Below, in pieces: positions 1 through 64,000 of a DNA stretch of 64,000 nucleotides. The position numbers were made by a program, and so were the translations under genes. Origin of the DNA: Conchocele bisecta (taxonomy: Eukaryota; Mollusca; Bivalvia; Lucinida; Thyasiridae); assembly GCA_029237695.1 (NCBI GenBank), contig CM055274.1, forward strand, positions 72,736,140 to 72,800,139, in the 5' to 3' direction. Each line of letters begins with the position of its first letter. Within the stretch, counting starts at the first letter, position 1. Below the pieces are notes generated by a model. It worked only from the letters and a program-made list of their open reading frames with translations, was not told where the DNA came from and ran no database searches.

Positions 1-1345
1 CTATTACTGCACGATATTTGTATATATATACACGTCGTTCGTATTGCAATAGACTATATCGGACGCAAACTTAAAGGTTTCACCATTGGGAGATGAAATC
101 ACCACACCAGGCGCGGATCCAGATGGGGGTGTCCAGATGCCTGCCCTGTCCTAAACAAGAGGGTCATGATGGCCCTAATTCGCTCACCTGACTCCATGAA
201 CACCAGAGGAGAATGTGACATTGTGCTATTTTTAGATGGCGGTCATCTTGGATTAAGCGATGACTCATTTTACCAAATCTGAAAATGCTTCATCCAAGGA
301 TCTTAACTTCCTATGAAGTTTGGCCAGCATCGGCCATGTGGTTCCTGAGAAAAAGACGTTCAAAATCTTGAATAAATGGACCTTTTGGTGGCCATCATGG
401 ATGACATAATCATCCGATTCCGACAAATATTGCACCAGAGCAATCGCCTCATCGATACCTTCAATTTGATATATGGCATGAGCATATTCGGTCAAAAATA
501 AAATTTTACCTCAATTTGACCCCACGGGCCACGCCCATTTTTGACCCTGAGGTCACCATTTTAACAATTTTCAAAGATCATTCCTACAAAGTTTCGTCGA
601 AATCCGGCTAGCGGTTCATGAGAAGAATATTTTTTAAGAATGTATGCTATTTTTAGACGGCGGCCATCTTGAATTAGCGATCACCTCCATTTTAACAAAT
701 CTGAAAAGGCTTCACTCATGGACCATAACTTTTAAGTTTGGCTACCATGGGCCAAGCGGTTCATGTGAAGAATACTTTTGAAATCTCTAATAAAAGAACG
801 ACCTTTTGACATTTCGGCGGCCATCTTTGATGACATAACAATCCGATTTCGACAAAAAATGTACCAGAGTGATCGTCTCATTGATACCTTCGATTTGATA
901 TATAACATGATCATATTCGGTCAAAAATAAAATTTGACCCCAATTTGACCCATGGGCCACGCCCATTTTTGACCCTGGGGTCACCATTTTAACAACTTTG
1001 AAAGAGCAATGTACATTGATCATTCCTACCAAGTTTTGTCGAAATCCGGTTGGCGGTTCTTGAGAAGAAGATTTTTTAAGAATTTGTGCTATTTTTAGAC
1101 GGCGGCCATCTTGGATTACGCATTGACGTCATTTTAACAATTGTATAATCCCCCTACCTAAGGACCATGACCATGAAGTTTGGTGACTATAGACCTAATG
1201 GTTACCGAGTAGAAGACGTTTGAAAATGTTCACGGACGACGGACGACGACGGACGACGACGGACCACGACGACGGACGACGGACACATTGCGGTAACAAT
1301 AGCTCACATGATCTTCGCTCAGGTGAGCTTCGCTCAGGTGAGCTA
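1..1345. repeat. Degenerate tandem dispersed repeat with GACGGAC tail
   Basis: Two to three diverged copies of a unit of about 435 bp. The phrases 'GCGGCCATCTTG', 'TTGACCCTGGGGTCACCATT' and 'GAAATCCGG' recur near 240, 540-680 and 976-1110. The array ends in a GACGACGGAC-rich stretch (1223-1290) and a short 'GTGAGCT' repeat (1320-1345). The same tail appears inverted at 34,920-35,010 and, diverged, at 39,340-39,440. This looks like a common molluscan interspersed repeat. No coding content is supported. Confidence 0.7.
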
Positions 1346-1399
1346 ACAAGCAAATCACAAATTTGCACATACCGTACCCCAAATTGTATTCTCTGCTGC

Positions 1400-3024
1400 A
1401 ATAAATAAGCGGAGCCATTGCACCAGCAGATAACAAGGATAGTCCGGTAAATGCACTTGAAAAAGGGATCAAGATGTTAACAAAGTTTGTGGAAGAGAGG
1501 CTTGCTGACCCAGACTCAAGACGATGGAAAAAACAAAAACGCCTGTATGACACATTACCGCGGTCAGTTCGGAAGAACGTTAAAGTAAAGAAGAAGAAAC
1601 TGAGTATGGACGAAAAACTAATGTCTTTTGGCTGTCACAGTCAAGAAAAAAATTCCATTAGCAAGAAACATGTCGTATGAAAATGCGCCAGTTCCGTTAA
1701 TGAATGACACAACACGACATGTTGCCACAATAACATTGAAGAAATGGCGATGGGGCTCTTCAATTTTATTTTGAATCGCAGTAGATTCTCTAACGTTGGC
1801 ATTCCAGTTCAGCAAATTCATGTAGTGTTCGACAAGTATTTTGACGACAGCACCAAGGACCAAACGCGTGAGAAACGAACATGGGGTGTGCAAGAAAGTG
1901 ATATAAACGTGCGACCAGAAGTCCGGATCCCATCAAACTGGATCCAATATCTCAGTAATTGCATCAATAAGTCTGCGCTTGTACAGTATTACACAAGGCA
2001 CAATTGTACATTGCTTGCTGAAAATGGTTGTTAAACTAACGCCGTCCGTCGTTAATGGAGTCCCAGAGGTACAGTCCATTCAAGAAGAAGCTGACACGAG
2101 AATGATACTACACTGTGTGAAAGCCTCTGATGGGTTCAGAAACAATTGTAGTATGCAGTCCAGATACTGACGTTCTTGTCCTCCTCATTCACCATCGTCC
2201 AGAGATAGCTGCAAGCAGACTTGTCTTTTTAACAGGTCGTACTGGGAAGCACGCACATTTAGTGCGGTATATTCCTGGTCAGGAAATCTATGACAACATG
2301 CCTCGTCCAAAGCAAAACCTACTTCTGCCAATGTATTTTCTGACAGGATGTGACAATACTAGCTCATTCGTTGGTCATGGAAAGAAATTGGCCTTCCGCA
2401 TACTGAAACAGAAGTCAGCTGAATATGATTCATTGGCAACATTAGGAACTACTGAGGAAGTGTCCAAATCTCAATTGGTTCAGAGTATGATGTTTGTCGG
2501 GGATATGTATGGGAAAAAAGACTGTATTTCAGTAAATAAGTTGCGTGAGAAAACAGAAAAAATGTCACTGGAAAAATAGCTTTGGTCTCCTTGTCCGCAT
2601 GTGGTCGTATCAACGTATGATATGGTGCAAAGCTAACATTCCAAATCCTGCCGTGCAAGACCCTGTTGGATTTGGGTATGAATGCACTGAAAGGGACACA
2701 CTTCAGCCACAGTTAACAAGTCAATGGCCTGCAGCATCAGAGCTTTTGAACACTTATTTTGTGAATGTACAAACTCCAGTGCAGAAGGATGCACGTGCGT
2801 ACACAGTGATCAGGCGCGTAAGGTGTGAAGTGGATGATCTAGAAGATATTGTGAATTCGAATCCGTTGACAACTCAACCGTTTAAACTGCTAAATGTGCG
2901 GATTCACGACATAGATAGTGAGTATCTGCAATGTAATGACTGGACAGAAAGACATGCACGCTGGCTACTGTATTCATATATCATGAATGACATATGCAAT
3001 ACAAATGTATGTACATATTTCTAA
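1400..3024 (+). pseudogene. Broken repeat-family protein with PIN-like SPDTDVLVL motif
   Basis: Coding similarity moves through all three forward frames: 1474-1680, 1744-2034 (INVRPE, VVFDKYF), about 2040-2130 (QEEADTRMILH), 2130-2579 (CSPDTDVLVLLIHH, then FLTGRTGKHAH and LPMYFLTGCDNTSSF) and 2545-2990 (ANIPNPAVQDP). The order of these blocks matches a protein I recognise as recurring in many copies in molluscan and cnidarian genomes. Its function is not known to me. The 'SPDTDVLVL' block, with acidic residues after a beta strand, recalls PIN-type nuclease folds. At least three frameshifts show it is not functional. It is probably a piece of an unnamed transposon or an expanded gene family. 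Confidence 0.6.
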
Positions 3025-3714
3025 CTGAAAATATCACATTTCACTTCCGCTTAGAAATACAAGATAAGCTTTCCACTTATATTTTTTCGGAATGTAACTT
3101 TATGTAGATAGTATCTAGTACCTAACATGATGAACATGCTCGCATGCGATTATAGTCACAACATATTTACGCTGCTCTTGAAATGTGTCTGCTCATAATT
3201 TGACAAGACCGAGCTTATCTCAATTTTTACTAGTGTATGCCTTCACCATCATGTGTATTAATGTATTGTGTCACGTCATGACAAATGGAAGTATTGTACA
3301 GGTGCTACACTGGTCTAAAATATAATTATCCCCGTTTATCATGATGCATACGTGTACTAAGATGTAATCTAATAAGGCTTCAAAACGCTTCTGTGGCAAC
3401 AGAATGGTAAAGTTTTAACAATCACGTACATGTACCTAAATTCATTCAGTGTTTCTATTTACACTATAAATCTCTTGGTAGAACATATGACGCAACGATG
3501 TTTGATGTTTTGATTGTTGCATCTGGCGACGTCACAGATGACGTGCCGCCAAATGTACGTTTATACCATTTAATTGGACCAATTAAGTCACCTGACTCAT
3601 GAATATTGACGAGGTCTCGTGCATATTAATGAATCAGTCAGCAGGAGAATTTGAATTGGTTTCTTGGTTTCATGAATTTCACTTATTTTCAGATCACTAA
3701 ACGATATTATATAA
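3025..3714. other. AT-rich intergenic, nothing recognised
   Basis: No open frame, splice-bounded exon, RNA gene or clear repeat was seen here. The sequence is AT-rich and low in CpG. Confidence 0.5.
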
Positions 3715-3716
3715 GA

Positions 3717-3858
3717 AATAAATACCTCCATGGAGGTATGTATTGTCCCAGATAAATACCTGGTAGATGGAGCTTGAACTTAAATTAAAGCTTTACCACT
3801 TTCACTTTCACAACAGGTAATTATCTGGTACAGATAAGGAGGTATTTATTTATTAAAT
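3717..3858. mobile_element. Small fold-back MITE
   Basis: The ends AATAAATACCTCC (left) and GGAGGTATTTATT (right) are inverted copies. A second inner pair, CCAGATAAATACCTG and CAGGTAATTATCTGG, continues the fold. The 140-bp length, no ORF and the terminal inversion fit a miniature inverted-repeat element. The family was not determined. Confidence 0.55.
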
Positions 3859-4447
3859 ATAGATAACAATCATTTATATTTTATTACAGATGGTACCGAC
3901 TATGTACTAATTAACACAAGAACAATTGAAGATATTTCGTAAATACACTTTATATTACAAATTTCATTCCTGTACTTGAAAATGTAAATGTGAAAATGTT
4001 CTGGCATCATTGGCTTCCATACATATTTGTATTTTCACTGCAAAAGTGAGAAAATTGGGACCGCCTTGGAACGGTTAACTAAAATGTATGGTTTATATGC
4101 CAGAAAATGCTTTAATTATATTGTACAATATCGTATATGTATATGATATGAATATGTGGATTACATATGTAAACAATTTCGTAATATCTGTCGATTCCAG
4201 TTTTCGCCACTTTTTATCTAAAATTCCGTCTTTTTACCCCAAAATCTCAGCCGGGACAGCATTGCCGCAATGGCAACATTGGTTTTCAGAATCCTGACAC
4301 CAAAACGATCATATTGATATATGACACTTAATGTGATACTTCAGGTTGACCCATCTCCTTAACTAGAGCACTTATGTAAGTGCTGCTGCTACACTACTAT
4401 GCAAAACTCCCGTACCGTCCGTACATGTTGCATATGCTGCCCGCAAC

Positions 4448-4674
4448 CACAGGCTAACGTCGCGGACCAGGGGGGGAAATTGGAAACTTAATTGCATAGC
4501 GAGAAAGATAAGACTCTTTCTCTCTCGTTATACAATAGTTTCTCAATGTTTGTCCGAACATGTTTGTATCCATATAATTGACATACTTATGCCATTTTAA
4601 TATGGTTTGGTCATCGTTTGTCGATTATTATAATAAATATTTGGGGGAGCCTGGGTCCGCGACGTTAGCCTGTA
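4448..4674. mobile_element. hAT-type MITE with 8-bp target duplication
   Basis: The terminal inverted repeats ACAGGCTAACGTCGCGGACC are near-perfect. The direct repeat CCCGCAAC flanks the element at 4440-4447 and 4675-4682. An 8-bp duplication with CAG-type ends is the hAT superfamily signature. It is 227 bp long with no ORF, so non-autonomous. Confidence 0.8.
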
Positions 4675-4851
4675 CCCGCAACTAGGGACGTGTGACACGA
4701 CAGTAACAATGTGCATGATCACATGGTTACAACCACAGGTGCCAGAAAAAAATGACATGCGATGTTTTCAGTTACCTGTGGATACAACAACGATGGCTCA
4801 AAGTGTTGAAAGCGCGCCCACTCCAAAGAAAGTATTATTTGATATTTTCTT

Positions 4852-5091
4852 TAATAGGTAACGGATTTTGATGATATAAGACGCAGCAAACGCGTCTGCA
4901 TGAGCTGCATTTGGTGGTCCCGAGAGTTCGGCACATACTTATGTCGGTTTTACGAAGAATCGTCAGTAGACACGGAAATCGATTCTTCGCCTAAACGGCA
5001 GAAGTTTAGGCCAAAGTACTGAGACCACCAAATGCAGCTTAACAAGACGCGTTTGATGCGCCATATTTCATCAAAATCCGTCACGTAATAA
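4852..5091. mobile_element. MITE with ~65-bp terminal inverted repeats
   Basis: The arm starting ACGGATTTTGATGA (4861) and running to GCTGCATTTGGTGGTC is inverted at 5022-5083. A second hairpin (CGAAGAATCG/CGATTCTTCG) sits in the middle. No ORF. The flanks (TTAATA / TAATAA) do not settle the duplication length. Confidence 0.65.
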
Positions 5092-5191
5092 GGACACTAT
5101 AAAAGAATACGTACTTTGAATCGGTACTTGTTGTTATTGTTAGTAAAAGAATACGTACTTTGAATCGGAGGACTTCTGGAAGTTTCAGTAC

Positions 5192-5238
5192 TTGTTGTTG
5201 TTGTTGTTGGTGTTGGTGTTGTTGTTGTTGTTGTTGTT
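5192..5238. repeat. TTG microsatellite
   Basis: A run of TTG/GTT triplets with GGT interruptions just upstream of the receptor exon. A 24-bp direct duplication (AAAAGAATACGTACTTTGAA) precedes it at about 5101 and 5145. Confidence 0.9.
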
Positions 5239-5322
5239 ACCACGTGATCATACACATTGAGTAAATGGACTCGTATTACTGTCGCTACTCCAAGATTTTC
5301 CACTAGCTCTTTCTCCCGGTAG

Positions 5323-6042
5323 GTGGAGCTGTTTGGCGGGGAAGACGGCCTCTCATTGGAGGAGTATGAGAAGAACGCCCTCTGGGACGTAACATCGACG
5401 TCAGTGCGGATTATGCAGGTGGACATGCAATTTGAGCCAACTATCGTCTTCAGTCTAACCCTGCGTCGTAAGCCGCTCTACGTGGTCCTCACGATTATGA
5501 CCCCCGTCATCCTGCTGATGCTCCTCAACATATTCGTGTTTGTCCTGCCAGCCGACTCGGGCGAGAAGGCGGGCTACGCAGTAACCGTGTTCCTTGCGTT
5601 CGCCGTTTTCCTCACAATTATCTCAGCTACTCTGCCCCAGAACGCAGAAAGTGTCTCCGTCTTCTCAATCTACATGCTATTACAGACAGTTCAAAGTACG
5701 GTGATAACACTGATATCCGTCGTTCTCGTCCGTGTTGCCGCGATCAGCCCGGACACACCGATACCAGAGATATTACGGTATGTTAGTTGTACCCGTCGCA
5801 GACCGACGAATACGAATGCGGTGGATGTGTTGTATGATACCGGGGTTAAATCCAACGTTACTACCGATGAAAGTCAAATACATAGGCCAGGACCTGGATG
5901 GAACGGTAAACGTGAATGTGAAACGAATTTAAACTGGAAGGCAGTGGCGAACAGACTGAACATTATTTGTCTTGTCTTCTTCACTACGATGGCGGTTCTC
6001 TCTACGTCCGTGTGCCTCACGATCATGTCGAGTTCCCAATAG
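5323..6042 (+). CDS. Cys-loop ligand-gated ion channel (nAChR-like), terminal exon
   Basis: This is the membrane domain and C-terminus of a pentameric ligand-gated channel subunit, closest in style to invertebrate nicotinic acetylcholine receptors. The exon opens after the acceptor 'TTTCTCCCGGTAG' (AG at 5321-5322) in frame GTG GAG CTG, so no start codon is expected. Residues 1-45 are the pre-M1 strand (FSLTLRRKPLYV). M1 follows (TIMTPVILLMLLNIFVFVLP), then M2 with the DSGEKAGYAVTVFLAFAVFL block, M3 (VFSIYMLLQTVQSTVITL), a short M3-M4 loop of about 65 residues, and M4 (LNIICLVFFTTMAVLSTSV) before TAG. The ligand-binding exons were not found upstream in this window. They may lie beyond 1, be absent, or be too divergent to see. 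The GC-rich coding bias contrasts with the AT-rich surroundings, supporting a real exon. Confidence 0.85.
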   Translation: MELFGGEDGLSLEEYEKNALWDVTSTSVRIMQVDMQFEPTIVFSLTLRRKPLYVVLTIMTPVILLMLLNIFVFVLPADSGEKAGYAVTVFLAFAVFLTIISATLPQNAESVSVFSIYMLLQTVQSTVITLISVVLVRVAAISPDTPIPEILRYVSCTRRRPTNTNAVDVLYDTGVKSNVTTDESQIHRPGPGWNGKRECETNLNWKAVANRLNIICLVFFTTMAVLSTSVCLTIMSSSQ

Positions 6043-6400
6043 ACAGCCATATCCAACTTTCGCGGCCACCTTACCTGGACAAAATCCATAGTGACCACAT
6101 GGTCAATTTCAGCTGACCAATACGTGATGGTCAGTCGGCAATGTCCGTGATATCGGCTTTTTTCCGTAATCTCTCGGAAATCTACAGGTGTCACGTGATG
6201 TAAGCAATTTTATGTGGCGAGTGTTCGAATTAACGTGTCAAGTTAACATGTATCTCACTTTCCTAACATGCATGTTTATTTTATTGAAAATTACATTTAT
6301 GACCACATGAAAATGATTTCCAAAGTTACATATATTTTCCGTAAATGACATCGCACATATTTTATACCAAATGTGGAATTAAATATTCTTCCTTTTTACA

Positions 6401-6406
6401 AATAAA
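6401..6406 (+). terminator. Poly(A) signal AATAAA for the receptor exon
   Basis: The first canonical AATAAA after the stop codon, 359 nt downstream, within an AT-rich 3' UTR. Confidence 0.5.
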
Positions 6407-7198
6407 GTTCAATGAAGTTTAGTTTGCAGTAAATAATTCGCGATGATTCTGCTTAATTCCCTGTAAATAAAAACAACACATTTCCATTTATTGACAATTT
6501 TATAATTTGTGACACTTTCACCAATACTAATCGATGCAAATCTCGTTAATACTGCCGTGAAATCAAGAGAAAACATGCAACGATAGAAATAGTTACAACC
6601 AGCGTAAGTAATTGTGTAAACTAACGTAGTCTGACCCAGATTTATAATTCCCGTGTATGTAAAAAGGGAATTGCGTTAATTATTTCTAACCATATCAAAT
6701 AACGATGAAATTATATTAAGTATTGCAAGTTGCAAGTATGTCAAAGATAATCAAATAAGACAAAGTCTATGCTGAAATTACAAATCAGCAGAACATGTTT
6801 GCCGTACTGCAAATTTAAGAAAACCCTTTTTATAAGGGTCTCATAATTAAACGCTGCACAAATCTGCTAATAAAACGGAGCACTATAGGCCAGTTCAGCA
6901 TTGTCATCCTTATGAACGTGAATTGCCCTATTATCAATGGAATTACAAAGTTATGCACACACATAATATTAATAATATGTCAGTTGCAATAGGTGTATGC
7001 TATGATCAGACTGGACGGATGCATACCTTATATGCGTGTATGCTATGTTCTAATCGATTCTTAAAATGTCTACGTGTATGAGTCTGATCGGGGCTTACAC
7101 TGTTCATTAATTATTATGTAGCCTGCACTATAGGTAAATAATTACAGATGACCGATGTACTCGCTATAAATATTCTCATGATATGATACAGTTCTGCA
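6407..7198. other. AT-rich intergenic, nothing recognised
   Basis: No exon, RNA or repeat could be supported. Confidence 0.5.
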
Positions 7199-7199
7199 A

Positions 7200-7447
7200 T
7201 TAACCCTTTCAACACCACAGGCTTGTATAGTGGTATTGGCAAAACGTGTAGATCCAGATGAGCCGGCTCGTGACGAGCCGTCTCATCAGGATCTGCACTT
7301 TTTGTAAGTAATTTTCATATTTTTCAGAACAAAAACACCCCCTTTTCATAAATGGACTAATCTGAAAATCATTTTGTGGCGATTGGATTGGTTACAAAAT
7401 TAACATATCAAAATTCATTCCAGTTACTTAGGGGTGAAAAGGTTAAT
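7200..7447. mobile_element. MITE with TTAACC ends and internal palindrome
   Basis: TTAACCCTTTC at the left is inverted at the right as GAAAAGGTTAA. Inside, 'AGATCCAGATGAGCCGGCTCGTGACGAGCC...CAGGATCT' forms a hairpin. A related 'CAGATCCTGAT' hairpin occurs at 61,820-61,875. No ORF. Confidence 0.55.
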
Positions 7448-8402
7448 GCACAGTAAATAACATATATATCAATCGCATCATTGTATTTGATCACAATGTC
7501 AAAAACATACGTGATAGTCAAGTACTACTATCAGAAACTCCGACAAGCAAGGGAGATAATTTAATTCGGCATAAATTGTGAAATTTCGTTTCTATTATAA
7601 ACATGTTGTTTTTTTACCAATCCCCGATTGTTTTCATGTCGACTTATAGGTGCACTTGTGTTCAGAAAAAAAAAAAATTAAGCTAGTTTTGCGAATCTGT
7701 TTCTTCACTTTCTAGACATATCCAAGACCCAGTACCTTTAAACCTTACACTGATGAATTAGATGTTGTGTTCTTTATAAAACATATCTTCAAGTTGGCAG
7801 CGCATGAGAATTAAACATAGCAATTGTGTGTTTATATGTTTACGGAATAATGCACAGTACAAATGTGAAGAAAAAGAATGGACGAAAACGCCAGTTTACC
7901 CACCTACGGAGCCATGGAGGAGACATATGCGTGCATGAAATAAAAAGCACCTACAATAAACAATAAATGTGTATGATTTTTGTTTAAATTATCCAAATAG
8001 CAAGAGTTCCCGAATGTCCCAATATACGCCCGTTGAGGCATGACCAGTCAACAAGGGGAGATAACCTGAATATCAATATGGTGCCATGATAAACATGTGT
8101 AACGAATTTGATTACGATCCGTCAATAAGAACTTGACCTATTATACAGACAAAGATACAGAAGACGAAAATTAAAAATTGCCGTCAAGAGTAGAAAACTA
8201 ATCAGAACACATTGAAAATCCATCGGGCTCTTCATCTTGCCGTGATAAACATGTACAGTGTATACATAATTTGGTACGGTTATCGCCCCTGCTATCAGTG
8301 TGTACATTTACGTCTGATATAAATGTATAATAATGCCAATCAATACATGGGATAATAGTGAATGAATGTTTATTTTGCCAGAAAATGTCTCAGATGATGT
8401 CT
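7448..8402. other. Intergenic, nothing recognised
   Basis: AT-rich with a short A run near 7665. No supportable gene. Confidence 0.5.
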
Positions 8403-8708
8403 CTGTAGCCGATTTCATCAACATTGCAAAGTATGTTTTCGAGCAAAGTATACTTTGAGGGAGTAATCATTTATTTTTCCCCAAATGCATTATGTCATAT
8501 AGAACTTAACGACTGCATATATTTGATGATTAAAAGTATGCAGAATTATTATACTGAATTTATTACATTATCACAGCCAAAATGGCTGTGATAATGTAAT
8601 AAATTCAGTATAATAAAATTAATAAATCTATCCTAAAATTTAAAATTTCTCCTTCAAAGTATACTTTGTTAGATAAGTATACTTTGCAATGTTGGTGAAA
8701 TAGGCTAC
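8403..8708. mobile_element. Fold-back MITE family F1, copy 1
   Basis: The arms carry GTAGCC...TTTCA.CAACATTGCAAAGTAT at the left and the inverse TTTGCAATGTTGGTGAAATAGGCTAC at the right. The centre TATCACAGCCAAAATGGCTGTGATA is a perfect palindrome. The whole unit folds on itself. Further copies lie at 48,292-48,636, 50,632-50,947 and 61,365-61,647. Confidence 0.85.
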
Positions 8709-8889
8709 TGATATACTGAACAGTGTGTACCTACTGAGTGGGCATGTACCTTTAATACAGGTATGCTTCTTCATTTTGTCACGATAAACATGTAAACTGG
8801 ATTTGGTTAAGATTCACCAAGTAGGATTCTAGTTTTTGCGTGGACAATGATACAGAATGCGAAATTTAAAATAAACAAGGCGATCGACG

Positions 8890-9290
8890 GGGAGTGTCTC
8901 AACCACTCAACAAGGCGATCGCCACGAAGGTCAAGTTGACCAAGGTCAATATCACATATGAGGAATTCCAATTATTGATACGAAGGTCACAGTCATCAAG
9001 GTCAATGTCACACAAATGACACTAGGCGGATAGTCTCCAATGTGAGGTAGCTATTGGTGTGATGTTTGATAACGATCCGACTAACGGATCAGGAGATATT
9101 CAACATTTGGACGTACATACAAAATTATTGACACAAAAGTCAAGGTCACCAAGTTTAGTGGCATGGTCACCCGAATGACACTGGGTGGATAGCTATCAAT
9201 TTGATGACGCTATTTATGAAGTTTAGTAATGATACGGCAAATGGATCAAGAGATATTCATCATTTGGACGTACAGTGAAATCACGATCGC
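8890..9290 (+). repeat. Tandem ~160-bp repeat (GGTCAAGGTCACC type)
   Basis: Repeated phrases 'GATCCGACTAACGGATCAGGAGATATTC', 'ATTTGGACGTAC' and 'AATGACACTGGGTGGATAGC' recur at about 160-bp spacing. The same family forms the array at 45,722-46,205. Both arrays adjoin a piece with 'GCGATGGCTCG' pogo-like ends. Confidence 0.7.
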
Positions 9291-11150
9291 TCAAAATGCG
9301 ATGGCTCGTAATGTCGGGCTCGCTCGAAATAGAGTCGCGGTCCCGATAATTTTCCCTATATGTTTAATGTATGTTACATGCGATGGATCAAAATGCAACT
9401 CCTCGAAAAATGCGATCCCTCGAAACATGTTCCCGCGGACTCATTTCTCGCTATTTTGCTATATACGGTGACTCGAAAGTCATGTCGAGGTTTGTGCTTG
9501 GCTAATTTTCGCACCTCCGCGTCCGACTTATTACGATCAAAGACCGAGCCGCGCTCTACCTGTCTATGAAATGTGGTATCCTTTCAAGTGCAGTTAATTG
9601 CTTAAAGTGGTGCAATTTGGTCATTAACGTTGTTGATTGCGACACAGACCTAGAATAATATTCTAGGTCTGTGATTGCGATCAACGATATACGGCGATTT
9701 ATTAAATATTCTGGGCTTCGGCCACTCGGCGCATTTAATAGAGTCTGTCGGAAGTCATTGGTCGTATTTTGTGGTAACTCACGGGTTATACTCTAATAAC
9801 CCGAGTATCACTGGAAGAACTGGAGTTGTTGCTCAGAACCCTAGTAACCCACCACCCGGCATGGGTTCGATTAAAGTTACTCGAGTAAGGTTCAAAGGTC
9901 AACAGTATTTAACTGGGGTTGTAACTCTACGTGTTCTAGTGGTAGGGATGTCGGAATTTTCCCCGATTTACGGTTTGCCTTCTGACCCAATGTTAAATTT
10001 GGCCGTTTTCAAAGTCATGTGGGTGACTTTTAATCGATAAATTCTAATCACTTGCGCGTTCACTTTTTTTTTTGGGCGCCGCCATTTTGAAAAATCACGT
10101 GATAGGTGGTGTTGCTTAATTTCGATAACGCGATCATTTCTTGATGGATATTTAATTTGGGCATGTCAACGGACAGAAAAAAACACCCTCTACACGATTC
10201 TGTTGTCTGCTGTTTAAATTTCTGAGAGGAAAATCGTGTTGTTGGTGCTAGAAAGAGGTAAATATTTGAACAGTGATTTTTATAGGAACCTCAGGATTCG
10301 ACATCCTAGGACATCGACAGTTTCTTTAACAATCATTAATGTGCAAAAAAAACACTTTATTGAACCGTCTGGCTTGTGCGCACTCGGTGGCAAACTTTTT
10401 TAGTAACCTCATATCAAACCGGAAGTTCGGAACACGAGCCGTGTCATGGGTTTTCGCGACCATTTTATTTTCACTTCCACATCGAAAAAGCCAGCGTTAC
10501 AGTTGAACTGGCCATTTTTGGTGTAAAATTATAGTGCAAAATTGTTGTTTAATGATGCCTCTGTGTATTTGTGGGTTCACTTTGAATATATGTTCAACAA
10601 TTCAATAAAAAAAAAAATTCTACTCCAAATAACAATGTTATTATCAATAAATTTGCGCTGAAGCCTGAATCATTATTATTGAGTATTGTGTATTTAGCGA
10701 TCTTTTTTTTTGAGACACTAGACTGTCAATCCTCCCTACCACAGCCCCACCTCTTTCTGTGGGCATTTATTTTTATTTGAAAGCGTCTGGAGGCCAATTA
10801 ATTATGCAATATAACTAATTGATCTATTTTGTATTCAAGAAAAATGTCTGCTTTTTCTACAGTTGTGGGGGGGGGGATTTCTATTATATATTTGTACAGC
10901 GCCGGCGGTGGTGGGTGGGGCAGCTTCCTATTCTTCCTTTCTCCAACAGGCACAAATAGATGTAGAAATTTACAGCTAAAATATTGACCCCCTCCCCCCA
11001 GTTTGCATTAAGAGGTTCGCCGGTCAATTCTGTCATAACTTTTATATCACATTTAAGGATTGGTTAGATAGGATTAGATTAGTTAAATATTTAAACACAG
11101 CATACTTCTGAACAACTACCACACATCCATGCTGCCCTTAATATGACCTT
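9291..11150. other. No supported gene; scattered repeat fragments
   Basis: 9270-9330 holds a pogo-like terminus (CAGTGAAATCACGATCGCTC). The open frame at 9675-10040 has no recognisable domain or splice signals. 11,030-11,160 matches a repeat also present at 40,395-40,500 ('CACACATCCATGCTGCC'). Confidence 0.5.
9643..9673. repeat. Perfect 31-bp palindrome (CACAGACCTAGAATA)
   Basis: CACAGACCTAGAATA, one central base, and the exact inverse. The same palindrome, differing only in the centre base, is at 49,331-49,361. It is probably a minimal fold-back element. Confidence 0.85.
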
Positions 11151-11159
11151 CATACGGAA

Positions 11160-11250
11160 GCCTATTAGGGCCATTTTGTCTTAGTACTTATGTATTACGT
11201 ATTATGTCTTACGTATTACGTCTTATGTGTTAGGTCTTAGGTATTAGATT
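11160..11250 (-). repeat. TACGTAAGAC-type minisatellite
   Basis: Degenerate 7-14-bp units 'TATTACGTCTTA'. In inverse orientation it matches 40,010-40,110, including the flank 'AAAATGGCC.ATAGGCT'. It is related to the larger array at 14,478-14,760. Confidence 0.8.
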
Positions 11251-11292
11251 AGAGACAAAGCGGGAATTTAATAAGAAATCTCATAAGTAATC

Positions 11293-11355
11293 ATGATGGC
11301 GGACGATCGAGCAGCAAGCGTTACAGAGGAAGATGACGTTAAATCTACAGATGAT
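11293..11355 (+). CDS. Candidate first exon, unknown gene
   Basis: ATGATGGCGGACGATCG opens a 21-codon acidic frame (MMADDRAASVTEEDD...) that ends exactly at a consensus donor GAT|GTAAGT. A possible partner exon lies at 12,945-13,042 in matching phase 0. The coding-like CpG content stands out from the surroundings. No domain is recognisable in so short a piece. It could equally be a chance GT-bounded frame. Confidence 0.35.
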
Positions 11356-12361
11356 GTAAGTATATACAACCTACACACATGCACATTGCTTTATTATTTG
11401 TTATGCGTGTGCTTTTTTATGCTACCTTTCAGTAATAACCGTTTTGATTCGAAAACGTGTACGGTTAATGTACGTTTAGACCCGGGTATTTGGTATGGGT
11501 AGGTATTTATTCCAATCTGATTAGCTACAACTCTGATCACCCTCCGCACATAGATGTAGGCCTAGTTAATTATTTGTACACAGTCAGGCCCGTACGCAGA
11601 GGCGGTGCCCACCCCCCCCCCCCCCAATCCCCACCCCCTAACCAACCTTCACCGAGGTCCATTTACTATTTAAAATGTAGATCGCTTATGTATCAGTGAA
11701 TGATGTAAATCCCCCTCCGGGGGAATAGCGGGACTTATATTATTGTCAATTTAAAGCCCCGGTAAAAGTCCTGCACTGCGGGGCAACATGGTCTGTGAAA
11801 TCCCCGGTAAAAATGCCCCTCCCCGCAATGCCCGGGGCAATTTGGTTTGTAAAAGTCCATATACCAGCGGTAAATTTTGATTCTTGAATTATAAAATGCC
11901 TGCGTCATTACAGTCATAAATGTGTAACATGGAAGTCGACATTGCACTGAATGATAAAACAATAATTTACAATATGAGTTGTGATATATTCTGCATGGTA
12001 AAACGTATCAGAAAAAAATAGCACATATTTTGTCAAATTTAATTTACTTTAGACCTGACTCACATAATGCAGTGATATCTAAGAATTAATGCAAACTTAT
12101 GTCACATATGTTTATTATCATGGAATAATTAAAATAATCCTGAAAATGTAGTAAAGAACATGACTACCGCGGGTATATAAGAAGCAGCTGATGATGGCGA
12201 TGGGAATGGGTCACATCTTGAATGAGGGGTTGGGATAATTTTGTATAGTCTATTCAGTTGAATATTATTAAATAAGTGCATGGCACATGCAAAAACGTGT
12301 AACTGCCGATTTTGTTACATTTATGATGTTTATTTCGTCTTTAATTAACCGCGAGAGCTTA

Positions 12362-12470
12362 AGTACCGCGGGTATATGGACCTAGTGTAATTAGTTACAT
12401 ACGCGGGTATATGGACCTAGTGTAATTAGTTACATACGCGGGTATATGGACCTAGTGTAATTAGTTACGT
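12362..12470 (+). repeat. Three tandem 35-bp repeats
   Basis: The unit ACGCGGGTATATGGACCTAG plus TGTAATTAGTTACAT is repeated at 12,365, 12,401 and 12,436 almost without change, indicating recent expansion. A related 'TACCGCGGGTATATAAG' lies at 12,166. Confidence 0.9.
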
Positions 12471-12689
12471 AACAAAGCAATGTTTCGCTATTTTGTGTCT
12501 GTTCTGCCTTCAATTTTTGCAGAAACACTTAGCCATTTGTTTGCGTCTAAAAGTTTGTACAAGCTTCGTAATCATGGTAGAACTTATAACTAGGTATAAC
12601 TTTAATAATACTTGACGGTTTGCTATAATACATTATTTTGAAAATTTTCCAGTCATAACAATTGTAATAATGTCCCGAAATCTAACGAT

Positions 12690-12935
12690 TTGCGTAAATG
12701 GCGTATATTTTCTGTTTCCTTGCTCCGATCTGCTTCATATTTTGCACACGCATTGCTCCAGAGATCCCCTACCGCCCTGTGACAAATACACTTCCGTGCC
12801 ACCCCCGCTCAGCCTAGGGTCATGGGCATAGACTTGGCGCGTCCCGAAACCTTAACACTCGGGTAAATGGACTATATTTTCAAAAAGGTCGAGCAACACC
12901 AGGCGCACGTCATTGTCTTCTGACAACTATTGTTA
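12690..12935 (-). repeat. Dispersed ~150-bp repeat (GAAGCAGATCCGAGC type), inverse
   Basis: Carries inverse 'GAAGCAGATCGGAGCAAGGAAACAG' and 'CAGGGCGGTAG' blocks. It is also present at 13,720-13,990 and as a tandem array at 38,570-39,020. Confidence 0.75.
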
Positions 12936-12944
12936 TTCTTTCAG

Positions 12945-13042
12945 ATAGGTGATGGTTGTATAAGAGCTAGAATGCAGGCACTTGTACGTAGCATTGGTAC
13001 TGCAAAAAAGAACAAACAGAAGTCAATGATAACATTTGAAAG
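12945..13042 (+). CDS. Candidate second exon, unknown gene
   Basis: Acceptor 'TTGTTATTCTTTCAG' at 12,929-12,944 precedes a basic frame (IGDGCIRARMQALV..., with KKNKQKS), which ends at AG|GTAAAT. Phase 0 fits the candidate exon at 11,293. If the donor is not used, the frame stops two codons later. The phase at the donor (2) does not match the next candidate exon at 14,808 (0), so either a further exon is missing or the model is wrong. Confidence 0.35.
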
Positions 13043-13719
13043 GTAAATTGATGTAAATATGCTCATCAGTTGAAAGTGTTAAGTAGGATGTCAACTAAAA
13101 TCTTCATTTTTCTCACTATCAATACTTTTCCGATCCTTGTTGATCATTGTGCATAGTTGTGCATAGTTTCACGTTCAGTGTCTATGTGTCCCATGTACAT
13201 TGAGTAGCACTTAATCCGGTGCTGGGTGGCGTTTGTGTCATTGACCGTGCCAATTTTGGTACATTATGTGACACAGATGAAGGAATAGAATCAAAGCCTA
13301 TTCCTCACGTATTTTGTCTGGTAGTAAATTGTATTCATCAATTTACTTTTTCTGTTCATTTAAGCTGGTGGTCTGAAGAAGACCCATGTTAAATCAACTA
13401 GTGGATCTTCTGGATGTCTAGTTGTCCTTCAGCTCATACATTTGTAGTGCGCCTTCCCAAGGAAGGGGTGCTTATGGCATACCCATGGCGTCGTTGGCGT
13501 CATTCAATCTTCAAAAATTCAAAGCCTTAACCCTTACTACGCTGAATAAATTGTGCCGTCTGCTATTATCAATAATTCTTAACAAAAACATATTTTGGCA
13601 GAACATGATAATCGTCTCCATTGGAGAGGATTCTCATGTGATGCCAAAAGGTGTTTTTAGTAATAAATAGGGTGAAAAATAGAAAAAAAGCAGACAACAA
13701 TTTCCGTTTCCCGCTCTGT

Positions 13720-13990
13720 GTAAGGGTTAACACTTGTGTAAATGATACATATTTTCTGTTGCCTTTATTGGATCGGCTTCATATTTCTCACACGCATTGC
13801 TCTAAATGTCCTCTACCGCTCTGTGACAAATCCACGTCTGTGCCTCTCCCGCTGAGCCTAGGGTCAAGGTCACATACATGACGGTCCCAAAACTTTAACA
13901 TTCTGGGTAAATGGATTAGATATGTTCCCAAGGTCAAGCACAACTAGGCGCGCTTCGTTGTCTTCTGACAACTCTTGTTAACCTTTTATT
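13720..13990 (-). repeat. Dispersed ~150-bp repeat, second inverse copy
   Basis: Same blocks as at 12,690: 'CGGCTTCATATTTCTCACACGCATTGCTC', 'CTACCGCTCTGTGACAAATCC', and the same 'TTGTCTTCTGACAACT' end. Confidence 0.7.
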
Positions 13991-14477
13991 CCATACACAT
14001 GACTTTGGATGCCTCAGCACAATCCACTAGAAAAAGCTATTGAAAAAAAGTGTTGGTACAGCACAGATTGCTTTAATATGAACTATTTGAACTGTTCTTA
14101 CACTGTTTTCCAGTCTGTGGGAAAATGTGTGCAAAACAGAGACATATCTGAAGAAAATTACCTTTGTAGAATGATATGGAATAGTATTCCAATTTCTATA
14201 AGACGTTCCACATCCTTGCATTAATGTTCACGCAATTGTCTTAACTCGGTGAAGTGTTGTTGATATTAATAGAGCTGACTAAGGGTTAAGTTATACCTAT
14301 GTTAATTGTACCACCCACAAGCATTACTTATTGCGAAATCTCCGCACGCAGTTATATTTGGCATTGTGAATGTAAGTGGCACATTGCGTCACCAGGACCA
14401 GTTATCATGAACATCATTCTGTTGTTTATATTTCCCTGACATTTATATGAACCTTGTCAATCATCAAAACGGAAATC

Positions 14478-14760
14478 ATAAGACGTAAGACATGACACTT
14501 AAGACATGAGATGTAAGACCTAAGATGTAATACCTAAGACCTAAGACATGAGACGTAATACCTAAGACATGAGACGTAATACCTAAGACATGAGACGTAA
14601 GACCTAAGACATGAGACGTAATACCTAAGACCTAAGACCTAAGACATGAGACGTAATACCTAAGACGTAAGACGCAATACCTAAGACGTAATACCTAAGA
14701 CGTAAGACACAAGACGTAAGACATGAGATGCAAGACCTAAGACAGACATGAGACGTAGAT
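14478..14760 (+). repeat. Minisatellite of GAC(C/G)TAA/GACATGA units
   Basis: About 25 imperfect 7- and 14-bp units such as 'GACCTAAGACATGA' and 'GACGTAATACCTAA'. There is no spacer-repeat structure, so it is not CRISPR-like. Confidence 0.9.
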
Positions 14761-14807
14761 ATAATATCTTATAAGAATTTTGTCAATCCTTAAGTTTATC
14801 TTTGCAG

Positions 14808-14996
14808 AAATCTCGAGGCAGTGAGAGATATCCAGAACTGAAAATCCAAATTGGGTGGTTGCATTACCACCGAGGAAAATTCCGAGGACAAGTAACTGCC
14901 AGAAAACACGGTGCCACCAGGACTTACCAGTATTCCAGAGATGTTGAACAGACAGTTGATATGTTGAAAATATGTTACGTCCTTAATAAATCGTAA
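14808..14996 (+). CDS. Candidate terminal exon, unknown gene
   Basis: A pyrimidine-rich acceptor ('TTTATCTTTGCAG') is followed by a 62-codon basic frame containing RYPELKIQIGWLHYHRGKF and ending TAA at 14,994-14,996. The composition looks like coding sequence, but I recognise no family. The phase disagrees with 12,945-13,042 (see there). Confidence 0.35.
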   Translation, partial: KSRGSERYPELKIQIGWLHYHRGKFRGQVTARKHGATRTYQYSRDVEQTVDMLKICYVLNKS

Positions 14997-15061
14997 CTGA
15001 AATACTTTGTTTGTTTTTCCTTACAGTTTTTGTCCGGCCTACTTTAAGCAGCAGTGGGACA

Positions 15062-15459
15062 TACAGGGTGTTTCAGAATATCTGTGACCATTGAAATTAG
15101 CTATAGCTACAGACTGAATAGGGATATTTAAACATGAAATATATCATTTTAAAGTTCATTTAAGTTTTGGTCCATCAGAAAAATACTGAACGTAGTTGAC
15201 ATCATAATGTCACTAATGACATTACCATTTTATAGGATGCACTTTAAATGACGTTCTTTTTGTGTGATCATGACGCCAATCCTCTCGCAAAGGTTTCTGT
15301 CCACCGCAGTGCACGTTTCCAACGAAATATTCTTCATATCTCGTCTTATTGCAGATTTGAGTTCTTCTGTAGAGGTAGGCGCAGGACTGTAGACTCTGTC
15401 TTTCAGACATTGCCACAAGAAAAAAACCAATGGTCACATATATTTTGAAACACCCTGTA
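15062..15459 (-). mobile_element. Tc1/mariner-type (IS630) element remnant
   Basis: Terminal repeats ACAGGGTGTTTCA.AATAT.TG with TA at both ends (15,062 and 15,458-15,459) enclose about 395 bp. A transposase C-terminus lies inside on the minus strand. It is an internally deleted copy. Confidence 0.75.
15230..15430 (-). pseudogene. DDE transposase C-terminal fragment (Tc1/mariner type)
   Basis: The frame reads FFLWQCLKDRVYSPAP, then EELKSAIRRDM and LCERIG. This is the well-known tail of invertebrate mariner/IS630-type transposases (FFLWGYLKDRVY...EELK). The catalytic D, D and most of the protein are missing. It is embedded in the 395-bp inverted-repeat element. Confidence 0.7.
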
Positions 15460-15809
15460 GGTATAGCTTTTCTGTCATTGTCATCGTGGTCGTAGTCATC
15501 AACATTTCACGTTTTTGTGATTTTCTATGTTTCTGGAAAACTAAGTCCTAGCACCTTCAAACATGGAACACATTAGGACTGTATGGTACCCATTTCAGGA
15601 AAGAGGAAACTCATGTGACCTTCACCTTGTGTTCTAGATCAAGTTACTTTCATTTGTATTTTTCACATACCCTCCATTCTTACCGGGATGCCGACTTACA
15701 TGGTTTGGCTCTCCTGTACATTTTGGCTTTCGATACTTGAGAGCTAAATCCTGTTATGCCCCATTGAGAAAGTAATAAAATTAGAGCTAGTCCTATTACT
15801 TTTGGGGTT

Positions 15810-16016
15810 GGAGCAAAGTAACTGGTGTGGCATGAACCTGACACCAGGTCAGGATATTCTAATTTCGGGGCTGAATATATATTTTCTGTAAATATTGAGC
15901 TCTGATTTTGGCAATTTCCCTTAAATGATCTTAGCTGTTGATAGGCCGTACAAACCAATATTCAATCAATCCAACCCGTTGGCCTGGCCTTAAATGACCT
16001 TAGCTGTTGATAGACC
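15810..16016 (+). repeat. Dispersed SINE-like repeat with GACCTTAGCTGTTGAT tail
   Basis: Carries 'GGATATTCTAATTTC' and 'AACCCGTTGGCC' and two copies of 'TTAAATGACCTTAGCTGTTGAT'. Related copies are at 34,840-34,910, 40,800-41,010 and 53,155-53,205. The tail normally continues GCCGTTAAACACC. The Polinton has inserted exactly into that GTTAAA. Confidence 0.7.
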
Positions 16017-16022
16017 GTTAAA
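16017..16022. repeat. Left target-site duplication GTTAAA
   Basis: GTTAAA immediately before the element's first bases AGTAGTAATGG. It is exactly repeated at 34,814-34,819 after the last bases CATTACTACT. Six-bp duplications are the Polinton/Maverick hallmark. Confidence 0.95.
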
Positions 16023-16156
16023 AGTAGTAATGGGTGTCACTATGGCACGGTTTTTTAACATGTGTTTTTTACATAGACATTTTTTACCCTCGCACCGGGT
16101 GTCTATGTAAAAAACACATGTTAAAAAACCGTGCCATAGGTGCCACCCCTTATTAC
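16023..16156. other. Terminal hairpin, left end
   Basis: Bases 16,040-16,079 and 16,100-16,139 are perfect 40-bp inverse copies (CTATGGCACGG...CATAGACA) around a 20-nt loop. Weaker pairing continues to the very tip (AGTAGTAA..GGGTG against CACCCC.TTATTACT). A single strand of this end could fold into a long hairpin. Confidence 0.9.
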
Positions 16157-16380
16157 TCCCATTATCAAGGGGTGGGAACTTCTTGTATTACAGTATAAAA
16201 CCGTGCCATAGTGACAACCCTGAACCATTTTGATGATTCGTGAATTTTATCCGGGGGTGGGAACTTCTTGTATTACAGTATAAAACCGTGCCATAGTGAC
16301 ACCCCTGAACCATTTTGATGATTCGTGAATTTTATCCGGGGTGGAAACTTCTTGTATTACTCTATAGTGTCACCCTGAAC
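16023..16380. repeat. Polinton left outer terminal inverted repeat
   Basis: Matches the inverse of 34,456-34,813. It contains two or three tandem copies of 'AACTTCTTGTATTACAGTATAAAACCGTGCC' and 'CCATTTTGATGATTCGTGAATTTTATCC', and the terminal hairpin. Confidence 0.95.
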
Positions 16381-16425
16381 CAATAAGAGCAGTATGTAAG
16401 GTATTCATTTCTTGAGAAAGTGTAT

Positions 16426-16441
16426 AGCCCTGAAAAGGGCT
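16426..16441 (-). terminator. Histone-type 3' stem-loop SL1
   Basis: The sense (minus) strand reads AGCCCT-TTTC-AGGGCT, preceded by AAAAGACAAC and followed by ATACAC. The stem base pair 1 is A-T here against G-C in the other copies, a compensatory change. A purine-rich CTCAAGAAATGA lies about 10 nt further (16,405-16,416), like a U7-binding histone downstream element. It starts 16 nt past the stop of the gene at 16,458-16,670. Confidence 0.8.
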
Positions 16442-16457
16442 GTTGTCTTTTAGTAAA

Positions 16458-16670
16458 CTATGTAGTGTTCAGTTTACTCCACATACAATCGACGACTAAC
16501 TCGCACGCCTCACAAATTTCGAGGTCTTTAAGGTCCTCTTCTTCAAAAAAGCCTCCGTCGAGCTCTGGACAATTGTGTTCTTCCCCTTGCGTGTTCAACA
16601 CTGCATAACATTTTCTACACTCTATGTAACAGGACTCGCCGCACATAGAGCATTCTCCGTTCTTCTGCAT
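16458..16670 (-). CDS. Small cysteine-rich zinc-ribbon-like protein (Polinton)
   Basis: Seventy residues with nine cysteines: CSMC (7-10), C14, CRKC (18-21), C34, CEAC (53-56) and C62. The paired CxxC knuckles suggest one or two zinc-binding ribbons. The middle is acidic (FFEEEDLKDLE). The family is unknown to me; regulation or protein binding is inference. The gene sits between the outer and inner parts of the left TIR and has no counterpart at the right end. It has its own P1 promoter (TATA at 16,730-16,737, 60 nt before the ATG) and a histone-type stem-loop 16 nt after the stop, so it is a complete compact cassette. Confidence 0.7.
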   Translation of the reverse strand: MQKNGECSMCGESCYIECRKCYAVLNTQGEEHNCPELDGGFFEEEDLKDLEICEACELVVDCMWSKLNTT

Positions 16671-16729
16671 TCTTATGTAGTTGGTTGAACAGTTGAATGA
16701 CTAATGAATATAGCTGTATGTTTTTTTAC

Positions 16730-16822
16730 TTTTATACACATCAGAAGGATTGACCTACTTTTGATAGTTTAGTCAATTTTCAGATTTTCGACCAATCAGA
16801 AAGCACGTTGTATACGCGTTTT
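16730..16822 (-). promoter_or_regulatory. P1 promoter module, copy a
   Basis: On the minus strand: an ACGTTGT-containing palindrome remnant, CTTTCTGATTGG (inverted CCAAT), GACTAAACTATCAAAAGTAGGTC and ATGTGTATAAAAG. It matches copies b, c and d. It drives the gene at 16,458-16,670. Confidence 0.8.
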
Positions 16823-16842
16823 TGTGATATCCTAATAGATTG

Positions 16843-17079
16843 TACTGTTCCTGTATATAATTTTCAAATATTTTTGATAACTCCAATATTATCAAATACA
16901 TATGAAAATGTCCTAGAAATAATTTTCATCCACTTCTGACAACTCTAATATTGACATAAGTTGATGAAAATATATATTGATTGTGAATCAATATTTATTT
17001 TTCAATATAATGGTAAAATTGAATACAAGATATGTAAAGTTTTTATAATATTTTATTGAACAATAACATATTTACAACA
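16843..17079. repeat. Polinton left inner inverted repeat
   Basis: Inverse match to 34,202-34,445 ('TACTGTTC.TGTATATAATTTTC' through 'TTCAATAAAA'). At the right end it directly follows the outer TIR after 10 bp. Here the two parts are separated by 462 bp that hold a gene cassette. Confidence 0.9.
17052..17057 (-). terminator. Poly(A) signal of class-2 type
   Basis: AATAAA on the minus strand inside TTGTTCAATAAAATATT. The same string follows the gene ending at 23,945 (24,020) and the right-most gene (34,224). It lies 37 nt past the stop at 17,094. Confidence 0.75.
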
Positions 17080-17093
17080 TGTATGTTTAACAG

Positions 17094-17672
17094 TCAAGAG
17101 ATATGATCTATTTCTATTGGTTCAAAAATTGCCTTTGTCACTGTAGCGTGATCACTGTCCTTGAGGCGTGAGCAATGGGAACATACACACATTGATTCAG
17201 TCTCACTAATCTGTACTATATCCATTGGTTCAAAACTGTCTCTATGTCCAGGAAGCATGAGCAATGGAAGCGTTAGTCCAGACAATGTTTCAATCTTTAC
17301 ACTATTCCATAAGTACGGTTTACATCGGTTAAATAAGAAATTCACAATATTGTCATTTTCAACAACTTCGTTTCTCCATTGTTCAAATGTTATTTGTTCT
17401 ACTTTATTCCTTGAATCTTTGGAGAACCCCGTTGTTGCTAATAAGGCTTCCTTGAACTCTTCAAACATCTCTATTTTCTCTAATTCATCCTTGATGATCT
17501 TGGGTGTAAGATATTGTTCAATTGATACTTTAGTTTGAAAGCAAGTATCAATGCTTTCCTGTATGGTATGTGATTTAATAGATCTGTCGAGGATTCATTG
17601 TTACTGGTTTCCTGATTGCTATGTGATTTAATAGATCTGTCAGAGGATTCATTGTTTCTTCAACTGTGTCTA
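17094..17672 (-). pseudogene. Polinton hypothetical protein, 5' end disturbed
   Basis: The clear frame runs from 17,468 (MFEEFKEALLATTG) to 17,094, 124 residues, and stays open upstream to about 17,594. A TATA box (TATAAAAG, 17,707-17,716) suggests the real start is near 17,672. Between them a 54-bp tandem duplication (AATGAATCCTC...AAATCACATA at 17,652 and 17,598) with a 1-nt difference and an in-frame stop breaks the frame. The C-terminus has CVCSHCSRL, a possible metal site. No family recognised. It ends at an AATAAA signal, not a stem-loop. Confidence 0.5.
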
Positions 17673-17728
17673 TTCATAGAATGATTCAGTTATAATCCGT
17701 TCCTACTTTTATAGTCTTCAGTAACAAT

Positions 17729-18175
17729 CTACTTCCAGGATTGTTTGACTTGTTTCTTTAACTGTTCCAACCACGATTCATTGGGTCTAAAACTGATTTT
17801 GTTTTTAATTTGTACCCACAGTCTGTATGCTTCCAATTTCTCTTGATCGTCCAATGTCATATCTTTGAGAATTGGATACCATTCTTCCATAATTTTATAG
17901 GGATCTAATTTCTGTAGAGCTGTTAATATGAATAAATCTGTTTGTTCATCTTGATCTGTGAATAAGCACAGTTTATGTCGTACTTGACTTGGATGTTCAA
18001 CCTGACATCCATAACAATTGTCATTTACTTCTTTTTTAATTAATAATTGAAGTTGTTCAACCATACATTTATTGAATGTGTCATATATTGTCCTTCTTTG
18101 TCTAGGTATTTCACGGGATTTCTTTATCAGACAAACATCGTTTTGTAACCACAACTCATAATTATGCCCCATCAT
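17729..18175 (-). CDS. Polinton conserved-type protein with C2H2C motif
   Basis: 148 residues, intact. The N-terminal half is basic (RQRRTIYDTFNKC). Residues 54-70 read CYGCQVEHPSQVRHKLC, giving C54, C57, H61, H67 and C70, a compact zinc-site candidate. The C-terminal half is helical and hydrophilic, with W-rich spots (EEWYPIL, ESWLEQL). I recall similar NCxxCQxxHPSQ proteins next to other invertebrate Maverick genes but know no function. It lies between the left accessory genes on the same strand, with no P1 module or stem-loop seen. Confidence 0.6.
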   Translation of the reverse strand: MMGHNYELWLQNDVCLIKKSREIPRQRRTIYDTFNKCMVEQLQLLIKKEVNDNCYGCQVEHPSQVRHKLCLFTDQDEQTDLFILTALQKLDPYKIMEEWYPILKDMTLDDQEKLEAYRLWVQIKNKISFRPNESWLEQLKKQVKQSWK

Positions 18176-18321
18176 TTTTATTGTTTATTATCTAAAAGTA
18201 CTGTATAATATTTGTTGTTTCTAGAGCGAATACCTTGAAGATAATGGCTTATGACAAAATGTAAAACGTTTATATAGGTACAACTGATTACAAGTTTTTT
18301 TCTATTCTAAATATTTGTAGT

Positions 18322-18337
18322 GGCCCTGAAAAGGGCC
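18322..18337 (-). terminator. Histone-type 3' stem-loop SL2
   Basis: The sense strand reads CAAAAGGCCCTTTTCAGGG then CCACTACA: stem GGCCCT/AGGGCC, loop TTTC, A-rich 5' flank and ACTACA 3' flank. A purine tract (GAATAGAAAAAAAC) lies about 20 nt downstream. It starts 20 nt after the stop of 18,358-18,771. Confidence 0.85.
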
Positions 18338-18357
18338 TTTTGTCTTGATCGTCTAAT

Positions 18358-18771
18358 TCAAGTTTGCTGTTTATCATACTTGTTTACTCTTTTGATGTAT
18401 TTTTTATGACCACCACAGTCTCTGGATCCACAACTTCTACATGTTAAGAGAAATCTGTGTGTAGTTCTCTTGTTAGGTTTTCCACGAATCGCAAATGATG
18501 GTGCCGGAGCTCGTCGGATCTCCTCATCCCAGTCTTCTCGTTGTGGTTGCAAACTCGGTATCTCATCATTATCCCAGTTTTCTGTAGGCTTCGCCATAGT
18601 GTTCTGTGAAACATGTGTTCTGTTGATATCGTTCAGCAAATCATCGAACTTGTTCCAGTTAATTACGAAGCTATTCGAGGCTTCTCTAGCTTCAAATTTC
18701 AAATTATAGTAAGGAAATAAATTCCTAACCACGTACTCGTGAAATAAAATATTATTAAATAACAAATCCAA
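18358..18771 (-). CDS. Polinton hypothetical protein, basic Cys-rich C-terminus
   Basis: 137 residues. The N-terminal 40 are hydrophobic/aromatic (LLFNNILFHEYVVRNLFPYYNLKF). The middle is acidic with tryptophans (ENWDNDEIPS, REDWDEEIRR). The end is basic with CRSCGSRDCGGHKKY, a possible zinc knuckle. No family recognised. It is flanked by promoter P1b upstream and stem-loop SL2 20 nt downstream, so it belongs to the stem-loop class. A second methionine (MAKPTENW) at residue 59 could be an alternative start. Confidence 0.6.
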   Translation of the reverse strand: MDLLFNNILFHEYVVRNLFPYYNLKFEAREASNSFVINWNKFDDLLNDINRTHVSQNTMAKPTENWDNDEIPSLQPQREDWDEEIRRAPAPSFAIRGKPNKRTTHRFLLTCRSCGSRDCGGHKKYIKRVNKYDKQQT

Positions 18772-18846
18772 ATGTGTGACTCAGGGGTTGTACTCTGAAC
18801 AATGTAATGCTTCTCATAGAATGTAAATTAATGATTTTATGATCGT

Positions 18847-18940
18847 CTTTTATACCCATCAAACGGATTGACCTACTTTTGATAGTTTAGTCATTTTTTC
18901 AGATTTTCGTCCAATCAGAAAGCGTGTTGTAAACACGTTT
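18847..18940 (-). promoter_or_regulatory. P1 promoter module, copy b
   Basis: On the minus strand: CGTGTT-TAC-AACACG palindrome, CTTTCTGATTGGACG, ATGACTAAACTATCAAAAGT, AGGTCAATCCGTTTGATGGG, TATAAAAG (18,847-18,854). Near-identical to copy c at 24,557-24,649. The leader then shares 'GCATTACATTGTTCAGAGTA' with 25,205. Confidence 0.85.
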
Positions 18941-18948
18941 TTTTACAG

Positions 18949-19206
18949 TTAAAAATTGTGTATTATATCTTGCGAAAATTTATATACACCAAATGGCCTC
19001 ATGTTGTAAACTGTGAATGAGTGATCCCTAAAGTCTTTCCTTAGCATGACAGTCCAAAACGCATCATCTTCAATGATGCGTTTTGCACGCTCGTCAGTGC
19101 GTGCGAGACTTTTGGCATTACTCTCCGACAGATACAATTTTATTAACATAACCAGTAACTCCTCTGGTAGCACAGCTAACTGACTGTAGTTATTAAATGT
19201 GTCCAT
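18949..19206 (-). CDS. F-box-like small protein (Polinton)
   Basis: 85 residues. Residues 12-60 read VLPEELLVMLIKLYLSES, then KSLARTDERAKRII and DDAFWTVMLRKDF. The LP..LL..I...L, SL..T....., I..D..FW..ML pattern is that of an F-box (Skp1-binding) domain with the usual post-box FW. If real, the protein could recruit SCF ubiquitin ligase to host or viral targets; that role is inference. No substrate-binding repeat follows, so it would be a minimal adaptor. The leader just upstream (19,205-19,239) is a 35-bp exact copy of polymerase coding sequence at 22,275-22,309. It ends just before promoter P1b. Confidence 0.55.
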   Translation of the reverse strand: MDTFNNYSQLAVLPEELLVMLIKLYLSESNAKSLARTDERAKRIIEDDAFWTVMLRKDFRDHSFTVYNMRPFGVYKFSQDIIHNF

Positions 19207-19260
19207 GACTGAATTTCTGGATATTCAAACAACAATTCTTAATACACAGTGTATATTCAA

Positions 19261-22200
19261 TCAAAGTCTCAATGTTTTATAGCCGTATGGTACAGTATTG
19301 AAATTGTCAACAATGACACGTTTTGTGTACACAGATCTAAATGTCTTGCTTTGACATTCACTCGTTACTGTTCTGTTTGCATGTCTCCTGATTTTACATG
19401 CATACACAACTTTCACTTCGGTACTTCGGTCCTCTGCACATTGAACATACGTATCAAAGTTAACTACTTGACTTGTGTTGTAATCGAGTGTCAGTCCTTT
19501 AACTTTGCATTTGGATTTTATTTCCCCAGCTTTTGTTAGCAACTTGTATGCATAACTCTTTGGTCCTATTCCCCTAAAACTTATTATTTTATTTCCGGGT
19601 TCTTCATCAGTCCATTTACCAAGCCTACTATTGATAATGGGGTGGTTCCAGGAATTATGTTTGTGTATGTACATACAACTGTCTGTATCGAAATACAAGA
19701 CACGCTCATTTAACTTTTCCAAAACACATGTATAGTTCAAGTCTTGCATATGCTGTTACATATGATCCCACTATAACGTTTGATGTTGCATGGGATTCAA
19801 TGTGTTCAAGTCTAGTTTCATAGTTAACCAATATGAATGGACATTCATTATCAAATATTTCTACGTGTTTTACCATTATACATGGATTTGAAATCAAATC
19901 AAAATATTTTGAAGGATTATTGATGTATTCCGTTTGTGTCATGATTTCACGTTGTGCCAATTTACCCCATAAGCAATTTAACATAATCTTGGCAAATGCT
20001 CTACGCCCTGTATTTGATTGTATGTTTGATGGATCAAGACAAATACCTTCAGCATCTTCATAGTCCTTAACAAATTTTTCTTTGTCTTTTTCTGTTACAC
20101 ACCATCCTGGATAACCACTTGCTTCTTGTTTGATTTTAAGAAAACTGTCCACATATCCCGAGAAAAAATCATTAGATTTTTCCGAAAAATGCCATACTTC
20201 ATATGCGTCTAACAACGTATAGCCACAGTCCAATGCTTTAAACAATTCTATTGACACCCATGTACCAATCAAAGCTCTTTCTTCAATTGTATGTGTACAC
20301 TTTGTAGAACTTTCTTCTGCACATGTTCTACATAATGGAAACATGAGTTTGTTATTACAATGTGTTGGTAACACTGGATGAAATAGATTGTCGGAGGGAG
20401 ACTTTACATTTTATCAAACCCTCATACTGTCGGATGTTTTCTATATCAATATTTTCTTTTGTTAAAATATCGGGGTGTCCTATCGGATATTCTTTGTGTT
20501 TACATACAAATGGATACAATGAACAAATATCAATATATTTGATTTCATCATCTGAATTTTCTTCAATATCATATTTAATTTTTATAGCATTACAACGTCC
20601 ACCAAACAATCCTTCCCTAGGTTCAATCGGATCACAGTTTGAAAAGAATTGTTCGATCAACTTTTTGTATTCTTTATCAGTTTTCATTTTTAAATCAAAC
20701 TCATGTTCCCATATAGTGTGAATTTTGTAACCACTTACACTGAAATATTCCAATCTTTCAAATGTTTGAGAATATAAAATTTTTGCATTGATTCTCCATT
20801 TACCGGGTTTTTTAGATTACGATTTGGGTAACATTTAGGACAACCATGCCACAGGTCACCGAGAAATCATAGATAGTATTTGATTCTTTGTGAAACCCAT
20901 CTACAGTATAAGGACCAATTTGGTATTCACCACCATTTTTTGCATGTTGGATAACAATTATTGTTTTCGTGTGCAATACTTTGCATCCATCGAATACCTT
21001 TCATTGAAAATTTGCGTTTAATCGGATCTCTGCTTGAAATAATTCCGATCTGATTACTTGGCATATATTTGTTACGCCAAACTTTGTTACATGCGTCAGC
21101 GATTGTACTGGCTTCTAGAAACGGATCTATACCCCCATATTCCATGAATACCTTCCTGAATTCTCCACAACCACGTCTCAAAATATCTACATCCGATCGA
21201 CAATATTTTACCATTTCTTGTTTGAAATTGAAACAATCGTTGTTTTTCACATGTTCGTTATACCATGATAAAAACTTTTCCCTAGCAGTTATCCCCATTG
21301 AATCTGGTTTATAATAAGAGACATCAACGTATGGACCAACATAAGCGGCAAATTTATCAGTATTTGCCCAATGTGGAAAATATCCCTTAGCCATTTCTTT
21401 CAATTCAAAGGTTTCTGGAAATTTTGCCAATCCTGAATTTATGAAATTATATGAATCAATCAATCGTATACCTCCAGCTTCCATAACCATGATGTTATTA
21501 CCGTTCATTATTACCTTCGGTTGTAGCACTCCCCTTTCAATGAGATGATGAAGTATGAACTGACCATCATACGCTTTGAAATTATGGGCAATAGCTGTAG
21601 CACCTTTATGTTGTTTTGAAAACAACCAATTACAAAATTCTGTCAAAGTATTTTTTCCTTCAAATAGTACTTCTCGTCCTTCAGGAAACCGACTACAACA
21701 TTCACAATTAAATTCTAATGGTTCATTGATACATTCATCACAAGCTCTGTGTGCAATACAATAATTAGGAATGTGTACACCAGTGTCTTGTTGACATTCG
21801 AAATCATAAAATATGAAAAACGGTTCCGGATCATCTTCTTCAGTTTTGCTTTTATACTGCTGAATATGACATTTGTGGTCAAAATTAACAATCTCTTTAC
21901 AAAATTTACATTTCTTCTTTCCTTTGCATGTGTATGATTCTTCTTGGAATCGGCAAACTGCCCTCCACATTTACCGCAACATTTTATGAGTTGACAAATT
22001 GATTTATTTTGTCGCCCTTCAATTTGTTTGTGATTTGTAAAACACGTTCCACTATAAAATGTTCTTAGGCAATCTTTACACTTGATACAATCTACCACAT
22101 GACATTTTGTTTTGGAACGACATGCCTTACAAGAAGTAGGGCATATATGTGTTTCACGATTTTGGTAACCAATATCGCACATCTCACAATAGTATACACA

Positions 22201-23093
22201 GCCAAGAAATCCAACAATATTTGTAATACAGTCATAATGATCTTGATTATAGAATACATGTATCACTTTGCTGTATGACTGAATTTCTGGATATTCAAAC
22301 AACAATTCTGTTTTCACATGTTGTTGATGAATCTTGATCACCTATCTGGATTACATATAAATGTTTTTGTATACAAAATATTGTTGTTTTTTCTTATAAT
22401 TCTCAATTCCACAGCTTTTTAAATTCCAACTTCATTCAATAATTTCTCTGCTTCAAGACGTTGTAAAGGACGTGATGTCTGTCGAATTACATGCCATCGC
22501 ATATTCCATGTTGAAGAAACTTCTCTATCAGCATGACATTTTCCAACAACAATAGCCCTGGCTAAGCACATATTGTCTTTAGAATTTTCAATTTTCACAA
22601 CAGTTTTCTTTTTTTTCGTGAAAACTCAATCAATTTCAGAGGTCATCTTCTTTCTTCCAGAACCTGTTGGTAATTTGGTAAACGTTGTTTCGATTGTCAT
22701 CTCACCATCGTTCAAATTAAAATCCATATTCGATTGTATAACGTTTTCTATTTCTTGTAACAATATGTTCCCATTCAAATCTTCAACATTCAAGAATGGA
22801 ATCGGTATCCCCATCTTTAATGCAGGATGATTTAATGTTACCCTGATTTTGTCGTGTGGATCACCATCAATTCGTTCGATGATTTGATGAACGATATCAT
22901 CAAATAATACCCCAACGAAATTTTGAGGGTGTTCGTCTACATCAAATTTCTTGAATGTTGTTTTAAAAACTGATGATTCAGTTCTGAATTTTCTTGATCT
23001 TCGACTTTTTTCTTGTATAAGATCATAAAATCTTCTAACATCTGGTGACTCTTCGGTTTCACTCTCGGTGTCCGAGTATGGTACAAGTGGCAT
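19261..23093 (-). pseudogene. polB: Protein-primed DNA polymerase B, frameshifted
   Basis: About 3.8 kb, the length expected for Polinton pPolB (roughly 1,200-1,280 residues). The N-terminal part (23,093-22,626) has the IRVTLNHPAL, IQSN and FNLNDG blocks typical of these enzymes, followed by an LARAIVV block near 22,560. Several CxxC knuckles follow (22,200-21,970). The 3'-5' exonuclease motifs are FYDFE (Exo I), HNFKAYDGQF (Exo II) and YCRSDVDIL (Exo III). Polymerase motifs: REGLFGGR and DICSLYPF (motif A, near 20,480), KIMLNCLWGKL (motif B, near 19,980) and YFDTDS (motif C, near 19,680). The gene replicates the element from its termini in the known model. At least six frame changes (near 21,960, 20,930, 20,870, 20,780, 20,365 and 19,735, plus one or more between 22,630 and 22,340) break it, several in A/T runs. 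Confidence 0.9.
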
Positions 23094-23128
23094 GTTTAAT
23101 TTTATAATAAAGTATTAATCAATTTACA

Positions 23129-23220
23129 ACAGCTTATATACTATCGTTAAACCGTGACGTCCTATAAAAGAAGCCATAAATTCCATATGGTCATCATTAG
23201 TCTACTGAACTCTGAAGCGA
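23129..23220 (+). promoter_or_regulatory. P2 promoter module, copy a
   Basis: CAGCTTATATACTATC, CCGTGACGTCCTATAAAAGA, AGCCATAAATTCCATATGG and TCTGAAGCGA. About 90% identical to 25,110-25,200. It has a CRE-like TGACGTC directly before the TATA box. It serves the zinc-knuckle gene. Confidence 0.8.
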
Positions 23221-23221
23221 C

Positions 23222-23945
23222 ATGGACTCTCAAGCGACAGATCGATCTTCCATTCAACTACAAAAACACGAGGAACATTTTGCTGACTATTTCGAAAGTA
23301 TGAAGTATTGGTACAAAGGATGCGAAATGAATTTATATGTAAATCCGTTTACTCATGAAGTTGAATTCAGCAACATACCGAAAACCTATTCTATAAAACA
23401 TAATTGGGAACTTTGTTGGATCGTTTACATCTTACAATTATTGGGCGGGCGACTCTGAGTACCTGATTTCTACAGGAAAGAGGTTTACAAAATTCAGCAT
23501 CGATGAGAAATATGGAGGGGGCGAAATATCACCTAACAGATGTTACATTTGTCAATCAACGGAGCATTGGGCTAATAAATGTAGCCAGAAGCTACAAGGA
23601 AAGTACATGGATGTGTTTGTGAATCCATATTCTCATGAAGTTCAATTTTTGGATTCTCCTAGTATTACCCAAGACCTGTGTGTTGGAAAATTCATGTCTT
23701 ATTACAACGAAGAGATTCATATGAAGCTACCAAGAAATGTTATGTACGCTGGATGTTTCATCTGTAAATCGAAATCACATTGGGCTTGTGATTGTGACCA
23801 GAAACCAACGCCTAACACAGTGGATGTTAAGACCACCGAGAAACCAGTGAACAATCGTAAACGTAAACGCCAAGATGAACCGAGTGTTCAAATCAAGAAG
23901 AGGAAAATTGCGGTTCCAGTCAAGAAGATGAAAAATGACTTTTAA
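23222..23945 (+). pseudogene. Tandem CCHC zinc-knuckle protein (Polinton), one frameshift
   Basis: Two internal repeats, each with a VNP(F/Y)(T/S)HEV(E/Q)F block and a retroviral-type zinc knuckle: CYICQSTEHWANKC (near 23,545) and CFICKSKSHWACDC (near 23,755), both C-x2-C-x4-H-x4-C. The C-terminus is very basic (NRKRKRQ, KKRKIAVPVKKMK), a likely nuclear-localisation or nucleic-acid-binding tail. A nucleic-acid chaperone or packaging role is inference. The first frame (from 23,222) is left near 23,400 and coding continues in another frame to TAA at 23,945. Promoter P2a is upstream; the class-2 poly(A) string is at 24,020. Confidence 0.7.
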
Positions 23946-24019
23946 ATGTATTTGTATTGTTAAATGAATACAATTTTGAATAGACACTATGTATTATATG
24001 TTGAAATATATTGTTGTTC

Positions 24020-24025
24020 AATAAA
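24020..24025 (+). terminator. Poly(A) signal of class-2 type
   Basis: AATAAA in TTGTTGTTCAATAAAATATT, 75 nt after the zinc-knuckle gene. Same context as at 17,052 (minus) and 34,224. Confidence 0.75.
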
Positions 24026-24146
24026 ATATTGTTAAATAAATAAGCTTAACTGTAAAAACGTGTTTTGTTATTTATCATTTTTATAATTTATATGGTTAAT
24101 TCATATGATTTATAAAATGCAAGTGTTTCTTTCTGGAAAATATTGT

Positions 24147-24162
24147 GGTCCTGAAAAGGACC
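24147..24162 (-). terminator. Histone-type 3' stem-loop SL3
   Basis: The sense strand reads TCAAACGGTCCTTTTCAGG then ACCACAA. The third stem pair is T-A instead of C-G, a compensatory change. CCAGAAAGAAAC (24,125-24,136), a very good histone-downstream-element match, begins 10 nt after the stem. It starts 13 nt after the stop of 24,176-24,376. Confidence 0.88.
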
Positions 24163-24175
24163 GTTTGATCTCTGT

Positions 24176-24376
24176 CTAATAGAATTCAGACAGATCAGGA
24201 TATAAGTTATTCAATTTAACTTTCCAAACAATTTTTTGTTTGGAAGGCCAATGATAACCACGTCTTGCAAGGAATTGTTGTAATAATTCTTTATTTCTCT
24301 CTTTTTCTTCATTATCATCATTTTTCCTGGAGAATACAATGTTTCTCAAACGGTAGAAGAATTTCTTGATCTGCAT
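24176..24376 (-). CDS. Small basic Polinton protein
   Basis: 66 residues (MQIKKFFYRLRNIVFSRKND, ending LYPDLSEFY), lysine/arginine-rich, no domain recognised. It is intact and followed 13 nt later by stem-loop SL3. Its upstream region (24,400-24,500) has CCAAT-type boxes (AACCAATGAAA, AACCAATCAAA) but not the full P1 module. It is divergent from the gene at 24,698. Confidence 0.55.
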   Translation of the reverse strand: MQIKKFFYRLRNIVFSRKNDDNEEKERNKELLQQFLARRGYHWPSKQKIVWKVKLNNLYPDLSEFY

Positions 24377-24556
24377 TCTGGTATGTAAGAATGAATAGAA
24401 TGAATACTATACGCTTTAGATCCAGAAATGATTTCAGCTATGATTTTCATTGGTTAAAATTTAGAGGATTTGATTGGTTAAGGATTCTGTCCCTCTCATT
24501 GGATGAATTTCAATCCGTTTTTACAACCAAGCTTGTGTAAACAAGCTTTGTTCACA

Positions 24557-24649
24557 AAACGTGTTTGCAACACGCTTTCTGATTGGACGAAAATCTGAAA
24601 AATGACTAAACTACCAAAAGTAGGTCAATCCGTTTGATGGGTATAAAAG
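24557..24649 (+). promoter_or_regulatory. P1 promoter module, copy c
   Basis: CGTGTT-TGC-AACACG palindrome, CTTTCTGATTGGACG (inverted CCAAT), AATGACTAAACTACCAAAAG, TAGGTCAATCCGTTTGATGG, TATAAAAG (24,642-24,649). Followed 49 nt later by the ATG at 24,698. Confidence 0.85.
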
Positions 24650-24697
24650 CATGTGTTTTTAACACATAATTCACATGTTTCATTGAACACTCAAGAA

Positions 24698-24970
24698 ATG
24701 AATACCGATCGAAGTAATATGATGGGAAGGCGGATCGCAGATTTGGTTGAAGTCGTAGGGTCGATGCAGAAAGACATAGAAACGCTGCAAATGGTTACGG
24801 CTGACCTGTTGAGGAAAATAAAGGAAAAGCCAAAACCTGCTTACAAAGAATTTGAAATGGAGGACGGCAAGAGTTTTACGACAGAAGCAAAACCTGACAC
24901 TACAGGCGTTTTTAGAGTTAAAACTCGAGAATCAAACAACAAATGGCGTCGCACTACCATTGAATATTAG
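24698..24970 (+). CDS. Small coiled-coil protein (Polinton)
   Basis: 90 residues from ATG at 24,698, chosen because it is the first ATG in frame 49 nt after the TATA box. Residues 10-45 (RRIADLVEVVGSMQKDIETL, then LLRKIKE) have heptad-like leucine/valine spacing and probably form a coiled coil. The rest is charged and likely disordered. No family recognised. It belongs to the P1 plus stem-loop class: SL4 starts 32 nt after the stop. Confidence 0.65.
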   Translation: MNTDRSNMMGRRIADLVEVVGSMQKDIETLQMVTADLLRKIKEKPKPAYKEFEMEDGKSFTTEAKPDTTGVFRVKTRESNNKWRRTTIEY

Positions 24971-25002
24971 TTTGTACAGTTGTACACTCTAAGCAAAAAA
25001 AC

Positions 25003-25018
25003 GGCCCTTTTCAGGGCC
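25003..25018 (+). terminator. Histone-type 3' stem-loop SL4
   Basis: AAAAAAACGGCCCTTTTCAG then GGCCACCACA: a textbook metazoan histone stem-loop with GGCCCT/AGGGCC stem, TTTC loop, A-rich 5' flank and ACCA 3' flank. ACGAAAAGATTA (25,032) is an HDE-like tract 13 nt downstream. Confidence 0.9.
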
Positions 25019-25109
25019 ACCACACATTATTACGAAAAGATTACTTTGCGATTTATATCCTAATAACTGTGTATATTGTATCATTAGTTGTTAAACATTA
25101 AGCATTTTG

Positions 25110-25200
25110 CAACAGCTTCTATACTATCATTACATCGTGACGTCTATAAAAGAAGCCATAAATTCCATATGGCTATCATTAGTCTACCGAACTCTGAAGC
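25110..25200 (+). promoter_or_regulatory. P2 promoter module, copy b
   Basis: Near-identical to 23,129-23,220: CGTGACGTC, CTATAAAAGAAGCC, ATAAATTCCATATGG, TCTGAAGCGA. Confidence 0.8.
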
Positions 25201-25237
25201 GAAAGCATTACATTGTTCAGAGTACAACCCTGTTAAA

Positions 25238-25686
25238 ATGGATCAACTAAGAAAACATTGTGATCAGCATCCGGAAGTCGAAGAATGTAAATGTTTCGAT
25301 TTTCTCAAAAATTGTACTATAGGCATAGTAAACGGAGAATACACTATTAATAATGTAAACATTTATGAATCACCCAAATATCAATATTATCCTTTCATAG
25401 GGTACATAACAAACAATTCTAGATTTATACCGTTTGGTATTTGTCCAAAGATAACTGTGATAGAAAAAAATAAAATTTATAGGTTAGTAAGTTCTAGAAA
25501 CAATACGGGAAGGATAGTCAGATTTACTTTGACAAGGATCTTAAACCTTTGCTTCATCTATACAGCCATAAAATCCTTTTTCCAAAGTTTTGGGATTTGA
25601 ACATAGAAACTAAAATTATTAAGAGTTATCCCAGTATCCCTCAATTAAATGTGAGAAAAGAGTACTGTAAATGGAATATTGGTTAG
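25238..25686 (+). pseudogene. Polinton hypothetical protein, one frameshift
   Basis: Start taken at ATG 25,238 (MDQLRKHCDQHPEVEECKC) because it follows the leader shared with the gene at 18,771. An in-frame ATG at 25,169 inside P2b is the alternative. Coding looks real to about 25,515, then continues in a second frame (YFDKDLKPLLHLYSHK, KFWDLN) to TAG at about 25,686. A single-base change near 25,515 explains it. No domain recognised. The protein would have a Cys/His-rich start and a hydrophobic/aromatic middle. Confidence 0.5.
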
Positions 25687-25712
25687 CAGCTATCGTTTTG
25701 TAAGACACACTG

Positions 25713-25773
25713 TGATTGGTCACTTGATTTTATCAATTTCTAAGTAGGTCAATCCTTCTGATGGGTATAAAAG
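25713..25773 (+). promoter_or_regulatory. P1 promoter module, copy d (proximal part)
   Basis: AAGTAGGTCAATCCTTCTGA, then TGGGTATAAAAG (TATA 25,766-25,773). An inverted CCAAT (GTGATTGGTCAC) is at 25,711. The distal half differs from copies b and c. The leader ACGATCATAAAATCATTAAT is shared with copy b. Confidence 0.8.
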
Positions 25774-25807
25774 ACGATCATAAAATCATTAATTTACATT
25801 CGATACT

Positions 25808-26332
25808 ATGGCTGACAACAGAAGTTACGATTTTGCCGCTCAAGATTTTGATATATTAGCAGAGGCGATGAATGAAATATATCAACCAACCTCTCAGCCA
25901 CCACCACAACAACAACAACAACTACAACAGCAGCCAACTGTTCCTGTATACATTCCAATAGAGAAGAATATAGAAGATTCCATGATATTGAAAGAACTAC
26001 AGAAACTGAACAACAATACAGAAAGAATATTACAGAAACTAGAGAACATCGCATCACGACATAGTGTTCAACTGGACCGTATGACAGTCACATTATCAAA
26101 GAAACTAGAGAAACAGTGTGAAAATCGGGACTTGACATTTAACACAAAGCCATTGAAAGTGCCTATCAAGTTTGAATTGCACAAGAAAACAGTGGCACAG
26201 ATCAGTCAACATGCAGAAAGGGCCCTGTGTGATACAGTTGACGAAAAAATACATTCACATAAAAGCGGGCTTGGTGCACATCGTAAACACATTCGTCCAG
26301 AAAAAGAAAATCATTTGATTCCACGAAAATAA
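25808..26332 (+). CDS. Gln-rich coiled-coil protein (Polinton)
   Basis: 174 residues, intact. An acidic/aromatic N-terminus (DNRSYDFAAQDFDILAEAMN) is followed by a PPPQQQQQLQQQP tract (residues 31-43). A coiled coil follows (residues 53-100, ILKELQKLNNNTERILQKLE), then a basic tail rich in His/Lys. It may be a structural or DNA-associated virion or regulatory protein; function unknown. It belongs to the P1 plus stem-loop class, but its stem-loop SL5 lies 173 nt past the stop because a low-complexity stretch (26,340-26,500) intervenes. Confidence 0.65.
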   Translation: MADNRSYDFAAQDFDILAEAMNEIYQPTSQPPPQQQQQLQQQPTVPVYIPIEKNIEDSMILKELQKLNNNTERILQKLENIASRHSVQLDRMTVTLSKKLEKQCENRDLTFNTKPLKVPIKFELHKKTVAQISQHAERALCDTVDEKIHSHKSGLGAHRKHIRPEKENHLIPRK

Positions 26333-26339
26333 AATAGTA

Positions 26340-26360
26340 CCAGTACTCGTGCCTTTTTTT

Positions 26361-26411
<51 letters not shown>

Positions 26412-26500
26412 TACCAGTACTGGTACTATTTTATTTTTAACATTGTACCAGTACTCGTGTCTTTTTTAAAAATAAAAATAACAGTACTCGCACCTTTACC
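26340..26500 (+). repeat. Poly(A) run and GTACCAGTACTCGTG repeats
   Basis: Three copies of (T/G)TACCAGTACT(C/G)GTG.C flank T-rich and A-rich runs, including about 54 consecutive A at 26,355-26,408. It sits between a stop codon and its stem-loop. Looks like slippage expansion plus local duplication. Confidence 0.85.
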
Positions 26501-26505
26501 CAAAC

Positions 26506-26521
26506 GGCCCTTTTCAGGGCC
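26506..26521 (+). terminator. Histone-type 3' stem-loop SL5
   Basis: CCAAACGGCCCTTTTCAGGG then CCATCCC. Same stem and loop as SL2 and SL4, 5' flank CAAAC. The downstream tract is weaker (CGAACAGAATT, 26,535). Confidence 0.82.
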
Positions 26522-26616
26522 ATCCCAAACTATTCGAACAGAATTCCTTTTCAAATAAAACATTGCTATACACATGATAGTATATCATTATACATCTGGA
26601 CCTTGTACTGCAAACA

Positions 26617-27290
26617 ATGGAGAACGAAGACCTATTGTCTTTGTTATTTCAACATCCGTGTGACATTTATATAGCAGGTCCAAGTGGATGTGGAAAAACT
26701 GAAATTGTACAAAAGATTATTGATTATCGCAAAGATTTATTTAATATTGTACCCGAAAAAGTAATATGGTGTTTCAAAGAATGGCAGCACATCTATACTA
26801 TTATGCAAGAAAAGTTCAATTTCCTCAAATTTATTGAAGGTATCCCAGATGATGAAAATTAAATTGTATCCGATGTAACAATTCCACATCTTGTAGTATT
26901 TGATGATATGTTAGGAGAAAAAGAAAAGATGAAGAAAAAATAAAATTGTGGTTTACAAGAAAAGGTCATCATAGAAATTCAAGTGTAATATATATTACAC
27001 AATATATGTTTCAACAAAATAAATCGAGTAGAACTATAAGTCTTAATTCTCGTTACATGATTTTATTTAGAAATGAACGTGATGGGTTACAAATTAAAAC
27101 ATTATCACGTCAAATGCAAAGTCCACACTTAATTTCAGCCTACAATGATGCTACTTCTCAGGAACATGGTTATTTGTTAATTGATTTTCAATCACGAATT
27201 AAAAAACAATTTCGTTTAAGAAGTGACATTTTTCATCGCTGGATTACAGATAAGGATGTTAGAGGACCTACTATTTATTCTCCAATATAG
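26617..27290 (+). pseudogene. Packaging ATPase (A32/FtsK-HerA type), broken
   Basis: Genome-packaging motor ATPase of the Polinton/adenovirus-like group. Walker A is AGPSGCGKT (residues 20-28). Walker B is LVVFDDM near 26,893-26,913. The C-terminal part (26,946-27,290) holds SSVIYITQYMFQQ with the sensor glutamine and the NSRYMILFRN block. The frame has an in-frame TAA at 26,860-26,862 and a frame change near 26,935 in an A run. It opens the plus-strand virion-gene block. Confidence 0.9.
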
Positions 27291-27332
27291 TAATATAGAT
27301 ATCAGTATTGTACTTTCTATCAAGGTACCAAC

Positions 27333-28271
27333 ATGGCTTTCTCATACACATCAGGAAATATTATTCATGCTTTAAGAAATTCGAGTGATGAACAACATAA
27401 ACTTACAAGAGAAATAATATTGAAATCTGGATTAAAAGAGATATTGAAATGGTTTTCAATAGCTGCTCAAAATATAGTTGAAAATAAAATAAAATTACCA
27501 AAACAAACAGTGCGTTTTATAGAAAAAAATAAAAAAGATGTTAAACAATTAGCGGATCCTACAGTTGATGATGATACAAAGAAAAAAATAATATTAAAAC
27601 CTGGTGGTGGGGGGTTTTTAGGTGGTGTAATTATTAGAAGTTTACTTCGTTGGACAGGTACAAAAAACGTGAAAAATAGAAAACTAAACAAAAAACAAAC
27701 TAAAAATAAAACAATTAAAAAACAAAAGAAAACACGAAATAAAAAATCTCAAAAGAAAACAACTAAAAAGAAAACAACTAAAAAGCAAAATGAATCTTTA
27801 AGATTTTCTTCAATGTCTAGTATGTCTACAAATCCTAGTCCTGTTAATTCACGTAGATCTATATCACCGTTTCATACACCCTCATCGACTGGGAAACCTC
27901 AGTTCACATCGACACCTATTTATATTAGATCACCACAATTACCATTTACACCAACTTCTAGCAAATCTGGATCATCATACAATGCATCTTTTCCCAGTAA
28001 TTCGGGTTCATTTGAGAGACAGTCTCCAAAAAAAAAGAAGTTTAAGTATGGCCCTGAAATTGAAAATTGGTTTAGACTTGTTAATAAAACAACAAAAGAA
28101 CATGAAAAACTGTTACAGGAATATAATGCATTGGATGAACATCCAATAGCTAGGTTTTCACCGTTAAGAACACCTTTGAGATCTCCTAAAACCAAAGAAG
28201 CTGTCAGAAACAAACTTATTCAAAAAGAAAAGGAAATAAAACATCTAAAAGATTTTGCGTTAAAAAAATAA
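27333..28271 (+). CDS. Basic core-type protein (Polinton virion block)
   Basis: 312 residues, intact. Residues 45-105 have a pattern (KLPKQTVRFIEKNKKDVKQL, then LKPGGGGFLGGVIIRSLLRW) resembling the small GG-hydrophobic proteins of Polintons that are compared to adenovirus core peptide X. A lysine/threonine-rich stretch follows (residues 112-155), then a long Ser/Pro/Thr disordered region and a charged helical end. DNA condensation inside the capsid is a reasonable inference. The neighbour at 28,375 is a shorter protein of similar layout. Confidence 0.6.
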   Translation: MAFSYTSGNIIHALRNSSDEQHKLTREIILKSGLKEILKWFSIAAQNIVENKIKLPKQTVRFIEKNKKDVKQLADPTVDDDTKKKIILKPGGGGFLGGVIIRSLLRWTGTKNVKNRKLNKKQTKNKTIKKQKKTRNKKSQKKTTKKKTTKKQNESLRFSSMSSMSTNPSPVNSRRSISPFHTPSSTGKPQFTSTPIYIRSPQLPFTPTSSKSGSSYNASFPSNSGSFERQSPKKKKFKYGPEIENWFRLVNKTTKEHEKLLQEYNALDEHPIARFSPLRTPLRSPKTKEAVRNKLIQKEKEIKHLKDFALKK

Positions 28272-28374
28272 AAAATCCAGAATTAAGAGTAAAAATTAAA
28301 AGCTACTTAGCTGTATAAAATACAGTTATTAATTAATTTTGTGTCATTCAATATAAAGTATTGTTAGTATAAAG

Positions 28375-28767
28375 ATGGGTAAGGTCAAGAATAAAACCAG
28401 TAAAAAGAAACCATTAATTAAAAAACATGGTGCTATGCTTTTGGCTATAGCTAATGAAGCTAAAAAATATCGTGAAAAATTAATAAAAAATGCACCAAAT
28501 CATATAATTAAGTGTATTTGCGAATGTTGTCACAATCTCTTAAAAGGCAATGTCACACTTACATCTGATCAGAAACATAAATTGTATCCTAAGCGTAAAC
28601 ATCTCAGACAACTTGTATCAAAATCAATTTCAATTAAGAAAAATAAAAATATTATAAATCAGACAGGAGGTATTTTACCATTTTTACTTCCATTAATAGG
28701 TAAAGCTATTCTATGTAGTGCACTTGGTGTTGGTGCACGAGCAGGTATTCGAGCTCTAGTTAAATAA
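28375..28767 (+). CDS. pX-like basic/hydrophobic core protein (Polinton)
   Basis: 130 residues, intact. A basic N-terminus precedes a CICECCHNLLKGNVTLTSDQ block and KRKHLRQL, then QTGGILPFLLPLIGKAIL, a hydrophobic C-terminus. 'Q.GG.LP.LLP' ends are a recurring feature of small Maverick/adintovirus proteins likened to adenovirus pX. A packed-genome or membrane-active role is inference. The stop overlaps the next start (TAATG). Confidence 0.65.
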   Translation: MGKVKNKTSKKKPLIKKHGAMLLAIANEAKKYREKLIKNAPNHIIKCICECCHNLLKGNVTLTSDQKHKLYPKRKHLRQLVSKSISIKKNKNIINQTGGILPFLLPLIGKAILCSALGVGARAGIRALVK

Positions 28768-29500
28768 TGTCAGTCCGAGAAATGGCACTTGTTCCTTTTC
28801 ATTTACTGGAAGAAATGAATAAATGGAAAATAGAACAAAGTCAAAAACCTCAACTTTCACCGGATCCACAAATTGCAAATACAGCTAAACTTCAAAATAA
28901 ATTATCTAACCTTTTAGAAAGAACAGATTTATCGGAAAGTGAAAAGGTAAGACAGCACGGAGAAACATTACATAAATTTCAGGAATCATTTAAAAAAGTT
29001 TTAGAACCTCAACATGTTACAGTAAATGAAAGTACAAAAAGACCGCTTAATGATAGGATTTTACAAAGTATACCAAAAACAATGCAAAGAAAGGCAGAAC
29101 TTCTTTTAAGCATGCTGAAAGATAATCCAAAAATCAGTTGGGATGAAAATGGTTTAGTAACATATAAAGGAAAACTTACAAAGGGATCGAATATTATTGA
29201 TTTAGTTTAATGACACTTTAACGTCAAAGAAAAGGATTTAACCCCAGAGGTTGGGAGACATTCAGTACAGCTTTACAGGAACTCAATATACCACAAGACG
29301 TAGTTGGTAATAGACAACGATGGAACTGGATGCATAAATATCAAACTGATACATCTGACATTGAGTCGGATTCGATATTTAGTACACCTAAAACAGTAAT
29401 GAAACATCGTAAAACACCAAAATCAAAAATTTCAGTCACCCCAACTGGTATAAAAAGAAAGTCTGATTCAACATATCTTAAAAAATGGGAGCCTTATTAA
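28767..29500 (+). pseudogene. Polinton conserved virion-block protein, one break
   Basis: The first frame (28,767-29,210) begins MALVPFHLLEEM-like and continues through SDLSESEKVRQHGETLHKFQ-type helical sequence to a WDENGLVTYKGKL strand block. After a TAA at 29,208-29,210 coding resumes in another frame (RKGFNPRGWETFSTAL, NRQRWNW) to TAA at 29,500. The two-part layout, with a helical N-terminus and basic tail, occurs in other Polintons as an uncharacterised protein between pX-like and integrase genes. Confidence 0.6.
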
Positions 29501-30603
29501 AGCATAAGAGAAGAAACTTAATTCATTACTAAAGAAAATATATTATGATCCAAAAAGTTCAATTGCCTACACAAGTGCAAAACACTTGTATGATTCAATT
29601 AAACGAATAAACACATTTTCAGATGTTAGATTAAAACATATACAAGAATGGTTGAGCAGACAGAAAACATATACACTTCATAAGCAAATTCAAAGACGTT
29701 TTACACGTCGTAAGACAATAGTAGGAGGTATCGATCAACAATGGCAGGCTGATTTGGCAGATATGCAACAATTCTCAGGTGAAAATGAGAATCAAAGATA
29801 TCTATTGTGTGTAATAGATGTATTTTCAAAATATGCATGGGTCATACCCCTTCCTAACAAAACGGGGAAAACATTGATTAACGCGTTTGATTTGATACTA
29901 AAAACATCAAAATGCAAACCACGTTCTTTACAAAGCGATAAAGGAACGGAATTTAAAAATAAAGAATTTCAACATTTCTTGAAATCTAAGCACATTCATT
30001 TTTTCACAACCGAAAACCCTGCAATTAAAGCAAGTATAGTTGAACGATTTCAAAGAACTTTAAAAACACGTATGTGGAAATATTTCACATATCACCAAAC
30101 TAGAAAATATATTGATATTTTACAAAATATTGTTGATGGATACAACCGAACATATATACCATCGTAGTATTAAGAGGGCCCCAATTTCTGTCAATACCTC
30201 AAATGAAATTGAGGTTACACATGCATTGTATGGAATGAAACAAGCTATTTCAACCAAAAACAAATTACATGTCGGTGATTTAGTTCGTATTAATAAAACA
30301 AAACGCACATTTGAAAAGGGTTATCTACCAAACTGGACGAAAGAATTATTTAAAATATTTCATATTAATAAAAGTTTACCACCAACTTATAAAATTGAAG
30401 ATCTTGATGGTGAAAAAATAATGGGTACATTTTACGGAAAGGAAATTCAAGGTATAAAAGATGATGAAATATATGAAATTGAATCAGTTCTTGCTCGATA
30501 TACAAGACGTGTAGGTAATAAAACAATCAAGGAAACTAAAGTTCATTGGATGGGTTATCCGTCAAAGTTTGATAGCTGGATTTCATCATCAAACATAATA
30601 TGA
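29485..30603 (+). pseudogene. Retrovirus-type integrase with C-terminal chromodomain (Polinton)
   Basis: It inserts the element into host DNA and generates the 6-bp duplication. The likely start is ATG 29,485 (overlapping the previous stop); the frame changes near 29,505 and again near 30,150. The core contains WQADLADM (first D), LQSDKGTEF (second D) and KASIVERFQRTLK (E), the DDE triad. The C-terminus (30,470-30,600) is a chromodomain: YEIESVLARY...KVHWMGYPSKFDSWI. Chromodomain integrases can target chromatin marks in related retroelements. Length is about 365 codons, normal for the family. Two frame breaks prevent expression as written. Confidence 0.9.
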
Positions 30604-30881
30604 ATGAACAAGATATAATTGAAAACGGAAAAATAGAAAAACAAGAGTTTTCATCTTGTGGTAAACGAATACCAAAAAATCAATTTCGATATATTTCTCA
30701 AGTAGTTATAATATATGCAATTGTTGCAACAGCCATCATTCATTTAAGTATCCAAAGTCCTAATCGCGAATTGTGGCTCGTTCTTTTAAGTAGTTCCCTT
30801 GGATACATTTTACCAAGTCCCGGGTTAAAATTTAGCAAAAAACCACAGACAGGCTTCGATTTTACAGACGGTAAAAAATGA
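30600..30881 (+). CDS. Small transmembrane protein (Polinton)
   Basis: 93 residues with two hydrophobic segments (residues 34-51 VVIIYAIVATAIIHLS and 58-72 ELWLVLLSSSLGYILPSP). The 'ELW.LLSSSLGY.LPSP.LK' ending is a recurrent signature of a small Maverick protein next to the minor capsid gene. It overlaps its neighbours by four bases on each side (ATGA), a compact viral arrangement. A membrane or virion role is inferred. Confidence 0.7.
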   Translation: MNEQDIIENGKIEKQEFSSCGKRIPKNQFRYISQVVIIYAIVATAIIHLSIQSPNRELWLVLLSSSLGYILPSPGLKFSKKPQTGFDFTDGKK

Positions 30882-31775
30882 ATTCATTTTATGTAACCTT
30901 TTTCAGTGATAGTTCTATGGATATTTATCCATCAAATATACAATGTTGTTTCAAAGTTAAATTACCTCGAACAGTTCGTATCGATAAAGAAAACTGGGAA
31001 ATAGCATTAACGGAATTAATTATTCCTTCACAGTTTTTAAATATCACCAAAGACGAAACAGAATTTAATATTATAACAAAAGATTTATCTTTCTACTCGG
31101 ATGTTTCAGAAATAAAAAATAAAAAATTTGATATAAATGAGATAGGCTTTGATGAAGCTGGTACTCCTATTAAATGGATTATCAATTTTAATTTTCAACC
31201 TGGATCCTATTCATCAATAGCTCATGTATTGGAAACAATTGATAATATCATTCAAGATTCTTTTGGCGATATTTTTAAAAAAAACAAGCAATCGATTAAC
31301 GTTTCATATTCTCCGGGTATGAAACGTCCAAAATTTAGTTTTCATAAAATTCGCAAAACAGGAATTAAATTTAACCATACATTGTTTTTAAAGTCAGGTG
31401 GAGATCCAAAGTTAGTAAACGATACATTTTTTGCAAACAGTAATGCAAATGATTTTTTTCCACATTTGTCAAATTTAAATGAGGGGTTTAAATCATTTGT
31501 TTATTTACTCTGATATTGTTGAATATTCGATTGTAGGACATATTCAAGCTCCGATTTTAAGAGTTGTACCATTCAAAACATCAAATTCAATTGAAAATGA
31601 TATAGGTAGTCAACATATTAACCATGAATTTTTAAACTTACATTATATGCCTATATCAAAATCTGAATTTGATACAATTCATATAAATATAAGAGGAGAT
31701 TCTGGCAATCCTGTTCATTTTGTTCTTGGAAAGTCTATGGTTAAGTTACATTTTAGGAAAAGAAAAATAGATTGA
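30878..31775 (+). pseudogene. Minor capsid protein (penton-like), one frameshift
   Basis: Single jelly-roll vertex protein of the Polinton capsid. The start reads NSFYVTFFSDSSMDIYPSNI and VKLPRTVRIDKENWEIALTE, the family's usual opening. The second frame (from about 31,490) has FIYSDIVEYSIVGHIQAPIL and the C-terminal strand GNPVHFVLGKSMVKLHFRKR. The frame change lies near 31,495 in TTTATTTACTC. It stands directly before the basic protein and major capsid genes, as in other Polintons. Confidence 0.88.
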
Positions 31776-31777
31776 AA

Positions 31778-32179
31778 ATGCATCCTGTATATCGAGGAGT
31801 TACACGTCAGTATGTGGCAGGTTTAGGATCCTTGTTCAAATCTGAAATAAGAACCGTTTCTCCAATTATAAAACCAATAATAAAAACTGGAGTAAATTCT
31901 TTTAAAAATGAAGGAATGAAACAAGGAATAGGTTCAGCTCAAGATATTTTTCTTAAACACAAAAATCCAAAGGATGTAATTATTTCACGAGGTAAACAAA
32001 CAATGAATTCACTAGGAAAATAATTTTTGAAGAAATTAGGTATAAAAACAAAGAAAAATAAAAGGAAACATCAGTCGCGTTCAATACATCGAAGAGTTAA
32101 GGTCCATAAATCAAGTAACAATCAAAAAGGTATAAAAAGGAGAAAAATATCTAACAGAAATTTAGATATTTTTGACTAA
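31778..32179 (+). pseudogene. Basic virion protein (Polinton), in-frame stop
   Basis: Start ATG 31,778 (MHPVYRGVTRQYVAGLGSLF). The glycine-rich, then helical N-terminal part resembles the small membrane-active/core proteins that precede the Polinton major capsid gene and are compared to adenovirus pVI. TAA at 32,021-32,023 interrupts it. The same frame then stays open with a strongly basic tail (KKNKRKHQSRS, KRRKISNRN) to TAA at 32,177-32,179. The basic tail suggests the longer product was the original one. Confidence 0.6.
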
Positions 32180-32187
32180 AATAAAAA

Positions 32188-33495
32188 ATGATGCAAAACG
32201 GTTCTTGTGAATGTAGTAAGACTGAGTTGGATGTTCAATCAGTACCTCCAACCATGACTGCTATGCACGAAAGTCAGTGGATTGAACATTTTCCGATTTC
32301 CTCTCTCAACAATAATGCTCCAATAGAATTTGTAATTCCACCACAAACAGATAAATGGACAGATTTATCTCAATCTTACATGTATTTGAAATTGAAAATT
32401 TTAAAAATAGATAATACTGCATTAGACCCCGATAATAATATTGCTCCAGTTAACAATTTCTTTCATAGTATCTTCAGTAATATTGATTTATATCTAAACA
32501 ATAAACTGATAACAAATAATTCTGATACATATCCTTTTCGGGCATATTTAGAAAATCTTTTGTCATATAACGCTGAATGTAAATCAACACAATTAGCGGC
32601 TAGTGAAATGTGGTTGAAAGATACCGCCGGTAAATATGAGATTGTTGACATTACAGGTGAAAATACAGGTCTTAATAAGAGGAATTCATTTATTTCGGGG
32701 AGTAAAGTAATCGAACTTCAAGCACGATTGCATTTGGATTTATTTTTAGAAGAAAAATATTTACCCAATGGAATTGAAATTAGAATAAGACTCAATAGAG
32801 CATCGTCAAAGTTTTGTTTAATAGGCGGTACTGACGCACCAGAGACAAAAATAGATTTTGAAAATGTTAGTTTCAATGTAAGAACTGTTGAGCTATTACC
32901 GTCTGTGTCCAATGACATGAACAGACTCATAGCTCAAACGAATATGAAAATTCCTATACGTAGAGTAGAAGTCAAAACATTCACAATTGCAACTGGAATG
33001 CGCTCAAAAATAGAAGATCATCTTTTTCAGGGGCAATTACCGAAACGGATATTCATTGGTATGGTTGATAATGCTAGTTTCAATGGGGAATACGCAAAAA
33101 ATCCATTCAATTTTCATCATTTTAATCTATCAAAAATTGATGTAAATTGTAATGGTCATGGTATTTTCAACCGTCCATTTGAGCCGGATTTTGAACATAC
33201 ATTATATCTTAAATCATACATGTCTTTGTATCAAGCTGTGTCTTCACTAGGTCAAAACAAATCATTTGATATTATAGAGATGAATATGTAAATGGATATT
33301 GTTTGTGGGGATATGACTTGACACCTGACCAGGGCAGTGAAGAGGGACACCTACACCCATATAAGAACTGGAAATCTACGCCTTGAGCTTCAGTTTGCCA
33401 GAGCACTTGAAAAAGTCATCAATGTCATAGTGTTCTCAGAGTTTGATAACCAGATTGAAATAAATAGTCTTCGTGAAGTGATCACCGACTATTAA
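32188..33495 (+). pseudogene. Major capsid protein (double jelly roll), 3' end frameshifted
   Basis: Hexon-like double jelly-roll capsid protein. The open part covers 367 residues: ESQWIEHFPISSL, EFVIPPQTDKWTDLSQSYM, NNFFHSIFSNIDLYLNNKLI and YPFRAYLENLLSYN are diagnostic for Polinton MCPs. FFEPDFEHTLYLKSYMSLYQ-like sequence leads to the last strands. After TAA at 33,289-33,291 the reading continues in other frames (GYDLTPDQ near 33,315; GNLRLELQF and IVFSEFDNQIEI near 33,370-33,470) to TAA at 33,493-33,495. The 3' part is noticeably richer in GC than the body. Confidence 0.92.
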
Positions 33496-33507
33496 TATTG
33501 GACAATT

Positions 33508-34142
33508 ATGAACAAAACAAATCCTAAAAGTAACGTATTGGGGAAATCAACATCCAAAGATGGAAACCATCGAATTACAGTATATTCTGGATCGAGAAAT
33601 ATGGCTGAAGAGATTAAACGGAATAGTATGCCCAAAAGACAAGCTACCAAATCACAGACCATTAGACGTCCAAGCGTACATAATCAACACGGATAATTCT
33701 GATCAACCTGGAAAAACATTGGGTAACTATTGTATTTGATCGAAGAATGAAGCCATCTACTTTGACTCCTATGGATTACCACCACTACACGCAGAAATAT
33801 TGTCTTTCTTGACAAACAATTCTACGAAATGGACATTTAACAAACAGAGATTACAAAGTGTATTCAGTACAACATGTGGAAAATACTGTGTGTTTGTGTT
33901 GTTTGCGATTGCAAGAGGAAATACTCTGCGTCTCTGTATTCAACAAACATTCAGTTCATCAATTACTCAAGAATGATAGGACTATAACGATCTGGTTCAA
34001 ACATCACTTCGGAACACTCTACGAAGGACCTCAGCAAAGTTCAACATCTGTCGGGTGTCAATGTTGTAAACCACAACAATATCATCATGCCATGTCTTTG
34101 CATTTTCCAAAATTACTTCATGTTGCAAATATGTTAACATAA
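33508..34142 (+). pseudogene. Adenain-like cysteine protease, degraded
   Basis: Maturation protease of the Polinton capsid, broken into several frames. Recognisable blocks: PGKHWV (histidine of the catalytic set, near 33,710), IYFDSYGLPP (acidic residue, near 33,757-33,785) and STTCGKYCVFVLFAIARGN (catalytic Cys, near 33,868-33,920). The N-terminal part (33,508-33,696) has lost its usual sequence, and the 33,960-34,142 tail is not recognisable. It is the last gene before the right inner TIR. Confidence 0.75.
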
Positions 34143-34201
34143 TATTGCATGTACTTTTGTAAAGATCAAATATGAATATCATATCTGGTCTATAATTCCA
34201 T

Positions 34202-34445
34202 TGTTGTAAATATGTTGTTGTTCAATAAAATATTGTTAAAACTTTACATATCTTGTATTCAATTTTTCCCACTATAAATTGAAAAATACCAATATATTGA
34301 TTTACAATCAATATTTATTTTCATTAACTTTTGTCAATATTAGAGTTGTCAGAAGTGGATGAAAAATATTTCTAGGATATTTTCATATGTATTTGATAAT
34401 ATTGGAGTTGTCAAAAATATTTGAAAATTATATACAGAACAGTAT
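34202..34445. repeat. Polinton right inner inverted repeat
   Basis: Inverse of 16,843-17,079. It contains the class-2 poly(A) string (AATAAA 34,224-34,229), so both TIR copies supply a 3' end for genes transcribed toward the tips. Confidence 0.9.
34224..34229 (+). terminator. Poly(A) signal of class-2 type, right end
   Basis: AATAAA in TTGTTCAATAAAATATT after the protease gene. Confidence 0.75.
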
Positions 34446-34455
34446 ACCCCTAAAT

Positions 34456-34813
34456 GTTCAAGGTGGTACTATGGCGTAATACAAGAAGTTTTCACCCCGG
34501 ATAAAATTCACGAATCATCAAAATGGTTCAGGGGTGTCACTATGGCACGGTTTTATACTGTAATACAAGAAGTTCCCACCCCCGGATAAAATTCACGAAT
34601 CATCAAAATGGTTCAGGGGTGTCACTACGGCACGGTTTTATACTGTAATACAAGAAGTTCCCACCCCTTGATAATGGGAGTAATAAGGGGTGGCACCTAT
34701 GGCACGGTTTTTTAACATGTGTTTTTTACATAGACACCCGGTGCGAGGGTAAAAAATGTCTATGTAAAAAACACATGTTAAAAAACCGTGCCATAGTGAC
34801 ACCCATTACTACT
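34456..34813. repeat. Polinton right outer terminal inverted repeat
   Basis: Inverse of 16,023-16,380 with a few substitutions and indels. It includes a perfect 40-bp hairpin (34,697-34,736 with 34,757-34,796). Confidence 0.95.
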
Positions 34814-34819
34814 GTTAAA
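34814..34819. repeat. Right target-site duplication GTTAAA
   Basis: Exact copy of 16,017-16,022. Continues CACCAATAATCAATCAAT, the expected continuation of the interrupted host repeat. Confidence 0.95.
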
Positions 34820-35140
34820 CACCAATAATCAATCAATAAAACCCGTTGGCCTGACCTTAAATGACCTTAGCTGTTGATATGCCTTAAACACCACCAATCA
34901 ATCACATACCCTTAATGTTCATGTTTAGCTCACATGAGCCGAAGGCTCAAGTGAGCTATTGTTACCGCTTTTCGACCCTCCGTCGTCGTCGTCCGTCCAC
35001 ACTTTTTCAACATCTTCCGTATCGCTTGACTGGCGGCCGTTGAAAAGTAGGTCATTTTTTTAAAAAAATATCTCACGAACTGGCAGGCCGATTTCGACGA
35101 AACTTGGTATGAATGATCGATAGTTAGCGGTAATATGAAT
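34820..35140. repeat. Interrupted host repeat tail and inverted GACGGAC/AGCTCAC repeat
   Basis: 34,835-34,910 repeats 'AACCCGTTGGCCTGACC' and 'TTAGCTGTTGAT'. 34,925-35,010 is the inverse of the tail seen at 1223-1345, then 'TTCGACGAAACTTGGTATGAATGATC'. Confidence 0.7.
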
Positions 35141-35528
35141 TTTCACCAGTGAAAAGACTCATATTCGCACCTGTCATGTGATCTCCATGTATTACTCCGC
35201 GAGAATTTTACGCTACTAAATCATTCTGGAAACGAGTTCAATAAATACAAATTTAATTTGAACACAAAGTATTTATTCTGGTGCTTTTACTGAACGTATA
35301 TATTTACTGAATAGTTGCTATATCGTTCTCAAAAGAGAACTACTTTTTGTCATAGGACCTATACAATGTGCGATTCGGCACGATTATAATTAGGCGGTGA
35401 AACGAAACATGACCGACATGCAAGTCCCTCGAGCCAGTGCCGTCGTTAAATTAAAGCATTTACAAACTGGGTCGAATACATGCTGTAAACAATGTAAACG
35501 TCAGCTCACAGTAGGTAATAAATAGAAA
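35141..35528. other. Intergenic, nothing recognised
   Basis: No coding or structural signal supported. Confidence 0.4.
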
Positions 35529-35675
35529 ATTCAGATTTTTGCAACGAATATGACATATATGTTTATCTGGTGGTGCCAAATGTACATATTTCACTTGTGC
35601 CTTCGTCACTCGTGAAATATGAACATTTTAACCCACTCGATGAAAATATGTCATATTCGTTGCAAAAATCTGAAT
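35529..35675. mobile_element. Fold-back MITE (ATTCAGATTTTTGCAACGAA)
   Basis: ATTCAGATTTTTGCAACGAA at the left is exactly inverted at 35,656-35,675. Inner arms TATGACATAT/ATATGTCATA and CATATTTCAC/GTGAAATATG continue the fold. Confidence 0.8.
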
Positions 35676-35716
35676 ATCATCTATATATGGAATTGTTGAC
35701 CAGAATTAAAGCATGT

Positions 35717-36884
35717 ATACTCAGCAAAAAAAGAAACGTCCCTCTTTTAAAGCTCATGTAACGTAACCCATGTATGTATAATATGTGCAATATGCATATA
35801 TCTGATACACAGGGAACGATGGGCATACGATCATGCATAGTTTATTCCATCTTTGCGGTGTAAACGTTACTTAGCAACCAGGATGCTAATTTACACATTT
35901 AGCTCGTGCGAGCTATACACATGGAAACTAAATTTCTTTAGCTCACGTTAAACCAGTCATGTGATATCGGACTATTGAAAACTTGCATAAAGTTTTAATT
36001 TTTCACCATTTCCATGGCGTGACGACTGCCCAAAACCAGAAAAGTCAGTTTAGTGGAACGTTAACGTCTGTGATGGAGGTTAAGACAAACAACACTGACT
36101 TTGAACGTTTTTAAAATAATATTCAGTGATATGTCACATAACTCCGGTATGCATGTGATGTTTGTGACAATATGTGTACTTTTAAATCTGCTGTGACGAA
36201 CAGAAGACGAGAACCTTACATCACGTTAACTTACGTCAACGTCGATTGTCATGAACTCTGATGGCGTATAGATAGCCGATGCATAAACTTCTGAGACGCT
36301 ATGCCTAGAAAATTATTGAACGGCGCAAATAAAGCACCCAATAATGGGCACAATTCACCCCGCGTTACCCGCTGTTGTGGTCCTTCTCGCCTCATTTCAA
36401 GTAGAGGAACCAACTCTCTAACCAATTAGTCATCGTTTTAAGTAGCAGATCGTAAAGTGGGAATGAAGAGCCAAGAATTCCCACAACCATAATTTTCGCA
36501 ACCGATGTAGCGCTGATAGAGGAATTTGTCTAACGCCACACGTCTACGTTACGTTACGTCATTTATTCATGAATTACAGTATAAATGCACAGAAATTGAG
36601 GTCACGCAAGACGAATAATGTAAAACGGTATTTGCAAACGATTATGTGTCATTTTATAACATTATTACAAGCATGTCAATACGTTCAGGATTTTTAATTT
36701 TGACCCCTATCCACCTCGCCGACGTATTGCTCCGAAACTGTCCAGGCTAGCAACACCTAATGAACTGGTATCGATCCATAATTGAATGAGCTTCATTTTT
36801 ATCTGGAATTTATTACTGTAACTCTTTTGGGTATCTGGCAATCTTCACTTAAACAAGGAGGGACGTTTCTTTTTTTGTTCAGTA
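35717..36884. mobile_element. Tc1/mariner-like element remnant, 1.17 kb
   Basis: Ends TACT.A.CAAAAAAAGAAA / CGTCCCTC are inverted at 36,850-36,884, with TA outside. The size suits a Tc1-like element, but no transposase frame survives that I can recognise. Confidence 0.65.
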
Positions 36885-37129
36885 TATATTTCACGATTCT
36901 ATGTCGTTGCGATATAAAATTATGTTCGTTCGAGTTTAGAATATGCTCTCAACTCCTTAAACACATGGAAGTCAGGCAAAGGTGGAATCACACAGAAAGA
37001 TTTCACACATTAATTAATTAATCATTCCATGTTATCTTCAACAAGTACAAGTAGTTCTCTGTATACATTTAAAGCATCGTGTACATTTATAGGAACTCTA
37101 AGATCAGGTATGAGGAATTGCGTTAGATC

Positions 37130-38266
37130 TTAAAATTCTGGATAACATATTTTCCTACGTGTACCATATAAGTCATAGCAGGCTTTTACATCTTCTTGGT
37201 CAACTTTATTGCCAAAAGTATGACCATCAAACACTTCGGGAATAAAGTACATTAAATCTGGCTTTCCATTCGGTGTTTCAGCATTCTTTTGTGCGCGTAT
37301 GGAATGAAGATTCCAGCTCGCATCTTGGATTAGGCTTGTAAAACAGAACTTTAAACATTCGACATGCACAGGATTAAATTCGTCATATTCATCGCTATAT
37401 TTTAGATCTTTAAAAAAGCTAATCCACCATTGGATTCCTTGACGTCTTAAAGTTACCCACCAAGCCTCTATTCTTTGATTATAAACACTTCTTCCATATA
37501 TAAAACGTTTAATACCAGACATACTGTCTGCATCATTATACCGGAAGAACGGTTGAAGGAGCGCAAGAGTTGAGTTTTCGGTTCCTTTGTCGCAACGAAG
37601 GATTCTAGGTACAATTGCAAGTGCTTTCAATGTTTCCAGATAATACATAGCAATTACAGCTGAGTTGTTGTTACTCTGTGAAACCTCTAACCAAATTATT
37701 CTCCTGCTGTAACAATCTATAGCAGCGCGAATACAAAATCCATACGGCTTAAGTTTATCATATCCATCAACGTGCCACACATAATTTGGGCCATTTACTC
37801 GATATGTTCGTCTTTTCAGGCGATGCATTTTTCGCAAGTTAATACCTTCGGGGTCAATATGTCTCATGAGGGTCAGAACTTTATCTCTCGGTACTCTCAT
37901 CCTGTGGTCATTTACCAACCGTCTCCACATCGAACGGTAACCAATAAACTGGCCACTGATTTCAATTTCTTTCGATATGTAATCCACAACAATGCCATTA
38001 GGTGTATACGCTGTCCGTCGTCTTAGGTTATTTTTTCTTAGGACTCTTTACAGCTGGCGCAGCGATAATCTAATTCCATTAACCACAAACAACAGCAGAA
38101 TTATTTCCGGGTAGGTAAATCCACAGTAAAAATATTGTGCTATACATTCGAGTCTTGTCGTTGTCGATGCTGTAATTGTTTCTGGTATATTCGATGGCAC
38201 AACTGTCCTCACCAGGGGTATTCTCAACCATAAAATCACCAATACAACCTCCATGGCTATTGGCAA
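37130..38266 (-). pseudogene. rve/DDE integrase-core transposase, one in-frame stop
   Basis: The main frame (37,987 to 37,130, 285 residues) has GYRSMWRRL, YVWHVDGYDKLKPYGF (first D), LRCDKGTEN (second D) and RIEAWW (E), a complete DDE set. Upstream in the same frame, 38,266-38,051 reads CIAQYFYCGFTYPEIILLLF, the usual N-terminal helix-turn-helix of this eukaryotic 'integrase core domain' family. A single TAA at 38,048-38,050 separates them. The family is abundant in fish and molluscs and belongs to an integrase-type DNA transposon; I cannot fix the superfamily (IS3EU is one candidate). No TIRs were found around it. Confidence 0.8.
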
Positions 38267-38569
38267 GGTCTGTAATGAGATATTATATATATTGTAATTA
38301 AGTTTGCTAATTTCATTACATCAAATTGAAGTCGTAGTTGTGGATAGTCAAATATACTACCCGTAGTTAACATTGTTTATCAAAAAAAGTTTCGTTTCCT
38401 GCAAATCGTAGTATTAGTATACTCTTAGACAACTTTGCAATATTGTTTTGTATATCTGAACACTAAGAAGCCAAATACTATAAGATCGTAAAAGTTACAA
38501 TAATAGCTTGTTGAACGGCAATAGGATTATTACATAAATTACAGTTTTACCAATATAAACAAGAGTTGT

Positions 38570-39030
38570 CAGACCTTGGGGAAAATATAGTCCATTTATC
38601 CTGGGCTCAGCGGGGGCGGCACATATTTGGATTTGTCACAGGGTGCTAGTGGACCATTAGAGCAATGCGTGTGTGCAATATGAAGCAGATCCGAGCAAGG
38701 AAACACAAAATAGAGGCCATTTACCCGAGCGATACGGTTTCGGGACCGCCAAGTATGTGACTTTGACCCTGTATTTGTCGTAGGGCGGTAGAGGACCTTT
38801 GAAGAAATGTGCGTGAAATATGAAGCAGATCCGAGCAGCGAAACAGAAAATATGGGCCATTTACCGGAGCGTTAAGGTTTTGTGACGCACAAAGTATGTG
38901 ACCTTAACTCTGGGATTAGCGGGGGCGGCACGGGTGTGGATTTGTCGCAGGGCGGTAAAGGGCCATTGGAACAATGCGTGCGTGACATATGAAGCAGATC
39001 CGAGCAAGGATTTATTTACATGTACCCGAG
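38570..39030 (+). repeat. Tandem ~150-bp repeat (GAAGCAGATCCGAGC)
   Basis: Three diverged units with 'GAAGCAGATCCGAGCAAGGA', 'GGGCCATTTACC.GAGCG' and 'GATTTGTCGCAGGGCGGTA'. The same family is at 12,690 and 13,720 in inverse orientation. Confidence 0.85.
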
Positions 39031-39445
39031 CGTTAAGGTTTTGAATTTTTGAAGACGGACGGATTCGTTACAGCATGATAGAGTGTCATCAGACGAATGC
39101 ATAATATGAACTATCAAGGTGTTCCCTGTAAGGAAACAGAAGCTATAAGAAATTTACCCCAACGTTAAGTTTATGAACGCACTAAGTTTTCGACCTTGAC
39201 CCTGGGGTAAGGGGTGGGCGTTGGGTTAAGGATTTGCTACAGCATGATAGAGGATCATCTGCGGAATGCATGCATGAAATACCAAGGTGTTCCATGCAAA
39301 GAAGCAGAAGTTATAATACATTTACCCCAACGTTAAGTTTGTGGACGCCGACAACGCCGATGCCGACGCTGACGATGCCGACGACGACGCCGGGGGTATG
39401 CCGTAAGCTCTCTCTGCACTTCGTGCAGGCGAGCTAAAAACTACA
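39031..39445 (+). repeat. Diverged continuation with GACGCCGAC tail
   Basis: 'ACAGCATGATAGAG..TCATC' occurs twice (39,071 and 39,239). The tail GCCGACGACGACGCC plus 'GGCGAGCTAAAAA' resembles the 1223-1345 tail. Confidence 0.6.
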
Positions 39446-40009
39446 GAACAAGATGTAGACTAGAATGTCATGTCTATTAATCGCTGTAGTGGATGTCATA
39501 GTACTATGTCTAAGCAAGAGGCACATCGTTAACACTACGCTAATCCTCTCGCTGTGCATTGGGTGCAGGAAGCCTGGTACATATGAGTCACTCTGCCATG
39601 TTCAGTTAAATACACTGTTGCCAAGACTTATTGAAATCCATCATGCTAAACGTAAAGTGTTATGGACGGACGCGCGGACAGATGCACGGACATCGACTAA
39701 CGCTATATATCCCATTTTGGCTACGGGACAAACACGATACACGTTGTCGTTGATCAGCAACACACACAGTTGTTGCTGTGATCGTTTCATTATGGACCTA
39801 TCAATGTCGGAAAGGGGGTGCATCGTTTTGAGGTTTGCATCGGCGGAACATGAACGAATATACTCATACCAATGATTAAACATTTTTACCTCACTTAAGT
39901 ATACTTACAAGTACTTGCTATTGCAATCGTCGCCTGTACTGTCAGCTACTGGAACGTGTGTACATGTATCGTCCACCATCAGATTTCCCGCTTCGTTATA
40001 ACCTTACAC
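39446..40009. other. No supported gene
   Basis: The open frame at 39,465-39,875 has no domain and overlaps a GACGGACGCGCGGAC-type repeat segment (39,663). Confidence 0.4.
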
Positions 40010-40110
40010 CTTACACATAATACATAAGACCTAACACATAATACGTAAGACATAATACGTAATACGTGAGACGTAATACATAAGTACTAAGACAAAATGG
40101 CCAATAGGCT
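40010..40110 (+). repeat. TAATACGTAAGACAT minisatellite
   Basis: Same units as 11,160-11,250 and 14,478-14,760. Confidence 0.85.
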
Positions 40111-41020
40111 TCTGTACCTTCACCTTTTGGCGTTCACAACTTTGAATTTTTTCACACGTTAAGAAGTTCGGCAGAGTTGTTCATTTCTTCGTGGGTAACC
40201 AGTGGGGTATTTAACGATCGGGATTCTTCCTTACCTGAATCCCGACTGGAGACCTAGTTTGGCCCTCATGTACGTCTTTGGTTTTCTTGTATGTGAGAGT
40301 TGTACGTCTTATCTGAGTATGATTAATCGTAATCGAACCCGTTGGCCCGACCTTATATAACCATATATAGCTGCTTGATAGGCCGTTAAACACCAACAAA
40401 CTGTCATAACTTCTATATCATTTGAACATAAACAGTTCAACACAGCATACCTGTGGCCAAATGCCACACATCCATGCTGCCATTTTTATGACCTTGACCA
40501 TCGCAACTTTTTCACACATTAAGAAATTTGCCCGAGTTTCTCATTTCTGTCATCATCACTTCTACTTCCCTTGATGGATTACTTTAATATTTTAATACAT
40601 CGTACATGTGCACAAATGTCATACATCCATGCTGGCCTTAATATGACTTTGACCTTTTGACTATCACTTGGTTAATTAACTTGTGACACAGTTTCTCCAA
40701 TCTGCCACCATGGGCATTTGTGTGCCGACAAGCCATATTTTCTTGTTGCCTCTGCAGCCACATGTCACATCAAATTAGTTTAGTGTTGATCATACTACTG
40801 TTGTGGTTGGGCTAAGTGACTGGTGTGGAATGGACCTAGCACCAGGATAGGATATTCTAATTTCATGGCTGAATATTCTGTTCTGGTTTTAAGAATTACT
40901 CTCGTTATGGACACATTAAATACCGGATAATAAGACCCGTTGGCCAAGCCTTAAATGACCTTAGCTGTTGATATGCCGTTAAACACAAATGATCAATCAA
41001 TCTGTGTATGAGAGCCACTG
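40111..41020 (+). repeat. Dispersed repeat block with GACCTTAGCTGTTGAT tails
   Basis: Two diverged units ('TTTTTCACAC.TTAAGAA.TT', 'CACACATCCATGCTG') and two SINE-like tails (40,339 and 40,940) continuing GCCGTTAAACAC, the same tail the Polinton entered. Confidence 0.65.
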
Positions 41021-41329
41021 TTGACTAATTGTTGGTTAATTAAATGAGAGCGCACTATCTTAGTTAATATCACCGCCGACCTTGTATTTTGGATAGATAA
41101 AAAGTTTTTGTAATTCGGTCCATTCATTAGTTCGGCCATTAATATTCAGTTTGTGGATAATATTTAAATCAAAACATGTTATAAACACACCAAACAGCTC
41201 TATTCATTAACACATTATAATCTTGACATGAACATCTTTGTGCAAAAAATAATTGAGCTACTTACTATCAAGTGGTGTATGTATATTATCCGTTTTAAGA
41301 TCTCTGCACAAAAAACGTTGCTTTTTTTC

Positions 41330-41965
41330 CCCCAAATGTGAAAATTTGAATAACTCTTAAACCAATCAAGATATCTTGATGAAACAACTTCCATTGTTTT
41401 GCATTTTTGTCAATACCTTTAATTGGATACCAAACACTCCATACTGCAAAAAATATCCACTACATTCAAAATTGGCAATATTTATTTAGAAAATGTGTTA
41501 TTTCTCGAAATAAAAAATTGAATAGCTTCTTAACCAATCAATATATCTTGATGAAACAATTTTCATTGCTTTGCATTCTTTAATACCTTTAATTGGATAC
41601 CAAACACTCCATACTGCATACTTTTTCGGAAAAAATATTCACTAAATTAAAAAACTAATTTTTTTTTTTTACAATTTTTTTTATTTCTCGAAATTAAAAA
41701 TTGAATAACTAACTTCTTAACCAATCAAGATATCTTGATGAAACAACTTCCATTGTTTTGCATTCTTCAATACCTTTAAATGGATATCAAACACTCCATT
41801 CTACACATTTAAAAAAATCAAAACATCTTTAAATACAAAATTGGCAGAAAATGGTCAGAAAATTTCCGAAGTTCTCCAATTTCAAAATTGAATAACTTCT
41901 TAACTAATCAATATATCTTGATGAAATAACTTGCATTGCAAAACTACATTCCTCAGCTTTAATTT
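41330..41965 (+). repeat. Four tandem ~180-bp satellite-like units
   Basis: 'AATAACTTCTTAACCAATCA', 'AGATATCTTGATGAAACAAC' and 'GGATACCAAACACTCCATAC' recur near 41,350, 41,523, 41,710 and 41,890. Each unit contains CAAGATATCTTG or a variant. No coding content. Confidence 0.85.
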
Positions 41966-44090
41966 GATACCAAACAATCCGTACAATCCCTACGGTACTA
42001 GTGGTCCTTGTGTTGTTCGAGTGGCCACTCGGAAGTTACAACGAAAAACGCTCATAAATAACACCGCACTTCCTAGTTAGGCAGAGATGACTGGTCGTGA
42101 CAAAACGGATTTGCTCTTACTGAATTTCCGATCAGTGCAGCATTAAATCTATGGAAGGTAATATCCGCCATAATGCTATGTGACTTGATGCTTGCGTGCT
42201 GATGACATTACAACTTATATTCATGTTATTTCATTCGTCATTTGTATTTACATTTGAAATCTGCTTGTTGTAATTGTAATTGTCTTTCTTACATGTCCAT
42301 TCTGCTGATTGCTTTGTTAATTCGTCTTATTTACATTACAATTATTGATACGTCCTTATTCGTGTCCCTCTTTTATTGCACTAAGCATTTGCAATAGAAA
42401 GTAAGAACAAACGCACTTAGCACTTTGAATAAGGCCGAAAGCAGTAAGGACAAAGCCGCATGAAGTTAGCATCAAGCTACAGTCCGAAAGCGTAAAGCCG
42501 CAAGCAGAAAGCATCAAGCTGCAAGCAGAATGATGCAAGCAATATATTGGTTAATAGTGCGTCATTATGACGTCAGATGACACTGCTGTCCGCTCAAGTC
42601 ATTATCTCGCTAATAAATTATAGTCCGACATCTGATTGGCTGTTCAAGTCACACCTCCAATGCCGGTGTTGATGTAAGATTTCACCCACAAATTATCACA
42701 GCATAGGTTAGAAGACACCAAATAGTTTTACTATATACTTTAACCGAATCCCATCCAATCAGGACAGTATCTCCTTCTTTCACTATTCGTATGGATGTTG
42801 TGAGACCTACTTGTACAGCCGGTCTGTACTGGTTCTGCATGAATTAAACAATAGGTTCACTTATTCCTAAGAAAGAAAAATCCAACCTCGTCATGTCCTC
42901 CAATATTGTTTACATTTTGCATTGGCCACGGAAACTCTGTTTACATCACATGACCAACACCCCCACATGTACCTCAAGTGAAACTGGGTAGTAATGGATC
43001 AAGATTTGCAAGCAAATTGTGTCAGTGACCTCAAAACACCTCCACGATTTTGTTCATACTGGACTACTATTACCCCCTTGACGATTTCGCACCATTTACT
43101 ATTCTCTATTCTATATTACATAAATTGTATACGTATGTATGGTGTTTGACTTACTAATGTGTTTTATACATACACGTAATTAAATTACATATGTACGTAA
43201 TTGAAAACAATCACATTTAGTAAGTTCCACATATGGTAACTTACACAGGTTGACTGTCAAACTGGCCCGTTATCGATACAAACCAATAACCGTCAGGGAT
43301 CAGACTAAGGTGGCACACCACCATTGATTTTCCCTAAAACACTAACCCGTTACCACACATTTTGCTATTCTCGGCTACTTTCATTTTTCTTATGGATGTT
43401 GTGGGACCTATTTTCCAATAACCTGCTCTGGATCTTGACTAATTAAAATATAGATTTAATTATTGTTGAAGCTGGGGTCCCTTTTAGTAGGTACTCATTT
43501 TTCTTTATGGAAATTAAATAAATGTATAATTGAAACTAGTCCACCACTTTTAAAAATTATTGTAATATAATTATTTAGTAATCTGTAATGTACTCATAGA
43601 GACTCGCGGTGGTATCAAGCTAGTTCCATATGCAAATGATGCAGTATTTTTAAATTATTTATATCAACTAAATGCTGAATAAATATTTGTATCGACATAT
43701 CATAAAGTATGATATTGCACATCAAAAAATAAATAAATGGAATAAATAGTTGCTTCCGTTATCATTTTAAGGAAACACTGTTATCGCCCCTGATATCAAA
43801 CTGGCATTTCGCGTTTGATATAAAAAGTATAATAATTGTCAATTAGTACGTTTGGTAATGGTAAATCAATGTTCATTTTGCCAGAAAAATGTCAGATTGA
43901 AAGAATAAAGAAAAACATGTCTCCTATATTATAACCTGGCATGTAGCACTCTAGGTTTAAGGTTAGATAAATTGACACCAGTTTCAGCATATTTGAAGCA
44001 TTTAAAAGAAAACACTGAGCCTGTTGGTCACGAGATGTAAACAGAGTTTCCGTGGCCAAATATGTAAACAATATTAGGGGGACATTCATG

Positions 44091-44400
44091 TGCGGATTCA
44101 GGGGGGGGGGGGGGGCGGACCCGACGCGCGCGCCCTCCCCCTAAAATTCGCCGAGTAAAGATTTTTTACAAGTTACAAGGCACTTTTCTATGTTCGCGTT
44201 GTGAATTTATTGTTTATTGCGCGGTGCAGCCAAAAAATAAACGCGGGGCAGCAGCGGCAGCATCTGACAGCAGCCACAACAACAACAACCTGAACTACAA
44301 TCCTACGCTCGTTCTATAATATAGTTAAGTATTGCAAAATAGTTACGCCCCCCCCCCCCCCCCCCCCACCCCCCACATCCCGAAATCCTGGATCCGCGTC
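44091..44400. mobile_element. hAT-like MITE nested in element A
   Basis: GTGCGGATTCAGGGGGGG at the left and CCCCCCC...CCTGGATCCGC at the right, with long G and C runs. It interrupts the phrase 'GGGGGACATGACGAGGTTGG' that is continuous at 59,810. GACAT is repeated on both sides. Confidence 0.65.
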
Positions 44401-44867
44401 TGACATGACGAGGTTGGTCCCACAACATCCATACGAATAGTGAAAGTAGGAAAGACTGGCTGGGATTCGGTTAAATTATACATTAAAACTATTTGGTGTA
44501 TTTTAACCTAAGCATGGCGCAACAGAAAATGCGTCATCAATTTACATCAACACCGTTATGGACATGGAACCAATTTAGAGAGCAACGCATTGTAGGACAG
44601 GTACCAGCATATTAAACACTTTTAGGGAGAACTATTTTAAGTTTTAGGAGCGCACCTGGCGTCATAATGGTTGTTCCCAAATTACTGTTGCAATTATTGT
44701 TGTCAAGGGGCGTGGCTTAGCGAGCATAGCAAAACAGCGATGCAATATCAATAATGGAACTCCGGATATCGCCACCAGCATGACCAGTGAAGCATCAAGC
44801 TACTTAGAATGTAATCAACACACAACGCATTGAAACAGTACGAATGAATAAAGCATCACGCCACATA

Positions 44868-45115
44868 CATAGAAATGTACTAAGACGGATAGAACTTAGA
44901 ATGTCATTAGCCAGCAAGCATCAAGCCACATATAATTGTAATAAGACGGATAGAACTTAAAATGTCACCAGCCAGCAAGCCTCAAGCCACATATAATTGT
45001 AATAAGACGGATAGAACTTAAAATGTCACCAGCCAGCAGGCCTCAAGCCACATATAATTGTAATAAGACGGATAGAACTTAAAATGTCATCAGCCAGCAA
45101 GCATCAAGCCAAATA
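44868..45115 (+). repeat. Four tandem ~62-bp units inside element A
   Basis: 'AATAAGACGGATAGAACTTA', 'AAATGTCACCAGCCAGCA' and 'GCCTCAAGCCACATATAATT' repeat with few changes. Confidence 0.9.
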
Positions 45116-45142
45116 TAATTATGGCGGATATGACCTTCCATA

Positions 45143-45611
45143 TAAATCGGCCTGCATATTCAGTTCAGGACGTGAAATGTTCGTCCTCGACAGCTATTCA
45201 TGATGCATACTACAATGAAATAGTAAACCCATATTAAGTTGCAGGAGTCTGTACGTTGATCAGCGTTTATACTGGTCACAAACTAAGTAGCCTAAAGCAC
45301 ATTTTGTTGCGTCTCAATATTTTACGATTCATGATTGATTCCCGATTTTTTGTGGGCGCCGTAAACAACATCGTTTGAGCTGGGCACATACCCCACTGGT
45401 TCGACGGACGTCACAACCACCTGCGGCATTACTTATATGCGCCACTATGTATAGTAAATACTGGATCTTTTGATAATAATTGAAATAAAGATAGTTTTGT
45501 AAATACATTTAAATATAGTTTATCATCACTTTAATCTGCGAATAAATACTATTATCATCTAAAACATTGATACACTCTATTATGCTTCGTTATTTCCTAA
45601 ATTCGACGGGT
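45143..45611. other. Intergenic, nothing recognised
   Basis: No gene signal. Confidence 0.4.
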
Positions 45612-45721
45612 ACAGTAGTCGACAAATATACAAAAATCGCAAGATGCGATGGCTCGAAAGATGCGATCACTCGAACAAAATAGGCAGGCCTGTGGGATTT
45701 CGAGCCATCGCGATTGCACTG
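45612..45721. mobile_element. pogo-like MITE remnant
   Basis: CAGTAG... to ...GCGATTGCACTG with TA on both sides. GCGATGGCTCGAAA inside is repeated and inverted (TTTCGAGCCATCGC). Confidence 0.5.
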
Positions 45722-46205
45722 TATGTCCACAATTGTTGACACCAAGGTAAATGTCAGCCGAATTGCATTGCTAGATATCCGTGAAGGAAGACAGGAGATA
45801 ATCCGACTAACGCATCAAGAGATATTCAACAGTTGGACGTCCGTCCAAAATTGTTGACATGAAGGTCAAGGCTACCAAGGTGAAAGTCACGGTCACCCGA
45901 ATGATCAATGTGACAACGCTATTTATGAAGTTTTGTATTGATCCAACTAATGGATTAGGAGATATTATTCATTTGGACGTAAATCCAAAAGTATTGATAC
46001 CAAAGTCAATGTCACCAATGTCAAGGTCACCGAATGACATTGGGTGGATAGCCATGAATGTGACGAATATATTGATGGAGTTTGGCAAGGATCCGACTAA
46101 CGGACCAGGAGCAACATTTGGACGTACGTCCAAAATTCTTCACACAAAGGTTACAGTCACCAAAGTGAAGGTCAATGTCACCCGGATGCTACTGGGTGGA
46201 TAGCC
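45722..46205 (+). repeat. Tandem ~160-bp repeat array
   Basis: Three diverged units with 'GATCC.ACTAA.GGA', 'TTTGGACGTA' and 'GGGTGGATAGCCAT', the same family as 8,890-9,290. The long frame across it is a by-product of repeat periodicity. Confidence 0.8.
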
Positions 46206-46249
46206 ATCAATGTGTGGAATCAATGTATCAATGTGTGGAATCAATGTGG

Positions 46250-46529
46250 TAAATCTTATTTTTCATCAATACGACTGCACATACTTCCTTTTAAATGATG
46301 ACCACGTTCCAGTCGTTAACATTACGAGTCCGCCAATTCCAAATTTAGCAGTATTTACTTGTGTAGCTAGTCTGAACATTCTACAGAGAAATTTGAAGAA
46401 TGTTCAGACTAACTACATAAGTAATGCTGCTAAATTTGGTATTGGCGGACTCGTAGTGTTAAAGGCTGGAACATGGTGATCATGGTAAAAGTAAGAAACC
46501 GCAGTCGCATTGATGAAAAATAAGATTTA
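46250..46529. mobile_element. Nested fold-back element
   Basis: Outer arms TAAATCTTATTTTTCATCAAT (one base mismatched further in) are inverted at 46,509-46,529. Inner ~80-bp arms run from CGTTCCAG..GTTAACA..ACGAGTCC to the inverse ending CTGGAACATGG. Confidence 0.85.
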
Positions 46530-46861
46530 CCCGAGACCTCATTGGCGCTGCCATTACTGCAGTGTAAATAATAGACAATGTGATAATATACCCTGCATAT
46601 CTTTTTTCAAATGTTCCCAACTTTTTTATATGAGATGGGCCCACTTGCCCCACTTCAAAAATTATTGGAATGAACACCGAGGTCTAAGTGGAACACTTGG
46701 AACCATTAAATCATAGATTGAACCCACTAGATTTGACACGGAGTGTGCACTGCATATTTCATGATTTTATGCATCAATCCCAAAGTCACACATATACATA
46801 TATTATATCACAATTTTGGAAAATTAATTCATGATAACGTTGCAAAACAAATGAAAATGTA

Positions 46862-46930
46862 CAGTGGAACTTCTCTAAACCGGACACCCTGGGAGGTCCC
46901 CAGGGTGTCCGGTTTAGTGAGGTCCCACTG
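46862..46930. mobile_element. 69-bp mariner/pogo MITE with TA duplication
   Basis: CAGTGGAACTTCTCTAAACC and GGACACCCTGGG are inverted in the second half to CACTG. TA precedes and follows. The same terminus appears at 47,054, 49,268 and 57,541. Confidence 0.85.
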
Positions 46931-47659
46931 TAAATCAGGCATATGAGCACCGCAAAACAGGTATATGTAGATTGCGATCATGAACAAACGTTATCAGCGG
47001 CGAGAGATGACAATACGTACATAAAATTAAGCAATTAAGCAGACATAGATTGTATGGGTGTCCGGTTTAGACATGTTCGTTCTACTGTAATTCTACTGTA
47101 ATTGTCAACAGTACTGTCAACAGTACTTACACCACCTAAGCTTAAACGACACAGGGGTCAAGATTAAAACTCATTATTGAGGTATCGAAGTGTCAATGAT
47201 AAAGTGAAACTATTGTAAATGTAAATGCTTTGATTTAATGACGGCACTCGCTCGATGACATTGCATGTCGGGATCGAGTATTTAAGTCCCCATCCGATAA
47301 GACAGGCTGCTGCTGCTCCTCTGTGGGCGTTGGATTTGCCCATATGATGTGGATCCGTCTCTGCTTGGTCTGTCTTGCCTCGTCCAACCCTCTAATAGCA
47401 TTAGCAGGTAATATAACAATGTAACGGCTGAGTATCCATATATCATGTGCACGCACACTCGGCCCTCTTCACGGTCTGACATATCGGCATTGTGCAATAG
47501 GAGAATGAACAAATTAGGTTAAACTCACCGCATCATCGTCTCCTTCATTTAATGCACATATTTCGACTGTATCGCATATATGAGTAAATTCGGAAACAAA
47601 TGGGCCAACGGCCATTGGCCTGATCATTTACGGGCACATGTTCGGGCACATGTTCGGGT
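46931..47659. other. Intergenic with repeat remnants
   Basis: Only an inverse MITE terminus (47,054-47,094) is recognisable. Confidence 0.4.
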
Positions 47660-47826
47660 ATGGAAGGTCTTCGAGCCATTTCCCACCCTTAAATATAAGA
47701 AATATAAGAAATGCAGTACAGGCTAGCACGAAATTGTCTTGCCCATTTGGAGCAGGTCGAGGTGGGAATCGAACCTGTGGTCTCCTGATCAGCAGTCCGA
47801 CGATCTACCTACTGAGCTAATCCGGC
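47660..47826 (-). mobile_element. tRNA-derived SINE
   Basis: On the minus strand a tRNA-like head with A box TAGCTCAGTAGGTAGA and B box GGTTCGATTCC is followed by a non-tRNA body ending in 'TTTCTTATATTT' repeats. The acceptor stem halves do not pair well, so this is a SINE promoter rather than a functional tRNA. Confidence 0.7.
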
Positions 47827-48291
47827 CACCTGAAACTATTGTCGGGTAAGCTCAGTATAATATTCAGAGCACCAGGTACGGTGCGTATGGCTTATTTACG
47901 CACTTATTCTAGCAGAATACGCAATGAGTATCAAATACTGACATCAATGTGGAAATATGCATTGATTTTCGAATTGAGTAGTGAAAATACTGTAATAAAA
48001 TTGAAAAATACATTGTTTGCTTTTTGCAGCTCAAATAAGTGATTTTTTTTATAACTTGTTCCCTATTTAATACGTAAAAAAATCAATACTACATTTATAA
48101 TAGTATACTACGCATTGAATTTGAAATATTGGGGTATAATACTCTTTAGGACTTGTGGCAAACGGTTTGGTGGGAACTGCTGGCTTCCCTGGCCGTGTCT
48201 TCACGCCGTTTTTGAAATGACGTATTAGGTAGGTCAACGTAATAAAGATGTCAATAAAGATTGGTACCGCATAACGTTTATCAATTTCTAC

Positions 48292-48636
48292 CAGTAGTCT
48301 ATTTCACCAACATTGCAAAGTATACTTATCTAGCAAAGTATACTTTGAGGGAGACATTTTCAATTTTAGGATAAATTTATTAATTTTTATTATACTGAAT
48401 TTATTACATTATCACAGCCAATTTTTATTATACTGAATTTATTACATTATCACAGCCATTTTGGCTGTGATAATGTAAGAAATTCAGTATAATAATTCTA
48501 CATACTTTTAATCATGAAATATATGCAGTGGTTAGTTCTATATGAAATAATGCATTTCAGGAAAAATAAATGATTACTCTCTCAAAGTATACTTTGCTAG
48601 AAAAATATACTTTGAAATGTTGGTGAAATGGGCTAC
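48292..48636. mobile_element. Fold-back MITE family F1, copy 2
   Basis: Same arms and TGGCTGTGATAATGTAA centre as 8,403. It contains an extra internal duplication of 'ATTTTTATTATACTGAATTT'. Confidence 0.85.
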
Positions 48637-49330
48637 AGAACGCGATATAGACAAGCTATCACGTGTGGTCTGGAAACGACTTTGAAGTTTGAGGTCAATC
48701 CGAGATATTGGATACTCAAAAACTTAAACGTGGACGGACGGACGAATGGACGGAGGACGGACAAACGTTACTTCATGTTTGTAATAAACGGCATAGTCCA
48801 TTTGACAACAACATAGAGGGTTCATGGCCCATCTTGCAAGATGATGATTGTGAGTGTTGATTATATGTACACATACTCGACACTATATAGACCGATAATA
48901 TTTGACACTACATAGGCGGCGGAACCGGAAACTTATTGGGGAGGGGGTGCAGTCTTGAGGGGCCCAAAGGGCCCGATGTTGCTTTGAAATCTAAGAGGCG
49001 TGAAGTGCCATTTCCTGCATTTTCAGGGCCCAGTCTAGGGGGATCCGGTGGCATGCTCCCCCGAAAACTTTTGAAATTTAAGTGTCGTGAAACGTCATTT
49101 CCTGCATTCTCAGCAAGTTTGAGGAGGAGAATATGTGCTTTATGACAGAATTCAGAATTATTGAGGGGGCCAGGCCTCCCAAAAACAAATATTGGGCTCC
49201 CACCCCCCCCCCCCCCCCACCTGTTAAGTAGGCGAGTAGACACCAGGGACAACACACTCATGTAGGTCCCCATGGTGTCTGGCTTAGAGAGGTTTCACTG
49301 TAAATTGATCATTATGAGCCATGTTTGTGT
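48637..49330. other. Repeat fragments and C/G homopolymers
   Basis: GGACGGACGG stretch (48,730-48,765). A GGGGAGGGGG...CCCCCCCC pair (48,940 and 49,203-49,219) suggests another hAT-like MITE. An inverse TAAACCGGACACC-type terminus lies at 49,268-49,303. No gene. Confidence 0.45.
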
Positions 49331-49361
49331 CACAGACCTAGAATACTATTCTAGGTCTGTG
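49331..49361. repeat. Perfect 31-bp palindrome, second copy
   Basis: CACAGACCTAGAATA-C-inverse. See 9,643. Confidence 0.85.
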
Positions 49362-49800
49362 GTTGTGTGATATGCGAGCACGAACAGGCATTATCACCTG
49401 AAATAAATGACCCAGAAGATAATCAACAATAAGATCACAGATGTTTTCTTGGTTTCCGGTTCCATTGTAGTCGAATATTAACTGATTAAGTTAATTGATA
49501 GGCCCTGAGTGAATGAAACATCCGTCATGCTTTTCTAACAAGAACTATATATCGCTATCGGGCTATCTGTGTGCTATCGAGTGTCCTATTTGGCCAGGAG
49601 CTACACTGGTCACATATTCTATAAGTCAGATGTCTTCAACCACAGCCACAAATGGATATGATGACATGTTTGATCAGTCACACATGTGACCAGTGTAGCC
49701 CCAGACCAACATGTTCCCCTGTACAACCTGATCAGGGGCTACGTGTATGTTGTTGATGGAACTTTGCAGTTGATAATGACGAGTGTGTGTGGTATACATG

Positions 49801-49892
49801 TATTTGCGAACAGTAACTCTTGCAATCTATTCCCGTACCGTCAGGCTACGGACGGTACGGGAGTAGATTGCAAGAGTTACTGTTCGCAACTA
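49801..49892. mobile_element. Mutator-like palindromic MITE
   Basis: TATTTGCGAACAGTAACTCT...ends are inverted to AGAGTTACTGTTCGCAACTA. 9-bp flanks GTATACATG and CTATACATG match at 8 of 9. Same terminal family as 52,793-52,962. Confidence 0.75.
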
Positions 49893-50123
49893 CTATACAT
49901 GCACATTACTATGTGTGACATTATTTAATTATTTAATTATATCTCATGGCGTTTCATATTCGCACCTATTGACGGTCACATTCGTTACAATTTTACGTCG
50001 TGTTTTACATCCCACCGCCAATCACGTGACGTCGTTACCATGGCCAGTCGATAACGTTACGTTAGAAACACTAATCTACCAGATTGTGTTTGTTTGTTTA
50101 CTACAAGAAAAGTCTTGAGTAAA

Positions 50124-50423
50124 ATGAATACATCTTTTGAGAATCGAGCAATCGTTCCGGGGTTTATCGTCGGCGACGATGGCATCGTCCGTCTGGACCC
50201 CGAGTTTAGGAAGTCCCGATGGGGCAAGTGGATGAAAGAGAGAATACGCAAGGAAGGGCAGGCGGGCGTTCAAGAATATTACCGGGCAGAACAGGCCCGC
50301 CTGCTGGGGGAGACGGAGCTGGCCGAATTGACGCAGGCGCGCAAGGGTAGGTGGCGTGATCAACAAAAGAAGAGCTGTTCCAATCAGAAGTCGAAATCAA
50401 AAGGGAACAAAGGAAAGCAAGAG
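50124..50423 (+). CDS. Basic disordered protein, exon 1
   Basis: ATG 50,124 opens a 100-codon exon (MNTSFENRAIVPGFIVGDDG..., then FRKSRWGKWMKERIRKEG) ending at a consensus donor GAG|GTAAGT in phase 0. High GC and charged composition mark it as coding against AT-rich surroundings. The phase fits exon 53,480 and all later exons, so 50,124-57,517 is best read as one gene. No known domain. The Lys/Arg/Gln-rich end suggests a nuclear or nucleic-acid-associated protein, which is inference. Confidence 0.65.
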
Positions 50424-50631
50424 GTAAGTACGCACACGAACGAACACGACAGGTTGGAACCAACCTGTCGTGTTCGTTCGTGTGTGCACTAACACGCTGA
50501 CCCCACTGTAGGCTGTATTAATGTGAATTTGACCGGGGAAATGGGATTTTATGTAATTTGGCATACACAGCTTTTTCTGGTGCGGGCAACCAGACCCTGC
50601 ATGGTTACCTGGTCATTTACCTGTAGCAGAT

Positions 50632-50947
50632 TTTATCAAAATTGCAAAGTACACTTTTCTAGCAAAGTATACTTTGAGGGAGAAATTTTCAATTTAAGGA
50701 TAAATTTATTAATTTTTATTATACTGAATTTATTACATTATCACAACCATTTTGGCTGTGATAATGTATATAGTAATACATTCAGTATAATAATTCTGTA
50801 TACTTTTAATCATCAAATATAATTTTTTATGCAGTCGTTATATATAGTTCTATATGACATAATGCATTTCGGGAAAAAAAATGATTACTCCCTCAAAGTA
50901 TACTTGCTAGATAAGTATACTTTGCAATGTTGGTGAAATAGGCTACT
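50632..50947. mobile_element. Fold-back MITE family F1, copy 3
   Basis: Same family as 8,403. Its right end abuts copy 1 of family F2 with no gap, inside intron 1. Confidence 0.85.
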
Positions 50948-51164
50948 GGGGCCCGTTTCACTAAACCTTACGACTAAAATGTTCGTAAGCGCAAATTTAG
51001 GATCGTCTAGAAATTTCAATTTATGGATTTAAATTTATTGAGCATATGCTGCATATGCTCAATACATGTAAATCCAGTAAACATTGTTAATGTGAAATTT
51101 ACAGACTATCATAATTTTGCACTTACGAACATTTTATTCGTAGGATGTTTAATGAAACGGGCCC
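50948..51164. mobile_element. MITE family F2, copy 1
   Basis: GGGGCCCGTTTCACTAAACC...CGACTAAAATGTTCGTAAG, inverted at the right as CGAACATTTTATTCGTA...AAACGGGCCCC. Further copies at 54,508 and 56,287. Confidence 0.85.
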
Positions 51165-51359
51165 CTGGTCCCGAGGCCTTACTGTACGTATAAGCTTGTA
51201 ATGGCCCATTAAAGCGTCTTATCCGAGCTAGTAGTTATCTTCCTGGGGTGGAGGGGGGTGGGGGTGCAAAAAATAACTTAATTAATCTGTAAACTTGTAG
51301 TTGTGCTGTATTTTGGTTTGATTTAAAACTATTCACACTGTCTTTCACTTTCAACACAG

Positions 51360-51910
51360 TTTGTAAGAAGAGAGTTCCAGTCATTGACGACACGCTTGGA
51401 AAATACACTAGCTCTTTGCTGGGTTCTATTCTGTTGTTTGGCCATCTTTTATTTGTGCCTCCTTGTTCTTAGGTTTGTATTCATGTTGAAAAACAGTTCC
51501 TTAATATCCAGTTTGTCAATTTCATGTATTATTGTGTATACAATGTACTTGAATTTGGTCACAGAGGCGCCTGTGGTATCGTAAAGACGATAGACCTAAC
51601 ATGTTCATCATTTCTTCATAATCTACCTAGTGGGTGGTTGGTCGGGCGAACGCAACAAACAAGCAAACATAATATAAATGCCTTACTACTAAGTTGTCTA
51701 CTAGCTTCGATGCTCTTCGTTGCACATTTTCAATTAGAAAGATGTCTTCTAGTAGGTAAGGTGACCAAATTCCATATGTGGCCGAACAAGTGTTTTGTAC
51801 AACACAAGGAACATGTCTTTATAGATAGATGAGAATGTTCTTTTAATAATGCCGAGCATACTATTTGCCTTGTTGACACATTTCCTGACTGGCTCAGTAA
51901 TTATTTTTTT
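51360..51910 (-). pseudogene. Non-LTR retrotransposon (CR1/Jockey-like) RT C-terminal fragment
   Basis: The minus strand, over two or three frames, shows VRKCVNKANSMLGIIKRTF, LYKTLVRPHMEF, WSPYLLEDIFLIENVQRRAS and FSKRVVNDWNSL, the order typical of the 3' end of CR1/Jockey-clade LINE ORF2. Stops and frame changes show decay. It lies in intron 1. Confidence 0.8.
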
Positions 51911-52169
51911 TAATATGATGTCCAAGTCTATTCAGAGTATTCAGAGTCAACTTGTACGACATATGACATATGTCACGAGTATATGAAACGTTTCACTATA
52001 AAGCGAACAGAAAATCAAAGTGCTGAAAGTACTGAACATGCGATAGGGCCTCCGACTCCTTGGAAGCAGGCCAACAGTTTAACTGACTGAATGGTGAGTA
52101 TAACAGACACTGATTAGGTTACATGGATGTACATGCTGAGCTAGAACTACGTACACTGGTCGCTAATAT

Positions 52170-52606
52170 AGAGAATAGTAGGTTAGTGCCGTGAATGGGA
52201 AAAAAACATCTGGCAAGGCTCAAGAATTTCTTTATTTCTCATCAGAAGTATATGTTGTGACCACTCATTTGAACCGGCTCGCCGAGACGGTTCAAATGAG
52301 TGGTCACAACATATACTTTGGTTCAGAAATAAAGAAACTAGATAGAGAATAGTAGGTTAGTGCCGTGAATGGGAAAAATATCTGGCAAGGCTTAGGAAAC
52401 GGGATGGGCGAGGCTCTGCCGAGCACATCCCGTTTCCGTGCCGCGTCAGATATTTTTTCCCATTCACGGCACTAACCTACTATTCTATTTATCCCGTCAA
52501 CACCTACAAATGGCTGTAAAATGCAAAAATAGTATTGACTGGATATCAAAAATGTTTCACGGCACCGTGTTTCACGGCACATACGCACTGTTTTGACGGG
52601 ATAAAA
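52170..52606. mobile_element. Nested fold-back elements with repeated 30-bp arm
   Basis: 'AATAGTAGGTTAGTGCCGTG' occurs directly at 52,176 and 52,349 and inverted at 52,464-52,483. Inner palindromes centre at 52,279 (GGTTCAAATGAGTGGTCACA) and 52,415 (CGGGATG..GAGGCTCTGCC). A TTATCCCGTCAA pair (52,489 and 52,594) brackets the end. Confidence 0.75.
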
Positions 52607-52792
52607 TCATTTCTTCAGTCGCAACCACATTTAATATGTATTGCATCTAGTTGTGCGATGTATTGCCTATGGGAAGTTGTGGGTGTAGTAACATTTGGGA
52701 ATTTTCCATTTTCTAGGACTTAGATCCTAGTCATCCACCTGTGAGAATTAATATATTTATGTTTCAGTTAGATAAACATACATGTGTAGCAT

Positions 52793-52962
52793 TAGTTGCG
52801 GAGGTAACTCTTGTAATCTACACCCGTACCGTCCGTAACTACTCAAAAGCATATGATTGTACCATCACCCATAGAGAAGCCAGTATCGGTGATTGCGAAG
52901 GGCCAGTCAAACAAGAGGCCCTTCCGTAATTGAGTAATTGCAAGAGTTACCGTTCGCAACTA
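52793..52962. mobile_element. Mutator-like MITE carrying captured exon fragment
   Basis: Ends TAGTTGCG.A..GGTAACTCTTG are inverted. Flanking GTGTAGCAT is perfectly duplicated (52,784-52,792 and 52,963-52,971), a 9-bp duplication typical of Mutator. Bases 52,866-52,927 match exon bases 53,679-53,740 of the neighbouring gene with two mismatches (CCCATAGAGAAGCCAGTATC onward). This is a Pack-MULE-type transduplication. The fragment is out of any open context and not coding here. Confidence 0.85.
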
Positions 52963-53154
52963 GTGTAGCATAACATAACCCCCCACCACCCCACTCACAC
53001 ACACCCACTATTGAGTCGGAAATAAATGTCCCGCCCACACAATATCTGCGTTGCTTCAGTTGCCCCAGTGCCAACTTTCCCTAGCTACAATAATTCACCT
53101 CCGATATGTTATCAATATGGTATTGAGCGGGGTAGCAATTTTGTTTCTACACCT

Positions 53155-53210
53155 TCCCCGGCCTTAAATGCCCTTAGCTGTAGATATGCCGTTAAATACC
53201 AACAAAAAAA
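53155..53210 (+). repeat. SINE-like tail, GCCGTTAAATACC
   Basis: 'CCTTAAATGCCCTTAGCTGT' then 'AGATATGCCGTTAAATACCAAC', the dispersed tail family. Confidence 0.6.
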
Positions 53211-53479
53211 ACTTGCCCCGTACCCCAGACCACCAGCCTGTAAGTGAAGCGCTCCTACATCTATGTGAATGTCCAGCTGTTAGATTCACAGGTTGAAGTA
53301 ACGGACCAGAAATAAATTAACGGCCGTTTCATTTTTACTCATTGGGATAATCTCTTATCACAGAGATAACAAAAAAAACAGTTTTGCTTTTTAAAAAATG
53401 AATTACTGATACGTTTATGTATAGTTAATGCATTTATAGACATTGGTCCGTTACTTCAATCTGGTTATACTTGCAATAG

Positions 53480-53941
53480 GGCAAGGCGAGTACAACAACT
53501 CCGAAAAAACCAAAGCCCAAAGGGCCTGGAAGTTCAACAGGAGGCCTGAAATCTCAGGCATCAACAAAGGAAGGTTTGCGGGCCACGCGGAAACGAGACG
53601 CAACTCCCATTGAGCGTCCTGTAGCGGATAAGGCGAAGGGCCAGACGAGCACTCGAGTCATCCGTAAGAGAGTAGCAACACCCATAGAGAAGCCAGTATC
53701 TGTGATTGCGAAGGGCCAGTCAAACAAGAGACCCTTCCGTCGGCGAGACGCGACCCCGGTCGAGCGGCCACCGGTAGTTATTGCGAAGGGCCCCTTGGTC
53801 AAGCGGACCAAGTGGGCCGTGCCCGGCGGTGCTTCAACGGCTGTTGTAGCAAGGGGCAGGTGTAATAAGCAGGCCTATTGCGGGAAGAATATTGCCACGG
53901 CTGTGGCGATATCTGGAAGCCGCAGTTCTTTAACGATTAAG
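53480..53941 (+). CDS. Basic repeat protein, exon A1
   Basis: Acceptor TTATACTTGCAATAG (AG 53,478-53,479) and donor AAG|GTAAGA; 154 codons, phase 0 to 0. It contains about four degenerate repeats of 22-24 residues built on R-K-R-x-A-T-P-(I/V)-E-(R/K)-P-V..AKGQ. The protein is Arg/Lys/Pro/Thr-rich and probably disordered. TP and SP sites suggest possible regulation by proline-directed kinases (inference). Its middle was captured by the Mutator-like element at 52,793. Confidence 0.7.
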
Positions 53942-54250
53942 GTAAGAATACGCTAAATAGTGCGACTATCAAAGGGGGCAAATTATTCCGGCATAAGACA
54001 AATAATCCTGATGTTTTGAGGCCACAACCACTTGCAAATCCTGATTCATTATTGTCCAATTCCGCCTGGGAAATAAAACACTGAACCTGCTGGTCAAGTG
54101 ATCAAAACAAAGTTTCAGTTGCCAAATAATGTAAACAATATTGGGGGTCATTACGAGGTTACGAAAGTTTCCTTCTTATGAATACAATTGTATTTGGAGG
54201 ATGGGTTAAAGTATATATAGTAAAACTATTTGGGGTTTTCTAACCTGAAG

Positions 54251-54451
54251 GTGGCGGTCCGGTGGGACCAATGGGCGGGCTGGAAGACCGGCGGTGGAGT
54301 GGCCGGTCTGATGATGAGGGCCATAGTGAGACAAGGCAACCGAGTGGAAATCCACACGACAACGGCAATGATGAGGTGGAATGGGCGTGGGCGTATGGAT
54401 GACCACGAACTGTGTATTACCAACAGGACACGATATGCAATTACGCAACAG
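54251..54451 (+). CDS. Basic repeat protein, exon A2
   Basis: Acceptor CTAACCTGAAG, donor CAACAG|GTACGT; 67 codons, phase 0 to 0 (VAVRWDQWAGWKTGGG, HELCITNRTRYAITQQ). The intron sequence up to the acceptor (54,060-54,250) is homologous to element A/B sequence, so the acceptor may derive from a transposon. Confidence 0.65.
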
Positions 54452-54507
54452 GTACGTCGAAAAAATGTTCATTGTTCATTCGTAAATTTCATATTGTGTC
54501 ATATCCT

Positions 54508-54727
54508 GGGGGCCGTTTCACTAAACTTTGTACGACTAAAATGTTCGTAAGTGCAAAATTAGGATCGTCTGGAAATTTTAATTGATTAACTTAAATTTAT
54601 TGAACGTAGGCCTATGCTCAATCAATGTAAATCCAGTAATGGTTTACAAGAAAACATTGTTAATGTAAAATCATAATTTTGCTCTTACGAACGTTTTAGT
54701 CGTACGAAGTTTAGTGAAACAGCCCCC
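54508..54727. mobile_element. MITE family F2, copy 2
   Basis: GGGGGCCGTTTCACTAAAC to GTTTAGTGAAACAGCCCCC. Confidence 0.85.
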
Positions 54728-55134
54728 TGATCTAATAGCGCACTATTGCAGCCTACAAGGATATTTACTGGTTGTAGAAGCATTATGCGTGCTGCAATAG
54801 TCACAGGGCGATAATAATGCGTACCTGGCCGCGTGATCCGAACACAGGTTTGACCGTACAATCGCTCTACCGATGTAGATGTGCAGGTTAAAGTGGGTCT
54901 ACCCTACAGGAATTCCCTGAAGTCTGCAGCCACATTTCAGAAACTGGTTGATAATAGCGCATCTTCAGCATGCTCAGTTTTAATTGTTATTTCCATACAT
55001 GAACCTATCTCTTATCACAGAGAGTAAAAAACAGTTTTACTTTAAAAACAATTAATTAATGATACGTTTATGTATAGTTAATGCATTTATAGACGTTGGT
55101 CCGTTACTTCAATCTGTGGTTATACTTGCAATAG

Positions 55135-55611
55135 GGAAAGGCGAGTACAACAACTCCGAAAAAAACAAAGGCCGAGGAGCCTGGAAGTTCAACCACAGGC
55201 CTGAATTCTCAGGCATCAACAAAGAAAGATTTGTGGGCCACGCGGAAACGAGGCGCGCGGAAACGAGGCGCAACTCCCATTGAGCGTCCTGTAGCGGATA
55301 AGGCGAAGGGCCAGACGAGCACTCGAGTCATCCGTAAGAGAGAAGCAACACCCATAGAGAAGCCAGTATCTGTGATTGCGAAGGGCCAATCAAACACGAG
55401 GCTCTTCCGTCGGCGAGACGCGACCCCGGTCGAGCGGCCACCGGTAGTTATTGCGAAGGGCCCCTTGGTCAAGCGGGTCAAGCGGGCCGTGTCAGGCGGT
55501 GCTTCAACGGCTGTTGTAGCAAGGAGCGGGCGTAATAAGCAGGCCTATGATGGGAAGAATATTGCCACGGCTGTGGCGATATCTGGAAGGGGCAGTTCTT
55601 TAACGATTAAG
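55135..55611 (+). CDS. Basic repeat protein, exon B1 (duplicate of A1)
   Basis: 159 codons, phase 0 to 0, with the same acceptor and donor as A1. It differs by substitutions and a 12-nt insertion (GCGCGGAAACGAG repeat near 55,250) that keeps the frame. The open frame over the whole length suggests both copies are maintained. Confidence 0.7.
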
Positions 55612-56029
55612 GTAAGAATACGCTAAATAGTGCGACTATCAAAGGAGGCAAATTATTCCGGTAAAATACAAATAATCCTCATGTTTTGAGCCACAACCAC
55701 TTGCAAATCCTGATTCATTTTTGCCCAATTCGGCCTACGAAATAAAACACTGAACCTGCTGGTCACATGATGAAAACAAAGTTTCAGTTGCCAAATAATG
55801 TAAACAATATTGGGGGTCATTACGAGGTTGAAAATTTCCTTCTTATGAATACATGAACCTATTGTTTTCCTTGCGCAGATCCATTGCAGACAGGTTGCAT
55901 ACCATATAAACGTAGGTTCCACAGCATACATACGAATTGTGAAAGTAGGAGAGAATGGCCAAAGATTGTATTTGGAGGATGGGTTAAGGTATATATAGTA
56001 AAACTAGTTGGGTTTTTTCTAACCTTAAG

Positions 56030-56230
56030 GTGGCGGTCCGGTGGGACCAATTGGCGGGCTGGAAGACCGGCGGTGGAGTGGCCGGTCTGATGATGAGGGC
56101 CATAGTGAGACAAGGCAACCGAGTGGAAATCCACACGACAACGGCAATGATGAGGTGGAATGGGCGTGGGCGTATGGATGACCACGAACTGTGTATTACC
56201 AACAGGACACGATATGCAATTACGCAACAG
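56030..56230 (+). CDS. Basic repeat protein, exon B2 (duplicate of A2)
   Basis: 67 codons, nearly identical to A2 (one substitution seen: QLAG for QWAG). Acceptor CTAACCTTAAG, donor CAACAG|GTACGT, phase 0 to 0. Confidence 0.65.
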
Positions 56231-56286
56231 GTACGTCGAAAAAATGTTCATTGTTCATTCGTAAATTTCATATTGTGTCATATCCT

Positions 56287-56506
56287 GGGGGCCGTTTCAC
56301 TAAACTTTGTACGACTAAAATGTTCGTAAGTGCAAAATTAGGATCGTCTGGGAATTTTAATTGATGAATTTAAATTTATTGAACGTAGGCCTATGCTCAA
56401 TCAATGTAAATCCAGTAATGTTTTACAATAAAACATTGTTAATGTACAATCATAAGTTTGCCCTTACGAACATTTTAGTCATACAAAGTTTAGAGAAACG
56501 GAGCCC
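56287..56506. mobile_element. MITE family F2, copy 3
   Basis: GGGGCCGTTTCACTAAAC to GTTTAGAGAAACGGAGCCC. Same relative position as copy 2, so duplicated with the exons. Confidence 0.85.
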
Positions 56507-56878
56507 TGATATAATAACGCACTATTGCAGCATGCAATGATATTTATTGTTTGCTAGAAGCATTATGCGTGCTGTAGTAGTCACAGGGCGAGAATAATGC
56601 GTACCCGGCCGCGTGATCCGAACACAGGTCCTTTGCTTGACTGTACAATCGCTCTACCGATGTAGATGTGCAGGTTAAGGTGGGTCTACTCTAGAGAAAT
56701 TCCATTAGCCTGCAACCACATTTCAGAAACTGGTTGATAATAGCGCATCTTCAGTTTTAAGTTTGTATTTCCATACATAGTCATATACAAACAACACCTG
56801 AGTTACAAGCAGTTTATAGCGCATCTTACATAAGCATTAAACTAAATGATGAACATATTTACATACATCTTATTTCAG

Positions 56879-57134
56879 GAAGCGCCGCCTGTGCCACCGA
56901 GAGAATCCACCAACGGCCGCCGCAGAGCTGACAGCGCCCGTAACACCAACATAGTCACCATCGCGGCATCCAGCGGCAGTCCAAGGGAGATCACCCGGCC
57001 GCCGAATGGACACAGGACGACGGACATTCCGCAAGTAGAGCCGTCCACCCGCGAAGACCGCCAGACAAATACGGAGGCGGACTACGATGAGCCGGACAGT
57101 CCTTTGTTAGCAATGACTGCTCGACTGCCCAAAG
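56879..57134 (+). CDS. Basic repeat protein, exon C
   Basis: Acceptor ACATCTTATTTCAG, donor AAAG|GTAACG; 85 codons, entered in phase 0 and left in phase 1. Pro/Ser/Arg-rich start (EAPPVPPRESTNGRRRADSA), then an acidic DEPDSPLLAMTARLPK end. The PPVPPR string fits an SH3-ligand motif (inference). Confidence 0.65.
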
Positions 57135-57418
57135 GTAACGTGCGTTATACGTTAATCAATTACGTACGAACATATAATTAGTGAAAATTAAGGGGTTAAT
57201 GGAATAAAGGGGATTACTCCCTCATAGAGTTGGCCCCCTGTTTCTACTGCCCCCACCCCCCTTAACTTGTTTCGCCACACAAGTAACATGCGCTATCACG
57301 TGCGTCAATCAATTACTTACTAAACTGTGATTTGTGAACAATTATGTCAATTAACAAGGGGGCTAACTCCCTCCATTTCCCTCCATTTCATTATATGTGC
57401 ATGTATCTACTTCTGCAG

Positions 57419-57517
57419 AATATGACACATTTTATGAAAAGAAAGATGACTTCTGGTCAACGCTCCAGACTCGCTTCAACGGAAACCCGACAGACATATT
57501 TGCCACGAAATACGATC
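57419..57517 (+). CDS. Basic repeat protein, exon D (last one seen)
   Basis: Acceptor ATCTACTTCTGCAG; phase-1 entry gives EYDTFYEKKDDFWSTLQTRF and NPTDIFATKYD, ending at C|GTAAGT in phase 1. The frame chosen follows from exon C's phase; the alternative ATG frame is a shadow. The donor implies at least one more exon, which I did not find by 64,000. Confidence 0.6.
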
Positions 57518-58002
57518 GTAAGTACCGTAAACCAGCGAATCCTCTCTAAACCGGATGTCACAGGGTTTCCGATTTAGAGAAATTTCACTGTGATTCAATA
57601 AATAGGTAGGCGGCGCTCCAGGTAAGCTATATGTCTAAAAAGTAGTGTACACCCTGATTTCAAATTAAATGCGTATTTTATTTTTACAAATGGATTATTG
57701 ATGTTCTTCATTATTAAATAGGGAACACATTATCAAAACAAATTTAAACTTTCACTTATTTCAGTGTAATATAGTTGAAAAAGCAATTTGCTATTCAACA
57801 AAGTAAATTTTCTACTTTATTACAATATTTTCACTAGTCAATTCGACAATCAATGCGTATTTTACAATTGCTTTGAGCATTTGTATTCCCACTTAATTAA
57901 TACGTGTTCTGCTAAAATAAGAGCGCAAAATACGCCAATACGCATCATATCTGAAGCTCTCCAAGTAGGTCTATATTACATCACAATGCATGTTTCTGTT
58001 TG
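57518..58002. other. Intergenic or intron, MITE terminus only
   Basis: 57,541-57,592 holds 'CTCTAAACCGGA' and 'GATTTAGAGAAATTTCACTG', a short mariner/pogo MITE. Nothing else recognised. Confidence 0.5.
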
Positions 58003-60565
58003 TATGGAAGGTAATATCCGCCATAATTCTATAAGGCTTGATGCTTGCTGATGACATTCTAAGTTCTATCCGTCTTATTACAATTCTATGTGGCTTGATG
58101 CTTGCTGACTGCTGCCATTACAACTTAACTTTCATGTAATTTTATTCGTCATTCGTGTTTGTGACATTTGAAATCTTCTTGGTTGTAGTTTAAATTGCAT
58201 GTGCATTTGGCTTGATGCTTTATTCATTCGCACTGTTTCAATGCGTTTGTGTTGATTACATTCTAAGTGACATCCGGAGTTCCATTATTGATTATTGCAT
58301 CGCTGTTTTGTCATACGTTTTGTTACCTCGATAAGCCACGCCCCTTGACAACAACAATTGCAACAGTAATTTGGGAACAACCATTATGACGCCAGGTGCG
58401 CTGCTAAAACTTAAAATAGTTCTCCCTAAAATGATTTAATATGCTGGTACCCGTCCTACAATGCGTTGCTCTCTAAATTGGTTCCATGTCCCTAACGGTG
58501 TTGATGTAGATTGATGCCACCTTTTCTGTTTCGCCATGTTTAGGTTAAAAGACACCAAATAGTTTTACTGTATAATTTAACTGAATCCCAGCCAGTCTTT
58601 CCTACTTTCACTATTCGTATGGATGTTGTGGGACCAACCTCGTCATGTCCCCCAATATTGTTTACATTATTTGGCCACGGAAACTCTGTTTACATCACGT
58701 GACAAACAGGCTCAGTGGTTTCTTTTAAATGCTTCAAATATGCTGAAAACTGGTGTTAAAAACACCCCTTTTCTAACCTTAAACCTGAAGTGTCCATGCC
58801 AGGTTATAATATAGGGAGACACCAGACGTATTAATTGACATTATTATACTTTTTATATCAAACGCGAAATGCCAGTTTGATATCAGGGGCGATAACCGTG
58901 GTTCCTTAAAATGATAACGGAAGCAACTAAATTCCATTTATTTATTACTTGATGTGCAATATCATATTTTATGATATGTCAATAAAAATATTTATTCAGC
59001 ATTTAGTTGGTATAAATAATTTAAAAATACTGCATCATTTGCATATGTAACTAGCTTGATACCACTGCGAGTCTCTATGAGTACATTAAATATTACTAAA
59101 TAATTATATCTGTGTAGCTGGCACTCATAATTTTTAAAAGTGGTGGACTAGTTGCAATTATACACTTATTTAAGTTCCATAAAGAAAAGTGTGTACCTAC
59201 TAGATGGGACCCCAGCTTCAACAATAATTAAATCTATATTTTAATTAGTCAAGATTCAGAGCAGAATGGGTGCATGTTATTGGAAATTAGGTCCCACAAC
59301 ATCCATAAGAAAAATGAAAGTAGCAGAGAATAGTAAAATGTATGGTAACGGGTTAGTTTTTTAGGGAAAATCAATGGTGGTGGCCCACCTTAGTCTGATC
59401 CCGGACGGTTATTGGTTTGCATCGGTAACGGGCCAGTTTGACAGTCAACCTGTGTAAGTTACCATATGTGTAACTTACTATACAAATGTGATTGTTTTCA
59501 ATTACGTACATATGCAATTTAATTATGAGGATGCATGTACATGTATGTATAAAACAGATTAGTAATTTAAACACCATGCATACATATGCAATTTAGTTAA
59601 TATAGGTTAGAGAATAACAAATGGTGCGAAATCGTCAAGACGGTAAAAGTAGTCCGGTATGAACAAAATCGTGCGGGTGTTTTCAGGTCACTGACACAGT
59701 TTGCTTGCAAATCTTGATCCATTACTACCCAGTTTCACTTGAGGAACATGTTGGTCATGTGATGTAAACAGAGTTTCCGTGGCCAAAACTAAAATGTAAA
59801 CAATATTGGGGGACATGACGAGGTTGGATTTTTCTGTATTAGTAGTAAGTGAAGCTATTGTTTAATTCATGCAGAACCAGTACTGACCGGCTGCATGTCA
59901 TGTACAAGTAGGTCCCACAACATACATACGAATAGTAAAAGTAGAAGAGACTGACCTTATTGGATGGGATTCAGTTAAAGTAAAACTATTTGGTGTCTTC
60001 TAACCTACACTATGATCATTTGTAGGTGAAATCTTATATCAACACCGGCATTGGAGGTGTGCCTCAAACTGCCAATCACATCTCGTACTATTATTTATTA
60101 GTCGGAAGATTCCTAACATTGACAGCAGTTCCATCTGGCGTCATAATGAGGCACTACTAACCAATATATTGCTTGCATCATTCTGCTTGTGGCTTAAATT
60201 GGTGCTTTCTGCTTGCGGGTTTCCGCTTTCGGGTTGTGGCTTGATGCTTACTTCCTGTGGCTTTGTCCTTACTGCTTCGGCCTTATTCAAAGTGCTAAGT
60301 GCTTGTTCTTACTTTCTATTGCAAATGCTTATTGCAATAAAACAGGGACACGAACAAGGACGTATCAATAATTGTAATGTAAATAAGACGAATGAATAAA
60401 GGAATCAGCAGAATGGACATGTAAAAAAAGACAAATACAATTACAACATGCAGATTTCAAATGTAATAAATACAAATGACGAATGAAATAACATAAATAT
60501 AAGTTGTAATGTCATCAGCACGCAAGCATCAAGTCACATAGGATTATGGCGGATATTACCTTCCG
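58003..60565. mobile_element. Non-autonomous element B, inverse relative of element A
   Basis: TATGGAAGGTAATATCCGCC at the left, GGCGGATATTACCTTCCG at the right. Internal sequence runs opposite to element A ('GGTCCCACAACATCCATAAG', 'CCAATATATTGCTTGCATCA'). It lacks the nested hAT insertion, so it predates or escaped it. After its right end the bases GTTCGCAACTA match the terminus of the Mutator-like family. No ORF. Confidence 0.7.
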
Positions 60566-61364
60566 TTCGCAACTAATGGTTTGTCCTATTTTCGAGCTCT
60601 TCGAAATGCACTTTGCTGTGTTTTACGGCATTTAAATTCCAACTCCAACTGGTGGTAAACTGTGATCTATGTAAACTCCGTTGCTGAACGGGAGGGTTGC
60701 AACGGGAGTACTTGAATATAACCGATAACGAATGATTTTGGCGAATTTCATCACATGGACTAATGCGACAAAATCTGGTATACCTATTCTATTCTATTCG
60801 GCTTATATTTAAGGGTGGGAATACCCGGTGGTATATCTGTGGACACTGTCCCTTTAACTGACCGCACATTGCCACGGCTGTCATATATCGATGTTCATGT
60901 TTGCAGACGGAAGACTCGGAACTGTGACACCGAAACATGCCCATTAAAATAATCACATTACTCCACCCACCTGAAATCGTACCCAGGTGGGTGGGGTAAT
61001 GGAGTAATGGGATTTGTTAATGAACATTTTTGTTTGTGTCTCATGTCCGAGTCTTTCACGTGTGTTCATATTGCCGTGAATAAAGTCATCTTGTGGTATA
61101 TTTTGTTATCTCTATCTATTTTCAGCCCATCGATTCAGCTGGATTTTCGGGGACCATCGGACGGCCCGATAAATTAGCGGTCACGTGACATGACTCGATG
61201 TTACTGGACGATTTGAGATGCCACCCTAAACATTGATGTATCTGTTTGTTGTCGTTCTATTTTATATGTGTAGCTTGGAGTATATTACTGTTAAAAAAAG
61301 GAAATATGTTATTACACCTGATAGTTCTTGTGTGTATTTGTTTCTGCCTTTGTGTGGTGTGCTC
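60566..61364. other. Intergenic, nothing supported
   Basis: A short hairpin CCACCCACCTG...CAGGTGGGTGG lies at 60,964-60,997. No gene recognised. Confidence 0.45.
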
Positions 61365-61647
61365 CAGCAGCCTATTTCACCAACATTGCAAAGTATACTT
61401 TGAGGGAGTAATCATTTATTTTTCCCGAAATGCATTATGTCATATAGAACTAACGACTGCATATAGTTGATGATTAAAAGTATTCAGAATTATTATACTG
61501 AATTTACTACATTATCACAGCCAAAATGGCTGTGATAATGTAATAAAACAGTATAATAAAACATAATAAATGTATCCTAAAATTTCTCCCTCAAAGTATA
61601 CTTTGTTAGATAAGTATACTTTGCAATGTTGGTGAAATAGGCTACTG
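61365..61647. mobile_element. Fold-back MITE family F1, copy 4
   Basis: CAGCAGCCTATTTCACCAAC to GTTGGTGAAATAGGCTACTG, same central palindrome. Confidence 0.85.
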
Positions 61648-61775
61648 CATGGTGCATGACGTTAATTTGTGCCTTACACTAAAGACAGTAATATTATACT
61701 TAAGAAGAATGCTACTAAAAATTAGTAGTACAAACATACATATTATATATAGCTTTTAGGTATCTTATATGTGGC

Positions 61776-62013
61776 TGTGACTGGGAAAATGGGGCTTATG
61801 TATTTTTTTGCGACAAGTGCAGATCCAGATCAGCCTGTGCATCTGCACAGTCTGATCAGGATCTGCACAGTTCGCCATTCCACCAATGAAGCACCCGCCA
61901 TGCTTCTAGCAAGCAATACATATCATGCTACAGATCATGCTACAGGAGTGTGCTATTGGGCCAGGAGCTAAGCTGTTCGCAAATCCCATTAGCCCCATTT
62001 CTCCCGTCACCAT
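61776..62013. mobile_element. MITE with GTGAC.GGGA.AAATGGGGCT ends
   Basis: The left GTGACTGGGAAAATGGGGCT is inverted at the right (AGCCCCATTTCTCCCGTCAC). An internal AGATC..GATCAG hairpin is present. A diverged relative may lie at 49,460-49,740. Confidence 0.65.
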
Positions 62014-62522
62014 GGGCGGATTCAGGGGGGGGGGGGCAGGCGGATGTCTACATCGCATGGGATTTTGTTTCAATGGTGGCGAATGGGAGTTGTATACCTT
62101 TCTAAGTACTATTATATTTACACCCCGGCGCATTTGAATTGTTTTGTACATTGTTTAGAAATGTGTTTCATGTATATACAAACAATAATTGACCATCCAA
62201 GACACGCTAGAATCACCTGTGCAACAGATCAGTAATTTTTAGTTTTCTCAATACTGTACTGGTTAAAATACTGTGTGTGTATTTATTGTCAATTGCCACG
62301 CCATATATGAACGAAATCAATGTACTCATTTCCACTGTCGAAATAGGGAGGGGTACCCTACTCCTGACAGACAAAGTAGAATATCGCCAGACAGAAGAGT
62401 GTGATCTACTGTCTATTTCACGAAATATGCTCAATTTTTACGGCCATATAAACAATGGGATATTATTAAATTTTATTAAAATTTAAGAATGGGCCTTCTT
62501 TTATTTCATAGAAGTTGGTCAA

Positions 62523-62770
62523 ATATTGATTTTATTACGAAAAAACTGGTTTGTCTATTGGAATTTAACATGGGGGCAGGAAGAAAAAAACGAAAGAAAT
62601 AATAAGGAAATTTACTCCGAAACCTGGCTAGATAGCTTGGAAATGATCCAACTAAGAAAACAAAAGTTAAATTTTGAAAATCGGTCCACTATTTCTGAAA
62701 TGAGAAAAATGTGAAGATGATATGGGGATTTAACATGGGGATTTTTTTGTCGTAATAAAATCAATATTTT
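62523..62770. mobile_element. Fold-back element
   Basis: AATATTGATTTTATTACGA at the left is exactly inverted at 62,750-62,768. Inside, 'ATTTAACATGGGG' recurs. The short open frame between has no recognisable domain. Confidence 0.6.
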
Positions 62771-62811
62771 ACCAAATTTCACAAAATAAAAAGAAAGCTA
62801 ATCTGGGTCAG

Positions 62812-63080
62812 TCACGGTTACCTCTGGATTCCCTCAAGGCTCCGTACTAGGTCACATTCTCTTCTTAGTTTATATCAACGACCATATTGACATACCATAA
62901 TATAATGTCACAGGTTCGCCTTTTCGCGGTGACACTACAGTATATATGACTAGCAGACATGAGGACGATGGCAAAACACTACAACATAACCTGGACACAC
63001 TTCAAGTATGGACAACAATTGGGACATGGACATTCAAATCACCACAACATAATCCACAAAAACTGACGGAATTTGAGAAA
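62812..63080 (+). pseudogene. Non-LTR retrotransposon RT fragment
   Basis: VTSGFPQGSVLGHILFLVYI, NDHIDIP, then (other frames) VRLFA.DTTVYM and LQHNLDTLQVW: the GxPQGSxLGPxLF...YINDL...FADDT block of Jockey/CR1-type RT. A stop and frameshifts occur around the catalytic ADD. Confidence 0.75.
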
Positions 63081-64000
63081 CTGGGGTAGGTAATTAAAAT
63101 TGGAACAGATATGTTGCTTATTTGTTTACACCGTATGCCTTACCATACATTTAATTTAAATCCTTGTATATTAGATTGGTATGACTTATTTATTGATAGT
63201 CAACCTCTATTTAAACGGTCTATATTATTTAAATATGACAAACGTACGTAATCATATTATAGCGGATTGTTCTTATTTTTCACACAAGCTATTTTATGAC
63301 TAAATATATTATGAAAAAATAGACTCCCTACCTGATTTATCCTGCTTGGTAAATTGACGTCACATGTGTGGACGCATGACTTAAATTGCGTCATACATTA
63401 GTTCCCGGTTGGGATGGGTTATATTTTCGACGCCAGTAGTTATATGTACCCATATGTATGAGCCATATATAGTATTGCCATTTAGACAATGGTATTAATA
63501 CACAGAAAAAAACAACAGTATAAACAATACATTTCTCTGTAGTTTTCAGTTTTGAAAACATTGGTCAAATGTATATGTGGTATACATGAACATAATGCAT
63601 GCGCCAATGCCCTGGTAGTAAGGTAGATAGTATTGACTTAAAGCAGATGGTGCGGACCGTTGTAGATGTTCAGTTGTGGCCATATTAACACCAAGATACT
63701 TTGTTAATGCTACCTATTAACATTGTACAGTCTATTGTAGACCTAATGTATTAATGGTAGAAACGCTGGCAACATTGTAATTATATAATTACAACTATGC
63801 TGAGACTATTAATCGTTTATGGCAATGGCACAAGAACTTAGGAAGTTATTCTGATTGTGTTATCAAATTTTACTGGTGGCTGTCGTCAACCTTGTCATCT
63901 TATGGCCAAATATAATGGTTACACTACAGAAATGTTACTTTCTGCACCATATATGTTCTAGTATATTCATCATACTTGCAACATTATAGGAATGAATGGC
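63081..64000. other. AT-rich, nothing recognised
   Basis: No gene or repeat could be supported. Confidence 0.5.

Follow-up and report, generated by a model that had tools for sequence, protein, structure and literature searches.

Histone-type 3′ stem-loops and a positioned purine block on five small genes of a Polinton, four of them with a common promoter box

Introduction

Why should small genes of a mobile, virus-like element end in the manner of replication-dependent histone genes? The question is raised by a 64-kb window (the whole stretch of DNA analysed here, probably from the genome of a clam-like animal), in which an initial annotation had pointed to five histone-type hairpins behind genes of a Polinton. 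A virus-like element carrying a hairpin, a downstream element and a common promoter box on mutually unlike genes would be a rule breaker. If true, this would offer a DNA virus a simple way of scheduling its genes for S phase or for germ cells and embryos rich in SLBP, would provide natural non-histone substrates for SLBP and U7 biochemistry, and would mean that part of Polinton expression is missed by poly(A)-selected RNA-seq. We consider it probable, at roughly three in four, that five Polinton genes carry the replication-dependent histone 3′ signal, and that their mRNAs are cut with U7, bound by SLBP, lack poly(A) and are confined to S phase or SLBP-rich cells.

Results

The carrier had been annotated as a Polinton, and its termini, target duplication and genes bear this out.

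16017..16022: target-site duplication GTTAAA (6 bp), left copy
16023..34813: Polinton/Maverick element, 18,791 bp, with termini AGTAGT...ACTACT, inverted repeats, PolB and integrase Pfam matches, and capsid relatives
34814..34819: target-site duplication GTTAAA, right copy
16381..16850, minus strand: segment of the left inverted repeat holding the whole g1 cassette (promoter, ORF, SL1 and purine block)

The inverted repeats (363 + 144 + 68 nt) are 94-98% identical, and the right one has 18 nt in place of the g1 cassette segment; promoter stretches are also repeated inside the element. This copy is decayed, with broken reading frames, including those of PolB (PF03175, 3e-15 and 5e-9 on two pieces), which we take to be of the protein-primed type, and of the retrovirus-type integrase (PF00665, 6e-14, with a weak chromodomain match). 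The putative double-jelly-roll major capsid protein has no Pfam match and 354 relatives, the closest at 72% identity; among the 120 listed, ten are named by organism, nine of them bivalve and one a Thiodiazotropha MAG protein.

Five hairpins, each with a 6-bp stem and a TTTC loop, were recovered at the positions and on the strands first annotated, each following a small ORF.

16426..16441, minus strand: SL1, AGCCCT-TTTC-AGGGCT; RF00032 match 16402-16446, 31.3 bits, under the gathering score of 34
18322..18337, minus strand: SL2, GGCCCT-TTTC-AGGGCC; RF00032 match 18297-18342, 37.0 bits
24147..24162, minus strand: SL3, GGTCCT-TTTC-AGGACC; RF00032 match 24122-24167, 36.3 bits
25003..25018, plus strand: SL4, GGCCCT-TTTC-AGGGCC; RF00032 match 24998-25043, 39.0 bits
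26506..26521, plus strand: SL5, GGCCCT-TTTC-AGGGCC; RF00032 match 26501-26546, 33.8 bits, just under the gathering score of 34
16458..16670, minus strand: g1, 70-aa Cys-rich ORF, stop 16 nt ahead of SL1
18358..18597, minus strand: g2, 79-aa ORF, stop 20 nt ahead of SL2
24176..24376, minus strand: g3, 66-aa ORF, stop 13 nt ahead of SL3
24698..24970, plus strand: g4, 90-aa ORF, stop 32 nt ahead of SL4
25808..26332, plus strand: g5, 174-aa ORF, stop 173 nt ahead of SL5

The expectation that the RF00032 (Histone3) covariance model would recognise these hairpins held for all five sites, although only three reach the gathering score and two fall just under it. E-values range from 3e-8 to 2e-5 in a search of positions 12000-42000, where no further match was found at E up to 1; the rest of the 64-kb window was covered by Histone3 at the gathering score and by the core pattern. 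That core, GGYCCTTTTCAGGRCC with at most two mismatches, occurs five times in 64 kb against 0.02 expected, and none of 100 shuffles reaches five.

The hairpins had been described as lying in gene sense, and all five do, with a sense-strand loop of TTTC and not GAAA throughout. Measured distances (13-32 nt for four, 173 nt for g5) agree with the earlier observation that four of them closely follow a stop codon. Both compensatory stem changes were likewise confirmed, G-C to A-U in SL1 and C-G to U-A in SL3, and 30 of 30 stem cells are paired, which 11 of 500 shuffles equal. The A-rich 5′ flank is seen as two invariant A columns ahead of the stem. An ACCA-like 3′ flank, noted at three sites, holds only loosely, as the first four post-stem bases of SL1-SL5 are ATAC, ACTA, ACAA, ACCA and ATCC. 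Mean identity among the five sites falls from 90% in the stem-loop to 34% in the upstream flank, 38% across +4..+12 and 32% across +25..+45; thus, the likeness does not stem from recent copying of long flanks. A looser scan (6-bp stem whose second position is G, T-N-T-N loop, G-U pairs permitted) returned further hairpins at 25899-25935(-), in a CAA repeat, and at 31608-31623(-), both in the element, and several outside it, all judged unlike the histone signal.

The ORFs occupy the space before each hairpin, and their observed lengths are reached by only 0-13 of 1000 shuffles; the g2 frame is open as far as 18771, leaving its true start uncertain. Blastp at E up to 1 finds no similarity between any of the five proteins, so that what is shared is a control cassette rather than a gene. 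None of the 60 candidate homologues of g5 scored, and at its curated cut-off Pfam recognises none of g1-g4; the gene calls therefore rest on the layout of ORF and signals. For g3, g4 and g5 there are faint Pfam matches far under the cut-off, which were disregarded. The scanned ORF pieces contain no LxCxE/D motif; the Pfam search covers the ORF at 25238, which the motif scan and the BLAST comparison leave out.

Poly(A)-type hexamers (A[AT]TAAA) are present within 150 nt past the stop in 10 of 17 other ORFs and in none of g1-g4. They occur between the g5 stop and SL5, and g2 has two AATAAA at 169 and 176 nt past its stop; given these hexamers near their ends, the g5 and g2 mRNAs may be polyadenylated.

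Purine tracts had been noted downstream of the hairpins, and we find them to be more tightly placed than first described, as GAAN{1,2}GA at +14..+16 at all five sites.

16405..16411, minus strand: purine block GAAATGA, +15 from SL1, candidate histone downstream element
18301..18307, minus strand: purine block GAATAGA, +15 from SL2
24128..24133, minus strand: purine block GAAAGA, +14 from SL3
25034..25040, plus strand: purine block GAAAAGA, +16 from SL4
26536..26542, plus strand: purine block GAACAGA, +15 from SL5

GAA-N-GA is the sole spaced five-letter word common to all five sites within a 3-nt band; neither 1000 shuffle sets nor 1000 sets of sites drawn at random from the element gave any such common word. 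The sequence surrounding the block is mostly dissimilar among the sites. Its position and purine-rich composition fit a putative U7-binding histone downstream element. Duplex energies with the human U7 5′ end, perhaps a poor proxy, are no better than those of shuffles for three blocks and weakly better for two, which 25 and 18 of 300 shuffles equalled. In four sites a CA dinucleotide has its last base at +5 or +6 (SL3 has its CA at +2/+3), close to the histone pre-mRNA cut positions reported 4-5 nt (PMC7026596) and 5 and 7 nt (PMC6303110) past the stem. Immediately past the stem a T-run is absent at all five sites; SL3 has TTTT at +7..+10.

Upstream, four of the five genes share a promoter box.

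16739..16759, minus strand: box AGTAGGTCAATCC of g1, with TATAAA after it
18857..18877, minus strand: common box upstream of g2, whose ATG has a TATAAA 257 nt ahead of it
24619..24639, plus strand: common box of g4
25743..25763, plus strand: common box of g5

The AGTAGGTCAATCC/TATA box occurs four times in the 64-kb window against 0.03 expected, and every copy precedes a hairpin-ended gene. The enrichment has P = 7e-4 with five such genes among 22 ORFs, a list that is our own selection with broken genes counted once. Three genes have the box within 260 nt of the ATG; g2, where it lies farther out, is the fourth. A TATA box is near the ORF in three of five genes. For g3 there is neither the common box nor a TATAAA within 260 nt, and several CCAAT boxes lie in the divergent intergenic stretch between g3 and g4. 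Taken by itself, the CCAAT-type box TTTCTGATTGG is no rarer than by chance, with four copies against an expectation of 2.2.

Discussion

The reading of these ends as histone-mRNA type, first proposed in the initial annotation, is supported by the covariance-model matches, the positioned purine-rich block, the short ORFs and the nearby TATA in three of five genes. The 6-bp stem, UUUC loop and A-rich 5′ flank are those of the replication-dependent histone mRNA 3′ end (RF00032; SLBP/U7 snRNP), and the near-stop hairpin (4/5) with a purine-rich block downstream, as well as short ORFs mostly with upstream TATA and CCAAT-type boxes, also resemble histone genes. Unlike these, g1-g5 are non-histone genes in a virus-like element.

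From these signals we infer mRNAs that U7 snRNP cuts and SLBP binds, that lack a poly(A) tail and that are coupled to S phase. In an active virus, host SLBP would bind the hairpin and U7 snRNP would pair with the purine block; the transcript would be cut about 5 nt past the stem, yielding a short, poly(A)-less mRNA that would be exported, translated and destroyed together with histone mRNA. The five genes would thus be confined to S phase or to SLBP-rich cells such as eggs and early embryos, and the remaining Polinton genes would use ordinary poly(A) signals. The control cassette was most likely first captured from a host histone gene, and would later have spread across several viral genes. 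This arrangement suggests that some of the Polinton's gene expression is coupled to replication of the host's DNA. We lean, with less confidence, towards a broader proposal: that this Polinton lineage has a second mRNA class made via the host histone pathway (CCAAT/TATA, SLBP hairpin, U7 element), by which early regulatory genes would be switched with host DNA replication, and that these may be the first viral genes, other than histone genes, to use metazoan histone 3′ end processing.

SLBP might instead bind the hairpins in the cytoplasm, acting on translation or stability, with mRNAs ending at ordinary poly(A) sites and U7 processing unused. The hexamers of g5 and g2 and the overall non-significant pairing with human U7 would suit such an arrangement; we think it improbable, as a purine block at a fixed distance in 5/5 sites has no obvious role without processing and g1-g4 lack nearby hexamers. 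In giant viruses, hairpins are known to end viral transcripts. The stem-loops could accordingly be virus-type terminators, or DNA-level palindromes serving as protein-binding or replication sites, that are histone-like by appearance only, and the 17-mer GGCCCTTTTCAGGGCCA does occur at four IMG/VR loci, one of which (L008) has a Histone3 match of 24.8 bits, under the cut-off. The TTTC loop, CAAA-type 5′ flank and +15 purine block nevertheless match the histone signal, scores are 31-39 bits, all hairpins lie in gene sense and none has a T-run directly past the stem (SL3 has its TTTT farther on), making this less probable still.

Least probable to us is a relic, in which a cassette from a captured host histone gene hitch-hiked by duplication and is now without importance. 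Decay of this copy and the promoter stretches repeated within it are what such a history might leave; against it, hairpin and purine block have persisted, two compensatory changes included, in spite of divergence in the sequence between and around them, and blastp at E up to 1 finds no likeness among the five coding parts.

The 6-bp target duplication, inverted repeats, PolB, integrase and putative capsid protein are those of a Polinton/Maverick (adintovirus-like) element, and its AGTAGT/ACTACT termini are like the AGT-AGT/ACT-ACT termini reported for Mavericks in PMC8097293. It differs from other such elements in having five additional small genes, set in a cassette that has histone-type ends. 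We found no description of histone-type 3′ ends in Polintons in the literature searched, and the words 'histone', 'stem-loop' and 'polyadenyl' are absent from the main text of PMC8097293. According to PMC6210712, histone genes of Lucina pectinata have a palindrome near the stop codon, and some have purine-rich elements (four genes only, placed farther from the palindrome or just before it). Those genes encode histones, unlike g1-g5, and the near-stop palindrome is common to both. More generally, the near-stop hairpin, purine element, intronless structure and short UTRs of g1-g5 recall bivalve and cnidarian histone genes as described in PMC6210712 and PMC5011920.

Searches of viral_contigs returned nothing with the capsid protein alone, a 28-row capsid alignment or a 26-row PolB alignment, and the capsid protein had no match in phage records. 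In viral_contigs, GGCTCTTTTCAGAGCCA has no matches and AAANNGGYYCTTTTCARRRCCAC has one (L001), on the opposite strand of a 634-aa frame and with two G-U stem pairs, which we regard as chance or unrelated. The four GGCCCTTTTCAGGGCCA loci, also from viral_contigs and covered by an Rfam and open-frame check only, are treated likewise. In genome_contigs, the capsid alignment matched 40 stretches, four of which gave distant Polinton loci, L002-L005, resembling animal DNA that sits in bacterial MAGs. A Histone3 search at E up to 1 is negative for all four; as tblastn (E up to 1e-3) connects them neither with the PolB pieces nor with the small-gene arm, they do not test the histone-end claim. Additionally, the ORF at 26617-26862 of our element contains a Walker-A-like GPSGCGKT and may belong to a packaging ATPase; its pieces match beside the other Polinton genes in L002 and L003.

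Histone-type stem-loops and their downstream element

All five histone-type hairpins that the initial annotation had placed in the Polinton, SL1-SL3 on the minus strand and SL4 and SL5 on the plus strand, were found in place, and a check with the Rfam Histone3 covariance model (RF00032) recovered each of them on the strand claimed. Within a 30-kb stretch the scores were 39.0 (SL4), 37.0 (SL2), 36.3 (SL3), 33.8 (SL5) and 31.3 bits (SL1), the last two below the gathering score of 34, with E-values of 3e-8 to 2e-5 across 4227 families. At the curated threshold, SL4, SL2 and SL3 were the sole matches to any Rfam family in the whole window. A search for the 16-base core that tolerated up to two mismatches gave exactly five occurrences in the 64 kb, where 0.02 would be expected. 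SL2, SL4 and SL5 share an identical 16-mer with a viral-contig locus found with the stem-loop pattern (L008), yet they reach 33.8-39.0 bits where that locus scores 24.8 bits in Histone3. Thus, the flanks contribute to the match.

RNA folding placed the stem in the centroid structure at all five sites, and shuffled sequences folded equally well in 3, 2, 11, 0 and 3 of 200 cases (SL1-SL5). The compensatory stem changes claimed earlier are also present: A-U replaces a G-C pair in SL1, and U-A replaces a C-G pair in SL3. Stem cells are paired in 30 of 30 cases across the five sites, which 11 of 500 shuffles equalled; with five sequences, this covariation is supportive but not decisive.

When the sites were aligned on the stem without gaps, mean identity reached 90% within the stem-loop and was 46% from +13 to +24 (nt downstream of the stem), compared with 34% upstream, 38% at +4 to +12 and 32% at +25 to +45. 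The motif GAAN{1,2}GA begins at +15, +15, +14, +16 and +15 (SL1-SL5). As this motif was initially spotted by eye, we retested the 45 nt downstream without naming it, using every 5-letter word that contains a single internal gap of 0-2 nt, and a 3-nt band. GAA-GA was the only word common to all five sites, and no such shared word arose in 1000 shuffle sets or when five sites were drawn at random from the element 1000 times. Pairing with the 5' end of human U7, which may be a poor proxy for that of the host, was weakly above shuffles at two sites and not at the other three. In histone pre-mRNAs the U7 snRNA 5' end pairs with an element downstream of the stem-loop (PMC7026596), and this element is purine-rich (PMC5011920).

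Stem-loop genes and promoters

A small ORF precedes each of the five hairpins:

g1, 70 aa, 16 nt from stop to stem (SL1)
g2, 79 aa, start uncertain, 20 nt from stop to stem (SL2)
g3, 66 aa, 13 nt from stop to stem (SL3)
g4, 90 aa, 32 nt from stop to stem (SL4)
g5, 174 aa, 173 nt from stop to stem (SL5)

Shuffling the promoter-to-hairpin stretch (for g3, starting 100 nt before the ATG) gave an equally long ORF in 2, 13, 11, 2 and 0 of 1000 cases for g1 to g5. No two of the five proteins match each other by blastp at E up to 1, and the common 3' end therefore sits on mutually unlike genes. None matches a Pfam family at its cut-off, and g5, the one protein of the five used in this search, has no homologue among 5.8 billion proteins. 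Between the g5 stop and SL5, about 44 consecutive A residues on the g5 sense strand (26366-26409), bordered by GTACCAGTACT repeats, may reflect expansion of a repeat or insertion of a tail-like sequence, and partly explain the long stop-to-stem distance of this gene.

The box AGTAGGTCAATCC followed by TATAAA (23 nt from box start) occurs four times in 64 kb, with 0.03 expected for the 21-base pattern, TATA left out. These boxes stand before g1, g2, g4 and g5, and the stretch that separates g3 from the oppositely oriented g4 contains several CCAAT boxes. Over our own list of 22 ORFs, the probability that all four promoter-box genes would be stem-loop genes is 7e-4. The hairpin-less genes 23222/23607 and 25238 have TGACGTC and TATAAAAG boxes instead, and A[AT]TAAA lies 75 nt and 44 nt after them, respectively. 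This hexamer occurs within 150 nt past the stop in 10 of 17 other ORFs versus one of five stem-loop genes (g5), a contrast that is only mild because the background in this AT-rich element is 0.26 per 100 nt; g2 has such hexamers at 169 and 176 nt. A second shared promoter type, TGACGTC then TATAAAAGAAGCCATAAATTCCATATGG, is seen near 23150 and 25140 before two hairpin-less genes, which suggests two regulatory classes.

By analogy with histone genes, we infer that SLBP would bind the hairpin and U7 snRNP the purine block, and that the transcript would be cleaved a few nucleotides past the stem. The histone cut site lies 4-5 nt after the stem (PMC7026596), and a CA ends at +5 or +6 at four of the five sites. 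The resulting mRNA would have no poly(A) tail, rely on SLBP for its translation and disappear at the end of S phase, such that an active virus would have two mRNA classes. In the literature searched, largely outside subscription journals, we found no report of a histone stem-loop in a Polinton, and among the papers listed none appears to describe genes of viruses or transposons with histone-type ends.

Carrier element and relatives

The element and an extra segment of its left inverted repeat are:

16,023-34,813 (18,791 bp), Polinton element, AGTAGT/ACTACT ends, 6-bp duplication GTTAAA on both sides
16,381-16,850 (470 nt), extra segment in the left inverted repeat, with the whole g1 cassette, promoter to purine block, inside

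Vertebrate Mavericks have (AGT)2//(ACT)2 ends and 6-bp duplications (PMC8097293), and the carrier resembles those described there in both its ends and its duplication length. It encodes PolB (PF03175) and an integrase (PF00665), the latter with a chromodomain match below cut-off. The capsid protein has 354 relatives; among the 120 listed, 10 are organism-named, nine from Mercenaria, Crassostrea or Saccostrea and one from a Thiodiazotropha MAG. These capsid relatives point to a bivalve as the probable host. For a PolB piece, the organism-named relatives (39-44%) come from soft corals, an acorn worm and a spider; as closer PolB relatives carry no organism names, this neither strengthens nor weakens the case for a bivalve. 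PolB and other genes are broken across several frames; thus, this copy has decayed. An 85-aa ORF at 18949-19206 weakly resembles an F-box, with a match that stays below cut-off (E 0.086).

The right inverted repeat has 18 nt where the left has the 470-nt segment, and the g1 cassette therefore looks like a unit gained or lost whole. Each inverted repeat also contains a perfect 40-bp palindrome with a 20-nt spacer (16040-16139 and 34697-34796), which matches mir-3688 far below the gathering score, probably only because of its long perfect stem.

Four distant loci found with the capsid alignment (L002-L005) have neither a Histone3 match nor a detectable counterpart of the PolB/small-gene arm. These are Polinton structural arms within contigs labelled as bacterial MAGs (a tubeworm symbiont, a mussel symbiont and two others), and most likely represent animal DNA in bacterial bins. 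One of them, L003, has a sub-threshold match to the twister-P1 ribozyme at 11734-11798, about 670 nt past the capsid match, which scores 28.9 bits against a cut-off of 67.2.
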